Source: Saccharopolyspora spinosa NRRL 18395 (GTDB lineage Bacteria > Actinomycetota > Actinomycetes > Mycobacteriales > Pseudonocardiaceae). Taken from it: DNA of 64,000 bases. Each line of letters opens with the position of its first letter. The first letter of the stretch is position 1. The DNA is taken from the NCBI RefSeq assembly GCF_000194155.1, contig NZ_GL877878.1, positions 3,379,557 through 3,443,556 of the forward strand. Reading direction: 5' to 3'. Made by a program: the position numbers and the translations under genes. The notes under the pieces were generated by a model, which saw nothing but the letters and a program-made list of their open reading frames with translations, did no database searches and had not been told where the DNA came from. Positions 1-64,000 of the stretch are shown in pieces.

Positions 1-9463: not shown

Positions 9464-10401
9464 CGATCTGCCCTCCTCCGCTTGACCCGCGGCCCGTCCG
9501 CCACCGCCGCGAAGATGTCGGTCAGCGCGCGGCGGTGGTCCTCCGGATCGCTGGACTGCTCGGTGATGATCACCTCGTCCGCGCCGGTCATCGCGCGCAG
9601 CCGGTGGATCGCGTCGGCGCACTGCTCGGCGCTGCCCACGCAGTTGATCCGGAGCCCGAACCGCAGGCTGTCCTCTTTGGCCCGCCGTGGATCGTCGTTG
9701 GCGACCACGCCGATCGCGACCGCGTTGCGGCCGGCCGGGAACGCCGCGCGGTAAGCGTCGAGGGTCCGCGTGCAGGCGTCCACGTCCGGGTTGAAGAACA
9801 GGGCGTGGCAGTAGTAGAAGCCGGCTCGTCCGGCCAGCGCCGCCGACCGCGTGCCCGAGCCGTGCATCCAGCGCTGGTACGGGGTCTCCAACGGGTCGAT
9901 CCACTCGCACCCGGAATCCAGCAACGAGATCACCGTGCCGATCGCCGCGTCGGTTCCCACGTCGTCCTTACGCAGGTGATCCAGGGCCTCGGCGCACGGA
10001 CCGATCACGTCGCCGCGGCCGAATCCGACGTCGAGCCGCTCGCCGCAGAAAAATCCGGCGGTCACCAGATCCTCGGCGGCCTGGTATGGGTCGCGCACGC
10101 GCACCAGGGTCACGGCGGTACCGATCCTGATCTGGCTGGTGTGGCTGCCGAGCACGGCCGCCAACTGGGCCGGATTGGTGCTCGGGGTGCCCAGCGCGTG
10201 ATGTTCGGGCAGCCAGAGCCGCCGGTATCCCAGCCGATCGGCCAGCAGCGCAGCGGCGAAGGCGGACTCGCGCTTCTCCCGGACCGTCTTGCCCTCGGCG
10301 AGGTCGAGGTACTCCAGCAGCCCCAGCGGTGGCCGGGGATCAGCGGTGGCGGCCGTGGTCGGCGCGCCGGATGCCGCGAGGTTCGCTACTCCGCTGCTCA
10401 T
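9460..10401 (-). CDS. LLM-class (F420/FMN) oxidoreductase of the lanthipeptide cluster
   Basis: A 313-residue luciferase-like TIM-barrel protein. Typical motifs are LGYRRLWLPEHHALG near the N terminus, IRIGTAVTLVRVRDPYQAAED, LDVGFGRG, a C-terminal CVGSAEQCADAIHRL, and VIITEQ. The start at 10401 follows a GGAGGG motif. It sits between lanA and lanB and its stop overlaps the lanB start. Family members in RiPP clusters include F420H2-dependent enzymes that reduce dehydroalanine/dehydrobutyrine to D-amino acids (the LxmJ/LanJC type) and monooxygenases. By position I infer a tailoring step on the dehydrated peptide. Which chemistry applies cannot be read from sequence. Confidence 0.85.
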   Translation of the reverse strand: MSSGVANLAASGAPTTAATADPRPPLGLLEYLDLAEGKTVREKRESAFAAALLADRLGYRRLWLPEHHALGTPSTNPAQLAAVLGSHTSQIRIGTAVTLVRVRDPYQAAEDLVTAGFFCGERLDVGFGRGDVIGPCAEALDHLRKDDVGTDAAIGTVISLLDSGCEWIDPLETPYQRWMHGSGTRSAALAGRAGFYYCHALFFNPDVDACTRTLDAYRAAFPAGRNAVAIGVVANDDPRRAKEDSLRFGLRINCVGSAEQCADAIHRLRAMTGADEVIITEQSSDPEDHRRALTDIFAAVADGPRVKRRRADR

Positions 10402-10542
10402 CACGCCCTCCGGGGACTGGGGAGGATGCGGCGACCGGGACGGCCGGCCGCCGCACTTCCTGCTACGACCGAGATGCCGCCGCTCCGACATCCTTTCCGG
10501 GGTGGACTGGCGCATCTCGGCACTGCCCTGAAGCCTGATTGC

Positions 10543-10713
10543 TCAGCAGGAGACGGTGTTCGCGCTGGGACACGGCGTGCCCCAGCAGGTCGTGCCCACG
10601 GTGATCGGGCCGGCCTGCACGTGAACGTTGTTGCCGAGATTGCCAGCGCCCGGCGCGGACAGGGTCTCCATGTCGATGTTGAGGTCGATTTCCTGAACGT
10701 TCTCGGAGAGCAT
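10543..10713 (-). CDS. lanA: class I lanthipeptide precursor peptide
   Basis: A 56-residue peptide with a perfect AGGAGG site (10721-10726) ahead of the ATG. The leader contains EIDLNIDMETL, which resembles the FxLD/FNLD-type recognition motif of class I leaders. The C-terminal part (from about residue 35) has Thr38, Thr41, Thr42, Thr46, Ser50, Thr53 and Ser55 and three Cys (43, 48, 56). That allows up to three (methyl)lanthionine rings with spare Ser/Thr that could stay dehydrated or be reduced. The cleavage site is not obvious; after Ala34 or Gly35 would leave a core of 21-22 residues. I do not recognise the core as a known lantibiotic. Confidence 0.9.
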   Translation of the reverse strand: MLSENVQEIDLNIDMETLSAPGAGNLGNNVHVQAGPITVGTTCWGTPCPSANTVSC

Positions 10714-11026
10714 GTTCGAACCTCCTCGGTTTTGGTGTTTCCGGGGAACCGGTTCGACTACCAGCCGGTTCGTTCTAAACGTTATCCCCGGGAAAGCGAA
10801 TCCCGCCTCGGCCGCGCGAACGATTTCCACCCGAACCGAAAGCCCAGTTCACGGCAGGGGATCTGCGCCTTCCTCCTCCCCGAGGACGAGGCCATCCGGA
10901 GACACTCAGGCGGTAGGTGAAGTTGGACTCGCGCCTGGACTCCGAGTTCCCCGGCAAGCTCTCTCGCGAATGCCTTGTCTCGATATGCCAACCCAATCCC
11001 GCCAGCTGGAGTCCAAGATGGACAGG
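10714..11026 (-). promoter_or_regulatory. lanA upstream region with direct repeats
   Basis: This 313-bp stretch between the kinase gene and lanA holds no gene. Two copies of CCGGTTCG (10749-10756 and 10765-10772, plus strand) are spaced 16 bp apart, about 1.5 helical turns, roughly 40-60 bp upstream of the lanA ATG. They are candidate binding sites for the NarL-type response regulator encoded just upstream. The sequence next to them (GTTATCCCCGGG, plus strand) is a local palindrome in part. No clear sigma-type hexamers were found. Confidence 0.4.
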
Positions 11027-13060
11027 TTACGCCCAAAGATCAGCCTCCGGGGCCTGCCAGTTGGGCAGGAGCGCGTGCACCCGCCAACCCGACTCGTAGG
11101 GGCCGACGTTCAACCGACCACCCACCAACGCCACTCGTTCGTTCATCCCCGCGATCCCGTGACCGCAACCCCGGTCCCCGACGAATCCGCTCTCCGGTCC
11201 AGAATCGACGATTTCGACCACGGTGTGGTTGGGTTGGCATTCCACCAACACCCGGGTCGCGCTCGGCCCGGCATGTCGCAGCACGTTGCGCACCGACTCC
11301 CGGATGATCCGCGCGGCCAGCGCGGCCTGCTCCCGGGAGGCGTTGCCGGGGTCACCGCACAACCGCACCGACACCTCGGCGCCGGCTTGGCGCAGCGGGG
11401 CGACCAACTCCCCCAGTTCACCTTCGCCCAGCCGCTCGGAGACACCCTCCGGGCGCGCCCCGGAGGGATCCAGGGCGCGCAGCAGTCGTGGCAGCGCGGC
11501 GAGTGCGGCATGCGCACTTTCCCGGATATCCCGCAGGGTTTCGCCGATCAGCTCCGGCCGTTGCCGCGCCAGCAACCGGATCGCCCCGGCCTGCACCACC
11601 ATTCCGGACACGTGATGGGAAACGTGGTCGTGCAGTTGCCGTGCCACCCGGTTGCGTTCCTGCCGCAGCCGCTCCCTGATCCGGCGGTCCGCCGCGTAAT
11701 GCGCCGCGCTGTCCGCCAGCACGCGGAAGCGCCCGCGTACCCGCCCGGCGACATACAGGCCGCAGAACAGCAAGGCGGTATACATCTCGGTGTTCGGCGC
11801 CGGAGCTGGCGCGTCGGCCGCGCCCTTCGTTCCGAACGCCCAGATGACCAGCGCGACCGGGATGCAAAGTGCGGCGTGCAGCGACCTCCCCCAAGCCCCC
11901 GCTGAATAGACGAGCAACAGCCACGCGAGCGTGCCGACCACGTGGTTGCTGCCCACCAGCGGACCCGTCGTCACCCCGAGCGTGACGACAACCAGGCCCA
12001 GCGCGGGAGACCGCCGCCGCCAGGCCAGCGGAGCCAGCTGCGGCAGTAGGAGCGCCAGCGTCGTCGTGGTGCTCGGCAGGCTCAGCGTGGACGGCAGGTA
12101 CAGCAGGGCGGAGATCGCCTCGCTGCCGCCCGTGACCGCGAAGTAGGACGACCACGCGTGCACCGCGACCGCACCTAGGAACAGGGCGACCACCAGCGCC
12201 GCATCCGCGGGCGCTGGCAGCAGGCGGTACCACCAGGGCCGTGGCCCCCTCCGCCGCGTCTCGTCGGCGCCGGTTTCCGGCTCGGCCGAGGTTTCCGACT
12301 CGGTCGTGCGCAACAGCCCGAGCATGCGCCGCAGCACGGTGAGCGTGTCCCTGCATTCCTCCCGCAACGCACGCAAGTCCGCCACTGGCACCGTCGAGCG
12401 TTCTTCGAGATAACCGGCCGTGGTCGCGATGGCGCGCAGCCGCCGTGTGACCACCTCGTGCAACTCACTGCCGATCCGCCCGCGCTGCGCGTCGATCAGT
12501 ACGCGCAACCGTTCCCGTTCGTGGCGCCTCCGCATCAGCAGTCTTCTGCCCGCCGCAGCTCGCCCGGCGCAGCCCAGGCCCCAGGAAATGGCCAGCTGCA
12601 GCACACCGATCGGCATCCCGGGACTACGCGCCGCGGCTGGCGAGATCACCAGCAGCAGCGCGGGAACGAGCGCGCAGGTGGCCACGAGCAGCACCAGACC
12701 GACCCGCCAGCGCAGGTACCGCCCCACCGCGTGCATCAGGACCAGCCAGGCCAGCTCGCCCACCGGAATGTCCGCCAGGTACGTCAGCGGCTTGACCAGC
12801 AGGTGCACCACGAGTGCACCCGCCGGATTGGTCCGCCGCCACAGCACCGGCAGCGCCTCGGCCAGCGCCAGTCCCGTCGCCAGTGGCCAGTCCTGCATCG
12901 GGATCAGCAGCACGGTCACCAGTCCGGCGTGCGCGACCAGCCCGGCCACCAGCCACCAGTCGCCGGGCGACCCGTCCGGCAACATCCGGTGCAACCGACG
13001 CGCGGGACGGGTTTCGGCTGGTTCCGGCCGGTTCGTCCGCTGCGTCGGTAGGACGGTCAC
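11027..13060 (-). CDS. double-module sensor histidine kinase (DesK/HisKA_3 type)
   Basis: A 677-residue membrane kinase with an unusual duplicated layout. First come a block of membrane spans and an incomplete kinase core (RIGSELHEVVTRRLRAI, keeping the H-box His) followed by a coiled coil but no ATPase domain. Then come a second membrane block, a second dimerisation helix (RVARQLHDHVSHHVSG) and a HATPase domain (IRESVRNVLRHAG N-box-like, VDSGPESG, GHGIAGMNERV). The GTG start overlaps the response-regulator stop (GTGA). With its partner it probably controls the adjacent lan genes. The first H-box may be vestigial or may be trans-phosphorylated. Confidence 0.88.
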   Translation of the reverse strand: MTVLPTQRTNRPEPAETRPARRLHRMLPDGSPGDWWLVAGLVAHAGLVTVLLIPMQDWPLATGLALAEALPVLWRRTNPAGALVVHLLVKPLTYLADIPVGELAWLVLMHAVGRYLRWRVGLVLLVATCALVPALLLVISPAAARSPGMPIGVLQLAISWGLGCAGRAAAGRRLLMRRRHERERLRVLIDAQRGRIGSELHEVVTRRLRAIATTAGYLEERSTVPVADLRALREECRDTLTVLRRMLGLLRTTESETSAEPETGADETRRRGPRPWWYRLLPAPADAALVVALFLGAVAVHAWSSYFAVTGGSEAISALLYLPSTLSLPSTTTTLALLLPQLAPLAWRRRSPALGLVVVTLGVTTGPLVGSNHVVGTLAWLLLVYSAGAWGRSLHAALCIPVALVIWAFGTKGAADAPAPAPNTEMYTALLFCGLYVAGRVRGRFRVLADSAAHYAADRRIRERLRQERNRVARQLHDHVSHHVSGMVVQAGAIRLLARQRPELIGETLRDIRESAHAALAALPRLLRALDPSGARPEGVSERLGEGELGELVAPLRQAGAEVSVRLCGDPGNASREQAALAARIIRESVRNVLRHAGPSATRVLVECQPNHTVVEIVDSGPESGFVGDRGCGHGIAGMNERVALVGGRLNVGPYESGWRVHALLPNWQAPEADLWA

Positions 13061-13764
13061 AACGCCCGGCAGTTCTCGTTGCCGTTTATCTGCGCCAGCC
13101 CCGTTTCGAAGGCGCGCACCACGAGTTGCACGCGATCCCGCAGGTTCCACTTGCTGAGTGCGCTCGCCACATGCGTCTTCACCGTCGTCCTCGACAGCTG
13201 CAGGATCGATGCGATCTCGGCGTTGCTCCGGCCGCGCGCGATCAGCCGCACGACCTCGCGCTCCCTCGGGGTCAGCTCGATGACGTCGAAGTGCCCCGGT
13301 TCCGCCCGGTCCGGCCACGACTCCGCGCGCACCGGAGCGGTGTCGCGGCGCAGCAACCGGTCGACGACCCGGCCGGTCACCGCGGGATCAAGCACGGTGC
13401 CCCCCGCGTACACCGACCGCACCGCATAGATCAGGTTTTCCGGTTCCACGTCCTTGAGCAGGAACCCGCTGGCGCCCGCCCGCAGGCTGTCGAAGACGTA
13501 TTCCTCGACGTCGAAGGTCGTCAGCATGAGCACCCGCACGTCCAGTTCGGAATGCTCCGCGAGTCGTCTGGTGGCCGCTATCCCACTGCCCGGCATCTGA
13601 ATGTCCATCAGCACCACGTCCGGCCGCAGCGCGATCACCTGCCGCACCGCGTGGTCACCGTCTTCGGCCTCGCCGACGACCTCGAAGTCAGACACCGGGT
13701 CGAGGACAACCCTGATCCCCTTGCGCACGACGGCCTGATCGTCGGCGACGAGTACGCGCACCAT
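13057..13764 (-). CDS. NarL/LuxR-family response regulator
   Basis: A 235-residue regulator. The receiver domain carries the acidic pair Asp8-Asp9, phospho-acceptor Asp54 (VVLMDIQMPG), a Thr switch residue (MLTTFD) and Lys (FLLKDVEP). The C-terminal LuxR HTH is complete (LTPREREVVRLIARG, NAEIASILQLSRTTVKTHV). The start at 13764 follows GGAAG; an adjacent GTG is an equal alternative. It is co-transcribed with the kinase gene downstream. The pair resembles the systems that control actinomycete lantibiotic clusters, which is an inference from position. Confidence 0.92.
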   Translation of the reverse strand: MVRVLVADDQAVVRKGIRVVLDPVSDFEVVGEAEDGDHAVRQVIALRPDVVLMDIQMPGSGIAATRRLAEHSELDVRVLMLTTFDVEEYVFDSLRAGASGFLLKDVEPENLIYAVRSVYAGGTVLDPAVTGRVVDRLLRRDTAPVRAESWPDRAEPGHFDVIELTPREREVVRLIARGRSNAEIASILQLSRTTVKTHVASALSKWNLRDRVQLVVRAFETGLAQINGNENCRAL

Positions 13765-13899
13765 CTTCCAAGGACCCCCAGTTGACACCAGGCCGACGAT
13801 TCTGGTCTGGATCACGAGCCAGGATTATGCCGACGACCAGCCTATGCGGGGAAGCCAAACCGCTATTACAAGATGTGCCGAACCGATAACCTAACGTGC

Positions 13900-14856
13900 A
13901 TGGCTGGAAATCGCTCGAACGAAGAGGCGACCAGCGGGCTGGCACGCCAGGCCCGAGAGCCCAGCATTCATCAGCTCAGACTTTTCCTGGCGCTGGCCGA
14001 CGAACTGCACTTCGGGAGAGTTGCGGCCCGCCTGTTCATCAGCCAGTCGGCTTTGAGCCGGCAGCTCCGCGCGTTGGAAACCCGGTTGGGCGTGAAGTTG
14101 TTCGAGCGCAACAGCCGGGCCGTCGTCCTCACCACCGCGGGCGAGGCCCTGCTGCCCGAGGCACACGCGGTCACCGCGGCGATGTCCGGTGTCCTGCAGC
14201 GAGCTCGGCTGCACGCCCGCATGGTGACCGGCCACCTGGTGGTCGGCCAGTGCGGAGCCGATGCAGCGCTGCCCTACGCCCGGACCACGCTGGCCGGGCT
14301 GCGTCGCCGGCACCCCGGGATCTCCGTTGAGGTCCGCAGCCTGAACTTCGCTGGTCAGATCAGCGCGCTCAACCGGGGAGAGGTCGACGTCGCGTTCGTG
14401 CGCCCACCGGTCCCGCCCGGGATCCAGACCTTAGACCTCGCGACCGAACCGCGAGTCGCCTGCCTACCCGCCGACGACCCGCTGGCCACCGAGAAGCAGC
14501 TCACCCTGGCCCAACTCGCCGACCGCGCGGTTGCGGACGCGCCGCCCGAGGTATCGCGCAACTGGTGGGACTACTGGACCGTCAACCCCCGGCCGGACGG
14601 CACACCCGTTCGATATGGGCCGACGGTCACGGACATCGAGGCGCTCCTCGCGACAATTGCCCTCGGTGAAGCCATGATGTTCGTACCGGCTTCAACGAAA
14701 AAACTGTTTCCCAGGGCAGGTGTCGCCTACATCGAAGTAGTCGACCTCCCGCTGTGCGGTGCCGCGCTGGCCTGGACACCGGAAAATCGGACTCGACCGG
14801 ACATAGCCGCAATACGCGAATGCGCCAGACGAGGAATTGTCAACGGTCGTGAGTAG
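13900..14856 (+). CDS. LysR-family transcriptional regulator
   Basis: About 318 residues. The N-terminal winged HTH is typical (LRLFLALADELHFGRVAARL, SQSALSRQLRALETRLG, LFERNSRAVVLTTAG), followed by a LysR substrate-binding domain (GHLVVGQCGAD, VDVAFVRPP). It is divergent from the two-component genes and points toward the aminohydroxybenzoate operon 1 kb downstream, from which a transposase remnant separates it. A longer form starting at 13873 is possible. The target genes are unknown. The start is taken at the ATG preceding AGNRSNEE, close to the HTH. Confidence 0.88.
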   Translation: MAGNRSNEEATSGLARQAREPSIHQLRLFLALADELHFGRVAARLFISQSALSRQLRALETRLGVKLFERNSRAVVLTTAGEALLPEAHAVTAAMSGVLQRARLHARMVTGHLVVGQCGADAALPYARTTLAGLRRRHPGISVEVRSLNFAGQISALNRGEVDVAFVRPPVPPGIQTLDLATEPRVACLPADDPLATEKQLTLAQLADRAVADAPPEVSRNWWDYWTVNPRPDGTPVRYGPTVTDIEALLATIALGEAMMFVPASTKKLFPRAGVAYIEVVDLPLCGAALAWTPENRTRPDIAAIRECARRGIVNGRE

Positions 14857-15084
14857 TTTCGGGTCGGAGCAGCCCAAAAAATCGCGACCCCGAAATCCGG
14901 TGCCGGGAGCGGGCGTAGGCTTCGGCGTGGTTTTGCACGGCTTCCGGGCGACCCGGGATGCTGTTGCGGCCGAATACCGCTGGAGCACTGTCAGGAGGAG
15001 CTGGCTACCGAGGCCGATCCGTGCGTGCGGCGGGTGCCCGATGAGCTGGTACGGCTGCGCGCGGGCAGAGCAGCCGATGTGCGT

Positions 15085-15660
15085 GGCGCAGCCCGGTCTT
15101 CGCCGAGTCCCTGACCGCCGCCGACCAAGCCGGGCGCTGCGGGATGCGGATCGTGCGGGCGGATTCGGAGTTCTACACCGTGGATGTGGTCGCGGGCTGC
15201 CGCCGGGCCGGGTCGTATTTCTCGCTGTCGACGGGATGAGCCCCTCGATCGCCGCCGCGATTGTCAGCATTCCGGCCGAGGCCTGGCGGCAGATCCGCTA
15301 TCCCCAGGCGGTCGTCGATCCCGACACCGGTGAGTCGATCTCAGCGGGCCAAGGTCGCCGAATACCGGCATACACCGCGTTTGCGGGGAAGCCGAAACAC
15401 CGGCAGCATACCGCCCGGCTGATCGTGCTCCAGGTCCGTGACCTGGCCAAACCCCTGTCAGCAGCGACCAGGGCGAGTTGTTTCCGGCTTGGGCGCTACC
15501 ACCCGATCGTCACCGACAGCCCCGCCGAAACCCTCCAGACCGAAGGGAAGCACCGTGACCACGCCGTGATCGAACGGGTCATCGCCGACGGCAAATCCGG
15601 GCCGCTGGCTCACCTGCCGACGGGGAAGTTCAACGCCAACACCGCCGGGCTGACCTCGAA
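15085..15660 (+). pseudogene. IS1380-family transposase remnant
   Basis: Pieces in two frames match the C-terminal half of IS1380-type DDE transposases: AESLTAADQAGRCGMRIVRA, ADSEFYTVDVVAGC, AEAWRQIRYPQAVVD, IPAYTAFAGKPKHRQ, YHPIVTDSPAETLQTEGKH, DHAVIERVIADGKSGPLAHL and GKFNANTA. The order is that of the family, but the frame changes near 15235 and the LFP-containing segment is damaged. The N-terminal half and inverted repeats are not recognisable. This is a dead element between the LysR gene and the aminohydroxybenzoate operon. Confidence 0.8.
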
Positions 15661-15889
15661 AACAGGCTTGTTGGATACATCACCACGAATTGACTGGAAT
15701 TCAACCCAAAGCAGAGCTACCACCGAAATTAACCCACCGTCAACGATAGTTGAGAAATCAATATATTTTTTCCCTTTCTGTTCAAAGGATCTTTCCCGCA
15801 GGTGCAATGCCGTTGACGCGGCAACTCGCCGTCTCATAAGTTCACCCGGACAGTGGCCATTTCCCGGACAACCACAAGAGGATGGCTGA
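15661..15889 (+). promoter_or_regulatory. AT-rich leader before the aminohydroxybenzoate operon
   Basis: This 230-bp stretch is much richer in A/T than its surroundings (for example AATCAATATATTTTTTCCC near 15750) and precedes the first gene of the operon. It is the likely promoter region. No clear ribosome binding site other than an A/G-rich segment (AAGAGGATGGCTGA) is visible before the ATG at 15890, and I could not define hexamers or an operator. Confidence 0.35.
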
Positions 15890-16726
15890 ATGAAGCAACA
15901 CTTTCGCCATTTATCAACGGCGCGTCGTTTACGCCTCAATCGACTTTTTCGAAATAATCCACAAAGGACGTTGATCGTCCCGCTCGACCATCCACTCACC
16001 GATGGCCCCGGCGCGGGTCGCGGGGACAGCCTGAACAATCTCGTCGGCCAGCTCGCCACGAATGGCGCGGACGCCGTGGTCCTCCACAAAGGAAACGTGC
16101 GTTTCGTCGACCCGGCCTGGTTCAAGCAACTGTCTCTGATCGTGCACCTCAGCGCGAGCACCGTGCACGCGCCAGACCCGGACCACAAGGTGCTCGTCGG
16201 GACGGTCGAGGAGGCGCTGCGACTCGGCGCCGACTTGGTCAGCGTGCACGTGAACATCGGTTCCCGCGAGGAGGCGCGGCAGCTCGGGGATCTGGCGGCG
16301 GTGGCCGAATCCTGCGACCGCTGGAACGTTCCGCTGCTGGCGATGATGTACCCCCGCGGCCCGCGGATCACCGATCCGCGGAATCCCGAGACGGTCGTGC
16401 ACGCCGTGACGGTGGCAGCCGAGCTCGGAGCCGACATGGTGAAGACCTACTACGTCGGCTCGGACGATGCAATGGGCCGGATCACCTCCACGTCGCCGAT
16501 TCCGATCGTGGTGGCCGGCGGCCTGCGCACCGCAGACGAGAAAGACCTGCTGGAGCTCGTCGATGGGGCGATGCGGGGCGGCGCGGCAGGGCTGGCAATG
16601 GGCCGCAACATTTTCCAGGCTCCGCATCCCGGAAATCTCACCCGGAAGCTTGCGCAGCGGGTGCACGGCGACATCGTGCCGGCCGCTCCGACCGAGCTGA
16701 CCGCCGCCCAGCGGGATATGGCGTAA
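15890..16726 (+). CDS. 2-amino-3,7-dideoxy-D-threo-hept-6-ulosonate synthase (GriI-like)
   Basis: A 278-residue class I aldolase of the DhnA/FbaB type. Motifs are LIVPLDHPLTDGP, ADAVVLHKGNVRF, DLVSVHVNIGS, and the Schiff-base Lys185 in ADMVKTYYVG, then VVAGGLR and GGAAGLAMGRNIFQ. Homologues such as GriI condense aspartate-4-semialdehyde with a C3 phosphate (DHAP) as the first step of 3-amino-4-hydroxybenzoate synthesis; archaeal relatives serve the alternative shikimate route. The gene following it encodes the matching second enzyme, which makes the GriI-type assignment strong. Confidence 0.9.
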   Translation: MKQHFRHLSTARRLRLNRLFRNNPQRTLIVPLDHPLTDGPGAGRGDSLNNLVGQLATNGADAVVLHKGNVRFVDPAWFKQLSLIVHLSASTVHAPDPDHKVLVGTVEEALRLGADLVSVHVNIGSREEARQLGDLAAVAESCDRWNVPLLAMMYPRGPRITDPRNPETVVHAVTVAAELGADMVKTYYVGSDDAMGRITSTSPIPIVVAGGLRTADEKDLLELVDGAMRGGAAGLAMGRNIFQAPHPGNLTRKLAQRVHGDIVPAAPTELTAAQRDMA

Positions 16727-16791
16727 GCCGTTTCGAATTCTTCCGCCCGAGTCCTTTGACAATTCCCTGCACATCCGAGGATGCAAATTTC

Positions 16792-17892
16792 ATGAAGCTC
16801 ACCTGGGTCGACGTGCGTACCTGCCCGACCAAGTCCGCCGTTCTGGAAGAGGCGCTCCACATCAAGGTGGATGGAATCCTATCGGACTCCACCGCCGATT
16901 TCGACGGGTTGCCGCCGACGGTGCGGAAGATCCTGTTCCCGACCGGAACGAGCTTACCGGACGATTTCGGCCAGGCAGACGTGGTGATCGTCGTCCCCGA
17001 CGAGCACGGGCAACTCGACGAGCTCGCCGCGGCGCATCCCGAAATTGAGTTCGGGCAGTACGTCGAGATCACCGACGCCGCGACCCTGGACGAGGCGTGC
17101 CGGTCGGCACAGAGCAACAAGTGGAGCCTGCTGTACTTCCGCGATCCCACGAAGATTCCGCTGGAGATCGTGATCGCCGCCGCCGCGGGCTCGTCCGGGA
17201 AGCTGGTCACCATCGCCCAGGACGTGACCGAGGCTGAAATCATCTTCGGCGTGCTGGAGCATGGCTCGGACGGCGTCATGCTGGCGCCCGCGGCGGTGGG
17301 TGACACGACGGCGCTGAAGGCCGCAGCGGCGGACGGCAGTCCCGCGCTGGACCTCGTCGAGCTGACCGTCACGGCGACCGAGCACGTCGGCATGGGCGAG
17401 CGGGCCTGCGTCGACACCTGCACCTACTTCCGCAAGGACGAGGGCATCCTGGTCGGCTCGCACTCCAAGGGCATGATCCTGTGCGTCAGCGAGACCCATC
17501 CACTCCCCTACATGCCCACCCGGCCATTCCGGGTCAACGCTGGCGCCATCCACTCGTACACCCTCTCCGCCGAGGGCCGCACCCACTACCTGAGCGAGCT
17601 GAAGTCCGGCAGCAAGGTCATGGCGGTGGACACCTCGGGCCGGACCCGGATGGTCACCGTGGGCCGCGTCAAGATCGAGAGCCGCCCGCTGATCTCCGTG
17701 GACGCAGTGGCTCCGGACGGGCAGACGGTCAACCTAATCCTGCAGGACGACTGGCACGTGCGCGTGCTCGGCCCGGCGGGTGTGGTGCTCAACAGCACTG
17801 AACTCAAGCCGGGAGACACGGTTCTCGGCTACCTCCCCACGCAGGACCGGCACGTGGGCTACCCGATCAACGAGTTCTGCTTGGAAAAGTGA
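16792..17892 (+). CDS. 3-amino-4-hydroxybenzoate synthase (dehydroquinate synthase II family, GriH-like)
   Basis: A 366-residue member of the archaeal-type 3-dehydroquinate synthase II family. Characteristic segments are KLTWVDVRTCPTKSAV, DGVMLAPAAVGDTTAL, ERACVDTCTYFRKDEGILVG, SHSKGMILCVSETHPLPYMP, PFRVNAGAIHSYTL and YLSELKSGSKV. GriH of Streptomyces griseus uses the ADH synthase product to form 3,4-AHBA. It begins 65 bp after the preceding gene. Its TGA overlaps the GTG of the following hydroxylase gene, so the four genes form one operon. Confidence 0.92.
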   Translation: MKLTWVDVRTCPTKSAVLEEALHIKVDGILSDSTADFDGLPPTVRKILFPTGTSLPDDFGQADVVIVVPDEHGQLDELAAAHPEIEFGQYVEITDAATLDEACRSAQSNKWSLLYFRDPTKIPLEIVIAAAAGSSGKLVTIAQDVTEAEIIFGVLEHGSDGVMLAPAAVGDTTALKAAAADGSPALDLVELTVTATEHVGMGERACVDTCTYFRKDEGILVGSHSKGMILCVSETHPLPYMPTRPFRVNAGAIHSYTLSAEGRTHYLSELKSGSKVMAVDTSGRTRMVTVGRVKIESRPLISVDAVAPDGQTVNLILQDDWHVRVLGPAGVVLNSTELKPGDTVLGYLPTQDRHVGYPINEFCLEK

Positions 17893-19040
17893 CGATGAGC
17901 GACACGAGACCACTGGAGGTCGCGGTCGTGGGGGCGGGCATCACCGGGCTCGCCCTCGCGGCGGCTCTGCGGCGGGCGGGCATCGGCGTCGCAGTGTACG
18001 AGAAGGCGAACGCCTTCGGCGACATCGGCGCGGGCATCCAGCTCGCCCCGAACGCGGTGCGCCTGCTGCAGCGCCTCGGGCTGGCGGACGGCCGGGGCGG
18101 TGCGTTCGACCGCCATCGAGATGCGTGATGGGCGCACCGGTCAGGTGCGGGGCCGCATCCCGCTGGACGACTGCGAAAACCGGTACGGCGCGCCGTACTA
18201 CCTGCTCGCCCGCTTCGATCTGCACGCGCTGCTGGCGTCCCTGCTTCCCGACGGCGTGGTCGAGCTGGGCAAGGCCTGCGAGTCGGTGGCCGAGGACGAC
18301 GCGGCCGTGCGGTGCCGGTTCGCCGACGGCACGTCGGCGCCGACGTGCTGGTCGGCGCCGACGGCATCCGGTCTGCGGTGCGCCGGGCCAGGGTGGACGA
18401 CCAGCCCGTGTACTCGGGTTTCAGCGTCTACCGCGGCCTAGTCGACGCCAGCGGGTTGCCCGCCTCGTTCACCGAGCCCCGGTCGATCGTCTGGGCCGGG
18501 GAGGGCAGGCATTTCGTGTGCTACCCGGTGGCCGGCGGCAGACTGGTCAACTTCGTCGCGACCCTGTCGGCCGAGGAGTGGGGCGCGGAATCCTGGTCGG
18601 AGCCGGGAAAGGCCCAGGATGTGCTCGACGCCTTCGCCGACTGGGACAACGTGCATCCCCTGGTCGAGGCCGCGGAAACGGTGACCCGCTGGGGCCTGCA
18701 CGTCCGCGAGGACGGCCCGGCCTGGACCACCGCCCGGACGGCGCTGGCAGGCGATGCCGCGCACCCGATGCTGCCCTTCACTGCTCAGGGCGCGGGTCAG
18801 GGCATCGAAGACGCCGTTGCCCTGGCCGGTGCACTGGCACGCCACGGAGACGACGTCTCGGTGGCGTTGCGAACCTACGAGCAGGTGCGCCGCCCGCGGG
18901 CGACGAAGGTCCAACAGTTGTCCGGTGACATGGGGCGCAACCTCCACCGAGGTGCCTCCGAATCCCAGCAGCGTCCCGAAGCCCGGCCCGTCAGCGACAC
19001 CCTCGACTGGCTTTTCGACCACGACGCGGAAGCACTGTGA
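17889..19040 (+). CDS. FAD-dependent aromatic hydroxylase, frameshifted twice
   Basis: Class A flavin monooxygenase of the salicylate-hydroxylase type: N-terminal VAVVGAGITGLALAAALR, GDIGAGIQLAPNAVRLL, DVLVGADGIRSAVRRA, and C-terminal GDAAHPMLPFTAQGAGQGIED. The middle segment (about 18095-18335, STAIEMRDGRTGQ to RFADGTS) lies in a different frame. One extra base near 18090 (GGGG run) and one missing base near 18335 compensate each other, so full coding content is retained. By context it would hydroxylate 3,4-AHBA, as the PtmB3 enzyme does to give 3-amino-2,4-dihydroxybenzoate. The indels may be sequencing errors. Confidence 0.8.
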
Positions 19041-19930
19041 CGACTGCCGAGACGACCTCCGTACACAGAGGACACCACAATATGCTGCCAGCCCTTGCTG
19101 AGCACCACGTCGACGCCTACCTGGCGCGGATCGGCGCCGACCGCCCGGACAGCCCGGACCTAGAGACGCTACGGCACCTCCAGGAACGCCACGTGCTGTC
19201 GATCCCGTTCGAGACAATCGCGCTCTACACGGGGGAACCGGTGCCGCATACGCTCGATGCCGTGCAGAAGATCGTGGCACAGCAGCGGGGCGGGTGCTGC
19301 CTGGAACTCAACTCCGCGTTCGGCATGCTGTTGGGCACGTTCGGTTACCAGGTGGAGCTGCTGCACGGCCAGATCTACCGGAACTCGGTACTCGACAAGG
19401 GCATCGGCCACATGGCGCTGGGGGTCACAGTTCCGCTGTCCGGGCACGACCAGGTGTCCTGGCTCGTCGACGTCGGTCAGGGAAACAACAGCAGGCACCC
19501 GCTGCGGATCGACCTGCGCGAACCGCAACCCGATCCGCACGGCACCTACCTGCTGACTACCGCGCCCGAGGGCGACTTCGACGTGTCGTTGGATGGCATT
19601 TTGCTGTACCGGCTGGAAACCAGGGGCCGCGACGTGGAATACGGGAGCCGGTCCCTGTGGTGGTATCGCACGTCCCCGCGGTCGCCGTTCGCGGCAGCGC
19701 CGATTTCCATCGCACGCACCGAGCGGGGGAAGCGAACGCTGCGAGGGAAGGTGTTGATCGAGGATGACGACGGGCGGCGTACCCTGCGGCGGCTCGACAC
19801 CGACGAGGCATTGCTGAAGACATACCACGAGTACTTCGGAATCGAGCTGGATCGGGTGCCCTCCGCACAGGAACGGGTGTCCACCGCGATAGCCACCGAG
19901 AGAAATGCCGCGTCGGACAAGAAGCGGTGA
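19037..19930 (+). CDS. arylamine N-acetyltransferase homologue (possible amide synthase)
   Basis: A 297-residue NAT-family protein with the Cys-His-Asp triad: Cys88 in RGGCCLELNSAF, His in GIGHMALGV and Asp in WLVDVGQGN. The GTG start overlaps the hydroxylase TGA; ATG at 19082 is an alternative start after the poorly conserved first 15 residues. NAT homologues in secondary metabolism (RifF; PtmC in the platensimycin cluster) form amides between an aromatic amine and a larger acyl group. Position last in an operon that makes an aminohydroxybenzoate suggests it joins this amine to an acyl thioester, or simply detoxifies it by N-acetylation. Confidence 0.9.
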   Translation: MTTAETTSVHRGHHNMLPALAEHHVDAYLARIGADRPDSPDLETLRHLQERHVLSIPFETIALYTGEPVPHTLDAVQKIVAQQRGGCCLELNSAFGMLLGTFGYQVELLHGQIYRNSVLDKGIGHMALGVTVPLSGHDQVSWLVDVGQGNNSRHPLRIDLREPQPDPHGTYLLTTAPEGDFDVSLDGILLYRLETRGRDVEYGSRSLWWYRTSPRSPFAAAPISIARTERGKRTLRGKVLIEDDDGRRTLRRLDTDEALLKTYHEYFGIELDRVPSAQERVSTAIATERNAASDKKR

Positions 19931-20086
19931 TCAAAGGGCTGTGATCTCAGGTGGCGTAGGTGTGGAGTTCATCCCGCGGAACGGCGGCTGCGACCACGGT
20001 GGCCGGGCTCGATCAGGTCCAGCAAATCAGATCCGCACCCGGGAACGCCGGACGCGCCCGCACGCCACCCGCGACGAGGTGCTCGC

Positions 20087-21019
20087 TCAGTTCGCCCGGT
20101 GTCCGGCGGAGCCGGGCGCGGACAGGGCCGGGATGTCCGGGTGGTCGAGCAGCGTCTCGCCGACGGCGTCCACGGCCGCGCGCAGCGCTGCCTCCCGGCG
20201 CCGCACGATCGCGACGTTGCGGTGCACCGGCGTGCTGAGCTCGCGAGTGACAACCGGGATTCCGGGTGGGACGGCCAGCGCGGGAAGCATCGCCACCGAC
20301 CGGCCGGACTCGACGTGCTGGAGCAGCAGCAAGTAGTTGCTGAACCGGCAGGCCACCCGGGGTTCGAAGCCGGACTCGCGGCACAGCCGCTGGGTCAGCT
20401 CGGCCATGTACGAGCCCTGCCGGTCGCACGCCCAGGTCTCCTCCGCGCATGCGGCGAGGTCGACCACCCGGCGTCGCGCGAGCGGATGGTCCGGCGGCAG
20501 GACCAGCACCACCGGGTCGGTCCCCAGCGGGACGACTTCGAGGTCCCGGTCCCACGGGAACTTGACGTAGTCCGTGGTCGTGACGATCACGTCCACCTCG
20601 CCGGTGCGCAGCGCGGCCCCGCTCTCGTGCGGTTCGGACTCGATCAGCTCCACGTGCAGGTGCGGATGCGAGTCCGCCAGCCGGGCCGCCGCCGGTACGG
20701 CGAGCGTGTATATCGCGCTCTGGAACACCCCGAGCCGGACGGTGCCGATCGGCTCGTCGTTGAGCGCGCGCAGTTCGGCCTCCGCCTCGGCCATCTGGTC
20801 CAGGATCTCGCGGCCCCGGCGGGCGAGTGCCATCCCGGTACGGGTCAGCCGCACCCGACGCCCGTACCGCTCCAGGAGCCGGCTGCGAGTCTCGCTCTCG
20901 AGCACCGCGAGCTGTTGGGACACCGTTGATGGGCTCAGATGCAGCGTCTCGGCCACAGCGCGGACGGTGCCGAGGTTGTCGAGCAGGCCGAGCAGGCGCA
21001 GGCGCCACGGATTCAGCAT
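20087..21019 (-). CDS. LysR-family regulator divergent from dgdA
   Basis: About 310 residues, with an N-terminal HTH (TVRAVAETLHLSPSTVSQQL, LESETRSRLLERYGRRVRL) and a LysR effector domain (IGTVRLGVFQSAIYTLAV, GEVDVIVTTTDY). The start chosen gives MLNPWRLRLLGLL, usual for this subgroup; an ATG at 21040 is the alternative. It is transcribed away from the aminotransferase gene 84 bp away, as DgdR is from dgdA in Burkholderia, so regulation of that gene is likely. No operator was defined in the short shared promoter region. Confidence 0.88.
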   Translation of the reverse strand: MLNPWRLRLLGLLDNLGTVRAVAETLHLSPSTVSQQLAVLESETRSRLLERYGRRVRLTRTGMALARRGREILDQMAEAEAELRALNDEPIGTVRLGVFQSAIYTLAVPAAARLADSHPHLHVELIESEPHESGAALRTGEVDVIVTTTDYVKFPWDRDLEVVPLGTDPVVLVLPPDHPLARRRVVDLAACAEETWACDRQGSYMAELTQRLCRESGFEPRVACRFSNYLLLLQHVESGRSVAMLPALAVPPGIPVVTRELSTPVHRNVAIVRRREAALRAAVDAVGETLLDHPDIPALSAPGSAGHRAN

Positions 21020-21066
21020 GCCAACATTGTGCGGCTCCATCGAACAGTTTCGTCGAAATCGCGTGA

Positions 21067-22395
<1,329 letters not shown>

Positions 22396-22559
22396 CGGGC
22401 TGCCGGGGATGATCGCGGTGCGGCGGTCCGGTCACACCGACAGGGAGTTGAGGCCGTCGCGGCACGGCCCAGTATTCTCGCCCGATTCGATCGTGGTGGC
22501 GTGACCACTCCGTCTGCATGCGCGTGACGAACACGTTCGCCGTACTGATCAACGCAATG

Positions 22560-22678
22560 AGCTTCCGTTTCGCATGCTTCGGCGGAGGCCCGGACTTCTT
22601 TCCCGTTGGCAGCAACGGTTCCGACTTCGCCCACCGCTCATTGGTCAGATCACCGCGCCCCAGAAGAGACGAGGTCAT
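22560..22678 (-). pseudogene. IS5-type transposase N-terminal fragment
   Basis: The first 40 codons (RGDLTNERWAKSEPLLP, GPPPKHAKRKLI) match the start of IS5-family transposases. The usual continuation is missing and the frame runs into unrelated sequence. Only this stub is left. Between it and the PaiB gene (22679-22966) I see no gene I can support. Confidence 0.65.
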
Positions 22679-22966
22679 CTCAAACCTTGATCAACATAGG
22701 ACGGCCCTTGCGGACCTGGCGGAACAGAGCGAACGGACATCTTCCCGGCGTTTGCGATGTTTCCTTGGCGCAACAGCAGATCGGCGATGGGTTCTGCTGA
22801 TCGCCACGTGACCGAACACGGCCCGATCAGTTCCACCGGAGCCGGTTTCTTGATCGCTCACGCCCGGGCACGAACCCATGCTTGCGCGGCAATGCGCGCC
22901 GCACGGTTTGGTATTCGGAGCGACCGGAGTCGGTTCTGTTACTGAAGCTGTCACGCGGTCGTCCAC

Positions 22967-23596
22967 TTACCTGTTGTCCAGTCCGATGGCCACCATGTGC
23001 GCGGCGGTCTCCCGCTCGGGCAGGGTGCCTTGCTCCAAGCCACGGATGACACCAGCCCGATCCTCGGCGGTGGTGTTCTGGTTCAGTTTCGCCTTGGCCA
23101 CCACGCGAGTGATCGACAGTTCGATGCCGACGATTCCCTTCAGCTGCATCGCGATGAACTTCTCTGGAGCGTCGGTGACCTTCCACGGCTTCGGGCGGCC
23201 GCTCTCGTGGTTGTCGGTGAGCTTGGTGACGTGATCGAGCAGCCAGTCGCGGTCGTCATGGGCTCGCAGCTGCCCGTAGACGCTGAGGATCTGGTAGTTC
23301 CACGTAGGGACGACCTTTTGGGTCTCTTGCTTGCTCGGGTAGTACTCCGGCGTGACGTAGGCGTCGAAGCCCGGGATGATCACCACCGATTCCGCCTCGG
23401 CGGTGTAGCGCCAATGCGGGTTCGGCCGTGACATGTGCCCGACCAGCGAGTGCCTGTCGGCGTCGTAGAGCAGCGGCATCGAGGTCGTCTCCATGCTGCC
23501 GTCCGGAGCCGGGGTGATCAGGTGACCGAATCCGCCCTTGCGCAGCAGGGCCGCGGTGTCGTTCTTGGACACCTCGAAATGCTTCGGCAGGTACAT
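22967..23596 (-). CDS. PaiB-type FMN-binding protein / negative regulator
   Basis: A 209-residue protein starting MYLPKHFEV. The family signature is clear: FGHLITPAPDG, SLVGHMSRPNPHW, SVVIIPGFDAYVTPEYYPS, VPTWNYQILSVYGQLRAHDD and a C-terminal KLNQNTTAEDRAGV. PaiB-like proteins have a split-barrel flavin-binding fold; PaiB of Bacillus acts as a repressor of degradative enzymes and sporulation. It is divergent from the MocR-type regulator gene, and the two CACGTG palindromes between them probably control both. Confidence 0.9.
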   Translation of the reverse strand: MYLPKHFEVSKNDTAALLRKGGFGHLITPAPDGSMETTSMPLLYDADRHSLVGHMSRPNPHWRYTAEAESVVIIPGFDAYVTPEYYPSKQETQKVVPTWNYQILSVYGQLRAHDDRDWLLDHVTKLTDNHESGRPKPWKVTDAPEKFIAMQLKGIVGIELSITRVVAKAKLNQNTTAEDRAGVIRGLEQGTLPERETAAHMVAIGLDNR

Positions 23597-23649
23597 CGCT
23601 ACTCCTTGATGGGCGTCGTGATGGCGGGCGGCTATCGGCAAGACCCAGT

Positions 23650-23702
23650 TTTGTCACGTGACAAACACGGTACAAGTTGAGACCCGGCTCTGTCACGTGC
23701 CA
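23650..23702. promoter_or_regulatory. two CACGTG palindromes (MocR operator candidates)
   Basis: A perfect 16-bp palindrome, TTTGTCACGTGACAAA, lies at 23650-23665, and a second, imperfect copy, TGTCACGTGCCA, at 23691-23702. Centre-to-centre distance is 39 bp. Both lie between the divergent paiB-like gene (start 23596) and the MocR-type gene (start 23715). MocR/PdxR regulators typically bind repeated sites in the intergenic region next to their own gene. The second site lies 12 bp before the GTG start. Confidence 0.6.
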
Positions 23703-23714
23703 TACACTGGAAAG

Positions 23715-25046
23715 GTGACGAAAGACGCCGTAGATCGCGCGCCGATCATCGGTGCCTCGGCAGGTGAGATCTCCGACAGCGTGCGAAACCTGGTCAGCAC
23801 AGGTCTGCTGCAACCCGGCGATGCGGTCCCGCCGATTCGTGACCTCGCCCTCGAACTCGGGGTGCATCGCAACACCGTGGCCGCCGCCTATCGAATGCTG
23901 GTCGCCGCCGGCGTGGCCGAAACAAAAGGCCGGCGCGGCACCATCATCACGTCCCTGCCACACCTAGAGGGCGAGACGGTCGTGAACACCGAGCTTGTGG
24001 ACCTCTCGAGCGGCAATCCCGACCCCGCCCTGCTTCCCGATGTCGGGGCAGCGCTGTCCCAGATCGACTACCGGATGCAGATGTACGGGAGTCCGGTAAT
24101 CGATCCGCATTTGGCCCAATGGGCACGCAACTCGTTCACGCCCGAACTCGACCGCTCCTTCGAGATCTCGGTGACTCACGGCGCCGTCGATGCGGTCGAG
24201 CGACTCCTCACCGCCCACCTGACGCGTGGCGACTTGGTCGCCGTGGAAGATCCGTGTTTCTACGCGAGCGAAGGGACGGTGCGACTCAACGGATTCCGCG
24301 CGGCTCCCGTCAACGTCGATGCCGAGGGACTCGAGCCGGAAGCCCTGCGGGCCGCACTCCACGAGGGGGCTCGGGCCGTCATTGTTACGCCCCGGGCGCA
24401 CAATCCGACGGGAGTCAGCCTCACGGCCGAGCGCGCCCGAGAGATCAGGTCGGTGTTGCAGCGCTACCCACACGTGCTTGTGATCGAGGACGACCACTTC
24501 TCCGTGATCTCTCGCCACTCCTACAACCGGGTTACCCCACCTACCACGCAACGTTGGGCACTCGTGCGATCGGTGGCGAAGTTCCTCGGACCGGATCTAC
24601 GTGTCGCGGTCGTCGCCTCCGAGCGGGAAACGGCTGACCGACTCGGGAGTCGCTTGCGACCTGGTGCCACCTGGGTGAGCCACCTTCTCCAGCAGCTTGC
24701 GGCGAATCTACTCGAGTCGGATGCCGTTACACGACAACTGGACCACGCTCGCCGCACGTACGCCGAGCGCATTGACGCACTGCGCGGTGAATTGACCGAA
24801 GCGGGAGTCGACACCCCGTTCCCCACCGACGGCTTCAACGTCTGGGTGCCCGTGCCGCATGGTTCCACCGCCGTGGTCTCAGCACTGCGGGACGTCGGCT
24901 GGTCAGTTCGGGACGGTGCTCCATTCCGAACCCCGGCAAGCAGAACCCCGCATGGGGTCCGCATCACCGCGTCAAAGCTGACGCATCCCCAGGCCCGCGA
25001 GTTCGCCCGGTGCCTCGCCGAGGTGCGTCAGTCGATCGTCAGCTGA
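23715..25046 (+). CDS. MocR/PdxR-type regulator (GntR HTH plus aminotransferase domain)
   Basis: A 443-residue protein. An N-terminal GntR winged HTH (ISDSVRNLVSTGLLQPGD, RDLALELGVHRNTVAAAYRML) is fused to a fold-type I aminotransferase-like domain (DLSSGNPDPALLPDV, VTHGAVDAVERLL, VEDPCFYAS, TPRAHNPTGVSL, VIEDDHFSV, and the putative PLP lysine in VRSVAKFLGPDLRV). The GTG start has GGAAAG immediately ahead of it; an upstream GTG at 23658 lies inside the operator and is unlikely. Such proteins sense PLP or amino compounds and often control vitamin B6 or amino-acid genes. Here the divergent PaiB-like gene is the obvious target. Confidence 0.88.
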   Translation: MTKDAVDRAPIIGASAGEISDSVRNLVSTGLLQPGDAVPPIRDLALELGVHRNTVAAAYRMLVAAGVAETKGRRGTIITSLPHLEGETVVNTELVDLSSGNPDPALLPDVGAALSQIDYRMQMYGSPVIDPHLAQWARNSFTPELDRSFEISVTHGAVDAVERLLTAHLTRGDLVAVEDPCFYASEGTVRLNGFRAAPVNVDAEGLEPEALRAALHEGARAVIVTPRAHNPTGVSLTAERAREIRSVLQRYPHVLVIEDDHFSVISRHSYNRVTPPTTQRWALVRSVAKFLGPDLRVAVVASERETADRLGSRLRPGATWVSHLLQQLAANLLESDAVTRQLDHARRTYAERIDALRGELTEAGVDTPFPTDGFNVWVPVPHGSTAVVSALRDVGWSVRDGAPFRTPASRTPHGVRITASKLTHPQAREFARCLAEVRQSIVS

Positions 25047-25067
25047 CTGCCCGTCCAGGACGACTAC

Positions 25068-25100
25068 AGCGCCCGCCCGGAAGGTCACCGGGCGGGCGCT
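25068..25100 (+). terminator. strong hairpin after the MocR gene
   Basis: A perfect 13-bp stem (AGCGCCCGCCCGG with its complement) and a 7-nt loop start 22 bp after the stop codon. No T-run follows, as is common for actinomycete terminators. Confidence 0.75.
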
Positions 25101-25132
25101 GCCGATCACGGTGCATTGGGTCGCCGCGAACC

Positions 25133-25282
25133 GGAATCACCGGGCACTCGAACCTCACAGCCGCGAGTACTTCCCTCGTCCGCGACGAATCGGGGCAGAG
25201 CTAACCGCGTACTGCGAAGGACTCGTCGGGGTGAGCTGCATTGCTCACGGCGCCGATCAGCCTTTCGCCCGAGCAGAGTGGC
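25133..25282 (+). pseudogene. remnant of a SLOG-type (DprA/YpsA-like) protein
   Basis: Two short frames together recall the N terminus of actinomycete SLOG-superfamily proteins: GITGHSNLTAASTSLVRDE, then after a one-base shift ELTAYCEGLVGVSCIAHGAD followed by QPFARAEW. The glycine-rich nucleotide-binding start (GxTGH) and the SCxAxGAD motif are the recognisable parts. The rest of the gene is absent. From here to 25662 I see no intact gene. Confidence 0.45.
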
Positions 25283-25662
25283 CAGCGGTGGACAACCTGG
25301 CCAGCCGCATTGGCCGACATCCGGTCATCACGACCAGAACCCGTTGGGGGAGCGCGCAATTGATAACTGTGGGCATGGGTTTGCGTTGACATCAAATAGA
25401 CACTCATTTCGGGAGATCGGGTACCGACCGGTAACCGCACGACTGGGCGATGCTGTGCCGACAACTGACATATCAGCAGCTGCAAGAATCGGCTCACCCC
25501 TATTTCCCTGCATGGTCAGCATCAGGGTTCTGTTCGTGCGTGGCGGTCAATCCCCGTGGTTGTGCATCACGAGCTCGGTACGGGAGTAATCGTCGAGCGC
25601 GTAGATCGACAGGTTCCTGCCGCGATCAAGACTGCTGAAGATCTCACTGTGCGGCTGTCGGG

Positions 25663-27324
25663 CTACGCCTGGTGGAGTACGCCGGAGCGGGCGGTGCCCC
25701 AGATGGGGATGTCGCGCAGTTCGGTCGGGTGCACCTCGTAGGGGTCCTCTTCGAGGATGGCGAAGTCGGCGAATTTGCCGGGTTCGAGGCTGCCCACGGT
25801 GCGTTCCATGCCCAGGATGTGCGCGGCGTCGACGGTGATCGCGCGGAGTGCGCGGTCGACGCCGATGCGTTCACCGGGGGCGAGCACCGTCTCGCCGTCC
25901 GCGCCGAGGCGGTTGACCGCGACCCAGGCCGCGGTCAGTGGGTGCATGGGGACCGCGACCAGGGCGAAGTCCGAGTGCAGGGCGAAGGTCACGCCCTCGC
26001 GCTCCAGTGACCCGAGACGGCCGACGGCCTCGGAACGGTCCGGGCCGTAGCCCTCGTGGCTGTGCACGTGGCTGCGATAGTGCACGAAGTAGCAGTTGAC
26101 ACTGGCCTGCGCGCCCAGAGCCTTCACCCGGCGCGCCTGATCGGGTGTGCTGATGCAATAGTGCTCGAGGGTGAACCGGTGGTCGAAACGTGGTCGGATG
26201 TCCTGCAGTTTCGACAGCGCATCAAGCGCGGCGTCGATGCTTTCGTCTCCGTTGGCGTGGCAGTGAATCGGGATACCGGCTTGCCAGAAGGGCAGCATGC
26301 GCTCGTGAAGCTGCTCCCAAGGGACGTCGTTGCGCACGCCGTTACTGAGATCGAGATAGCCGGGAAAGCGCACGCGCAGCGACATGGCCGGGAACGAGCC
26401 GTCGGCGAGGAACTTGACGCCGTGGAAGAACAGCGTCTCGCTGTTGCGCTCGTGCAGCTCCGCGAGGTGCTGCGCCGCCTTGTCGCCGTGGTTGTCGTGC
26501 AAGGTCATCTCGTAGGACACCAGGGCCATGCGCACCGGTGTTGCCGGATCGTTGAACGCGGCGTCGTGGATGCGCCACTCGTGTTCGGGGTCGGTCAGGC
26601 CGAACAGGAGCTCTGCGGTGGTGGTGACGCCGGAGCGCACGGCGAGGGCGGCCATGTCGCGCAGCCCCTGCTCACCGGTGTCCGCAACGAGGTCGGCAGC
26701 TGATCGTCCGACCGCGGCCTTGTGTGCGGCGAACTCGATGAACTGGCCATTGAGGCGCCCGTCTGGGTATCGCCCGATGCCGTGGACCGCGCTGTCGTCC
26801 GTGACGTCGGTGGTGCTCAGTGCGGCGCTGTTGGCGTAAAGGTAGTGCGGCGCCAAGGAGATGATGAACACCGGCCGCTCCCCCACGACACCGTCCAGCT
26901 CGTCGCGGTGCAGGTGACCACCCTGAATGGCCGGGTCGAATCCCCACGCGACCAGCGTCTTACCTGCGGGCAATCGGGCGTCGAGCGCACGCAGCTCCGC
27001 CATGACGCTCTCGCGTGTCGGGTGCCCGGGATTGGTGCCACACGGGCCGGGCGAGTCGATCGGCCCCAGATACGGCACGCCTAGATAGCCCGACGACATC
27101 GCGAAGTGGGTGTGCGGGTCGATGAAACCCGGCATGATCACTTTGTCGCGCAGACTGTCGTCCACCTCGTACTCGTGCCGGTCGAGCCACGGCTTCATGG
27201 ATTCGATGCTGCCGGTGGACAGCACGCGCCCGTCCATGACGGCCACCGCAGGCGCGCTCGGACGGCCCGGGTCCAGGGTCAGCACTCGTTTGGCGGGAAA
27301 AATCGTGATCTTCTTGGCAGTCAT
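25663..27324 (-). CDS. metal-dependent amidohydrolase (YtcJ-like)
   Basis: A 553-residue member of the amidohydrolase superfamily. Metal-site motifs are GFIDPHTHF (HxH) near residue 70, a central HGVKFLADGSFP, then IPIHCHANGDESID, FTLEHYC and LHSDFALVAVPM with the catalytic Asp. The C-terminal GSLEPGKFADFAILEEDPY is diagnostic. YtcJ-like enzymes hydrolyse N-acyl or cyclic amides. The ATG overlaps the stop of the MHS transporter gene (ATGA), so uptake and hydrolysis of the same compound are likely coupled. The substrate is unknown. Confidence 0.9.
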   Translation of the reverse strand: MTAKKITIFPAKRVLTLDPGRPSAPAVAVMDGRVLSTGSIESMKPWLDRHEYEVDDSLRDKVIMPGFIDPHTHFAMSSGYLGVPYLGPIDSPGPCGTNPGHPTRESVMAELRALDARLPAGKTLVAWGFDPAIQGGHLHRDELDGVVGERPVFIISLAPHYLYANSAALSTTDVTDDSAVHGIGRYPDGRLNGQFIEFAAHKAAVGRSAADLVADTGEQGLRDMAALAVRSGVTTTAELLFGLTDPEHEWRIHDAAFNDPATPVRMALVSYEMTLHDNHGDKAAQHLAELHERNSETLFFHGVKFLADGSFPAMSLRVRFPGYLDLSNGVRNDVPWEQLHERMLPFWQAGIPIHCHANGDESIDAALDALSKLQDIRPRFDHRFTLEHYCISTPDQARRVKALGAQASVNCYFVHYRSHVHSHEGYGPDRSEAVGRLGSLEREGVTFALHSDFALVAVPMHPLTAAWVAVNRLGADGETVLAPGERIGVDRALRAITVDAAHILGMERTVGSLEPGKFADFAILEEDPYEVHPTELRDIPIWGTARSGVLHQA

Positions 27325-28646
27325 GAGGTGATCGCTCCTTGCTGGGACACGGGGTCGGTAGCGGACAGCGGGCTCCGCGAGGTCTCCGGCAGTGTCGATG
27401 CGGCGACAAGCGCAACGAGCGAGGCGACCGCGAGGTAGTAGGCGGGCGCCAGCGGGTCGCCGGTGACCTCGATCAGGAAGGTCGCGATGAACGGTGCGGT
27501 GCCGCCGAACACCGCGTAGGCGAGGTTGTAAGTGAGTGCCGAAGCGGTGTAGCGCACGCGTGTCGGGAACAGTTCGACGAGCAGCACCGCGGTCACGACG
27601 TTGCACGACACGGCACCCAGCGCCAGCAGTAGCTGCCCGAAGACCGCTGGCGCCAGACCGCTGTTGCCAGCCAGCAGGAACGCGGGCAACCCACCGACGA
27701 CCAGCAACCCCGAGGCGGTGAACATGGTCACGCGTCTGCCAAAACGGTCGGAGAAGCGACCGACTAACGGGCACAGCGCGGCCGCGAACATCAGCGCAAG
27801 CACATTGGACAACAACGTCATGGACGCGTCGTGCCCGGCGGTTACCTTGAGATAGGTCGTCATGTAGGTGGTGAACATGTAAAACGACAGCGCCGTTGTG
27901 CAAATGAACAGGCCGAGTTTGGTCATGGTGAGCCCATGCGATCGCAAGGCCTCCCGCACCGGCGCGGATGCGACCGTGTCGTTGTCGGCGACCTGCTGGA
28001 AGTCCGGCGTCTCATCCAGCTTCGAGCGGATGTAGAAGCCGCACACACCCAATGGCGCGGCGATGAGGAACGGGAGCCGCCATCCCCACTCGGTCATCGC
28101 GGTTGCGCCGAACAGCCCGCTGCAACCGAAGGACACGATGGCCGCGGTGCCGAACGCCGCGAACGTGCTCACCGGCAGAAAGCTCGAGTACCACGCGCGT
28201 CTATCTCGGCGACAGTGCTCAAGCACGAACGCGCAGGCGCCAGCGTACTCACCGCCGGTGGAAAAGCCCTGCACGCATCGGATGAGCACGAGCAGGATCG
28301 GTGCGGCGATGCCGATTGCGCTGTAGGTGGGCAAGATACCCAGGGCGACCGTGGATCCGGCCATGAGCAGGATCGTGATGGCCAGCGTGCGCTTGCGGCC
28401 GATGCGATCACCCAGCGCGCCGAAGTACGCGCCGCCAATGGGGCGTAAGGCGAAGGCCACCGCGAATGCGGCGAAGGTCTTGAGCAGGCCGGCCGTTGAG
28501 TTGGAGCTCGGAAAGAAGTTGTTGGCGATCTCGGTAGCCAGGAAACCGTAGAGCGCGAAGTCGAACCATTCGACGAAGTTTCCGATGGACGCCGCGCGGA
28601 TAACCTTGCGCAGCATTCTCGCGTCAGTGGCGTCTTTACTTGTCAT
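27321..28646 (-). CDS. MHS-family MFS transporter
   Basis: A 441-residue, 12-span transporter of the metabolite:H+ symporter (ProP/ShiA-like) group. Features are GNFVEWFDFALYGFLAT, RPIGGAYFGALGDRIGRKR between spans 2 and 3, RCVQGFSTGGEYAGA, and LFPTRVRYTASALTYNLA. The start at 28646 overlaps the preceding TGA, and an AGAAGG lies upstream. It is placed between the V4R-like protein and the amidohydrolase in one operon. It probably imports the acidic or amide substrate of the hydrolase. Confidence 0.9.
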   Translation of the reverse strand: MTSKDATDARMLRKVIRAASIGNFVEWFDFALYGFLATEIANNFFPSSNSTAGLLKTFAAFAVAFALRPIGGAYFGALGDRIGRKRTLAITILLMAGSTVALGILPTYSAIGIAAPILLVLIRCVQGFSTGGEYAGACAFVLEHCRRDRRAWYSSFLPVSTFAAFGTAAIVSFGCSGLFGATAMTEWGWRLPFLIAAPLGVCGFYIRSKLDETPDFQQVADNDTVASAPVREALRSHGLTMTKLGLFICTTALSFYMFTTYMTTYLKVTAGHDASMTLLSNVLALMFAAALCPLVGRFSDRFGRRVTMFTASGLLVVGGLPAFLLAGNSGLAPAVFGQLLLALGAVSCNVVTAVLLVELFPTRVRYTASALTYNLAYAVFGGTAPFIATFLIEVTGDPLAPAYYLAVASLVALVAASTLPETSRSPLSATDPVSQQGAITS

Positions 28647-29185
28647 GGCACCTTCTGGGGTAAGTTGCTGGTGAACAGGCACTCGTCACTGTTGATGCCG
28701 CACTGAATCTCGCGGACGGCCACAATCCCCGATTCGCCCGATACGTACTGGAGCGCACCCTCGAACCACGCCTCGAACAGGTAGCAGGCCCGATCGACGG
28801 ATCGGACCGAGCCTGGGACGGGTAACAGGGCGGAATGCCGCACCCGCACCCGCAGCTCGCCTCGCACGGGGTCGAGTGCGTCGATCTCGAAGCGACCCCA
28901 GCCACGGCGAGTCAACCGGTCCAGGTAGTGCCGGACGATCGCTGCCCCCGCAAGCCCGAGCCGCGCGGATTCATGAGCGCACCAGTGCCACGCCGACCGT
29001 CGACCAGCATCCCGGAACAGCTGGGCGGATTCGCCCCGTCCGACCCGTTGTTCCACCGCATCCAAGTTGTTCACGAGCAGGTGCTGAGGCACCAGCACCA
29101 TCGGCAAACCGTCGACGCTCCACCTCCCGGTTTCGTGGTCAACCTCGACCGGAACCGGCAGCTCGAACGCCCCATCATTCTGCAT
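28643..29185 (-). CDS. V4R-like small-molecule-binding protein (DUF5943-type)
   Basis: A 180-residue protein. The C-terminal half (YLFEAWFEGALQYVSGE then VREIQCGINSDECLFTS) has the pattern of 4-vinyl-reductase (V4R) domains, including the paired cysteines (Cx7C), which bind hydrophobic ligands or zinc. The N-terminal half (PMVLVPQHLLVNNLDAVEQ) resembles proteins annotated DUF5943. It is the first gene of the operon with the MHS transporter and amidohydrolase and is divergent from the GntR regulator. A role as ligand sensor or accessory enzyme is plausible; catalytic function is not shown. Confidence 0.65.
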   Translation of the reverse strand: MQNDGAFELPVPVEVDHETGRWSVDGLPMVLVPQHLLVNNLDAVEQRVGRGESAQLFRDAGRRSAWHWCAHESARLGLAGAAIVRHYLDRLTRRGWGRFEIDALDPVRGELRVRVRHSALLPVPGSVRSVDRACYLFEAWFEGALQYVSGESGIVAVREIQCGINSDECLFTSNLPQKVP

Positions 29186-29242
29186 GCAGAGATAATACAA
29201 AGCGTCTATCGTGGGTCAAGGGCGAAAAATCGATGTGCCAGG

Positions 29243-30040
29243 ATGGTGTACGTGGGACGGCGACAGCGGACACAGATGGAACGGGCGTATGCCGAGATCA
29301 AGGCGCGGTACATGACACTGCGCCTCACGCCTGGTGAGTGGATCGACGACATGAAGCTCAGCCACGAGCTCGGGCTGAGTCGCACCCCGGCGCGCGAAGC
29401 ACTGTTCCTACTCGCCTCCGAAGGCCTCATCCGGGCCCATCCCGGCGGCGGCTTCACCGTGCGACCGCTGGACCTGTCGGGCATCAGCAACCTCTTCGAA
29501 GCAAACATCGTCACCGCGAAGGCGATCGCACGGCTGGTCGCCAACCGCGTGACCTCCGACGAGATCGCCGAGCTACGCGAGGCCAACGCGGTCGTCAATG
29601 ACGCGATCCAGCGCAGGTCCGCGCCGGACATCGCGGAAACCAACGCCGCGCTGCACAACCTCGAAGCGCGCATCGCGCGTAACGAGTACCTCGCCGTCCT
29701 CGCCGGACGCATCTACGACGAGGGACAGCGGCTCGGATATCTCGCGTTCGGGGGCGCGGAGGACTGGAACTCCAACCGCCTCGACGACCACTTCGCGCGG
29801 GTGAGCCACGACCATTCCGCGCTCATCGACGCCTACGAGAGTCGAGACCCCGATACCGCCGAAGCCGTCGCGGTAGGCCACGTCCGGCTCTTCCGCGAAC
29901 GCATCCTCACCTACATCGCCTCCAGCGGCACCGACGAGGTAGACCTGTCCGGCAACCTGATGGCATCGGTCCGGCTGAGTACCACCGACGTGCGGCAGGC
30001 GCTCGCCGGCGAGGACGCACCGCAGGAGGCGGGCGTATAG
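29243..30040 (+). CDS. GntR/FadR-type transcriptional regulator
   Basis: A 265-residue regulator. The N-terminal winged helix (LTPGEWIDDMKLSHELGLS, RTPAREALFLLASEGLI, GGFTVRPLD) is followed by an all-helical FCD-like effector domain (NAALHNLEARIARNEYL, VSHDHSALIDAYESRD, AEAVAVGHVRLFRERI). ATG 29243 and the adjacent GTG are equivalent starts. It is divergent from the V4R/MHS/amidohydrolase operon with only 57 bp between starts, so it very likely controls that operon. No perfect palindrome is visible in the gap. Confidence 0.9.
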   Translation: MVYVGRRQRTQMERAYAEIKARYMTLRLTPGEWIDDMKLSHELGLSRTPAREALFLLASEGLIRAHPGGGFTVRPLDLSGISNLFEANIVTAKAIARLVANRVTSDEIAELREANAVVNDAIQRRSAPDIAETNAALHNLEARIARNEYLAVLAGRIYDEGQRLGYLAFGGAEDWNSNRLDDHFARVSHDHSALIDAYESRDPDTAEAVAVGHVRLFRERILTYIASSGTDEVDLSGNLMASVRLSTTDVRQALAGEDAPQEAGV

Positions 30041-30511
30041 CGGCGGATGGTCGATCGCGCCGCTGTCCTGGGGTGGCTCGTTCATTCATCGCTGCTGATC
30101 AAACGGTCCCAGCTCCAGAGGCGGGTCTGCGACATACCTGGGTCATCGTGTCGCCGCTGCGCAACACCGCTCCCGGCAAACCGACACACCTCCAGCCCCA
30201 GGGCGCGTGAAAGGTTGACCTGTCCGGTTTAGGTAGTTTCCCTCAGATCAACCTTGCACACGCCCTGCGTCCAGACCCTTGCCGACGGCCGCCCCGGTAG
30301 ACCACGGCCATCAATCCGGAACCCAGTCCTCAGCACGGATGCCAGCTTCGATGGTGCACGCGAGTCCGCGACCCGTCCATCACCGCGCTTCTGTCAAGGT
30401 GCTAATGCATATTAGTCCTGCAGGACAAAATTCGACCAGGGGCTTGATCCACGGGGATACGCCGTTCAGTCTCGGTGTCTGATCCGCGTTCTCGACGAGG
30501 AGGCTACTGCA
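30041..30511. other. gene-free stretch between GntR and the hydrolase pair
   Basis: Apart from the 69-bp inverted-repeat element at 30199-30267 I see no gene, RNA or clear promoter here. Composition drops locally in GC near 30400-30430 (CTAATGCATATTAGTCCTG, itself with a short TAATGCATATTA palindrome), which may mark the promoter for the downstream pair. Confidence 0.4.
30199..30267. repeat. 69-bp inverted-repeat element (deletion derivative of the 44945 element)
   Basis: Its ends form imperfect inverted repeats (left CAGGGCGCGTGAAAGGTTGA, right ending GCACACGCCCTG). Read as reverse complement, the first 28 bp equal 44945-44972 exactly and the remaining 41 bp equal 45458-45498 with three mismatches. 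It is therefore the 554-bp element with 485 bp removed, inserted in the opposite orientation. It carries no coding sequence. Confidence 0.88.
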
Positions 30512-30640
30512 GTGGCAGCGGGGCTCAGCATGCGACCGGCGGGCATCGCCGGAATCGTGACCACGGAAGACTTCGCCATGCTTGCCTGCACGAGGGTGGT
30601 CGCGGCGATCGGCCGACTCCGGACCGAGGTTCACCTGTGA
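30512..30640 (+). CDS. 42-residue ORF coupled to the hydrolase
   Basis: A GTG start preceded at good spacing by GAGGAGG (30497-30503). The peptide (GLSMRPAGIAGIVTTEDF, then a hydrophobic helix and LRTEVHL) ends in TGA overlapping the GTG of the hydrolase gene. It could be a small translational-coupling ORF or the preserved 3' end of a larger decayed gene. No family is recognised. Confidence 0.35.
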   Translation: MAAGLSMRPAGIAGIVTTEDFAMLACTRVVAAIGRLRTEVHL

Positions 30641-31392
30641 TCGTCACGTCTGACGGTGTCCGCCTTGAGGCTGCCTGGCATCAGGGCGGTGCGGATGCTG
30701 TGGTCCTGGCCCACGGCATCACCGCTGACCTCGAAGAGCAAGGGCTGTTCCGGATCCTGGCGGATCGGCTTGCGGCCGCGGGATTCTCGGTGCTGCGGTT
30801 CTCTTTCCGCGGGCACGGCCGCAGCGAGGGCAGGCCACGCGACATGACGATCGCGGGAGAACGGTTGGACTTGCGGGCAGCCGTGGAGTCGGTCGAACGC
30901 CCGGTGTCGGTGGTGGCGTCGAGCTTCGGTGCCGTGAGCACCACGCTCTCGTTGGGCGAGTTGCCCATCGACTCGGTGGTGCTGTGGCAGCCAGTGCTCG
31001 ATCTACGGCGGACCTTCCTGGAACCGGAGCTGCCACGCGGCCGGCAGCTCTACAGCGACCTGAGCTCCTTGCAACAGACGGGTTTTCTCGATATCGAGGG
31101 ACGGTTCGAACTAGGCGCGCACCTCTTCGAAGAATTCGCGGAGCTTGACCCGCGACCTGCCTTTCTCGCGAGCGACATCCCCGCGCTCGTCGTGCATGGC
31201 GATGCGGATGAGCACGTCTCCTACGAGGTGGCCCGTGAGGTGGCAGCCCGGCGGCCGCGCACGGACTGGCACCGCGTACGAGGCGGCGGACACGGCTTCC
31301 GGGACGTGGAGCGCGAGGTCATCGACGTGACGGTGTCGTGGCTTCTCGACCAGGCTGACGTCTCGGCTGCACAACCCCAGCCGCCAGCATGA
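30637..31392 (+). CDS. alpha/beta hydrolase
   Basis: A 251-residue alpha/beta-hydrolase fold protein. It has the oxyanion region VVLAHGITAD, FSFRGHGRSEGRP, the nucleophile Ser in VVASSFGAVS, the acid in LVVHGDADEHVSY and the His in RGGGHGFRD. The pattern is that of DUF/serine aminopeptidase S33-like esterases. The GTG start overlaps the stop of the small ORF before it. The length is short but complete. The substrate is unknown, and there is no obvious link to the neighbouring clusters. Confidence 0.87.
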   Translation: MIVTSDGVRLEAAWHQGGADAVVLAHGITADLEEQGLFRILADRLAAAGFSVLRFSFRGHGRSEGRPRDMTIAGERLDLRAAVESVERPVSVVASSFGAVSTTLSLGELPIDSVVLWQPVLDLRRTFLEPELPRGRQLYSDLSSLQQTGFLDIEGRFELGAHLFEEFAELDPRPAFLASDIPALVVHGDADEHVSYEVAREVAARRPRTDWHRVRGGGHGFRDVEREVIDVTVSWLLDQADVSAAQPQPPA

Positions 31393-31430
31393 CGCAATGG
31401 TGACCGTGACAGTGGGTTAATGCGCTCCTT

Positions 31431-31458
31431 GCTCCCGGCACGCTGGCGTGTCGGGAGC
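31431..31458. terminator. hairpin between convergent genes
   Basis: A 12-bp stem (GCTCCCGGCACG pairing with CGTGTCGGGAGC, one G-U) and a 4-nt loop lie between the hydrolase gene (plus) and the end of the minus-strand biosynthetic operon, so it may serve both directions. Confidence 0.65.
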
Positions 31459-31530
31459 AGGACTGCACTGCGAGGCCACCGGGAGTTCGCGGGTGCGCGG
31501 ACTCCCCAGGCCCGAGTTCAGCGGAGTTTT

Positions 31531-33444
31531 CTATTCGACCCACTTCACCGACATCGCCAGCGGACAGCGCGCCACCCGCGTGGTCGGTGGTCTGGTTCCC
31601 TTGCCGACACGCAGGACCGCCAGCACGGCGTTGTCGCCGGAGGTGTCTCCCGTCGAGGGAGTCCCGAGTCCGCCGAATTCTCCCAGCAATGGTTGAGCCG
31701 CGTATCCCTGCTCAACCAGGGACAGCCACAGTCGCATCAACGTCTCGCCCGCGCTGATGCGGTCAGCTACGGTCCGACGAGGGCCACGCAGCACGAGTGC
31801 CGCGCCGCAATTGCGCAGCTGCCGGGCACGCCCGTGCTCGACGGCACGTGCCAGTACGTGACGTTTGGCCGCGTCCGGTATCGCAGATCCCGCCAGAGCC
31901 GACGCAAGACGTCCGGCGACACCGGAGATGCCGAGCAGGTCGTGAGGCGTGCCGAACCAACTGCGGCCGGACTCGGTAGCGGCCCGCTTGCGCACCCACG
32001 CCCACATTTCGTCCTCGTTGCCGATCAATGTGGACCTATCGTGTTCGGTCCGGCCGAGGAGCCTGCTTCGAGCTTGCGAGCCCCTCATCGTCTCCAGGTT
32101 GACATTTCGGTCGGTACACAGTTTTTCGAGCTGCTTCAGGGTCGTGCAGTCGATCGGGGTGGACAGCATGTCGCCTCGGTGCGTCGAACGTGCCCCCAGA
32201 ACACCCTGGCGGGTCAGGAAGTCGTCACGCAGGCGATCGAGGCGGAATCGGCCTGCGGACCAGTTCTGGTCCGTGAGCGCACCCTCGTGCGCCTCCCATT
32301 CGCCGTGCGCGAGGTACGAAAGAGCCCCCAGCGCGCATCCGAGGTCCTCGGCCCAGCCCAGCTCGTCCGGATGCGCTGTCGGCCAGCGTTGCCCGTTGAG
32401 TGCGAGTTGGACAGTGTGGTCGTCGACGATTTCGAAGCGCCACGGCTGGGAGTTGTACGTGGAAGGCGCGAGTCGGGCGCCGTTGAGCACGCCGGTGAGT
32501 TCCGGGGGCAGTTCGCGCTCCCGTTGCACGCTCCGCACGGGCCGAGAACCGCCTTTCTTCGTCACTTGGTGAATGGTCCACAGAGTCCGGGCGAGTTCCA
32601 GCGGCATACGCGCCCGGTGTGCTAACGCAGCGGTTCTCGGCATGGCCGCAGCATGGAAGTCCACCGTCACGACGGGTTTCACCCGTCGGTTCATCAGCAA
32701 GTTGAGCACAACCCTGCTGCCGAGCGCGCCGAGACCCATCACGCAGTAGGAAATCTGCGGCCAGGTACCGCCGTTGGCCAGCCGGTCGGACATGACGGGG
32801 AGGTAGTCGCTGGGGAAGTGCGTCCTGCCGAACCAGCGCACGGACTCCCACAGACGGTTGTCCCGGTGCGCTTCCGCGGTCGCCTTCCCGTGGAACGGCA
32901 GCGGGTTGCGGCGGTAGTCGAAGACGAACACGGCCGGTTTTCCGCCCCAGTCGACTCCGGCGACGACGGGAATGCCGCGTCGGGCGGCGCGTTCGTGCAG
33001 CTGGTACTTGACCCACGCGGACATCGCGGGATCGATCGCGTCGAAGGCGACGTGCGCGCCGTCGAGCGCCTCGTCGAGGTTTTCGAGGGTGAGACCGTCC
33101 GGGTAGGTGCGCACCTCGGCGGTGGGACTGATCGCGACTACCCGGCGGGCGAGCACCTCGGGTTTCGGCTGGCCGACATCAGCGACCACGCACGCCTGCC
33201 GGTTGAGATTCGACACGTCGAAGCTGTCCGGGTCGGCGAGCCGGAAACGGGTGACGCCCATTCGCGCCAGCGGTTCGACCACGGCACCACCCACGCTGCC
33301 GCAGCCGGCCACCAGCACGGCCGCGGACCGGAGTACCGCTTGTTCACGCTCGGTGAGAATGTCCAGGTTGCGACTCACGGCCTCCGCACCGAAACTCGCC
33401 GTCCCCGCCGAGAGCGGATCAGGACCTCGGAAATCCGAATGCAC
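31531..33444 (-). CDS. ThiF/E1-like adenylyltransferase fused to a nitroreductase-like domain (Rv1355c/MoeY type)
   Basis: A 637-residue two-domain protein. Residues about 15-290 are a ThiF/MoeB/HesA fold: VLVAGCGSVGGAVVEPLARM, LADPDSFDVSNLNRQ, FDAIDPAMSAWVKYQLHE and VAGVDWGGKP. Residues about 310-630 resemble nitroreductase-type flavoproteins (NGARLAPSTYNSQPWRFEI, GISGVAGRLASAL, AGETLMRLWLSLVEQGYAAQPL). The same fusion is known as MoeY/Rv1355c in Mycobacterium, whose true function is unclear. The catalytic Cys of classical E1 enzymes is not evident. It is the last gene of the minus-strand operon and suggests carboxylate activation followed by a redox step. Confidence 0.82.
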   Translation of the reverse strand: MHSDFRGPDPLSAGTASFGAEAVSRNLDILTEREQAVLRSAAVLVAGCGSVGGAVVEPLARMGVTRFRLADPDSFDVSNLNRQACVVADVGQPKPEVLARRVVAISPTAEVRTYPDGLTLENLDEALDGAHVAFDAIDPAMSAWVKYQLHERAARRGIPVVAGVDWGGKPAVFVFDYRRNPLPFHGKATAEAHRDNRLWESVRWFGRTHFPSDYLPVMSDRLANGGTWPQISYCVMGLGALGSRVVLNLLMNRRVKPVVTVDFHAAAMPRTAALAHRARMPLELARTLWTIHQVTKKGGSRPVRSVQRERELPPELTGVLNGARLAPSTYNSQPWRFEIVDDHTVQLALNGQRWPTAHPDELGWAEDLGCALGALSYLAHGEWEAHEGALTDQNWSAGRFRLDRLRDDFLTRQGVLGARSTHRGDMLSTPIDCTTLKQLEKLCTDRNVNLETMRGSQARSRLLGRTEHDRSTLIGNEDEMWAWVRKRAATESGRSWFGTPHDLLGISGVAGRLASALAGSAIPDAAKRHVLARAVEHGRARQLRNCGAALVLRGPRRTVADRISAGETLMRLWLSLVEQGYAAQPLLGEFGGLGTPSTGDTSGDNAVLAVLRVGKGTRPPTTRVARCPLAMSVKWVE

Positions 33445-33545
33445 GATTTTTCTCCAGCGGTCACCGGAAGTTGACCTTCCGAATTTTCGCCGTGTCGAGT
33501 TTTCTTCGCCGGCGAGTAGGAAGCTGCCCGTCCAGGGGCCTCGTC

Positions 33546-34811
33546 CTACGAGGCCACCCGCTCGTCGAGCAGCCGGACAATCTTGCCGCTGCGGGGGTTC
33601 ACCTTGATCATGTCTGCCGGTACGAACTCGACCAACAGCGGGTTGATCAGGCCGGCGCGCACGTGTTCGCCGAACATCGGGCGCAACTCGTCAAACCGCG
33701 CGGATATCGCTTCGGCAAGCGGCTGCGGATCGTTGATCTGCCCACCGATCCGCAGCACGAGTTCGTCCTTGGAGTCCCGTCGACGTTGCACCGCCTGGAA
33801 TCCCGCGATGGGCTGGTCGCCGGCCAGTTCCTCGATCACCAAACGCAGGTCCTCCAGGTAGACGGTGACCGGACCGACCCTGGCTCCATCGTCGGCACGG
33901 CCCAGCAGGCGGAACCGGCGATCGTCGTAGTCGATCCACGCGGCGCGGTCACCGACCGGATACCGGATGAGGGGCATCAGCCGCCGGACGAGGTCCGTGG
34001 CCAGCAGCCTGCCGGGGCGACCTGGTTCCCTGATCGGATCGCCGGTTTCGTCGTCGACGATCTCCATCAGTTTTTGGAGCCGGTGGACGCGATGCACGCG
34101 AGCGTCCGGCTCGTCCTGGACGGGCGCGGCCAGCACACCGGCATCCACCGACGCGTACCCCAGCGAGCGGACAACGGCGTTGGGGAACGCGTCGGCGATC
34201 AGTCTGCGCTGATCGTCGTAGAACGCCTCCCCACCGAAGAGGAAGAGGTGGACCGCGGGTGCCGAGTCACCTCGCGCGGTCAGCCGCGACGCGACCTGGC
34301 TGGCCGTGGTGGGCGTCGCCAGCAGCACGGTCGCTTCCTGCTCGATGATCAGGTCCGCCATGACCTCGGGCGACGGGCTTCCCGCGATCGGCAGGTGCAC
34401 AACGGGGACGCACGTCTCCTGCAGGCACAGGACGTTGAACAGGAAACTCGCGTACAACTCCCCGGCGTAGAAGAGGTTGGCAACCCGGTCGCCGGTCCGC
34501 AGTCCTGCCGCCGCGTACCCGTCTCCCTGCAGCCTGGCCATGTCGTGCAGTTCCGCCCTGGTGTACACGGTCAGTTTGGGGCTGTTGACGGTCCCACCGG
34601 TTTTGAACACGACACCGTCGTCGTGGCGAGCCGTCAGCACCCGGTTGTCCTTCACCGTATTCGCTTTCCAGAAGCTGGCGTGGTCGATGATCGGCAAGTC
34701 CTCCGCCCGGATCGGCCCGTCGGTGGCAACACCGGCGTAGAGGGCCCGATAGTAGGGAGAATTGCGGCGGGCGAAGTCGACCAGTTCGGTGAGATCCGGT
34801 TCCAGCATCAT
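33546..34811 (-). CDS. CapK/phenylacetate-CoA-ligase-like adenylating enzyme
   Basis: A 421-residue AMP-forming enzyme of the PaaK/CapK group: NSPYYRALYAGV, VVFKTGGTVNSPKLTVYTRA (P-loop-like), LFLFGGEAFYDDQRRLI, RSLGYASVDAGVLAAP, LLATDLVRRLMPLIRYPVGD and a C-terminal MIKVNPRSGKIVRLLDE. The first motif is shorter in Ser/Thr/Gly than in true ligases but intact. Homologues load aromatic or branched acids onto CoA or carrier proteins. No carrier-protein gene is visible in the operon, so a CoA ester or a free adenylate handed to another enzyme is possible. It starts 28 bp after the KAS III-type gene. Confidence 0.8.
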   Translation of the reverse strand: MMLEPDLTELVDFARRNSPYYRALYAGVATDGPIRAEDLPIIDHASFWKANTVKDNRVLTARHDDGVVFKTGGTVNSPKLTVYTRAELHDMARLQGDGYAAAGLRTGDRVANLFYAGELYASFLFNVLCLQETCVPVVHLPIAGSPSPEVMADLIIEQEATVLLATPTTASQVASRLTARGDSAPAVHLFLFGGEAFYDDQRRLIADAFPNAVVRSLGYASVDAGVLAAPVQDEPDARVHRVHRLQKLMEIVDDETGDPIREPGRPGRLLATDLVRRLMPLIRYPVGDRAAWIDYDDRRFRLLGRADDGARVGPVTVYLEDLRLVIEELAGDQPIAGFQAVQRRRDSKDELVLRIGGQINDPQPLAEAISARFDELRPMFGEHVRAGLINPLLVEFVPADMIKVNPRSGKIVRLLDERVAS

Positions 34812-34839
34812 GTGTCCCTTTCGTCGGTGAAGACGCCCG

Positions 34840-35814
34840 TCATCCCGTGATCTCCAGGAGCGCGCAGATGAACCGGAAGCCGACACCGATCCCGATCACG
34901 AGGACGGTGTCCGACGGCTCGATGGACTCTTCCCGGAGGAAGTGGTCCAGGCCGAGTAGCTGGTCGCACGGGCCGACATGGCCGAGTGTCCGGTGCAGCG
35001 GCCAGCTGGTCCGGTCGCTGGGTATGCCCAGGGGCTCGAGGAGGAGAACGTTCAGCTGCGCCAACCCCAATCCGGTGACCGCGAACCGGGAAACCTTGTC
35101 GAGCGACACGCCGGCTTCCTGGAGGACCTGCTCGACCGCGGTGCGGGCGGCTGTCTGGAGGGTGCCGAGGTGGGGCATGACGCCGACCGTCTCCGCCGGT
35201 GTCATCATGCGGCTTCCGTCCTCCGCGGGGATGGTGGGTGTGGCCAGGCCTTCGAGTTCGGGCGCCGCAGTGCAGGAGGTGGCGACCAGCCGGGCCCGCC
35301 CGGCTCCCCGGCTCAGCACGGCGGCAGCGGCGCCATCGGACAGGAAGTGCCCCAACCCGGGCAGCCACCTCGGCCAGCGCGGCGCGACGAACCGGCCCGC
35401 CGCCGTAACCAGCGCGGACGTGGCGGAGGGATCAGCGGCTAGGTGCGAGGCGGCCAGCACGAGTCCCGCAGCACCACCGCAGCTGCCCGCGCCCGCCTCG
35501 ACCGCGAGCGCCCGGGAGGCACCCACAACCCGCTGTACGTAACAGGCGGGAGCGTAGTGCTCCTGGTCATCGAAGACGGCGTGGATCACCGTGGCGATGT
35601 CGGCGCCCTCGTGCCCGGAGCGGCGGAGGGCGTCGGTCGCCGCACTTGCGGCCATCTCCGCGGCGGTGAACCCGTCCGAGGCGGTAAAGGACTCGAAGTC
35701 GGACATCTCGAACGCTTGGCGTTCGATCGTGCCGTCACCAACGAGGTCGATAGCGCTGGCGCGGGGCGGCAGGTACCGGCCAGTGCCGCTGACGAACAAG
35801 TCGTTCCAGAGCAT
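34840..35814 (-). CDS. ketoacyl-ACP synthase III family protein (acyltransferase-like)
   Basis: A 324-residue thiolase-fold protein: DGFTAAEMAASAATDALR, the probable nucleophile Cys in AGAGSCGGAAGLVLA, GHFLSDGAAAAVLSRGAG and VLVIGIGVGFRFICALLEI. The usual HQAN segment is replaced by TGLGLAQLN, and the GNTSAAS-type motif by LGHVGPCDQLLGL with His and Asp. This is the pattern of KAS III-like proteins (ChlB3/CerJ type) that transfer acyl groups rather than condense them. It is probably the acyl-transfer or C-C bond-forming step of the operon product. Confidence 0.85.
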   Translation of the reverse strand: MLWNDLFVSGTGRYLPPRASAIDLVGDGTIERQAFEMSDFESFTASDGFTAAEMAASAATDALRRSGHEGADIATVIHAVFDDQEHYAPACYVQRVVGASRALAVEAGAGSCGGAAGLVLAASHLAADPSATSALVTAAGRFVAPRWPRWLPGLGHFLSDGAAAAVLSRGAGRARLVATSCTAAPELEGLATPTIPAEDGSRMMTPAETVGVMPHLGTLQTAARTAVEQVLQEAGVSLDKVSRFAVTGLGLAQLNVLLLEPLGIPSDRTSWPLHRTLGHVGPCDQLLGLDHFLREESIEPSDTVLVIGIGVGFRFICALLEITG

Positions 35815-35817
35815 GGT

Positions 35818-36143
35818 GTCCTTCTTCCGGTGCGGATGTCGGGTGGCGGTCGTTCACAGCGGTCAGGGTGCGGGTCGGCCGGATCACCTCGGTCCGCCGC
35901 CAGCGGCACGACACCGATGCCGAGTGGCTGGACGTGGTGAGTGCGGGCGTCGTCGGCCCACAGCCAGTCCTCCGCGAGGACGCGGATCTCGCCGTCGCCC
36001 TTGGTGACCGCGACGTCTGGGCTTCGGCCGCGACCGATGCGGTCGTCGCATCGGCGGCACGGCGATCGGCTCCGGCGGGGTGTGGGCGGGTGCCGACGCT
36101 AGAAGCTGGACCATCGGACGCACGGCGACGGCTTTCGCGGCCA
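35818..36143 (-). other. gap with a possible broken small gene
   Basis: Between the SnoaL-like and KAS III-type genes lie 326 bp. An ATG at 36147 overlaps the preceding stop (ATGA) and opens a frame that starts sensibly (AVAVRPMVQLLASAPAH) but turns Arg-rich. Another frame then reads well from about 36020 (VAVTKGDGEIRVLAEDW, LWADDARTHHVQPLGIGVV). One or two indels would give a small protein of about 90-100 residues. I do not recognise it. Confidence 0.3.
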
Positions 36144-36641
36144 TCACACGCTCCGGAACGGTACGGGTCGAGAAGGGATCAGTGCCTGGTCGCTGATCCA
36201 GGCGGTGGTCAACTCACGGGTGTGGAAGAACCACTTATCCGCGACCCGCAGGTAAGTGTCCGTGTAGCGGACGCAGCGCACGGACATCCTGCCCGCTCCG
36301 TCGTGGTCGTAGAGTTCGTGTGCGAGGCAGTAGGTCTCCCCGGTCGCGTCGTCGCCACTGATCGACACCAGGTGGTTGCCGACGAAGTGGACGGTGGCGG
36401 TGAAGGGCGCCAGGAGCGCGAACGCCCTCGCCCAGCCGTCGCCGCCGTCGAACACGAGCTTGGGACGATCGCCACCGGCCGGGTGCGGCACCACGAGTCG
36501 GCCTTCCGCGCAGAACAAGGTTCCGAACTGCTTCTGGAGCCGGTTGTCCAGAACATGCGCGTAGCTGTCGACGAGTTCGCGCAGGGCGATCCGATCAGAG
36601 ACTTCGCTCGCGCTGGGGCGCTCCCTGGTCGGGTCAACCAT
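36144..36641 (-). CDS. SnoaL-like/NTF2-fold protein
   Basis: 165 residues with the cone-shaped NTF2/SnoaL_4 pattern: DRIALRELVDSYAHVLDNR at the N terminus, LFCAEGRLVVPHP, FTATVHFVGNHLVSISGD, CLAHELYDHD, RCVRYTDTYLRVADKWFFHT and RELTTAW. Such proteins act as cyclases, hydratases or dehydratases in small-molecule pathways. It has a GAAGGAG site ahead of its ATG and overlaps the upstream SCO6745-like gene by 8 bp. Candidate catalytic residues are the Asp of the N-terminal helix and the central His, but no specific reaction can be assigned. Confidence 0.82.
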   Translation of the reverse strand: MVDPTRERPSASEVSDRIALRELVDSYAHVLDNRLQKQFGTLFCAEGRLVVPHPAGGDRPKLVFDGGDGWARAFALLAPFTATVHFVGNHLVSISGDDATGETYCLAHELYDHDGAGRMSVRCVRYTDTYLRVADKWFFHTRELTTAWISDQALIPSRPVPFRSV

Positions 36642-37500
36642 TTCTGCCAGCTCTCCTTCTGGCCGAGCGCAGCCCGGACACCACCTGGGCCGTGAGCGGG
36701 CGCATCAGTTCCAGCAACCGGTTGGTCGCCGTGACGCCGAGCGCTCGCCACGGAACCTCCGCGAGTTGGTCCGTGCGTTGCTCCACCGCCTGTCTGGTCT
36801 CGCTACCCCGTTCCGTCAGCGACCCGTCGGCGGCGAGAAGCCCCCGTTGGGTCAGCCGGTGCTCGCCGGCAGCCCATTCCGTGTCGGTCCATCCCCGGCG
36901 CGCCTGGATGCTGGCACGTCGTTCGATCCCCGAGGCCGTCGCGGTGATCAGCGCCTCGACACCACCGAGCCTGGCTTCGGCCAGCGCGACCACATGACCG
37001 TCGCCGCGAAACTCGCGAAGCGTCGTCACCGCCTGCCACAGCGCCAGGTGCGGCTCGTCGGGCAGGTCCAGTGCCTGGTTCGCGGCGCAGAGCGGGCGCG
37101 CTGGCACGGAGCACGCCGTTGCTCCCGCCACCGCCAGTGCTGCCGCCTCCGCCACCCACCGTTGCGCCAGCACACCGTCCAGCAGCGCGCGGAGAGCGGC
37201 GTCCACACCGGTCAGACGTGCGTGGAGGGCCTGCGTGGGGGTTGCCTTCTCCCACAAGCCGGTCATCTCGGCTACCACCATCGATGGCTTGAAGTGGTAG
37301 AAGACGGCGCTCACCACCGCCGGTCCGACCGGGCCCAGCGGTGCTGCCCGGCCACCGAAGTAGCCGTCCCAGGGGCCCGTCAGACCGATCGCGTGGAACG
37401 CCTGCACGGACTGGGTGGCCAGGTAGGTCACGCCGTGGAACGGATCGAGCACCTGGTGCGCTTCGCGGGTCAGGCGCAGATCCACCAATGTGGCGTTCAT
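36634..37500 (-). CDS. SCO6745/SalK-like protein
   Basis: 288 residues matching the SCO6745 family of actinomycetes: DPFHGVTYLATQSVQAFHAIGL, DGYFGGRAAPLGPVGPAVVSAVFYHFKP, LARLTGVDAALR, HLALWQAVTTLREFRGDGHV, RRGWTDTEWAAGEHRL and LTERGSETRQAVEQRTD. The last half is winged-helix-like. Members occur beside secondary-metabolite genes (SalK in salinosporamide), and their function is unproven. The ATG overlaps the acyl-CoA dehydrogenase stop (ATGA). Confidence 0.8.
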   Translation of the reverse strand: MNATLVDLRLTREAHQVLDPFHGVTYLATQSVQAFHAIGLTGPWDGYFGGRAAPLGPVGPAVVSAVFYHFKPSMVVAEMTGLWEKATPTQALHARLTGVDAALRALLDGVLAQRWVAEAAALAVAGATACSVPARPLCAANQALDLPDEPHLALWQAVTTLREFRGDGHVVALAEARLGGVEALITATASGIERRASIQARRGWTDTEWAAGEHRLTQRGLLAADGSLTERGSETRQAVEQRTDQLAEVPWRALGVTATNRLLELMRPLTAQVVSGLRSARRRAGRNG

Positions 37501-38678
37501 GAGCGGTCCGCCCCGGAGAAGTGCACGAGCGTGGAGATGCCGCGCTTGTCGATCTCGTTGGCGACGACCAGTCGCTGCACCTCGGACGTGCCCATCCAGA
37601 TCCGGTCCAGCCGCACATCGCGGTAAATGCGCTCCACCGGGTTCGCCCTCAGGTAGCCACGCCCTCCGAAGATCTGGACCGCTCGGTCGGCGACCCGGCC
37701 CGCCGCCTCGGTTGCGGCGATCTTCGCCATCGCGACCTTGGCGTTGAGGGTCTTCAGGTCGCTCTGGCGGTCGACCTCCCACGCCACGCGGTGGACGAAG
37801 GTGCGGTTGACAGCGACGTCGATGGCGGAGTCGGCCAGCATGCCCTGGATGAGCTGGTGCCGAATGATCCGGTCGCCACCCTGAACGCGCTCACGGGCCC
37901 AATCCGAGGCGAGAGCCAGTGCCCGTTCAGCGGCGCCCATCGCGTGGGCCGCAAGGACGATGCGCTCTTCGGAGAACGTGGCCTGGGTGAGCCTGAGGCC
38001 CTCGCCAACGGCTCCGAGTACCGCGTCCTCACCGACTTCCACGTCGGTGAACCTGAAGTGCGGGTGCGCAAACGCGAACTGGTGCGTGTAGCGGGGCACC
38101 TCGATGCACTCCACACCAGGAAGGTCCTTGTCCACCAGGAACATGGTTGGTGCGTTGTCCGGCTGGGTTACGGCGAGCAGCACGAAGTAGTCGGCGACGT
38201 CTCCGAGTGTGACGAACCACTTCTCACCATTGATCCGGTAACCCTTGGTGGTGCGGACAGCGGTGGTCGCGATCCCGCGCAGATCAGAGCCGGCCGCAGG
38301 CTCGGTGATGGCGCGACCGCCGAACCTGAGCCCGCGGACTTCTGGAATCAGGTATTGCTCGCGCTGGGCCGCCGTACATGCGAGCAGCTCCGCCGCCGTG
38401 GGACGCCAGACTGCCGCCCATAGCCCGTTGGTCAGCTGGCCCAGCTCCTCTTCCACCACGACCTGCTCCAGCCAGGACAGGCCAGCACCACCTGAGTCGA
38501 CCGGGGCGTTCATCGCCGCGAGACCGCTGTCCAGCGCGAGAGCCTTGACGTGGTGCCGACTCTCTTCCGAGAGACTGCCGTTCCGCTCGCACTCGTCCTC
38601 GTAGGACATTAATTGCTTCGTCAACTCCCCGGCGCGCCGCTTGAGTTCCGCAAGACGTGCCGAATATGCGAATTCCAT
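37497..38678 (-). CDS. acyl-CoA dehydrogenase family protein
   Basis: A 393-residue FAD enzyme, apparently the first gene of the minus-strand operon. Motifs are GGAGLSWLEQVVVEEELGQ, ITEPAAGSDLRGIATTA, YRINGEKWFVTLGDVADYF, EERIVLAAHAMGAAERALALA and RAVQIFGGRGYLRANPVERIYRDVRLDRIWMGTSEVQRLVVANEI (discontinuous in function, continuous in sequence). The usual catalytic Glu region near the C terminus reads RDVRLDRIWMGT, as in isovaleryl/2-methyl-branched dehydrogenases without the late Glu. It likely introduces a double bond into an acyl precursor. Confidence 0.88.
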   Translation of the reverse strand: MEFAYSARLAELKRRAGELTKQLMSYEDECERNGSLSEESRHHVKALALDSGLAAMNAPVDSGGAGLSWLEQVVVEEELGQLTNGLWAAVWRPTAAELLACTAAQREQYLIPEVRGLRFGGRAITEPAAGSDLRGIATTAVRTTKGYRINGEKWFVTLGDVADYFVLLAVTQPDNAPTMFLVDKDLPGVECIEVPRYTHQFAFAHPHFRFTDVEVGEDAVLGAVGEGLRLTQATFSEERIVLAAHAMGAAERALALASDWARERVQGGDRIIRHQLIQGMLADSAIDVAVNRTFVHRVAWEVDRQSDLKTLNAKVAMAKIAATEAAGRVADRAVQIFGGRGYLRANPVERIYRDVRLDRIWMGTSEVQRLVVANEIDKRGISTLVHFSGADRS

Positions 38679-39719
38679 CTGGGCTCCTGCGACCTAGGGT
38701 GTTCACGACGTTCCCGGAGGGCTGACAAGAATGGGGCAATCCGTTGTGTCAAATTGACCAGGAGCTGTTGCAACTCGTTTCAGGATGATTGGCGTGTCTG
38801 ATTCTGGCGAATGATCGACTTTTGGGATGCTGCTGGGGTGGTCGAGGGCTGGTACTGGGCGGATCGTGGGGCGGGGAAGCGTTGTTGCCGCCGCGTCCGC
38901 TTCGTTCGGGATCGGCATCCGGAGTGGTTGCTGACCGAGGGTGGGCGGCGTTGGTTGGTATTGTGTTGGTGCTCAAGACCGGGCTCATGATGGAAGGTCG
39001 CGGTGCGCGGTCGCCGGGTGTTCCGTGGTGAGCTGCTGACGGCGGTTGCGGGGCCGGGCGGGAGCCGGGGTCTTCGCGGCGGCGCATGAGTTGCGTTCGG
39101 GGAAAGCCGCGGCGACGAGAGCACGCCGCTTCGCACAATTATTGCTTAGAGAAAATGCGTGCCATTGATCGCCGATTCACACGCAAGCAACGGGGCCACA
39201 AGGCGGGCCTGCACGACATTCAGAATGGTCTCAGGCGCTCCCCACCCTCCGCGTCCGGCAGCATTCTCCGATTCGGCTTGCGGAAACTGGCCCCCTGGGT
39301 GTTGTACCTGGGGTTTTGATTCTGCCGCCAATCGGAACAAATGTCGTTGATCGCAAATATCGTGGCGAATTCTGACTCTTTTGTCGCTAGGGACGACAGC
39401 GTTTGGCCATGACTTTGCCCGTATGGGCATCAACACGCGTCCATTCAGGCAGGCGGGGTCGTCGAAGTCGGGCTGCGCTGGTCACCCTGGACCGATTCCG
39501 GCGCGGGCGTTCTGGTCGTCCTCGCGGTAGGCAGTGTCGCGCTCCCGGTACGGTGCTGCTCTTGCGCTGGTCGTCGGTGACGTGATGCTCCCCGCCTGGG
39601 GCGGCACGACCACATGGGCCAATCGGTGACCAACGTGGTGTGGTCCCATGCAGCGTCGAGTGCCGGGGTGATTGACATTGCGGGTCTTTCATCCGCCGGA
39701 AACCCGACTCGACCTCAGA
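38679..39719. other. gene-poor 1-kb region
   Basis: I find no gene here that I can support on either strand. Short frames are rich in Pro/Arg or Gly/Trp and do not look coding. GC falls markedly around 39130-39180 and 39300-39390. The region lies between the promoter of the acyl-CoA dehydrogenase operon (which should be within 38679-38800) and IS remnants, and is probably debris. Confidence 0.5.
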
Positions 39720-39965
39720 TTACGACCGGTAGACGGCGACCACCTCTGCGACTGTCCACTCAGTACGGTTGGGGAAAAGGATCCGCTTGCCGAAGAACCG
39801 GTTCTCCAGACGTTTGCGGGCTTTCTGGTCGGTGCGCCACGCCAAGCGGAACTCGGCCGGGGTGTGGCCGGTCAGGGAGATGGTGAGGACCTCGCCGACC
39901 CAGCGAGGCCGGCAGAGCGCGGCGATCTCGGCTTCCACGGCAGCGACCCGGCGAACCCGATGCCG
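39720..39965 (-). pseudogene. IS1634-type transposase fragment
   Basis: The minus-strand frame contains VGEVLTISLTGHTPAEFRLA, WRTDQKARKRLENRFFGKRI and LFPNRTEWTVAEVVAVYRS, the mid-region of IS1634-family transposases just before the catalytic YRSQ...E part. The frame stops right after YRS and the rest is missing. The upstream part (about 39960-40190) is not recognisable. Confidence 0.6.
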
Positions 39966-40199
39966 GCGTCCTCGACCAGCGCGTGGTTGGCCGCTGTGCC
40001 CGAAGACGTCGCCGACACGATGCCCGATGACAACCCCGTCGAGGTACGGCGCCGCAAGGTCGCGGCGATGGGTTGGGCCGGGTTCGTCGTTGACCGCGAG
40101 CTGCAGACCGCGAGCTATGGTCGACCGAGAGCGCGACTCTGTGCAGTCAGCGTCACAACGGCTGCTACGACGACCCGCCGCCGAAGAAGTGAGCACCCA

Positions 40200-41118
40200 T
40201 TGACCCGACGTGACTGGAGCGAACTCCCGACCGCCGTGCGTGCCGCGATCGAGGACCAGTGCGGCACGGTGACACGGGCGGTGCTCCCGGACGCCGGGCG
40301 GAACTCGGACGTGTCCGCCACCCTGCACACCGGTGGCGGACACGTCCTGTTCTGCAAAGGCGTCCGGCTCGACACCCCACGAGCCCGGATGCACCGGCAC
40401 GAAGCGCAGGTGAACTCGTACCTTCCGCTGGCCGTGGCGCCGCGGCTGCTGTGGCAGGTCGAGGTCGACAGGTGGCTGCTGCTCGGGTTCGAACACGTGC
40501 CCGGTCGGCATGCAGATCTCTCGCCGGGTTCGCCGGACCTTCCGCAGGTTGCCGCGACAGTGCGTGTGCTCGGCGACGCGTTGACGCCGTGCCCGCTTGA
40601 CGTTCCCCGGCTGGCGGAGCAGTGGGCGCGCCTGGCAGCCTGGCGGCGCTTGGCGCACGACCCGGCCGCCGAACCCACGGCCTGGCTGCGGGACCGGCTC
40701 GGCGAATTCATCGACCGCGAACGCCGCACGTTCCAGGCACTCGACGGCGACACACTCGCGCACACAGACCTGCATCCGCTGAACGTGTTGGTCGCCGACC
40801 GGGCCCGGGTGGTCGATTGGGCATGGTCGCGCCGCGCCGCCCCGGGGGCCGGCATTCCTGGTGCTCCGGCTGATCGAAGCCGGCCACACCCCGGAAGCCG
40901 CCGAGCACTGGACCGCCGCGACGTTTCCCGCATGGCGCACCGTGACCGACGAGACCCGCACCGACTTCGCAGTCGCCGTGCTCGGGGCGTGGCATCACAT
41001 GTTCCGCGTGGACCCGGGTCCGCAGCGCGCCCCGCTGGTAGCAGTCGCCCGCCGCTGGGTTGCGCATCGCCTCGGCGAAACCGTCAACACGGCACCGCTG
41101 GTGTCGGGCATATGGTGA
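40200..41118 (+). CDS. APH-like phosphotransferase, frameshifted near its end
   Basis: A protein kinase-like antibiotic/aminoglycoside phosphotransferase fold of about 305 residues: VTRAVLPDAGRNSDVSATLH, VLFCKGVRLD (Lys), HRHEAQVNSYLPLAVAP, LLLGFEHVPGRHADLSPGS, and the catalytic loop LAHTDLHPLNVLVADRARVVDW. After AWSRRAAPG the frame shifts: removal of one G around 40851 gives AAFLVLRLIEAGHTPEAAEHW and continues to the stop at 41118. The TTG start at 40200 is the best available but has a poor ribosome site. The substrate is unknown. It could protect against a product, or phosphorylate a metabolite. Confidence 0.72.
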
Positions 41119-41130
41119 CCCGCACCCAAA

Positions 41131-42033
41131 CTAGTGAAGAGCGGATTTCGCCGGCTGCTTCGTTTGGGCCTTGTCACCAGTGCGGATCAGCACCATAGCG
41201 GCCGAGACGATGATGAGCGCGCACCCCCCGATCAGGGAAACCGTCAACCGTTCACCCAGGAACACCACACCCCACAACACGCCGAACAGCGGCGTCAGCA
41301 GGGCCACCATCATCGCCCGCGACGGGCCGACATCGGCGATCAGCCGGAAGTAGAGAACGAAGCCTATGGTCGTGCACGGCACGGCCAGTGCGAGCACATT
41401 TAGCACCATCGCGACGGTGATCTCCACCTGCGGAAGATTCGTCACCCAGAGCGGCAACACCAGCAAGCCCGCCAGCAGCTGGGAGCACCCCGCAGTCCCG
41501 ATAGGACTCAGGTGCGACGCGAAGCGCTTCACGTAGACCCCGGACAGGGCGTAACACACTGCGGCGGCGAGACAAGCTCCGATGCCCGTCCAGAACAGCG
41601 TGCCCTGCGGCTCCGAGCCCCCACCCGCGACGAGCGCAACCCCGAACATACCCAGGGTGAGCCCGGCGATACCGCGTACGGTGAGCCGCTGGTTCAGAAA
41701 GACCGCCGATAGCAGCGTGCCGAACAACGGTGTGCTGGAGTTGATGACGACCGAGTACGACGCCGGTATGTGCATTGATGCGTAGGAGAACAGCATCATC
41801 GGCGCGGCCACGTTGAACAGCGCCACCACCAGATAATGCATCCAGTGCGCGCGCAATCGCGGGTGGAAGCGGATCACGGCGAAGTATGGCAGGAAAGCCA
41901 GCCCACCAATCCCCATGCGCAGCCCTGCGGTGGTCGTCGCCCCGAGGACGGGTGCCAGCACCCTCAGGAAGATGAATGAAGCTCCCCACAACGCGCTCAG
42001 GATTAGCAAACGCAGCCAGTCGGATCGGCGCAT
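41131..42033 (-). CDS. EamA-family (DMT) transporter
   Basis: 300 residues, ten predicted spans in two EamA repeats. The first is LILSALWGASFIFLRVLAP to LGMFGVALVAGG. The second is ACLAAAVCYALSGVYVKRFA, LLTPLFGVLWGVVFLGERL and GGCALIIVSAAMVLIRTG. DMT-family proteins mostly export amino acids and related metabolites. It sits downstream of trpBA on the same strand (292-bp gap), so it could export a tryptophan- or indole-derived compound. It is convergent with the phosphotransferase gene and only 12 bp apart from it. Confidence 0.9.
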   Translation of the reverse strand: MRRSDWLRLLILSALWGASFIFLRVLAPVLGATTTAGLRMGIGGLAFLPYFAVIRFHPRLRAHWMHYLVVALFNVAAPMMLFSYASMHIPASYSVVINSSTPLFGTLLSAVFLNQRLTVRGIAGLTLGMFGVALVAGGGSEPQGTLFWTGIGACLAAAVCYALSGVYVKRFASHLSPIGTAGCSQLLAGLLVLPLWVTNLPQVEITVAMVLNVLALAVPCTTIGFVLYFRLIADVGPSRAMMVALLTPLFGVLWGVVFLGERLTVSLIGGCALIIVSAAMVLIRTGDKAQTKQPAKSALH

Positions 42034-42325
42034 GTCGGCGAGAGCCCCTCCTGCGGCTGGTCCACCGCTGCAATTTCCTCCGCCCCGCCGCTTACCACGA
42101 CAGGCGCGCTTCCGGTCTCACCGAATCCCCGGAGCGAGACGCCCAGGGCGGCTGGTGTTTTCGCTCATGTTCTACAAGCGGCGTCGGCCGCTTGCAGTGT
42201 GGGACTCAAATCGCACCGTCCCGTGGACATACCTGATGTCTGGCGATCCCACAGTGAGAGGGCGACGGCAACGCCTACGGGCGCCGCTACCCGCAGCACT
42301 ACGCGAACCACTTTCGAGACAGTTC

Positions 42326-43108
42326 TTAGCTCCTCACCGCCCGCACGAATTCGTCGATCTCCTTGCGCGCGACGCCCAGGTCGTCCAGGTTCCGCTCCAC
42401 AAGAAGGCTGAAGTAACTGCCGACGATCACGCCGTCGGCTCCCGCGTTCCAGAAGTCGGCCACCTGCTCCTTGCTGCTGATCCCGAAACCCACCACGAGC
42501 GGCTTGTCCGACAGTTCGCGCAGGCGGGCCACGCGGTGCACCGCGTCGTCCTCGAACCGCGCGCTCGGCCCGGTGGTGCCGAACCGGCTGATGACGTACG
42601 TGAACGCGCTTGACCCGTCGATCAACCGCGCCGCGCGCTCGGTCGGCGTGTTCGGGGCGATCATCTGGATGCACCCGATGCCGTGGGCATCCAGGAGTTC
42701 ACAGTGCCTGCCAGACTCCTCCAGCGGCAGGTCCGAGCAGACCACGGCGTCGACGCCGACCTCGGCGAACTCGGCGTACGCCCGCTCACCCCGCTTGAAC
42801 AGCAGGTTGCAGTACAGCAGGAGCCCGATCGGCAGGTCTGGGTAGAGCGCCCGGATCTCCCGGACCATTTCCACGCAGCCGTTGTAGGTCATCCCGGACG
42901 ACAGCGACCGCCGCATCGATCTCTGGTTGACCGGTCCGTCGGTGACTGGATCGGAGAAGGGGAAGCCCAGCTCGACCGCGTCCGCACCCGCGTCGATCGC
43001 CGCGCGGATGAGCCGCATGCTTTCCGCACGGGTCGGGTCGCCCAGGGTGAAGAATGGAATGAAAGATTTCCGGCCGGGCTGCTGGAAAGCGGCGTCGAAT
43101 CGGTTCAT
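42326..43108 (-). CDS. trpA: tryptophan synthase alpha chain
   Basis: A 260-residue TIM barrel that cleaves indole-3-glycerol phosphate to indole. The active-site acids are in AVELGFPFSDPVTDGP; other motifs are FIPFFTLGDPTRAESMRLI, VDAVVCSDLPLEES, MIAPNTPTERAARLI, VISRFGTTG and VVGFGISSKEQVADFWN with GVIVGSYF. It starts 4 bp after the trpB stop. No other trp genes (trpE, D, C, F) are nearby, so this is a detached trpBA pair, as seen in natural-product loci and in some genomes with scattered trp genes. Confidence 0.93.
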   Translation of the reverse strand: MNRFDAAFQQPGRKSFIPFFTLGDPTRAESMRLIRAAIDAGADAVELGFPFSDPVTDGPVNQRSMRRSLSSGMTYNGCVEMVREIRALYPDLPIGLLLYCNLLFKRGERAYAEFAEVGVDAVVCSDLPLEESGRHCELLDAHGIGCIQMIAPNTPTERAARLIDGSSAFTYVISRFGTTGPSARFEDDAVHRVARLRELSDKPLVVGFGISSKEQVADFWNAGADGVIVGSYFSLLVERNLDDLGVARKEIDEFVRAVRS

Positions 43109-43112
43109 CTGC

Positions 43113-44303
43113 TCAAATCCCTCGGTAGTTCCAGTACTCTTCCAGGTCCTTGTCGCCCCGGCCGGACACGCAGACCAGGATGGTCGCCTCCGGGTCGAGT
43201 TCCTCGGCCTTGCGCAACGCCAAAGCCAGCGCGTGCGCCGACTCGAACGCCGGGATGATCCCCTCCAACTCGGAAAGTTCGGCGAACACGTTCACCGTCT
43301 CCTCGTCGGAAACCGCCTCGAACGTGGCGCGGCCAGAGTCCTGCATAGCCGCAAGCTCCGGCCCGACCCCCGGGTAGTCCAAGCCCGCCGCGATCGAGTG
43401 GGTGTTGGTGATCTGCCCCTCGCTGTTCTGCAGGAAGAGCGAATGCATGCCGTGGAACACGCCGGGGGTTCCGCGGGTGAGGGTCGCGGCGTGCCGGTCG
43501 GGGTCCTCGCTGGCACCCGCGGGTTCGGCGCCGAACAAGAGCACGTCAGGGTCGTCCTCGAATGCCGAGTACATGCCGATGGCATTGCTGCCACCGCCGA
43601 TGCACGCGAAGACGGCGCTGGGCAGCGCGCCGGTCATCTCCACCATCTGAGCCCTGGACTCGTTGCCGATGACCGACTGGAAGAACTTGACCATCGACGG
43701 GTACGGGTACGGCCCGGCGGCGGTGCCGAAGCAGTGGTAGGTACTGCCCACGTTGGTGATCCAGTCTCGCATCGCCTCGTTGATGGCGTCCTTCAACGTG
43801 GCGCCGCCGTTGGTGACCGGGTGGACCTGGGCGCCGAACAGTTCCATGCGCTTGACGTTGGTCTGCTGCCGCTCGATGTCCACGGCACCCATGTAGACCT
43901 CGACCGGCAGGCCGAGCTTCGCTCCGGTCATCGCCGTGGCGACGCCGTGCTGGCCCGCCCCGGTCTCGGCGATAATCCGCGTTTTGCCCATGTACTCGGC
44001 CAGCAGCAGCTGACCAATCGTGCTGTTGGTCTTGTGCGCACCTCCGTGCAGCAAATCCTCCCGTTTGAGGAAGATCCGCCTGCCGTACTTTTCCGACAGC
44101 CGCTCGGCGTACATGACGGGTGTCGCCCTACCAGCGAAGTTGCGGAGCACGTCCTTGAACTTGTCCATGAACGCGTCGTCGGCCCGGGCCTTCAGGAAAG
44201 CGGTCTCCACTTCCTCCAGAACGGCTACCAGACTTTCCGACGAATAGAGGCCGCCATAGCCCCGCTCGCCGAACCGCGTCCGGAGATCTACGTGTGTGAA
44301 CAT
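43113..44303 (-). CDS. trpB: tryptophan synthase beta chain
   Basis: 396 residues, the PLP enzyme joining indole and serine. The PLP lysine is in LLHGGAHKTNSTIGQ. Other conserved segments are FAGRATPVMYAERLSEKYG, IIAETGAGQHGVATAM with the catalytic Glu, GTPGVFHGMHSLFLQNSEGQ, the phosphate-binding FACIGGGSNAIGM and CVSGRGDKDLEEY. The sequence belongs to the TrpB1 type that works with TrpA, matching the trpA gene that follows directly. No leader peptide with repeated Trp codons was found upstream. Confidence 0.94.
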   Translation of the reverse strand: MFTHVDLRTRFGERGYGGLYSSESLVAVLEEVETAFLKARADDAFMDKFKDVLRNFAGRATPVMYAERLSEKYGRRIFLKREDLLHGGAHKTNSTIGQLLLAEYMGKTRIIAETGAGQHGVATAMTGAKLGLPVEVYMGAVDIERQQTNVKRMELFGAQVHPVTNGGATLKDAINEAMRDWITNVGSTYHCFGTAAGPYPYPSMVKFFQSVIGNESRAQMVEMTGALPSAVFACIGGGSNAIGMYSAFEDDPDVLLFGAEPAGASEDPDRHAATLTRGTPGVFHGMHSLFLQNSEGQITNTHSIAAGLDYPGVGPELAAMQDSGRATFEAVSDEETVNVFAELSELEGIIPAFESAHALALALRKAEELDPEATILVCVSGRGDKDLEEYWNYRGI

Positions 44304-44944
44304 GTACCTTCCTCAACCACAACGGCTTGCTGCGAGAAATAAATTGAGCCCGTGCAGGCGCTTTAGGACGTCGCGAATCACTCCTGGGACGCGTCGCGAC
44401 GAATATGCCCCAGTACGGCGGTGTGCCGAATGTGTCAACGCATCGAGCCGGTACCAGGCGGAACACTGTCGTTTCCACCAGGTCCGTTACCGTGCTCGTT
44501 CACAGGCAACGCAGTTTTGACGAAATGTCCAAATACCCCCATCCGCCCAGGGCGGATTCGCGTGTGTCACCCCAGCGCATATCCGTAAGCCACGGTATGG
44601 GGTGGCCGGGCGGGAGGGCAAGAGTCTTAATGGCGCAATGCGCTCCTACCACAGGTGGGAGTCCTGGGTTCGGCAGAAACTTGTTGCTGAGGTTAGGCGA
44701 CCAGGTAGCTGGCGTGCCTTTGGCCAGCCGCGCTGATTCGGGCTGGTGCGGCCGATGAAGACAATTATCGCCGCCGAACGGGTGAATCCTGGATCTGGCA
44801 CGGTTTCCGGTGCGTCACGAGACGCTGTCCGCCCTCCCAGGTAGCACGTGCCTGTCCCACGCTCTGTGAAACCGACATGCCGTCGCCGAACTGATCAATC
44901 CCGAGCACCGCATCCTGCTCCGCCCGGTGAACGTGGGTCAGGTC
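44304..44944. other. region upstream of trpB without genes
   Basis: It contains no supported gene. The trpB promoter should lie at 44304-44500 but I cannot define it, and no riboswitch-like or T-box-like pattern is evident. Around 44640-44690 there are short hairpin-forming sequences (TGGCGCAATGCGCTCCTACC, GGAGTCCTGGGTTCG) that superficially recall a tRNA T-arm, but no cloverleaf can be formed. Confidence 0.4.
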
Positions 44945-45212
44945 CAGGGCGTGTGCAAGGTTGATCTGAGGGTTGCGGCGGGTTTTTGTCCAGGTAGGAC
45001 GCGAGACGAGGGCGCGGTTTCCGGTGGGAGATCATCGGGTTGTTCAAGCCGTGACGGTCTGTCCAGGAGCCGCGCTCTTGTGTTCTTGGCTTCCCTGGTT
45101 CGGGTTGTGCTTGACCGGCCCACCCCCACAGTCGAGTCCTTGCGGGGTCGTGTGGACGGTCTCTGGCGGGCGCTGGAGGCGGTGGACGGGGAATCCTATA
45201 TGGGCAGCGGCT

Positions 45213-45248
45213 GCTGCCGGCCCTTTCGGTGCTGCCGGCCCTTTCGGT
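45213..45248. repeat. 18-bp tandem duplication
   Basis: Two perfect copies of GCTGCCGGCCCTTTCGGT lie in direct succession inside the 554-bp inverted-repeat element. Confidence 0.9.
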
Positions 45249-45398
45249 GGACAACCTCCGCAATTTCAATGGAAATCGTGGGCGGGTACGGACGTGCCAG
45301 GACCCGCAGCCTGGAAGGTCTTTGTTCTGGACGGAAACTTGCGAACCGGATATGGCGCTGGCGCCGACCGAACGGCACAGCCGCCGGTATCGAAACGG

Positions 45399-45438
45399 TC
45401 CACCACCTGGCCAACCTGTCCACCACCTGGGCAACCTG
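45399..45438. repeat. 20-bp tandem duplication
   Basis: Two copies of TCCACCACCTGGCCAACCTG (one mismatch in the second) lie in direct succession near the right end of the 554-bp element. Confidence 0.9.
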
Positions 45439-45627
45439 CCACCCACCTTCCCGCCCGAAACTACCTAAACCGGATAGGTCAACCTTGCACACGCCCTGGG
45501 GTCAGTGCCTCGCTCGTTGCAGCCTGACCGATGGCCACCCGAGTGTGTCGGGATTTCCCCAATCAGCCGGGGATGCCTGACATGTGATTCGGGAAAACCC
45601 CTTGCAGGGCTGGCGATGATGGTTCCG

Positions 45628-47757
45628 TCAGGACACGCGATCACGGCTTTCCCCTAGCGCATAGGATATGGCCTGGTCGCAGGTGAGGCTGTTCCCGTCC
45701 TCGAAAGCAACGTCGAACGCCCGCGAGCCGAGAACCATGCGGGCCTGTTCCTCGCTTGCCCGATGCCGGGCTACGTACGGCGGGAAGCCGAACAGCGGCC
45801 TGCCTATCTCGCGCCACAAGGTGTGGCTGGCCCCCAGCAACCGAGCGGCGCTTTCAGCGTCCTGGTCGACCGCGGACCAGGCGAGCAGCTCGATGGATAT
45901 GGCCATTCCGACCAGGTCGTTGAGCTGCTGCTTGAGCCGTAGGCATTCCCGAGCGTATGAGCTGGCCTGCTCTGCGTTGCCTTCCGTCCAAGCCACGAGG
46001 CCCAGCACCCACAGTGCCCAAGAGCCCGACCAGGGAACGCCGTACGCGTCACGCATCGCCAGGCATTCTTCGCAGAGAGCACGAGCCCGCTCGCAGTCAC
46101 CAAGAAGGAGCACAGTACTGGCCAGAATCGGGCGGCTCACCACGGTCACTGCGCTGGGCTGCCCCGCGGCGTCCTCCCTCGCCAGGGCTTCTTCCAGATA
46201 CGCCACCGCACGTTGCTGGTTGTCGCGCACGTGCTCGGCGTAGCCGGACACGCACAACGCGGAGGTCAGCTCCACATCGTCTCCGATGCTGCGTGCCAGA
46301 TCACGACACTCGTCGAGCATGATCAGCGCAGGGCTGGTATCCCCCTGCATGGTGGCGACCCAGGCGTTGGTCCACAACGCCTTCGCCCGCTCCCTGCTCG
46401 GTTCCGTCGCTCGCGCAAGCAGGTGATCCAACCAGTAGCGACCCTCCGCGACCCGACCGCCGCCGACCCAGCAGAACCACAGCGCCCCGGCCAACCTCAA
46501 GCCGGTCCGCGCCTCTCCGGGCTCGATGAGGCAGAACTCCAGTGCCATTCGCAGGTTCGCATGCTCGGCGTAAATGCGTTCATTCCAGGCCACCTGCTCG
46601 GGACCGAACCACTTCGCCTCGGCCCGCTCGGCCAACCAGCTGTAGTGGTCCCGGTGCCGCCGCCGCAGGAGGTCTCCCTCCCCTGACTCGTGAAGCCGCT
46701 GCCTCCCGTACTGACGGGTCGGGTCGAGCAACCGGTAACGCGTGCACCCGGCACGGTCCTGCCGGCTGAGGATGGACTTGTCCACCAGTCCGACGACCAG
46801 CTCCAGCACGTCCTCTGGCAGCAGCAGCACCTCGTCGGAGCAAACTGCTTCCGCCGTATCCAGGTCGAAATCCGCCGCGAACACCGAGGACCGCGCCCAC
46901 AGCATCCGCTCGGCCGGCGTGCACAGCTCGAAACTCCAGTCGAAGATCGCCGGCAACGTCTCGTGGTGGCGCCCCGTTCGGACGCCAGGCCCAGGTAACC
47001 CGGCCACGCCGGTCTCAGGCCATTCATCCAACGCTGCGAGGATCTCTTCGACCGACATCGTCCGGAGCCATTTCGCTACCAGCTCGATCGCCAGCGGTAG
47101 CCCTTCCAGCCGACCGCAAATCTCGGCCACCGCGTCGCAGTTGGCAACGTCCACGGTGAAGCCCGGGGCCAGTTCCGCAGCACGCTCGGCGAACAATTCC
47201 ACCGATGCGCAGTCTTGCGCCGGCTCCATCGAGAACATCTCGGCGGCGCTCTCCGGAACCGGCAACGGCGGGATCGTCACCACGTGCTCGCCGTCGGAGC
47301 CCAGCACCTGGCGGCTGGTGATCAGGACGCGCAACCTGGGCGCCTTCCTGAGCAGCGCGTTCACCAGATCCGCGCAGTCCTGAACGAGATGTTCGCAGTT
47401 GTCCAGAACGAGCAGCAACCGCCGAGACACCAAGTACTCCGACAGTGCGTCGATCGGCCGTCCCAAGGACCAGTCGCCGACTCCGAGGATGCTCATCACG
47501 GTGTGCGGCAGGAGAGCGCCGTCGTCCAGCTCCGCAAGCCTCACCAGCCACACCCCGTCGGGAAATCTCCGGCGCACCTGTGCGGCCACGCGCAGGCCCA
47601 CGCGCGACTTGCCCACCCCGGGTGGCCCCGTGATAGTCACCAACCGCGCCCTGGACAATGCCCGTTTGCCCCCGGTCACCTCGTGTTGGCGACCGACGAA
47701 GCTGCTGCTCTCACCCGGCAAGTTCCCCGCCTGCCGCCCGGCACGCATGCTCCTCAC
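45628..47757 (-). CDS. STAND-type ATPase regulator lacking its HTH
   Basis: 709 residues. Features: SSFVGRQHEV, Walker A VTITGPPGVGKSRVGLRVA, Walker B-like LLLVLDNCEHLVQDCADLV, sensor VLITSRQVLG, LPLAIELVAKWLRTMSVEEI, then helical TPR-like repeats to the end (RLLGASHTLWREIGRPLFGF). Regulators of this LuxR/STAND family normally finish with a LuxR HTH after a SLDQAVAYAL-like segment. This one stops at TCDQAISYALGE with no HTH. Its GTG start overlaps the stop of the upstream ORF (GTGA), which supplies an HTH, so the two may work as a split regulator. Confidence 0.85.
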   Translation of the reverse strand: MRSMRAGRQAGNLPGESSSFVGRQHEVTGGKRALSRARLVTITGPPGVGKSRVGLRVAAQVRRRFPDGVWLVRLAELDDGALLPHTVMSILGVGDWSLGRPIDALSEYLVSRRLLLVLDNCEHLVQDCADLVNALLRKAPRLRVLITSRQVLGSDGEHVVTIPPLPVPESAAEMFSMEPAQDCASVELFAERAAELAPGFTVDVANCDAVAEICGRLEGLPLAIELVAKWLRTMSVEEILAALDEWPETGVAGLPGPGVRTGRHHETLPAIFDWSFELCTPAERMLWARSSVFAADFDLDTAEAVCSDEVLLLPEDVLELVVGLVDKSILSRQDRAGCTRYRLLDPTRQYGRQRLHESGEGDLLRRRHRDHYSWLAERAEAKWFGPEQVAWNERIYAEHANLRMALEFCLIEPGEARTGLRLAGALWFCWVGGGRVAEGRYWLDHLLARATEPSRERAKALWTNAWVATMQGDTSPALIMLDECRDLARSIGDDVELTSALCVSGYAEHVRDNQQRAVAYLEEALAREDAAGQPSAVTVVSRPILASTVLLLGDCERARALCEECLAMRDAYGVPWSGSWALWVLGLVAWTEGNAEQASSYARECLRLKQQLNDLVGMAISIELLAWSAVDQDAESAARLLGASHTLWREIGRPLFGFPPYVARHRASEEQARMVLGSRAFDVAFEDGNSLTCDQAISYALGESRDRVS

Positions 47758-48320
47758 CCCCCGAAATCATCGTCGGCACTGCGGTGGGGCGTCTTCTGCT
47801 CCGTCAACCAGGTCGCGAGCTGGGTCCGGGAGTTGCACCCGAGCTCGAAGAAGACGTGTTCCACGGGGGCCTCGACGGTCGATTTCGCGATGAACAGATT
47901 GGAAGCGATTTCCGTGTTCGACAATCCCTTGGTGACCAGCGCGGCGACCTCATGCTCGCGCCTCGTCAGCGGTGAGCTCAACAACGGAGCGGCCGCCTCA
48001 GCCTTGGCGCCCTCGGACAGCGCGTAGGCAATGGCCGCATCAAGCGACATGCCGCGCCCCACCTCGTAGGCGTCGTCGAATGCCTCATCGCCAAGGGCAT
48101 CGCGCGGTCGGGCCTCGGCCCCATCGTGCCAATTGAGGTAGTAGCCGAACCCGGACAAGAAGTCGCTGATCGGTTCGAAGGGCTTGCCGCTGACCCCGAA
48201 GAGCTTGGCGGCCCGCGCCATCAACACAGACCTGACCTGAGCGTTCTTCTGCCGACGCCCGACGAAACTCACGACATCCGCCGGAAGGCCACACGGCGTT
48301 CCGGGCGACGACTTGCCCAC
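47754..48320 (-). CDS. LuxR-HTH protein, internally deleted STAND regulator
   Basis: 188 residues with the two ends of a LuxR/STAND regulator. The N-terminal VVSFVGRRQKNAQVRS is the normal start just before the P-loop. The sequence then jumps to the very C-terminal linker (DAYEVGRGMSLDAAIAYAL) and a complete LuxR HTH (LTRREHEVAALVTKGLSNTE, SNLFIAKSTVEAPVEHVFFE). ATPase and TPR parts are missing in between. It is translationally coupled to the HTH-less STAND gene downstream. It could be a functional DNA-binding partner or an intermediate of gene decay. GTG start at 48320. Confidence 0.82.
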   Translation of the reverse strand: MGKSSPGTPCGLPADVVSFVGRRQKNAQVRSVLMARAAKLFGVSGKPFEPISDFLSGFGYYLNWHDGAEARPRDALGDEAFDDAYEVGRGMSLDAAIAYALSEGAKAEAAAPLLSSPLTRREHEVAALVTKGLSNTEIASNLFIAKSTVEAPVEHVFFELGCNSRTQLATWLTEQKTPHRSADDDFGG

Positions 48321-48713
48321 ATCACCACTCTACTTCTTCTGGACCGCTGATCACGGCCGCGAGCGCCGACCTGCAGGCAGCCGACCTGGCAGCGACCGGC
48401 GACCAACTCGACGACGACTTCGGCGCCCTCCCTTCCGGTGCAGTACGACGCCTCTTCACCACCAACCCCGTTCGCACCGTCCGATGCGGCAAACACCCAC
48501 GCACCAAACGACAAGAACGCCCCTTGGACACCTCCCGTCCAAACCGTTCAGATCGCCGAACACGTAACGCCGCTCAGCGTCCCCTGGGCGGCCGCCATCA
48601 TTCTCCGATCACGGATTGATTCCCTGGAACAGCGAAGACTTCTCGCGCTGGCAGGTGAATCACGGTGCCCCAGAAGGGGTAGCCATAGTTTGAAGAGTTT
48701 TCCATCTTTGGCG
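48321..48713. other. intergenic region without supported gene
   Basis: Nearly 400 bp upstream of the LuxR-HTH gene and the hypothetical gene on the opposite strand. Frames here are rich in Pro/Arg/Thr, and none has a convincing start or family resemblance. It should contain promoters for both flanking genes. Confidence 0.4.
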
Positions 48714-49178
48714 GTGAGAACCGTGTTGCCGCTACCCCAATCGGACGACTACGTCCTGTTCGACGGCAATTGGGAGGACATCGTCCTCAAAGCGGAGGCG
48801 GCGGGCGGCGTCGCCGCACAGGAACTCGCACTTCTACGCCACACGAACGAACCGGAACACCGAGGCCGGGTTGAAGTCGAAGTCGGCCCGCCCGGAAACC
48901 CCTTGGCAGCCTGGCTCCTGTGCACACGGCGAGCCACTCGCTCCGACGCGGGCACGGCCTTGGTCGACATTGATGCGCCAGGAACGGATATCAGCCCGGC
49001 AGCATCACTTCACATGCGGGAGGCGTATGCGGCTGCGTACTGCACCGTGCTGGCTGAGGAAGTCGGCGCCATAGCTGAGAGGCGTGTCCTGCCCACAACC
49101 ACACCGCCCGTTGCCATCCCAACACCCCGTGCAGAACCGGATACTCACGCCCCAAGCGACCGTCTTACCTTGCACTAG
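48714..49178 (+). CDS. hypothetical protein
   Basis: About 154 residues from a GTG at 48714 (VRTVLPLPQSDDYVLFDGNW); the frame is open further upstream to 48438, but that part is low-complexity. The composition is that of a real soluble protein (EDIVLKAEAAGGVAAQELAL, RVEVEVGPPGNPLAAWLL, LHMREAYAAAYCTVLAEEVG), with a Pro/Thr-rich tail. No family is recognised. It stands alone between the LuxR/STAND pair and glf. Neither a ribosome site nor a promoter is clear. Confidence 0.4.
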   Translation: MRTVLPLPQSDDYVLFDGNWEDIVLKAEAAGGVAAQELALLRHTNEPEHRGRVEVEVGPPGNPLAAWLLCTRRATRSDAGTALVDIDAPGTDISPAASLHMREAYAAAYCTVLAEEVGAIAERRVLPTTTPPVAIPTPRAEPDTHAPSDRLTLH

Positions 49179-50609
<1,431 letters not shown>

Positions 50610-50626
50610 GACGGCAGCCTGGGTGG

Positions 50627-50752
50627 TGAAGTGGTCTGCACCACGAGCCAGGACAGGCCCAGCCTCTTAGCGACCTCGGACACCACGCGCTTGCCCGTGG
50701 CCACCGTTGCTCCCGCCGCGCGCCGTAACCGTGTGGTCGGCCGAGAGCGCCC
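50627..50752 (-). pseudogene. ISL3-type transposase fragment
   Basis: A short minus-strand frame (SRPTTRLRRAAGATVATGKR, then VVSEVAKRLGLSWLVV) resembles the helix-turn-helix segment of actinomycete ISL3-family transposases. There are no flanking zinc-finger or DDE parts. Identification rests on about 40 residues only. Confidence 0.4.
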
Positions 50753-50955
50753 CGGAATGTGCGGCACCGCCCCGGCGGACGTCGTTTTCGGACACATCGG
50801 TCAGGTTGCGTCAATAACAACCATGATCACGAATAGCCACGAGTCTTTCGCCTCCAGCCTGCCCGACTACGGTCCCCTACCAGCAAGCACACCGCCCGGA
50901 CAACTTCGAACCCGCCGGAATATGGATCGGCCAGAAGAGAAAAAATGAAAGTCCT

Positions 50956-50987
50956 AGGTGGACTTTTCTAGATTTACCAGTCCACCT
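50956..50987. repeat. inverted repeat at the end of truncated marR
   Basis: AGGTGGACT (50956-50964) and AGTCCACCT (50979-50987) are perfect complements around a 14-nt loop. The premature stop codon of the marR remnant lies inside the structure. It may be a terminator or the scar of the event that removed the 3' half of the gene. Confidence 0.55.
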
Positions 50988-51189
50988 CCACCCCGCTGAG
51001 CGCGGTAGCGCGGGCGAGCTGCTGCATGCGCATGTGCCATCCGTCCTGACGGCCGAGCGCTTCGAGAACCGCGTACTCGACGACCGAGAGGCCATGTTCG
51101 GCCCGGAGCGCCTTCTCCGGCGCGGCGTCGAGCATCCCGTGCAACCCATATGAGGCGCGCCTGCAACTATCTGCCACATCACAATACAT
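50974..51189 (-). pseudogene. truncated MarR-family regulator
   Basis: 71 residues (MYCDVADSCRRASYGLHGML, LSVVEYAVLEALGRQDGWHM, RMQQLARATALSG) correspond to the first half of a MarR protein, up to the recognition-helix start. The wing and C-terminal dimerisation helix are missing and no continuation exists in another frame. Divergent from an MFS exporter gene, it was probably the repressor of that gene. The truncation should leave the exporter unregulated, unless the short form still has a role. Confidence 0.7.
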
Positions 51190-51226
51190 GTCCCTTGAAT
51201 TAGCTAGCGTGTGCAACTATTGTCAA
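51162..51226. promoter_or_regulatory. marR/MFS shared promoter with direct repeats
   Basis: TGCAACTAT occurs twice (51162-51170, 51212-51220). On the minus strand TTGACA (51226-51221) and TAATTC (51202-51197) are 18 bp apart and would place the transcription start at or next to the marR ATG at 51189, implying a leaderless message. The repeats overlap this promoter and are candidate MarR half-sites. Confidence 0.5.
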
Positions 51227-51269
51227 CGCCTGTAATGCTCAGACGCAGTCAGACAGGATGGTCTCGCAC

Positions 51270-52472
51270 ATGCCTCTCGCGCTCCTGGCTCTTGCCATCG
51301 GTGCCTTCGGAATCGGCACCACCGAGTTCGTGATCATGGGTGTGCTCCCGCAGGTCGCCGGCGAGTTCAACGTCAGCATCCCCGCTGCGGGTTGGCTGGT
51401 GTCCGGCTACGCGCTCGGCGTCGTCATCGGCGCACCGATCCTCACCGTCCTGGGTACTAAGGTGTCCCGCAAGAAGATGCTCCTGTTCCTGATGGGCGTC
51501 TTCATAGTGGGCAACGCGCTCTCCGCCGCCGCCCCCACCTTCGGCGTCATGCTCATCGGCCGGGTCGTCGCCTCGTTCGCCCACGGCGCGTTCTTCGGCA
51601 TCGGTTCCGTGGTCGCCGCCAACCTGGTCGCCCCCGGGAGGAAGGCCTCGGCCATCTCGCTGATGTTCATGGGGCTGACCGTCGCCAACATCATCGGCGT
51701 CCCCGGAGGTACCTACGTCGGACAGGCCGCCGGCTGGCGGGTCACCTTCGGCATCGTCGCCGTGCTCGGCCTGATCGGGTTCCTCGGCGTCGCCATGCTC
51801 GTCCCGGAGCAGGGCAAGCCCGAGGCCGCGAAGATCCGTACCGAGTTCGCCGCGTTCCGCAACGTGCAGGTCTGGCTCGCGATGGCGATGACTGTCCTGG
51901 GGTTCGGCGGCGTGTTCGCTGCGATCACTTACATCGCGCCGATGATGACCGATGTCGCGGGCTACTCCGAGGGCGCGGTGACCTGGCTGCTCGTGCTGTT
52001 CGGCAGCGGCATGTTCCTGGGCAACCTGCTGGGTGGCAAGTTCGCCGACAAGGCCCTGATGCCCATGCTCTTCGTCACGCTCTCCGGCCTCGCAGTCGCC
52101 CTGCTGCTATTCACGATGACGGCGCACAGCCAAGTCCTCGCCGCGCTCACCCTCTCCGCCATCGGCGCCTTGGGCTTCGCCACCGTTCCCCCGCTGCAGA
52201 AGTGGATCCTCGACCAGGCATCCACCGCCCCGACGCTGGCTTCCGCCGCCAACATCGGTGCCTTCAACCTCGGCAACGCCCTCGCAGCCTGGCTCGGTGG
52301 TGTCGTGATCGCCGCCGGGTTCGGCTACACCGCGCCCAACTGGGCCGGAGCCATGCTCGCCAGCACCGCATTGCTGCTGTCACTCCTCGCGGCCTCCCTC
52401 GATCGCCGCAGCCGGGCGACCGGTCCCAGCGTGGCGTCCGGCCACGCCGAGCCGGTGGCAGCCCAGCACTGA
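51270..52472 (+). CDS. DHA1-type MFS drug exporter (AraJ/YdhP-like)
   Basis: A 400-residue, 12-span protein beginning MPLALLALAIGAFGIGTTEF, VIMGVLPQVAGEFNVSIPAA, the usual start of this subgroup (an ATG 12 bp upstream is an alternative). Motif A-like KVSRKKMLLFLMG, then RVVASFAHGAFFGIGSVVAA, GVPGGTYVGQAAGWR (motif C, antiporter signature). Relatives export chloramphenicol, sugars or arabinose-type compounds. It is divergent from the truncated marR gene and followed by a strong terminator. Confidence 0.9.
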   Translation: MPLALLALAIGAFGIGTTEFVIMGVLPQVAGEFNVSIPAAGWLVSGYALGVVIGAPILTVLGTKVSRKKMLLFLMGVFIVGNALSAAAPTFGVMLIGRVVASFAHGAFFGIGSVVAANLVAPGRKASAISLMFMGLTVANIIGVPGGTYVGQAAGWRVTFGIVAVLGLIGFLGVAMLVPEQGKPEAAKIRTEFAAFRNVQVWLAMAMTVLGFGGVFAAITYIAPMMTDVAGYSEGAVTWLLVLFGSGMFLGNLLGGKFADKALMPMLFVTLSGLAVALLLFTMTAHSQVLAALTLSAIGALGFATVPPLQKWILDQASTAPTLASAANIGAFNLGNALAAWLGGVVIAAGFGYTAPNWAGAMLASTALLLSLLAASLDRRSRATGPSVASGHAEPVAAQH

Positions 52473-52591
52473 TCGCGATCCCGCGACAGAGACACCAATG
52501 GTTCCGACCACCACCCTCAACAACAGCGTCGGGTTCCCGCCGCCACGGTTGACGTGTTGCGCGGAGGACGTTTCCACTGCCGCCAGCAGCG

Positions 52592-52626
52592 CGCCCGGCG
52601 AGCCGGTCAGGAATGCTCGCCGGGCG
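52592..52626. terminator. hairpin between convergent MFS and gabD genes
   Basis: A perfect 12-bp stem (CGCCCGGCGAGC with GCTCGCCGGGCG) and an 11-nt loop. It is positioned to end both convergent transcripts. Confidence 0.75.
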
Positions 52627-52679
52627 GGCGTCGAGGTCCGACTGGACAGTCTGGTGCCAAGCCCGGTTATCGCGCCTTT

Positions 52680-54149
52680 TCAGAGACCTAGGCCGATGTA
52701 TTTGGTTTCGAGGTACTCCTCGATGCCGTGGCTGCTGCCTTCGCGCCCCAAGCCAGATTCCTTGATGCCGCCGAACGGCGCCGCCGGGTTGCTGATCACC
52801 CCTCGGTTGATCCCGGTCATCCCGCTGTCCAGCGCTTCGGCGACCCGCATCGCACGGGACAGGTTCTGGCTGAACAGGTACGACGCCAGCCCGAACGGGG
52901 TGTCGTTGGCGGCAGCAATCGCCTCGTCCTCGGTGTCGAACGGGTAGATCGCCGCCACGGGCCCAAAGATCTCCTCGGTGCGCAGTTCCGCGTCGTGCGG
53001 AACGCCTCGCAGCACCGTCGGCGGGTAGAAGTAGCCCTTCCCTGTTGGCACTTCGCCGCCGAGCAGCAGCTCGGCGCCCTTGGCGACCGCGTCGTCGACG
53101 AGTCCAGCGACCTTGGTTCGCTGCCGGTCGTCGATCAGCGGGCCCAGCGTGCTCGCCGGGTCCAGTCCAGGCCCGGGGCGGAACGACGCCATGCGCTCGG
53201 TGAGCTTGCGGGTGAACTCCTCGACCACCCCGGACTGCACGTGGATCCTGTTCGCGGCGACGCAGGATTCGCCGCCGTTGCGGAGCTTGGCCACCACGGC
53301 ACCCTCCACCGCGGTGTCGACGTCGGCGTCGTCGAAGACCAGCAGCGGGGCGTTGCCGCCGAGCTCCATCGAGCTCCGCAGGACGTGGTCGGCGGCCTGG
53401 CCGAGCAGCAGCTTGCCGACCCGGGTCGAGCCGGTGAAGGAGATCTTGCGCAGCCGGGGATCTGCCATCACCGGCCGCACGAGTCCGGCCGCGTCGGTCG
53501 TGGTGACCACGTTGACCACTCCGTCGGGCAGCCCGGCTTCGCGCAGCACCTCCGCCAGCAGCAACGTCGTCAGCGGGGTCTGCTCGGCGGGTTTGATGAC
53601 CACGGTGCAGCCCGCGGCGAGGGCGGCACCGATCTTGCGGGTGCCCATTGCCAGCGGGAAATTCCAGGGCGTGACGAGCAACGTCGGGCCGACCGGTCGC
53701 TTCGTCGTGACGATCCGGTACTGGCCACCCGGCTCGACGCCGTAGCCGCCGTCGAGGTGCAAGCGGGTCGCGCTTTCGGAGAACCAGCGGAAGAAGCCCG
53801 CCCCGTAGCCCACCTCGCCGCGGGCTTCGGCGAGCGGCTTGCCCATCTCCAGGGTGATCAGCGCAGCGATCTCTTCCCGACGCTCGATCAGCGCGTCGTA
53901 GGCGGCGCGCAGGACATCGGCTCGGGCCTGCGGCGGCGTTGCGGCCCAGTCCGCGGCGGCGTCGACGGCCGCGTCCAATGCCGCGATTCCGTCCGTTGGG
54001 CCCGCGTCAGCGACCCGGAGCAGGAGTTCCTCGCTGGCCGGATCGACCACCGCGAAAGTCTCTCCGCTGCGCGACGAGACCCACTTGCCACCGATGAACA
54101 GCTCAGTCGGCACGGCTTGCAGCAGCCGTGCCCGGTCGACGTCGACCAT
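52680..54149 (-). CDS. gabD: NAD(P)-dependent succinate-semialdehyde-type dehydrogenase
   Basis: A 489-residue aldehyde dehydrogenase: LLVTPWNFPLAMGTRKIGAA, VVIKPAEQTPLTTLL, ISFTGSTRVGKLLL, catalytic Glu in MELGGNAPLLVFDDADVD, and the nucleophile Cys in LRNGGESCVAANRIHVQ, then TEEIFGPVAAIYPF and PFGGIKESGLGREGS. The last motif and overall pattern are GabD-like. It is divergent from the GntR regulator that heads the oxoprolinase operon and shares its promoter region, so it probably oxidises an aldehyde made by the TPP decarboxylase of that operon. Confidence 0.88.
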   Translation of the reverse strand: MVDVDRARLLQAVPTELFIGGKWVSSRSGETFAVVDPASEELLLRVADAGPTDGIAALDAAVDAAADWAATPPQARADVLRAAYDALIERREEIAALITLEMGKPLAEARGEVGYGAGFFRWFSESATRLHLDGGYGVEPGGQYRIVTTKRPVGPTLLVTPWNFPLAMGTRKIGAALAAGCTVVIKPAEQTPLTTLLLAEVLREAGLPDGVVNVVTTTDAAGLVRPVMADPRLRKISFTGSTRVGKLLLGQAADHVLRSSMELGGNAPLLVFDDADVDTAVEGAVVAKLRNGGESCVAANRIHVQSGVVEEFTRKLTERMASFRPGPGLDPASTLGPLIDDRQRTKVAGLVDDAVAKGAELLLGGEVPTGKGYFYPPTVLRGVPHDAELRTEEIFGPVAAIYPFDTEDEAIAAANDTPFGLASYLFSQNLSRAMRVAEALDSGMTGINRGVISNPAAPFGGIKESGLGREGSSHGIEEYLETKYIGLGL

Positions 54150-54224
54150 GCGCTCTTCTCACCATCCTCAACACGTAAACAGCGGGAAAACCGGGCGCTA
54201 ACCCTTGTCCCCAATCGAGTATTC

Positions 54225-54236
54225 ACTGTATACAGT
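54225..54236. promoter_or_regulatory. GntR operator candidate
   Basis: A perfect palindrome, ACTGTATACAGT, lies only 4 bp before the ATG of the GntR gene and about 75 bp upstream of gabD. GTATAC cores are typical of FadR-subfamily GntR sites. Binding here would repress its own operon and probably gabD too. Confidence 0.65.
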
Positions 54237-54240
54237 TCGC

Positions 54241-54942
54241 ATGGCTGCTGACCACACCCTGCGGAGAGGTTCCCCGCGCAACCCCAACGACATAGCCGAC
54301 GAGCTGCGCACGGCCATCGTCAACGGCGTCTTCCCGCCCGGACACCGGCTGGTCCACGAGGAGCTCGCGGCCCGCTTCGGGGTCAGCCGGATCCCGCTGC
54401 GGGAAGCCATCCGGACCCTGGTCGGCGAGGGCCTGGTGCAGAGCCCGCCCGGGCGCGGCACCTTCGTCACCGAACTGGACCTCGCCGAGATCGACGAGAT
54501 CTACGACCTGCGCAAGCTCGTCGAGCCCAGCTTCGCCGAGCACGTGGTGCAGCGCTGCTCGCGCGCGGACGTCGGCCGGCTGCGGTCGATGACCGAGCAG
54601 ATGGACCGCGTCGACAACCTCGGCAGCGAGGGCTGGTCGAGGGTGAACTTCGCGTTCCACCTCGACATGTACAGGCTGGCCGGATTGCCGATGCGCTACG
54701 AAGTGATCTCCCGGCTCTACCACCAACTGGAGCCCTACTCCCGCTTCTACGTGCACAGCACCCACGCGCTCGACCGCGTGCAGGCCGAGCACAAGGCGAT
54801 GGTCGCCGCGCTCGCCGACGGCGACGCCACCGCGCTCGCCGACCAGATCCACACCCACATCGACGGTGGCCAGCAGGGCCTGCGCACCGCCTGGCACGAC
54901 CGGGCCGAACACCCCGAATCCGTCCTGGAGCAACACCAATGA
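54241..54942 (+). CDS. GntR/FadR-subfamily repressor
   Basis: A 233-residue regulator. The winged HTH is NDIADELRTAIVNGVFPPG, LAARFGVSRIPLREAIRTL, GRGTFVTELD. The FCD domain (IDEIYDLRKLVEPSFAEHVV, VNFAFHLDMYRLAG, AEHKAMVAALADGDATALAD, QIHTHI) keeps the Asp/His residues that bind a metal-carboxylate ligand. It is the first gene of the oxoprolinase-type operon; its stop overlaps the aminotransferase ATG (ATGA). The ligand is probably an organic or amino acid of the pathway. The small distance between palindrome and start fits autorepression. Confidence 0.92.
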   Translation: MAADHTLRRGSPRNPNDIADELRTAIVNGVFPPGHRLVHEELAARFGVSRIPLREAIRTLVGEGLVQSPPGRGTFVTELDLAEIDEIYDLRKLVEPSFAEHVVQRCSRADVGRLRSMTEQMDRVDNLGSEGWSRVNFAFHLDMYRLAGLPMRYEVISRLYHQLEPYSRFYVHSTHALDRVQAEHKAMVAALADGDATALADQIHTHIDGGQQGLRTAWHDRAEHPESVLEQHQ

Positions 54943-56117
54943 CCCACGCATTCGCCCGCCCGGCGGACCGCTTGGCGGCCATCAAGCCGTCACCGATCAG
55001 GGCGATCTTCGACCGCGCCGCGAAGCTGGAAGCCGACGGGCACAAGATCTACCACTTCGAGATCGGCCGCCCCGACTTCGACAGCCCGGCCGTGGCCAAG
55101 CAGGCGACGATCGACGCGTTGGAGAGCGGCAAGGTGCATTACGCGCCGAACGCCGGCACCGCGGACCTGCGCGCCGCGATCTCCGAATACCTCGCGGACA
55201 AACGCCACACCCAGTACCAGCCGAACGGCGAGATCATCGTCACCGTAGGCGCCAACGAAGCGGTGTTCCTCGCGATCATGGCGTTCTGCGGGCCCGGTGA
55301 TGAGGTAGTGGTCCCCATCCCGGCCTGGGCCCACTACCAGTCCTGCATCCGGTTGGCCGGTGCCACACCGGTCGAGGTGCCGCTTGACGCCGCCAACGGT
55401 TACCAGCTCGACCTGGAGGCGCTGAGCGCCGCGATCAGCGACCGCACCCGCATGGTCGTGCTGTGCACGCCGAACAACCCGACCGGAACCGTGGCCAGCA
55501 AGTCCGATGTGGACGCCATCGCTGAGATGCTGCGTCCCACCGACGCCCTGCTGCTGTCCGACGAGATCTACGCCGACCTCACCTACGAGGTCGACCACGC
55601 CTCCCCCGCGTCCTACGAACAACTCCACCCGCGCACGCTGTCGGTCGGCGGGTTCGCCAAGGCGTTCGCGATGGACGGCTGGCGGTTGGGTTGGCTGGCC
55701 GGCCCGGCCGAGCTGATCGCACCCGCCCTGCGGGTCCGGCAGTACACCACCGTCTGCTCCACCACGTTCATCCAGGACGGCGGCGCTGCGGCGCTGCGCT
55801 CGGCCCGCGACGAAGCCGAATCCATGCGCCAGTCCTTCGAAGCCCGGCGCAACGCAGCGCTGCAAGCGATCTCAGGTACCGACAAGCTGCGCGTGGCCTC
55901 CCCCGACGGCGCCTTCTACCTCTACCTCAGCTACGAGCCGGAAACCGCCGAACCGGCGGAAGAACTCGCAGTGCGCCTGCTCGAGGAACACCACGTCGCC
56001 GTGGTTCCCGGGACCGCCTTCGACCCGCACGGCGGGACGCACGCGTTCCGCGTGTCCTACGCGTGCCCGCTGGAAGACCTGACCGAAGGCCTCCGGCGCA
56101 TCATCGCCGCACTGTAA
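54939..56117 (+). CDS. class I PLP-dependent aminotransferase
   Basis: 392 residues: IYHFEIGRPDFDSPAVAKQA, YAPNAGTADLRAAISEYLA, VTVGANEAVFLAIMAFCGPG, CTPNNPTGTVASKSDVDAIA, LLSDEIYADLTYE, the PLP lysine in VGGFAKAFAMDGWRLGWLAG and RVSYACPLEDL with the substrate-carboxylate Arg. This is the aspartate/aromatic-type (AT-I gamma) fold. By context it may convert glutamate or a related amino acid to the 2-oxo acid used by the adjacent two-subunit TPP decarboxylase. Substrate specificity cannot be read from the motifs. Confidence 0.9.
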   Translation: MTHAFARPADRLAAIKPSPIRAIFDRAAKLEADGHKIYHFEIGRPDFDSPAVAKQATIDALESGKVHYAPNAGTADLRAAISEYLADKRHTQYQPNGEIIVTVGANEAVFLAIMAFCGPGDEVVVPIPAWAHYQSCIRLAGATPVEVPLDAANGYQLDLEALSAAISDRTRMVVLCTPNNPTGTVASKSDVDAIAEMLRPTDALLLSDEIYADLTYEVDHASPASYEQLHPRTLSVGGFAKAFAMDGWRLGWLAGPAELIAPALRVRQYTTVCSTTFIQDGGAAALRSARDEAESMRQSFEARRNAALQAISGTDKLRVASPDGAFYLYLSYEPETAEPAEELAVRLLEEHHVAVVPGTAFDPHGGTHAFRVSYACPLEDLTEGLRRIIAAL

Positions 56118-56204
56118 CGGCGGCCGGCCTCACGCAGGTCGCACCAGTTCCGCGGTCGCCGGTCCGCGACCACGCCCACCCCGACCTCGAGAGAAAGCAG
56201 CGGC

Positions 56205-56747
56205 ATGAGTACGACGACGCAACAACGCCACAAGAACGTGGTCGAAGCGGTACTCGGGATGGACCCCGACGCCGTGGCCTACGTGCCCAGCAACAGCATC
56301 GCCGGAATCATCAACGGACTCATCGACAACGCCGGCCCGGACACCCGTGTTTTCCCCGTGTCGCGAGAGGAAGAGGCCGTCGGCGTCATCGGCGCGCTCC
56401 CGCTGGCCGGCAAGTTCGGCGTGATCGTGATGCAGGACAACGGGTTCGGCAACGCACTCACCGCGCTGACCACCTTCGCCACGTCCTACCACCTGCCGGT
56501 GGTCATCCTGGCCAACACCCGCGGCGGGCTCGGCGAGTACAACTCGATGATCCACTCGATCTCCGCTCCAGTGCCCGACATCCTGCGCGCCGCGAACATC
56601 CCCGTCTTCGGGCTCGACCGGCGCAACTCCCCGGCGGACTGGCAGGCGACCGTGACCGAGGCTGGCAACCACGCCCGGATGACCTACCGCCCCGTCGTGG
56701 TCCTGATGGAATTCTTCGACTTCAACGACAAGGAGAGCCGCGCATGA
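56205..56747 (+). CDS. TPP decarboxylase alpha subunit (ComD-like)
   Basis: A 180-residue protein matching the N-terminal PYR domain of TPP enzymes, as in the separate alpha subunit of sulfopyruvate decarboxylase: VVEAVLGMDPDAVAYVPSNS, VFPVSREEEAVGVIGALPLA with the catalytic Glu, GVIVMQDNGFGNALTALTTF and PVVILANTRGGLGEYNSMIH. It is encoded just before a matching PP-domain subunit, overlapping it by 4 bp. Phosphonopyruvate decarboxylases are the other near relatives. In this operon a 2-oxoglutarate-like substrate is an alternative to sulfopyruvate. Confidence 0.85.
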   Translation: MSTTTQQRHKNVVEAVLGMDPDAVAYVPSNSIAGIINGLIDNAGPDTRVFPVSREEEAVGVIGALPLAGKFGVIVMQDNGFGNALTALTTFATSYHLPVVILANTRGGLGEYNSMIHSISAPVPDILRAANIPVFGLDRRNSPADWQATVTEAGNHARMTYRPVVVLMEFFDFNDKESRA

Positions 56748-57322
56748 AGCGCATTGAAGCCCTGCGCGTGATCACCGACCGGACCCCCGACCTCCCGGTG
56801 ACCGCGACCTGCGCGGCCACCAGCCGCGAACTGGCCGCCGTGGCCGACCGGGACAACCACCTCTACCTGCTGGACGCTATGGGACTCACGGTGTCCGTGG
56901 GCACCGGCGTCGCGCTTGGAATCGCCGGCACCAAGGTTTCGCGCAGCGTGGTGGTCGACGGGGACGGGTCGCTCCTGATGAACCTCGGCGCGGCGGCCAC
57001 CGCCGGCTACCTCGCCCCGGACAACCTCTTGATCCTGCTGCTGGACAACGGGGTCTACGCGTCAACGGCCGGTATCCCCACCCAGGCGGAGAAACTGGAC
57101 CTGGGCGCGATCGCGGAATCGGTGGGGCTGCAGGTCCTGCGGGCCGCGGACACCACCGAACTGGACAACGCGCTGCAGCGAACGCTGGCCGAGCCCGGCC
57201 CGTGGTTCGTGCACGTGCGCATCGAGCCGGGCAACGAACCGGGCACACCACTGCTGCTCATCGATCCTGTCGTGCACGCCGACCGCTTCCGCCGCTGGCT
57301 GACCGACCGGATCGCGGCTTGA
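56744..57322 (+). CDS. TPP decarboxylase beta subunit (ComE-like)
   Basis: 192 residues, the PP domain: MKRIEALRVITDRTPD, YLLDAMGLTVSVGTGVALGI, the TPP-Mg motif VVDGDGSLLMNLGAAATAGY, ending the loop with LLLDNGVYASTAGIPT. It is half of a heteromeric TPP enzyme with the preceding gene, decarboxylating a 2-oxo acid to an aldehyde. Its stop overlaps the TTG start of pxpA (TTGA), which ties the decarboxylase to the oxoprolinase genes in one translational unit. Confidence 0.87.
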   Translation: MKRIEALRVITDRTPDLPVTATCAATSRELAAVADRDNHLYLLDAMGLTVSVGTGVALGIAGTKVSRSVVVDGDGSLLMNLGAAATAGYLAPDNLLILLLDNGVYASTAGIPTQAEKLDLGAIAESVGLQVLRAADTTELDNALQRTLAEPGPWFVHVRIEPGNEPGTPLLLIDPVVHADRFRRWLTDRIAA

Positions 57323-58077
57323 CCGAGATCGCGGTCAACACCGACATCGGGGAAGGCTTCGGCGTCTGGCAGTTCACCGACGACGAAGCACTCCTCGGGC
57401 TGGTCAGCGCGGCCAACGTGGCCTGCGGTTTCCACGCCGGCGACCCCGACATCCTGCGCCGCACCTGCGAACTGGCGGTGCGGCGCGGCGTGGCCATCGG
57501 CGCCCAGGTCTCCTACCGGGATCTCGCCGGTTTCGGCCGGCGGTTCCTGAACGTGCCGCGAGCGAGCCTGGTCAACGACCTGCTCTACCAGATGGGCGCG
57601 CTGCGGGTGTTCGCCGAACTCGCAGGCGGTCGAATCGGCTACGTCAAGGCGCACGGAGCCTTGTACAACGCCTCGGCTCGTCACCGCGAGCACGCGGCCG
57701 CGATCGTGGAGGCAGTCGCCTCATTCGACCGATCGATCCCGCTGTTGTGCCAGCCCGGCACGGAGACATGGCGGCAGGCGGAGGAAGCCGGGATCCGGCC
57801 GCTGGCCGAAGGCTTCATCGACCGCGGCTACACAGCCGAAGGGCTGCTGGTGCCGCGCGGCCAACCTGGCGCGCTGGTGACCGAACCCGAGGAAGCCGCC
57901 GCACGAGCGGTGCGGATGGCCGCAGAAGGCAAGGTGACCGCGGTGACCGGGGAGGACGTCGAGCTGTCCCCGGGCACGCTGTGCCTCCACAGCGACACCG
58001 CAGGTGCCGTGGAAATCGCCGCCGCGGTCACCGCCGCCCTGCGCGCCGCAGACGTTTCACTGGTCCCCATTCGATGA
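57319..58077 (+). CDS. pxpA: 5-oxoprolinase subunit A (LamB/YcsF family)
   Basis: A 252-residue LamB/YcsF-family protein: IAVNTDIGEGFGVWQFTDDE, SAANVACGFHAGDPDILRR, GAQVSYRDLAGFGRR, VKAHGALYNASAR, EGFIDRGYTAEGLLVPRGQP and LCLHSDTAGAVEIA. PxpA with PxpB and PxpC hydrolyses 5-oxo-L-proline to glutamate with ATP. The TTG start overlaps the decarboxylase stop. The three pxp genes are consecutive here. Some homologous sets act on other lactams or carboxylated amides, so the true substrate may differ. Confidence 0.93.
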   Translation: MTEIAVNTDIGEGFGVWQFTDDEALLGLVSAANVACGFHAGDPDILRRTCELAVRRGVAIGAQVSYRDLAGFGRRFLNVPRASLVNDLLYQMGALRVFAELAGGRIGYVKAHGALYNASARHREHAAAIVEAVASFDRSIPLLCQPGTETWRQAEEAGIRPLAEGFIDRGYTAEGLLVPRGQPGALVTEPEEAAARAVRMAAEGKVTAVTGEDVELSPGTLCLHSDTAGAVEIAAAVTAALRAADVSLVPIR

Positions 58078-58084
58078 GGTGACA

Positions 58085-58741
58085 ATGCTCCAGCGCATCC
58101 CCGCGCCGACCACGGCCCGCCTGCTGCGCGCCGGCGACCGCGGCTGGCTGGTGGAACTGCCCTCCGGCGGCGCCACCGCGATCGCCGCGGCCGTCCACGA
58201 TCAGCCGTGGGCAGCACAGGTCGCCGAGGTCGTCCCGGCCGCGAAGACCGTCCTGGTCACCGCGATCGACTGCGCCTGGACAGACGCGCTGGGCAGCGCT
58301 TTGGTTTCACTGCTGGAAGAAGCTCTCGATCGTCCGGGGCCCGGCCGACGGCCCCGGACGATCGAGATCCCACTGCACTACGACGGCCCGGACCTCCCCG
58401 AGGTCGCCGATGCTCTCGGCCTCGGTGTCGCTGACGTCGCTCGCGAACACGCCGCCGCGGAACACGTCGTCGGATTCTTCGGTTTCGCACCGGGATTCGC
58501 CTACATCGACGGCTGCCCAGACGTCCTGGCGCTACCGCGCCGAACCAGCCCGCGCACCCGGATCGAGGCCGGGTACGTGGCGATCGCCGGCAACCAGACC
58601 GTCGTGTACCCGGGCGGTACGCCGGGTGGCTGGCACTTGATCGGTCACACCGAACGGCGGTTGTGGAACCCCGACAACAACCCGCCGAACCGGCTGGAAG
58701 TCGGCGATCGTGTGGCCTTCCGGGTGGTGACGACGTGTTGA
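58085..58741 (+). CDS. pxpB: 5-oxoprolinase subunit B (KipI family)
   Basis: 218 residues. C-terminal cyclophilin-like KipI domain: IEIPLHYDGPDLPEVADAL, HVVGFFGFAPGFAYIDGCPD, ALPRRTSPRTRIEAGYVAIA, GNQTVVYPGGTPGGWHLIG. The ATG follows GAGGTGAC with good spacing, 7 bp after pxpA. It forms a complex with the PxpC subunit. In Bacillus, KipI was first described as a kinase inhibitor, but the family function is now tied to oxoprolinase. Confidence 0.92.
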   Translation: MLQRIPAPTTARLLRAGDRGWLVELPSGGATAIAAAVHDQPWAAQVAEVVPAAKTVLVTAIDCAWTDALGSALVSLLEEALDRPGPGRRPRTIEIPLHYDGPDLPEVADALGLGVADVAREHAAAEHVVGFFGFAPGFAYIDGCPDVLALPRRTSPRTRIEAGYVAIAGNQTVVYPGGTPGGWHLIGHTERRLWNPDNNPPNRLEVGDRVAFRVVTTC

Positions 58742-59691
58742 CAGCCGCCCGATCCACGCCGGCTCCGCCCAAGGACGACACCACGCGCTTGTCCGTCATC
58801 TCACCAGGCCCGCTCACCACCGTGCAGGACCAAGGACGGACCGGTTACGCGCACCTCGGGGTGAGCCCATCCGGTGCCGCCGACCGGGCCAGCTTCGCAC
58901 TGGCCAACCGGTTGGTCGGCAATTTCCCCGGAACCCCAGCCCTGGAATGCACCTTCGGCGGGTTGAGCATCCGGCTCGACGCGGCCCGGGTGGTCGCGCT
59001 GACCGGGGCACCGGTGCCCGCGCTGGTCAACGGCCGCCCGGTGGCCGATCCGACGCGCTTCCGGCTCACCGCCGGAGACGTGCTGTCGCTGGGACGCCCC
59101 AGCGTCGGCCTACGCACCTACCTCGCGATCTCCGGTGGTCTGCTCGTCGAACCCGTGCTCGGCGGTGCCGGGCATGACGTGCTGGCCGGACACGGACCGC
59201 ACCCGCTTCGCGCCGGTGATGAGTTCGCCATCGGTGTGGCCAACCCGTGCCCGCAGGTTCCCGTCGAGTTGGCGATCAGCCGACTCCCACAGGCCACCAC
59301 GATCGTGCGATTCCGGTGGGGTCCACGACACGAACTCTTCGACCGGTCCGATCGACAACGGCTCACCACCACCTGGTGGCGGGTCTCCGCAGATTCGAAT
59401 CGGGTCGGGGTCCGGTTGCAGGGCGATCCTTTGCGAATCGGCAATATCCACCTGCCCAGCGAGGGCATGGTGCGCGGCGCGATCCAGGTGCCTCCCTCGG
59501 GTGAACCCATCGTGTTCCTGGCCGACCATCCGGTCACCGGCGGATATCCGGTGATCGGCGCGGTCATCGAGCGCGATCTGGACCTGGTGGCGCAGGCTCC
59601 ACCAGGTATCGGATTGCGCTTCCAACCCATTTCCAGCGGAAGCCGCATCATAAAATTTGCTTCCCGGCAACGAATTCCAACCAGTTCTTGA
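58735..59691 (+). CDS. pxpC: 5-oxoprolinase subunit C (KipA family)
   Basis: 318 residues: LSVISPGPLTTVQDQGRTGY, AHLGVSPSGAADRASFALAN, LECTFGGLSIRLD, YLAISGGLLVEPVLGGAG, VRFRWGPRHELF, SDRQRLTTTWWRVSADSNRV, GVRLQGDPL, and VFLADHPVTGGYPVIGAVIE. GTG start at 58735 overlapping the pxpB stop. This is a typical full-length biotin-dependent-carboxylase-like KipA domain without a biotin carrier. It completes the PxpABC set. Confidence 0.92.
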   Translation: MLTAARSTPAPPKDDTTRLSVISPGPLTTVQDQGRTGYAHLGVSPSGAADRASFALANRLVGNFPGTPALECTFGGLSIRLDAARVVALTGAPVPALVNGRPVADPTRFRLTAGDVLSLGRPSVGLRTYLAISGGLLVEPVLGGAGHDVLAGHGPHPLRAGDEFAIGVANPCPQVPVELAISRLPQATTIVRFRWGPRHELFDRSDRQRLTTTWWRVSADSNRVGVRLQGDPLRIGNIHLPSEGMVRGAIQVPPSGEPIVFLADHPVTGGYPVIGAVIERDLDLVAQAPPGIGLRFQPISSGSRIIKFASRQRIPTSS

Positions 59692-59871
59692 TCTCGCAGG
59701 CGCCGCGACGCGCGGTGCCAGGATCGAAGCAAATCGCTAGGGCACGAAAGCGTCCAACCAGCCCTTCCTCGGTCGTCGAGCGGTAGCCATCTCCGCTCAC
59801 GGCACCGGCACAGCTCGCCGAATCAAATTCCTGATCTGCCTGAGCACACCCTGAAAACGCTGGAGTGATCG

Positions 59872-61182
59872 ATGTCCACCTCCACCGGAGTCCACACCCC
59901 ACGAGTCGGCACCAACCAACAGACCACCCGCAAAGCCGCGATCGCCGCGATGACCGGAACCGCGATCGAGTACTACGAGTTCGGGGTCTACGGATACCTC
60001 GCGGTCACCATCAGCCCACTGTTCTTCCCCAGCAACAACCCAACGGCTGCGCTGCTGTCCACCCTGGCCGTCTTCGGCAGCTCGTTCCTGGTCCGCCCGC
60101 TCGGCGGAATCCTCCTCGGACGGCTGGGTGACCGGATCGGCCGCAAGGCAGTCCTGCTGCTAACCGTCATCGGCATGGGCAGCGCCACCGCAGTCACCGG
60201 CCTGCTGCCCACGCACACCTCCGCCGGCCTGCTCGCGCCGGCCGCGTTGCTCATCGTCCGCCTGCTGCAAGGATTCTTCGCCGGCGGCGAGGTCACCGGC
60301 GCAGCCGCATACGTCGCCGAATCCGCACCGACCGGCCGGCGTGGCTTCTTCGGCGGCTTCACCCCGATGGGCGTCGCAATGGGCGGGGCGGCAGCAGCCA
60401 CCGTCGCAGGTGTGGTGTCGAGTGTGCTGACGCCAGAACAGATGTCGGCCTGGGGCTGGCGGATCCCGTTCCTGTGCTCGATCCCGCTGATCGTGCTCTC
60501 GCTGGTGCTGCGGAAGAAGATCGAAGACACGCACGCGTTCGAATCCGCCAAGGAGAACCAGGAACTGGTCAAGGCACCGCTGCGGGAAGTCCTGACCGGA
60601 CACTTGCCGGCGGTGGCCAAGGTCGTCGGGCTGTCGTTCGGACAGAACGCCGGCTACTGGGTCGGCCTGGTGTTCATGAACATCTACCTCACCAAGAACC
60701 TCGGCTACAACCAGACCGCGGTCTTCTGGATCATCATGGCCGTCAACCTCAGCATGGGACTGCTGATGCCCCTCTACGGCGGCCTGTCCGACCGCAAGGG
60801 CCGAAAGTTCGTCCTCACCATCGGGTTCGTCGGTTACATGGTCCTGGTGACGCCGATGATGCTGGTGATGAACCACAACAACATCTGGCTCGCCTTCCTC
60901 GCGATGGTAGTAGCCGCGATCCCCTTCCCCATCGTCCAGTCCGTCGGCTACCCCACCTACGCCGAGCAGTTCCCCACCCGCGTGCGCTACACCGGTCTGT
61001 CGCTGAGCTTCAACATCGGCACCATCCTCGGTGGCGGCCTGATGCCCTACGCCGCCACCTGGCTGATCTCGACCACCGACAACCTCCTCGCCCCCGGCTG
61101 GCTGCTCATCGGCGCGTGCGCCATCGCGCTGCTGTCCCTGCTCTCGGTCCGCGAAACCGCACGATCGGAGCTCGCCGCATGA
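59872..61182 (+). CDS. MHS-family MFS transporter of the oxoprolinase operon
   Basis: A 436-residue, 12-span metabolite:H+ symporter: TAIEYYEFGVYGYLAVTISP, LFFPSNNPTAALLSTLAVFG, RPLGGILLGRLGDRIGRK, RLLQGFFAGGEVTGAAAYVA, GFTPMGVAMGGAAAATVAG and AEQFPTRVRYTGLSLSFNIG. It lies 180 bp after pxpC, with the DUF1445 gene overlapping its end (ATGA). It probably imports the lactam or amino acid degraded by the operon; relatives take up shikimate, alpha-ketoglutarate or proline/betaine. Confidence 0.9.
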   Translation: MSTSTGVHTPRVGTNQQTTRKAAIAAMTGTAIEYYEFGVYGYLAVTISPLFFPSNNPTAALLSTLAVFGSSFLVRPLGGILLGRLGDRIGRKAVLLLTVIGMGSATAVTGLLPTHTSAGLLAPAALLIVRLLQGFFAGGEVTGAAAYVAESAPTGRRGFFGGFTPMGVAMGGAAAATVAGVVSSVLTPEQMSAWGWRIPFLCSIPLIVLSLVLRKKIEDTHAFESAKENQELVKAPLREVLTGHLPAVAKVVGLSFGQNAGYWVGLVFMNIYLTKNLGYNQTAVFWIIMAVNLSMGLLMPLYGGLSDRKGRKFVLTIGFVGYMVLVTPMMLVMNHNNIWLAFLAMVVAAIPFPIVQSVGYPTYAEQFPTRVRYTGLSLSFNIGTILGGGLMPYAATWLISTTDNLLAPGWLLIGACAIALLSLLSVRETARSELAA

Positions 61183-61958
61183 GCGCTCCCGCAAGCCCGC
61201 AGGAGCTCCGCAAGTTGATCGCCGCCAGCAGCTGGACCGGCCCCACCGCCGGGGTTCTCGACGGCTACCAGCAGGCCAACCTCGCCGTCGTCCCACGGGA
61301 TCTGGCCTTCGACTTCCTGTTGTACTGCAACCGGAATCCCAAGCCTTGTCCGGTGGTCGCGGTGACCGACCCGGGAGACCCAGTCATCCGGCTCGGCCGG
61401 ACCGAAGCCGACCTGCGCACCACGCTGCCACGCTACCGGGTGTGGCAGCGCGGCGAACTCGTCGCCGAACCGACGGACATCACCGCATACTGGCGGGACG
61501 ACTCCGTCGGCTTCCTCCTGGGCTGCAGCCACACCTGGGAAGGGCCGTTGCGCACCGCAGGAGTCCCGGTGCCACACGCGGCGGATTCGATGGCACCACC
61601 GGTGTACGTGACCGACCGGCCCACCCATCCGGCCGGCCGCCTGTCGGGTCCGCTCGTGGTGAGCATGCGGGCGCTCCCGGGTCATCTGGTGGCGCGCGCG
61701 GTGGAGGTGACCGCCCGTTACCCCACCGGTCACGGGGCCCCAGTGCACATCGGAGACCCGGCGGGCCTCGGCATCGCAGATCTGTCCACACCGGACTTCG
61801 GACCACCACCACGACTCGAACCCGGCACGGTCCCGATGTTCTGGGCATGCGGAGTCACCCCACAGCTAGTGCTGCCCAACTCCGGTGCCGAATACGTGAT
61901 CACCCACTACGCAGGCCACATGTTCATCTTCGACCACCACGTCGACGAAACCCCCTGA
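61179..61958 (+). CDS. DUF1445 putative hydro-lyase (YcsI/D-glutamate cyclase-like)
   Basis: 259 residues: SPQELRKLIAASSWTGPTAG, YQQANLAVVPRDLAFDFLLY, CNRNPKPCPVVAVTDPGDP, DSVGFLLGCSHTWEGPL, ADSMAPPVYVTDRPTHPAG, MRALPGHLVARAVEVTARYP, HGAPVHIGDPAGLGIADL, VPMFWACGVTPQLVLPNS and YVITHYAGHMFIFD. DUF1445 occurs in the mitochondrial D-glutamate cyclase and, as YcsI, next to the kip/ycs oxoprolinase genes of Bacillus. It may interconvert D-glutamate and 5-oxo-D-proline here. It is the last gene of the operon. Confidence 0.88.
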   Translation: MSAPASPQELRKLIAASSWTGPTAGVLDGYQQANLAVVPRDLAFDFLLYCNRNPKPCPVVAVTDPGDPVIRLGRTEADLRTTLPRYRVWQRGELVAEPTDITAYWRDDSVGFLLGCSHTWEGPLRTAGVPVPHAADSMAPPVYVTDRPTHPAGRLSGPLVVSMRALPGHLVARAVEVTARYPTGHGAPVHIGDPAGLGIADLSTPDFGPPPRLEPGTVPMFWACGVTPQLVLPNSGAEYVITHYAGHMFIFDHHVDETP

Positions 61959-62141
61959 GCAGCGATCGACCGGAGTTGAGCGGACCCCACAACATGAACT
62001 GACGAAAGCCCCCAAAGCAGGCCGGCGAGACGCCTACAAGCATGCTGCCGCCGGCACCCCAGCTGATCGAGGTGATTATCGAGAAACGATGGTCCTTGCG
62101 TTCGGCAAGCCGACCGAACCGGAAACTGCCGACCGGCGGAG

Positions 62142-62365
62142 GTGCCATTCGAAGACCTTGCGGCGGATCTGCGCGGCGAGCGCGACCGGCTCGACGCGCT
62201 CGCCGCCGGAGGGAAGACAGGGATCCGGGCCGTGTTTCCCTGGTCCTACCGCACACTTTCTTACGACGCCGCCCGGCTGTTCAGCTTGTTCGGGCTGCCA
62301 AATTCACCGGATGTCAGTTCCCGGGCCGCCGCAGCCCTCGCCGGAACCGAGCCCCTCCGTTCCTC
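62142..62365 (+). pseudogene. fragment of a SARP/AfsR-type STAND regulator
   Basis: The segment DLAADLRGERDRLDALAAGG, RAVFPWSYRTLSYDAARLF and SLFGLPNSPDVSSRAAAALA matches the stretch after the NB-ARC domain in AfsR-like regulators. Nothing before or after belongs to it. Between it and the end of the DUF1445 gene (61959-62141) I see no gene. Confidence 0.6.
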
Positions 62366-62378
62366 CCGGTGCCGGGGC

Positions 62379-63060
62379 TCAGCGCACCTGCAGCACGGTC
62401 TTGCCGCGCAGCCCGGTGACCTCGATGCCGCCCGCGAGGGCTCGCGGCGCCTCCTCAAGCGGGAGCTTCGCGCCAGTGACAGGCCGGATGGTGCCTGCCG
62501 TGACGAGCCTTGTGAGCTCGGCGAGCCGCTCGGGCTTGCGATCGAGCCGGTAGTTCGCAGTGCGGATGCGCTCATCGGCGAGGAGCTGCTCGTCGAGGCT
62601 GAAGGCGGTCGAGAACAGCGCGCCGCCGTACCGCACGGCGCTGGCCACGCTCCTAGTGACGGAGTGATCGCCGACGACGTCGAGGATCGCGTCGACTCCC
62701 TCCGGTGTGAGGCTCCGCAGCGCCTGGTCCAGAGGTTCCGCGCCGCGAACGACGATCTCGACAGCACCGAGCCCCCGCACCTGCTCGGCGAGCTGGGCGG
62801 ACGCCGTCGCGATGACCCGGATCCCGCGGGCAGCGGCGACCTGCACCGCGAAAGTGCCGACCCCTCCCGTCGCGCCGATGACAAGCAGCGCGCCGCCTTC
62901 GGGCACCTGCATGTGGTCGATCGCGCCGAGCGCGGTCATACCCGAGGTCGGTAGCGCGGCGGCCACGTGGCTCTCGGCTCGACGATGACCGTGCTCCCGA
63001 GGTCGGTCGCTGCGAGATACCCTCGGCAAGCGGTGGCCTACGTTCCCATCGAGGACTGCC
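62379..63060 (-). pseudogene. 5'-truncated quinone oxidoreductase-like MDR protein
   Basis: The C-terminal two thirds of an NADP-dependent zinc-less alcohol dehydrogenase/quinone oxidoreductase: ALPTSGMTALGAIDHMQVPE, ALLVIGATGGVGTFAVQVAA (Rossmann motif), GVDAILDVVGDHSVTRSVAS, AVRYGGALFSTAFSLDEQLL and GTIRPVTGAKLPLEEAPRAL with GGIEVTGLRGKTVLQV. The catalytic N-terminal GroES-like part is reduced to an unreadable stretch (about 62960-63060), apart from a short GYDQRSGRAVLDGN segment. Probably non-functional. Confidence 0.7.
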
Positions 63061-63259
63061 CTCCCGCTGCGCTGGTCATAGCCTGGCCGGAGCGCTCCCG
63101 CAGCCGTGGCGTGGCCGCGCTGGTGCGCGGCGACTGCCGTCGCCGAGGCACGCGGCATGGGTGCGGCCGCCGAGGCGCGATGTTGACGTGATCGATAAGT
63201 TCTCGGCGCACGTCAGGTCTACATGTCCTGAGCAGCCTTGGAGCTTGGATGGGAGCGGC

Positions 63260-63754
63260 ATGAGCAGTCGTGGATCTGATGGCGAGGCCAGTGCCTCGGA
63301 GCCGGAACTTGTGAATCTGGACCCGGTGATGACAGCGGTCGTCCGTGGCGTCGTCCCAATGGCCGGCCTGCGGGACTTCTTCGATGCTTCCTTCGGTGCC
63401 CTGGCCCGGACCATCGAGGCGCAGCGGATCACCATGCTGAGTCCCGCCTTCGGCCTCTACCACGGGGTGCCGGGAGAGTCCCTGGACCTGGAGGTCGGGT
63501 TCGTCACGGACCGGGCGGTGCGGCCGGAGGCCGGGGTCGTGGTCGGTTCGCTGCCCGGAGGCCCGGTCGCACGGCTGACGCACTGCGGGTCGTTCGATGG
63601 TCTCGGGTCCTCTTGGGAGCGGCTGCGCTCCTGGGTACGGGAGCGGGGGCTGTCCGTCGGAGAGGACAGGTGGGAGACCTACGTCACACAGCCTTCCCCG
63701 GACATGGATCCGAGTGACCTGCGTACCGAACTCAACTGGCCACTGACGGACTGA
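63260..63754 (+). CDS. GyrI-like small-molecule-binding protein
   Basis: 164 residues. The pattern of the GyrI/AraC effector-binding fold is present: VNLDPVMTAVVRGVVPMAGL, RDFFDASFGALARTIEAQ, PAFGLYHGVPGESLDLEVGF, GSLPGGPVARLTHCGSFDGL, SWERLRSWVRERGL and WETYVTQPSPDMDPSDLRTE with the typical late Glu. No HTH is present, so it is a stand-alone binding protein. The ATG follows GGGAG. There is no clear operon partner. Such proteins may bind or hydrolyse hydrophobic drugs. Confidence 0.82.
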   Translation: MSSRGSDGEASASEPELVNLDPVMTAVVRGVVPMAGLRDFFDASFGALARTIEAQRITMLSPAFGLYHGVPGESLDLEVGFVTDRAVRPEAGVVVGSLPGGPVARLTHCGSFDGLGSSWERLRSWVRERGLSVGEDRWETYVTQPSPDMDPSDLRTELNWPLTD

Positions 63755-63864
63755 CCTGCGCGGGGCAGTCAGCGCTGGGATGCGGAACGATTTCCGCGGA
63801 TCTTGGTCGGTTGGCTTGGTGTGAAACGTTCCTTGACAACGGACCAACGTCTGGCACGACGCCT

Positions 63865-64000
63865 TCAACCAACGCGCAGGCCACGGGCGAACTCGGGTTC
63901 GGCGAGTTCGTGATCGCGGCGAACGTCGTGGCGCATCGGGCAGACCGGGATCGCGGCGACGTCGTCGCCCGCTTCGGCTGCTGCCTGCTCGGCGACCAAA
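63865..64000 (-). CDS. C-terminal end of an unidentified protein (partial)
   Basis: A minus-strand frame is open from the right window edge for 45 codons and ends LRVG with TGA. Ala-rich helix (VAEQAAAEAGDDVAAIPVC) then CPMRHDVRRDHELAEPEFAR. Codon usage is typical of a gene, but the plus strand is also open here. No family is recognised. Confidence 0.3.
   Translation of the reverse strand, partial: LVAEQAAAEAGDDVAAIPVCPMRHDVRRDHELAEPEFARGLRVG

Follow-up and report, generated by a model that had tools for sequence, protein, structure and literature searches.

A putative stand-alone aminohydroxybenzoate operon of Saccharopolyspora spinosa that looks like a small relative of the platensimycin aromatic-acid pathway and carries a broken hydroxylase gene

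Introduction

GriI and then GriH make 3-amino-4-hydroxybenzoic acid (3,4-AHBA) from aspartate semialdehyde and dihydroxyacetone phosphate. The genes ptmB1, ptmB2, ptmB3 and ptmC of platensimycin and platencin biosynthesis cover the same four activities as the gene set described here, and ptmB1-B3 expressed with ptmA3 and ptmU4 are reported to yield 3-amino-2,4-dihydroxybenzoate (ADHBA) in S. avermitilis, whereas S. albus, S. lividans and S. coelicolor as hosts did not yield it (PMC6006322, available text). The arylamine N-acyltransferase (NAT) homologues AsuC2 and PtmC of other AHBA clusters are described as accepting large acyl groups, and for AsuC2 and ColC2, both of the NAT family, a role in coupling a polyketide chain with 3,4-AHBA has been proposed (PMC11213898, available text); unlike the NAT considered below, AsuC2 (asukamycin) and ColC2 (colabomycin) belong to type II polyketide clusters. 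The 3,4-AHBA pathways of ahbamycin (ahb) and crexazone (crx), both of whose clusters are larger than our operon, yield 3-acetamido-4-hydroxybenzoic acid, and ahb also the N-propionyl analogue, according to the available text of PMC11429834 and PMC10179220. For the simplest products, these published compounds overturn the earlier suggestion, made from the letters alone, that the cassette might make a simple N-acyl aminohydroxybenzoate not yet described. What appears new is the stand-alone arrangement, for which the literature searched gave no counterpart; the parts themselves are known.

Results

Operon architecture and neighbourhood

In the 64,000-nucleotide stretch of S. spinosa DNA that was analysed (the window), four genes lie in the order GriI aldolase, GriH synthase, FAD enzyme and NAT (Table 1), with a 4-base overlap at each joint of the last three (GriH/FAD at 17889-17892, FAD/NAT at 19037-19040); a promoter and terminator scan gave nothing above shuffles. 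The four tightly linked genes proposed by the sequence-only reading were borne out at their coordinates by family matches. A DhnA-type aldolase gene adjoins a DHQS-II-type synthase gene, as in the 3,4-AHBA synthase pairs GriI/GriH, BagB/BagC and FevI/FevH, and on this family membership the pair putatively makes 3,4-AHBA. BagB/FevI (379.7 bits, cut-off 500) and BagC/FevH (632.6 bits, cut-off 750) were the best matches, both under cut-offs that are strict exception cut-offs. The NAT scored 145.6 bits on PF00797 (cut-off 22.8), and its Cys88, His125 and Asp145, invariant in four sequences, make up the Cys-His-Asp triad of the family (PMC11213898, available text).

Table 1. Coordinates of the cassette genes (15890-19930) and of the two genes that follow them
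Feature	Position	Strand	Basis
GriI-type (DhnA/DeoC-family) aldolase, putative step 1 to 3,4-AHBA	15890..16726	+	NCBIfam BagB/FevI 5.4e-114; Pfam DeoC 4.4e-51
GriH-type (3-dehydroquinate synthase II family) putative 3,4-AHBA synthase	16792..17892, ATG at 16792	+	NCBIfam BagC/FevH 1.7e-190; Pfam DHQS 1.7e-109
Salicylate-hydroxylase-like FAD monooxygenase gene, broken	17889..19040	+	Frames, early stop, alignment with G386, family matches of the pieces
Arylamine N-acyltransferase (NAT family)	19037..19930	+	PF00797 Acetyltransf_2 2.7e-42
LysR-type regulator	20087..21130	-	Pfam LysR_substrate 1.4e-43
Class III PLP aminotransferase	21103..22395	+	Pfam Aminotran_3 4.4e-75

The LysR regulator and the aminotransferase are found at 95% and 94% identity in locus L064 of the sister genome G386, with no further match at E 1e-15 among 101 GriH loci; they are possible core parts of the cassette, found with it in G386 only. 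Elsewhere in the window, a class I lanthipeptide cluster occupies 5.3-10.8 kb. The expectation that no terpenoid or polyketide genes accompany the cassette held for the 38 window genes scanned with Pfam apart from one KAS III C-terminal domain (34843-35814), part of a group at 31.5-38.7 kb that also contains an acyl-CoA dehydrogenase and a weak AMP ligase; no carrier-protein family was found among the same 38 genes.

The hydroxylase gene is broken in the window and intact in the sister genome

Although the four genes had been read as a complete set, the FAD gene is open to 18125 only, where a TGA follows, and it resumes in another frame before finally returning to the first. Compared with its intact ortholog in G386 (L064:8659-9822, minus strand), it misses 8 bases near 18089 and 4 near 18332, and a whole-genome search likewise met one TGA inside it. 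Its first and last pieces match 3-hydroxybenzoate/salicylate hydroxylase models, and the middle piece matches weakly (HpxO, 2e-05). We compared 22 gene spans with G386; two gave no alignment, and for another (47754-48320) the alignment covered just 44 bases. Leaving the hydroxylase aside, the aligned spans number 19 and sum to 19,989 aligned bases; they contain a single frame-breaking gap, of 1 base at 47757 where two AfsR-like pieces join, the other three gaps being multiples of 3; GriI (97% identical), GriH (99%) and NAT have no gaps. Because the hydroxylase gaps are of 8 and 4 bases and about 240 bases apart, with one other frame-breaking gap in those 19,989 bases, a sequencing error is thought unlikely.

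Since the gene is intact in G386, the lineage has a hydroxylase of the PtmB3 type, which the window assembly lacks, so ADHBA, formerly proposed as an intermediate here, is not expected from this operon. The dN/dS values against the sister for GriI (0.17), GriH (0.12) and the hydroxylase (0.20) fit a pathway retained until recently. The NAT is the fastest evolving of the four (0.47), which could reflect decay or a changing substrate.

Relatives carrying the cassette

GriH matches occurred in 88 of 390 genomes of the window's family, its own included (E 1e-40), and in 82 of 392 genomes in the genus of the Streptomyces that holds L003 (E 1e-60); one scan of genome contigs gave two loci, L002 and L003. 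The 101 mapped GriH loci comprise 100 places, mostly the better matches, and L002; the window's own cassette is left out and the second GriH locus of its genome is included. Scoring covered the best few candidates per genome (the best 4 of 61 in the search for the hydroxylase in the genome of the window), and the genes at these loci were partly scanned with Pfam and otherwise judged by eye.

Contiguous GriI-GriH-hydroxylase-NAT genes are found in five of these 101 loci (L064, L091, L104, L123 and L141), L064 being the intact cassette of G386. L104 (genome G616, Streptomyces group) has the order and spacing of the window, with GriI, GriH and NAT 71, 78 and 56% identical to the window's and a hydroxylase 63% identical to that of G386; unlike the window, its hydroxylase reads through and its cassette adjoins UbiA, polyprenyl synthase, SHC-like cyclase and squalene-epoxidase-like genes. 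L105 (genome G459, Streptomyces group; GriI 73, GriH 77 and NAT 53%) has GriI-GriH-NAT, and a hydroxylase of this family was absent from the locus and 20 kb on either side (60 kb searched); the window's operon, its hydroxylase gene broken, is now reduced to the equivalent of this set. L105 is not free of biosynthetic neighbours: about 5 kb upstream of its cassette, the opposite strand carries a gene that combines a carrier-protein domain with a hexapeptide-transferase repeat, and further out lie TauD and PLP-enzyme genes. L123, which we call platensimycin-type by gene content and not by name, shows the window's gene order and, together with L164, carries terpene synthase, SHC-type cyclase, polyprenyl synthase, DXS, TauD, thiolase and ACAD genes. 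In comparison with this type, the window has a broken hydroxylase, a NAT that falls in a different clade and shares 37% identity with the L123 NAT, and no linked genes for a terpenoid acyl-CoA among the 38 scanned.

Phylogeny

In three separate trees the window's genes (for the hydroxylase, that of G386) group with L104 and/or L105 and not with L123. The NATs of the window, L064, L104 and L105 form one clade (100/99) with no PtmC-type NAT inside; the window and L123 NATs come together only in a wider set of 15 rows (96/83) that includes the L003 pair and four unlinked NATs. The GriI+GriH tree agrees (99). The hydroxylase tree has an AHBA-linked clade (96/94) of 41 rows, 40 of them GriH-linked, which holds both the G386 and the L123 enzymes, the sister of the former being that of L104 and not that of L123. 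The remaining member, from L183, lies inside this clade in the best tree and has no GriH on its contig stretch (GriH search at E 1e-40); grouping all 40 GriH-linked hydroxylases as one side was not rejected (p 0.115). By manual count, 16 of the 17 best hydroxylase-family matches after G386 and the window are within about 15 kb of a GriH match. The G386 enzyme stands apart from degradative references, as the sequence-only reading would have it. That reading's likening of the cassette to the platensimycin type is right for the gene set, which equals ptmB1-B2-B3 plus ptmC, whereas the link is looser than supposed, and the NAT, hydroxylase and GriI+GriH trees rule out a straight platensimycin orthologue.

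The GriH-linked NATs do not form a single clade (18 rows, four changes; a second group of eight and L066 fall apart), and linkage alone therefore leaves the acyl donor unfixed. The window's NAT does not group with NATs away from GriH, in keeping with a further earlier expectation, and is apart from 23 of 27 unlinked ones, counted as such by comparing NAT places with GriH places. These positions bear on whether the operon survives in this strain as a decaying remnant that yields no product, its NAT serving general arylamine detoxification. The broken hydroxylase, the highest dN/dS of the four genes and the status of this NAT as the only one found in the genome (a single genome match) would suit such a remnant; against it, the other three genes are gapless, the NAT catalytic residues are kept and the NAT is separate from most unlinked NATs, and we regard it as quite unlikely. 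A general-purpose NAT is disfavoured by tree position and linkage, though no other NAT was found in the genome.

Discussion

Because intact versions occur in the sister genome and in a Streptomyces, the operon looks like a stand-alone pathway, small in size and related to the aromatic-acid branch of platensimycin, and not like platensimycin itself, as judged from gene content and trees. Our main reading, to which we give a probability of roughly 0.47, is a stand-alone module in which GriI and GriH would make 3,4-AHBA and a dedicated NAT would N-acylate it, likely from a small acyl-CoA, with hydroxylation kept in the sister and lost in the window. In the intact form (G386, L104), the FAD hydroxylase would add a second hydroxyl before acylation, most likely at position 2, giving ADHBA, and the NAT would then acylate the amino group, most likely with acetyl-CoA. 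Since the hydroxylase gene is broken in the window strain, the expected product there would be N-acyl-3,4-AHBA. A second AHBA gene pair in this genome (C1:86532) blurs what the operon alone supplies.

A small donor is favoured by the lack of acyl-making genes beside the window's cassette, and since the terpenoid genes of L104 include a UbiA prenyltransferase, the NAT need not carry a terpenoid; the carrier-protein gene near L105 lowers our confidence in it. A structure model of the NAT (pLDDT 69.6, of middling quality) recovered the NAT fold, though superposition was poor (rmsd 12.7-16.1 Å for 40 matches under E 0.001), and is uninformative on the donor. Against the S. aureus NAT structure 8k51, which probably is ColC2, the match was 1.2e-12, weaker than against ordinary NATs (4.2e-21). 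Conceivably, the NAT instead acylates the aromatic amine with a larger acyl-CoA supplied by other genes, in the manner of platensimycin, for instance by the group at 31.5-38.7 kb. In G386 this group lies to the same side as in the window (about 8.5 kb from the cassette, 11.6 kb in the window), L091 is flanked by KAS III, AMP-ligase and zinc-dehydrogenase genes, L105 has its carrier-protein gene, and PtmC and AsuC2 are described as taking such donors (PMC11213898, available text). The neighbourhood common to the window and G386 does not stop at this group; it includes other genes up to at least 56.8 kb, the end of the G386 stretch, and the position of the group therefore says little; with neither carrier-protein nor terpenoid families among the 38 scanned genes, we hold this use unlikely.

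The nearest solved hydroxylases include decarboxylating ones, and the intact FAD enzyme might thus decarboxylate while hydroxylating, so that 2-aminohydroquinone and, through the NAT, acetamidohydroquinone would result. Its closest solved relatives include 6-hydroxynicotinate 3-monooxygenase, decarboxylative vanillate 1-hydroxylase, salicylate hydroxylase and 4-hydroxybenzoate decarboxylase, but the four solved references used in the tree fall outside the AHBA-linked clade, which holds the platensimycin-type enzyme of a pathway that retains the carboxyl group, and we find this outcome distinctly improbable. More improbable still is that the cassette acts in trans, providing the aromatic unit for a meroterpenoid cluster at about 2.21 Mb of contig C2 in the same genome, where polyprenyl synthase, UbiA and squalene-hopene-cyclase-like genes stand in a row. 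The cyclase there shares 39% identity with the cyclase that adjoins the L104 cassette, and one of this kind is also present in G386; however, the UbiA of this cluster was not found with that of L104 at E 1e-10, and nearby KS and KAS III genes could provide the cluster with its own aromatic unit.

If the stand-alone reading is right, four genes would hold a complete, expressible N-acylated aminohydroxybenzoate unit, and they would reveal how a dedicated AHBA NAT acts in the absence of a large acyl partner. The window itself is of modest value, one enzyme being broken and the simplest products already known, and AHBA-derived terpenoids are a possible class suggested by the setting of L104. In a wider view that we consider rather unlikely, GriI-GriH-(hydroxylase)-NAT would be a portable N-acyl aminohydroxybenzoate module moving whole between unrelated settings; where it stands alone, it would release the acylated acid as such or feed a terpenoid cluster elsewhere in the genome to give an AHBA meroterpenoid. 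The hydroxylated stand-alone product would then be a fragment like the FabF/FabH-binding end of platensimycin. The settings of such a module would be three, namely alone (the window, G386 and perhaps L105), with diterpenoid genes (the platensimycin type) and with UbiA/cyclase genes (L104).

Cassette integrity

The sequence-only reading had proposed four linked genes of a platensimycin-type hydroxylase/amide-synthase cassette, and all four are present with matching families [Table], but the hydroxylase gene is interrupted. It is open to 18125, where a stop occurs, resumes in a second frame and later returns to the first; compared with the sister genome G386 (same genus), 8 bases are missing near 18089 and 4 near 18332. 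The in-gene stop was found independently by a whole-genome search. G386 carries the complete cassette (locus L064) with its hydroxylase in a single frame, and identity between the two is 97% for GriI, 99% for GriH, 95-97% for the hydroxylase pieces and 87% for NAT. As a gap control, 22 gene spans were compared with G386, of which 2 were unaligned; the 19 others besides the hydroxylase (19,989 aligned bases, one span over 44 bases only) held one frame-breaking gap, of 1 base, at the junction of two AfsR-like pieces, and three further gaps, each a multiple of 3. From this comparison of assemblies, a genuine, recent pseudogene appears the likelier reading. No second hydroxylase of the family was found in the window's genome at E 1e-65 (4 of 61 candidates scored), and NAT has a single match there (8.58 Mb, 22 contigs). 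In this genome (G000) the window occupies C1:3379557-3443556.

The GriH and hydroxylase genes overlap by 4 bases, as do the hydroxylase and NAT genes, which suggests that the three are translationally coupled. Values of dN/dS against G386 indicate purifying selection on GriI (0.17), GriH (0.12) and the hydroxylase (0.20), and weaker purifying selection on NAT (0.47), the nine measured genes other than NAT spanning 0.08-0.39. The window NAT differs from its G386 ortholog in 38 of 297 residues.

Features of the window and of other loci (cassette at 15890-19930, all four genes on the same strand)
Feature	Coordinates	Strand	Observation
GriI gene (1 of 4)	15890-16726		BagB/FevI model (bagremycin/ferroverdin 3,4-AHBA enzymes), 5.4e-114
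GriH gene (2 of 4)	16792-17892		BagC/FevH model (bagremycin/ferroverdin 3,4-AHBA enzymes), 1.7e-190
Hydroxylase gene (3 of 4)	17889-19040		First and last pieces match 3-hydroxybenzoate/salicylate-hydroxylase models
NAT gene (4 of 4)	19037-19930		Arylamine N-acyltransferase PF00797, 2.7e-42
ABC transporter	1648-3699
Class I lanthipeptide genes	5311-10830	minus	LanC-like, two-domain LanB, luciferase-like monooxygenase
Possible lanthipeptide precursor	10543-10830		Judged by eye
Gene row	31531-38678	minus	Consecutive ThiF/nitroreductase-like fusion, weak AMP ligase, KAS III-like, SnoaL-like, acyl-CoA dehydrogenase genes
Second GriI-GriH locus	L065:589-10635		G000:C1 near 86.5 kb
Likely meroterpenoid cluster	L199:5403-17843		G000:C2 near 2.21 Mb
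Streptomyces-group cassette region	L104:7149-16373		Candidate AHBA meroterpenoid pathway
Short peptide	L127:13059-13355		Ser/Cys-rich C-terminal run (from reading frames)

Relatives and phylogeny

Of 390 genomes in the window's family, 88, its own among them, carry a GriH relative at E 1e-40, as do 82 of 392 Streptomyces-group genomes at E 1e-60. We mapped 101 loci, comprising 100 GriH match sites, mostly stronger ones, and L002 from Nonomuraea typhae; a same-family hydroxylase is present in 37 and a NAT in 17, and operon-spaced GriI-GriH-hydroxylase-NAT in five (L064, L091, L104, L123, L141). L100 has the same four genes, but with an aspartate kinase interposed and a stretch of about 1 kb preceding NAT. 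L105 carries GriI-GriH-NAT only, with no hydroxylase of the cassette family within the locus or 20 kb on each side; about 5 kb upstream, on the opposite strand, lies a gene whose 817-residue product combines a carrier domain with hexapeptide repeats, and beyond it are TauD and PLP-enzyme genes. The L104 cassette adjoins UbiA, polyprenyl synthase, squalene-hopene-cyclase-like and squalene-epoxidase-like genes. L123 with L164 appears to be of platensimycin type because of its gene content (DXS, polyprenyl synthase, TauD, thiolase, ChsH2-like, terpene synthase, SHC-type cyclase and acyl-CoA dehydrogenase genes). At L127 and L139, AHBA genes and a hydroxylase adjoin thiopeptide/lanthipeptide-like enzyme genes, as judged from reading frames alone.

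In the hydroxylase tree (64 rows), 40 GriH-linked rows and L183 form a supported clade (96/94), which includes platensimycin-type L123 beside L107 and L161, while tropone 2-monooxygenase, NicC, vanillate 1-hydroxylase and salicylate hydroxylase all fall outside. The G386 enzyme shares this clade with L123, but its sister is L104 (100/100). Of the 17 family matches ranking next below G386 and the window, 16 have a GriH match no more than about 15 kb away. The NAT tree (50 rows) places the window, G386, L104 and L105 in one clade (100/99), nested in a 15-row set (96/83) with L123, other AHBA-linked NATs, the L003 pair, which adjoins KAS III-like genes, and four unlinked NATs. The remaining 23 unlinked NATs fall outside this set, and kinship with L123 extends only to it. 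GriH-linked NATs are also split: eight of them make up another group elsewhere (91/75), L066 too is placed apart, and this scatter counts against a simple story. A quick-method GriI+GriH tree of 100 rows grouped the window, G386, L104, L066 and L105 (99); the L066 locus has a distant NAT and lacks a hydroxylase of the cassette family. Taken together, the three trees indicate that the window's cassette is a separate lineage.

Proposed pathway and products

GriI and GriH convert aspartate semialdehyde and dihydroxyacetone phosphate into 3,4-AHBA, which would be the first step here. In G386 the hydroxylase would most likely add a 2-hydroxyl to give ADHBA, a step favoured because S. avermitilis carrying ptmB1, ptmB2 and ptmB3 with ptmA3 and ptmU4 formed this compound, whereas three other hosts did not (PMC6006322). 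NAT would then acylate the amine. Since acyl-making genes are lacking beside the window's cassette and the L104 terpenoid genes bring their own prenyltransferase, a small acyl-CoA is favoured as the putative donor; the biosynthetic neighbours of L105 are a caution on this, and the NAT relatives PtmC and AsuC2 can accept large acyl groups (PMC11213898). With its hydroxylase broken, the window's strain would be expected to make N-acyl-3,4-AHBA.

Such a simple amide had been thought not yet described, which proved incorrect. 3-Acetamido-4-hydroxybenzoic acid has been reported as crexazone 1, as AHB119 and as a grixazone/cremeomycin shunt product (PMC11429834), N-acetyl-3,4-AHBA is assigned by mass and UV (PMC10777205), and an N-propionyl analogue is published (PMC10179220); therefore the simplest products are not new. 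Our literature search, with most subscription papers outside its scope, returned no paper on an AHBA meroterpenoid, only PMC11213898 tying a NAT to a 3-amino-4-hydroxybenzoate gene cluster and, in the text available, no stand-alone GriI-GriH-hydroxylase-NAT cassette. The stand-alone arrangement is apparently new; its components and simplest products are known.

Genomic surroundings

Alignment with G386 begins at 15663 and takes in the cassette together with genes for a LysR regulator and a class III aminotransferase, up to 22376; about 8 kb in the window then faces about 2.4 kb in G386, and alignment resumes at 30276 and continues with interruptions to 56860, where the compared G386 stretch ends. 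The LysR and aminotransferase genes were not found at any of the 101 mapped GriH loci except L064 of G386. The window's first 15.6 kb, including the lanthipeptide genes, had no match in three G386 stretches (60 kb). Terpenoid and polyketide genes, said to be missing nearby, were indeed not found by Pfam in 38 window genes, except for one KAS III C-terminal domain. The gene row downstream is conserved in G386 and is a possible small biosynthetic pathway.

Elsewhere in the window's genome, L065 pairs a second GriI-GriH with an aspartate kinase, an O-methyltransferase, and a lyase and an FAD/NAD-binding protein reminiscent of the nitrous-acid enzymes CreD/CreE. G386 shares the GriI-GriH-kinase trio (L078). 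L199 holds aminotransferase, polyprenyl synthase, UbiA and SHC-like cyclase genes in succession, with KS and KAS III genes close by, and is partly found in G386 as well (L200).
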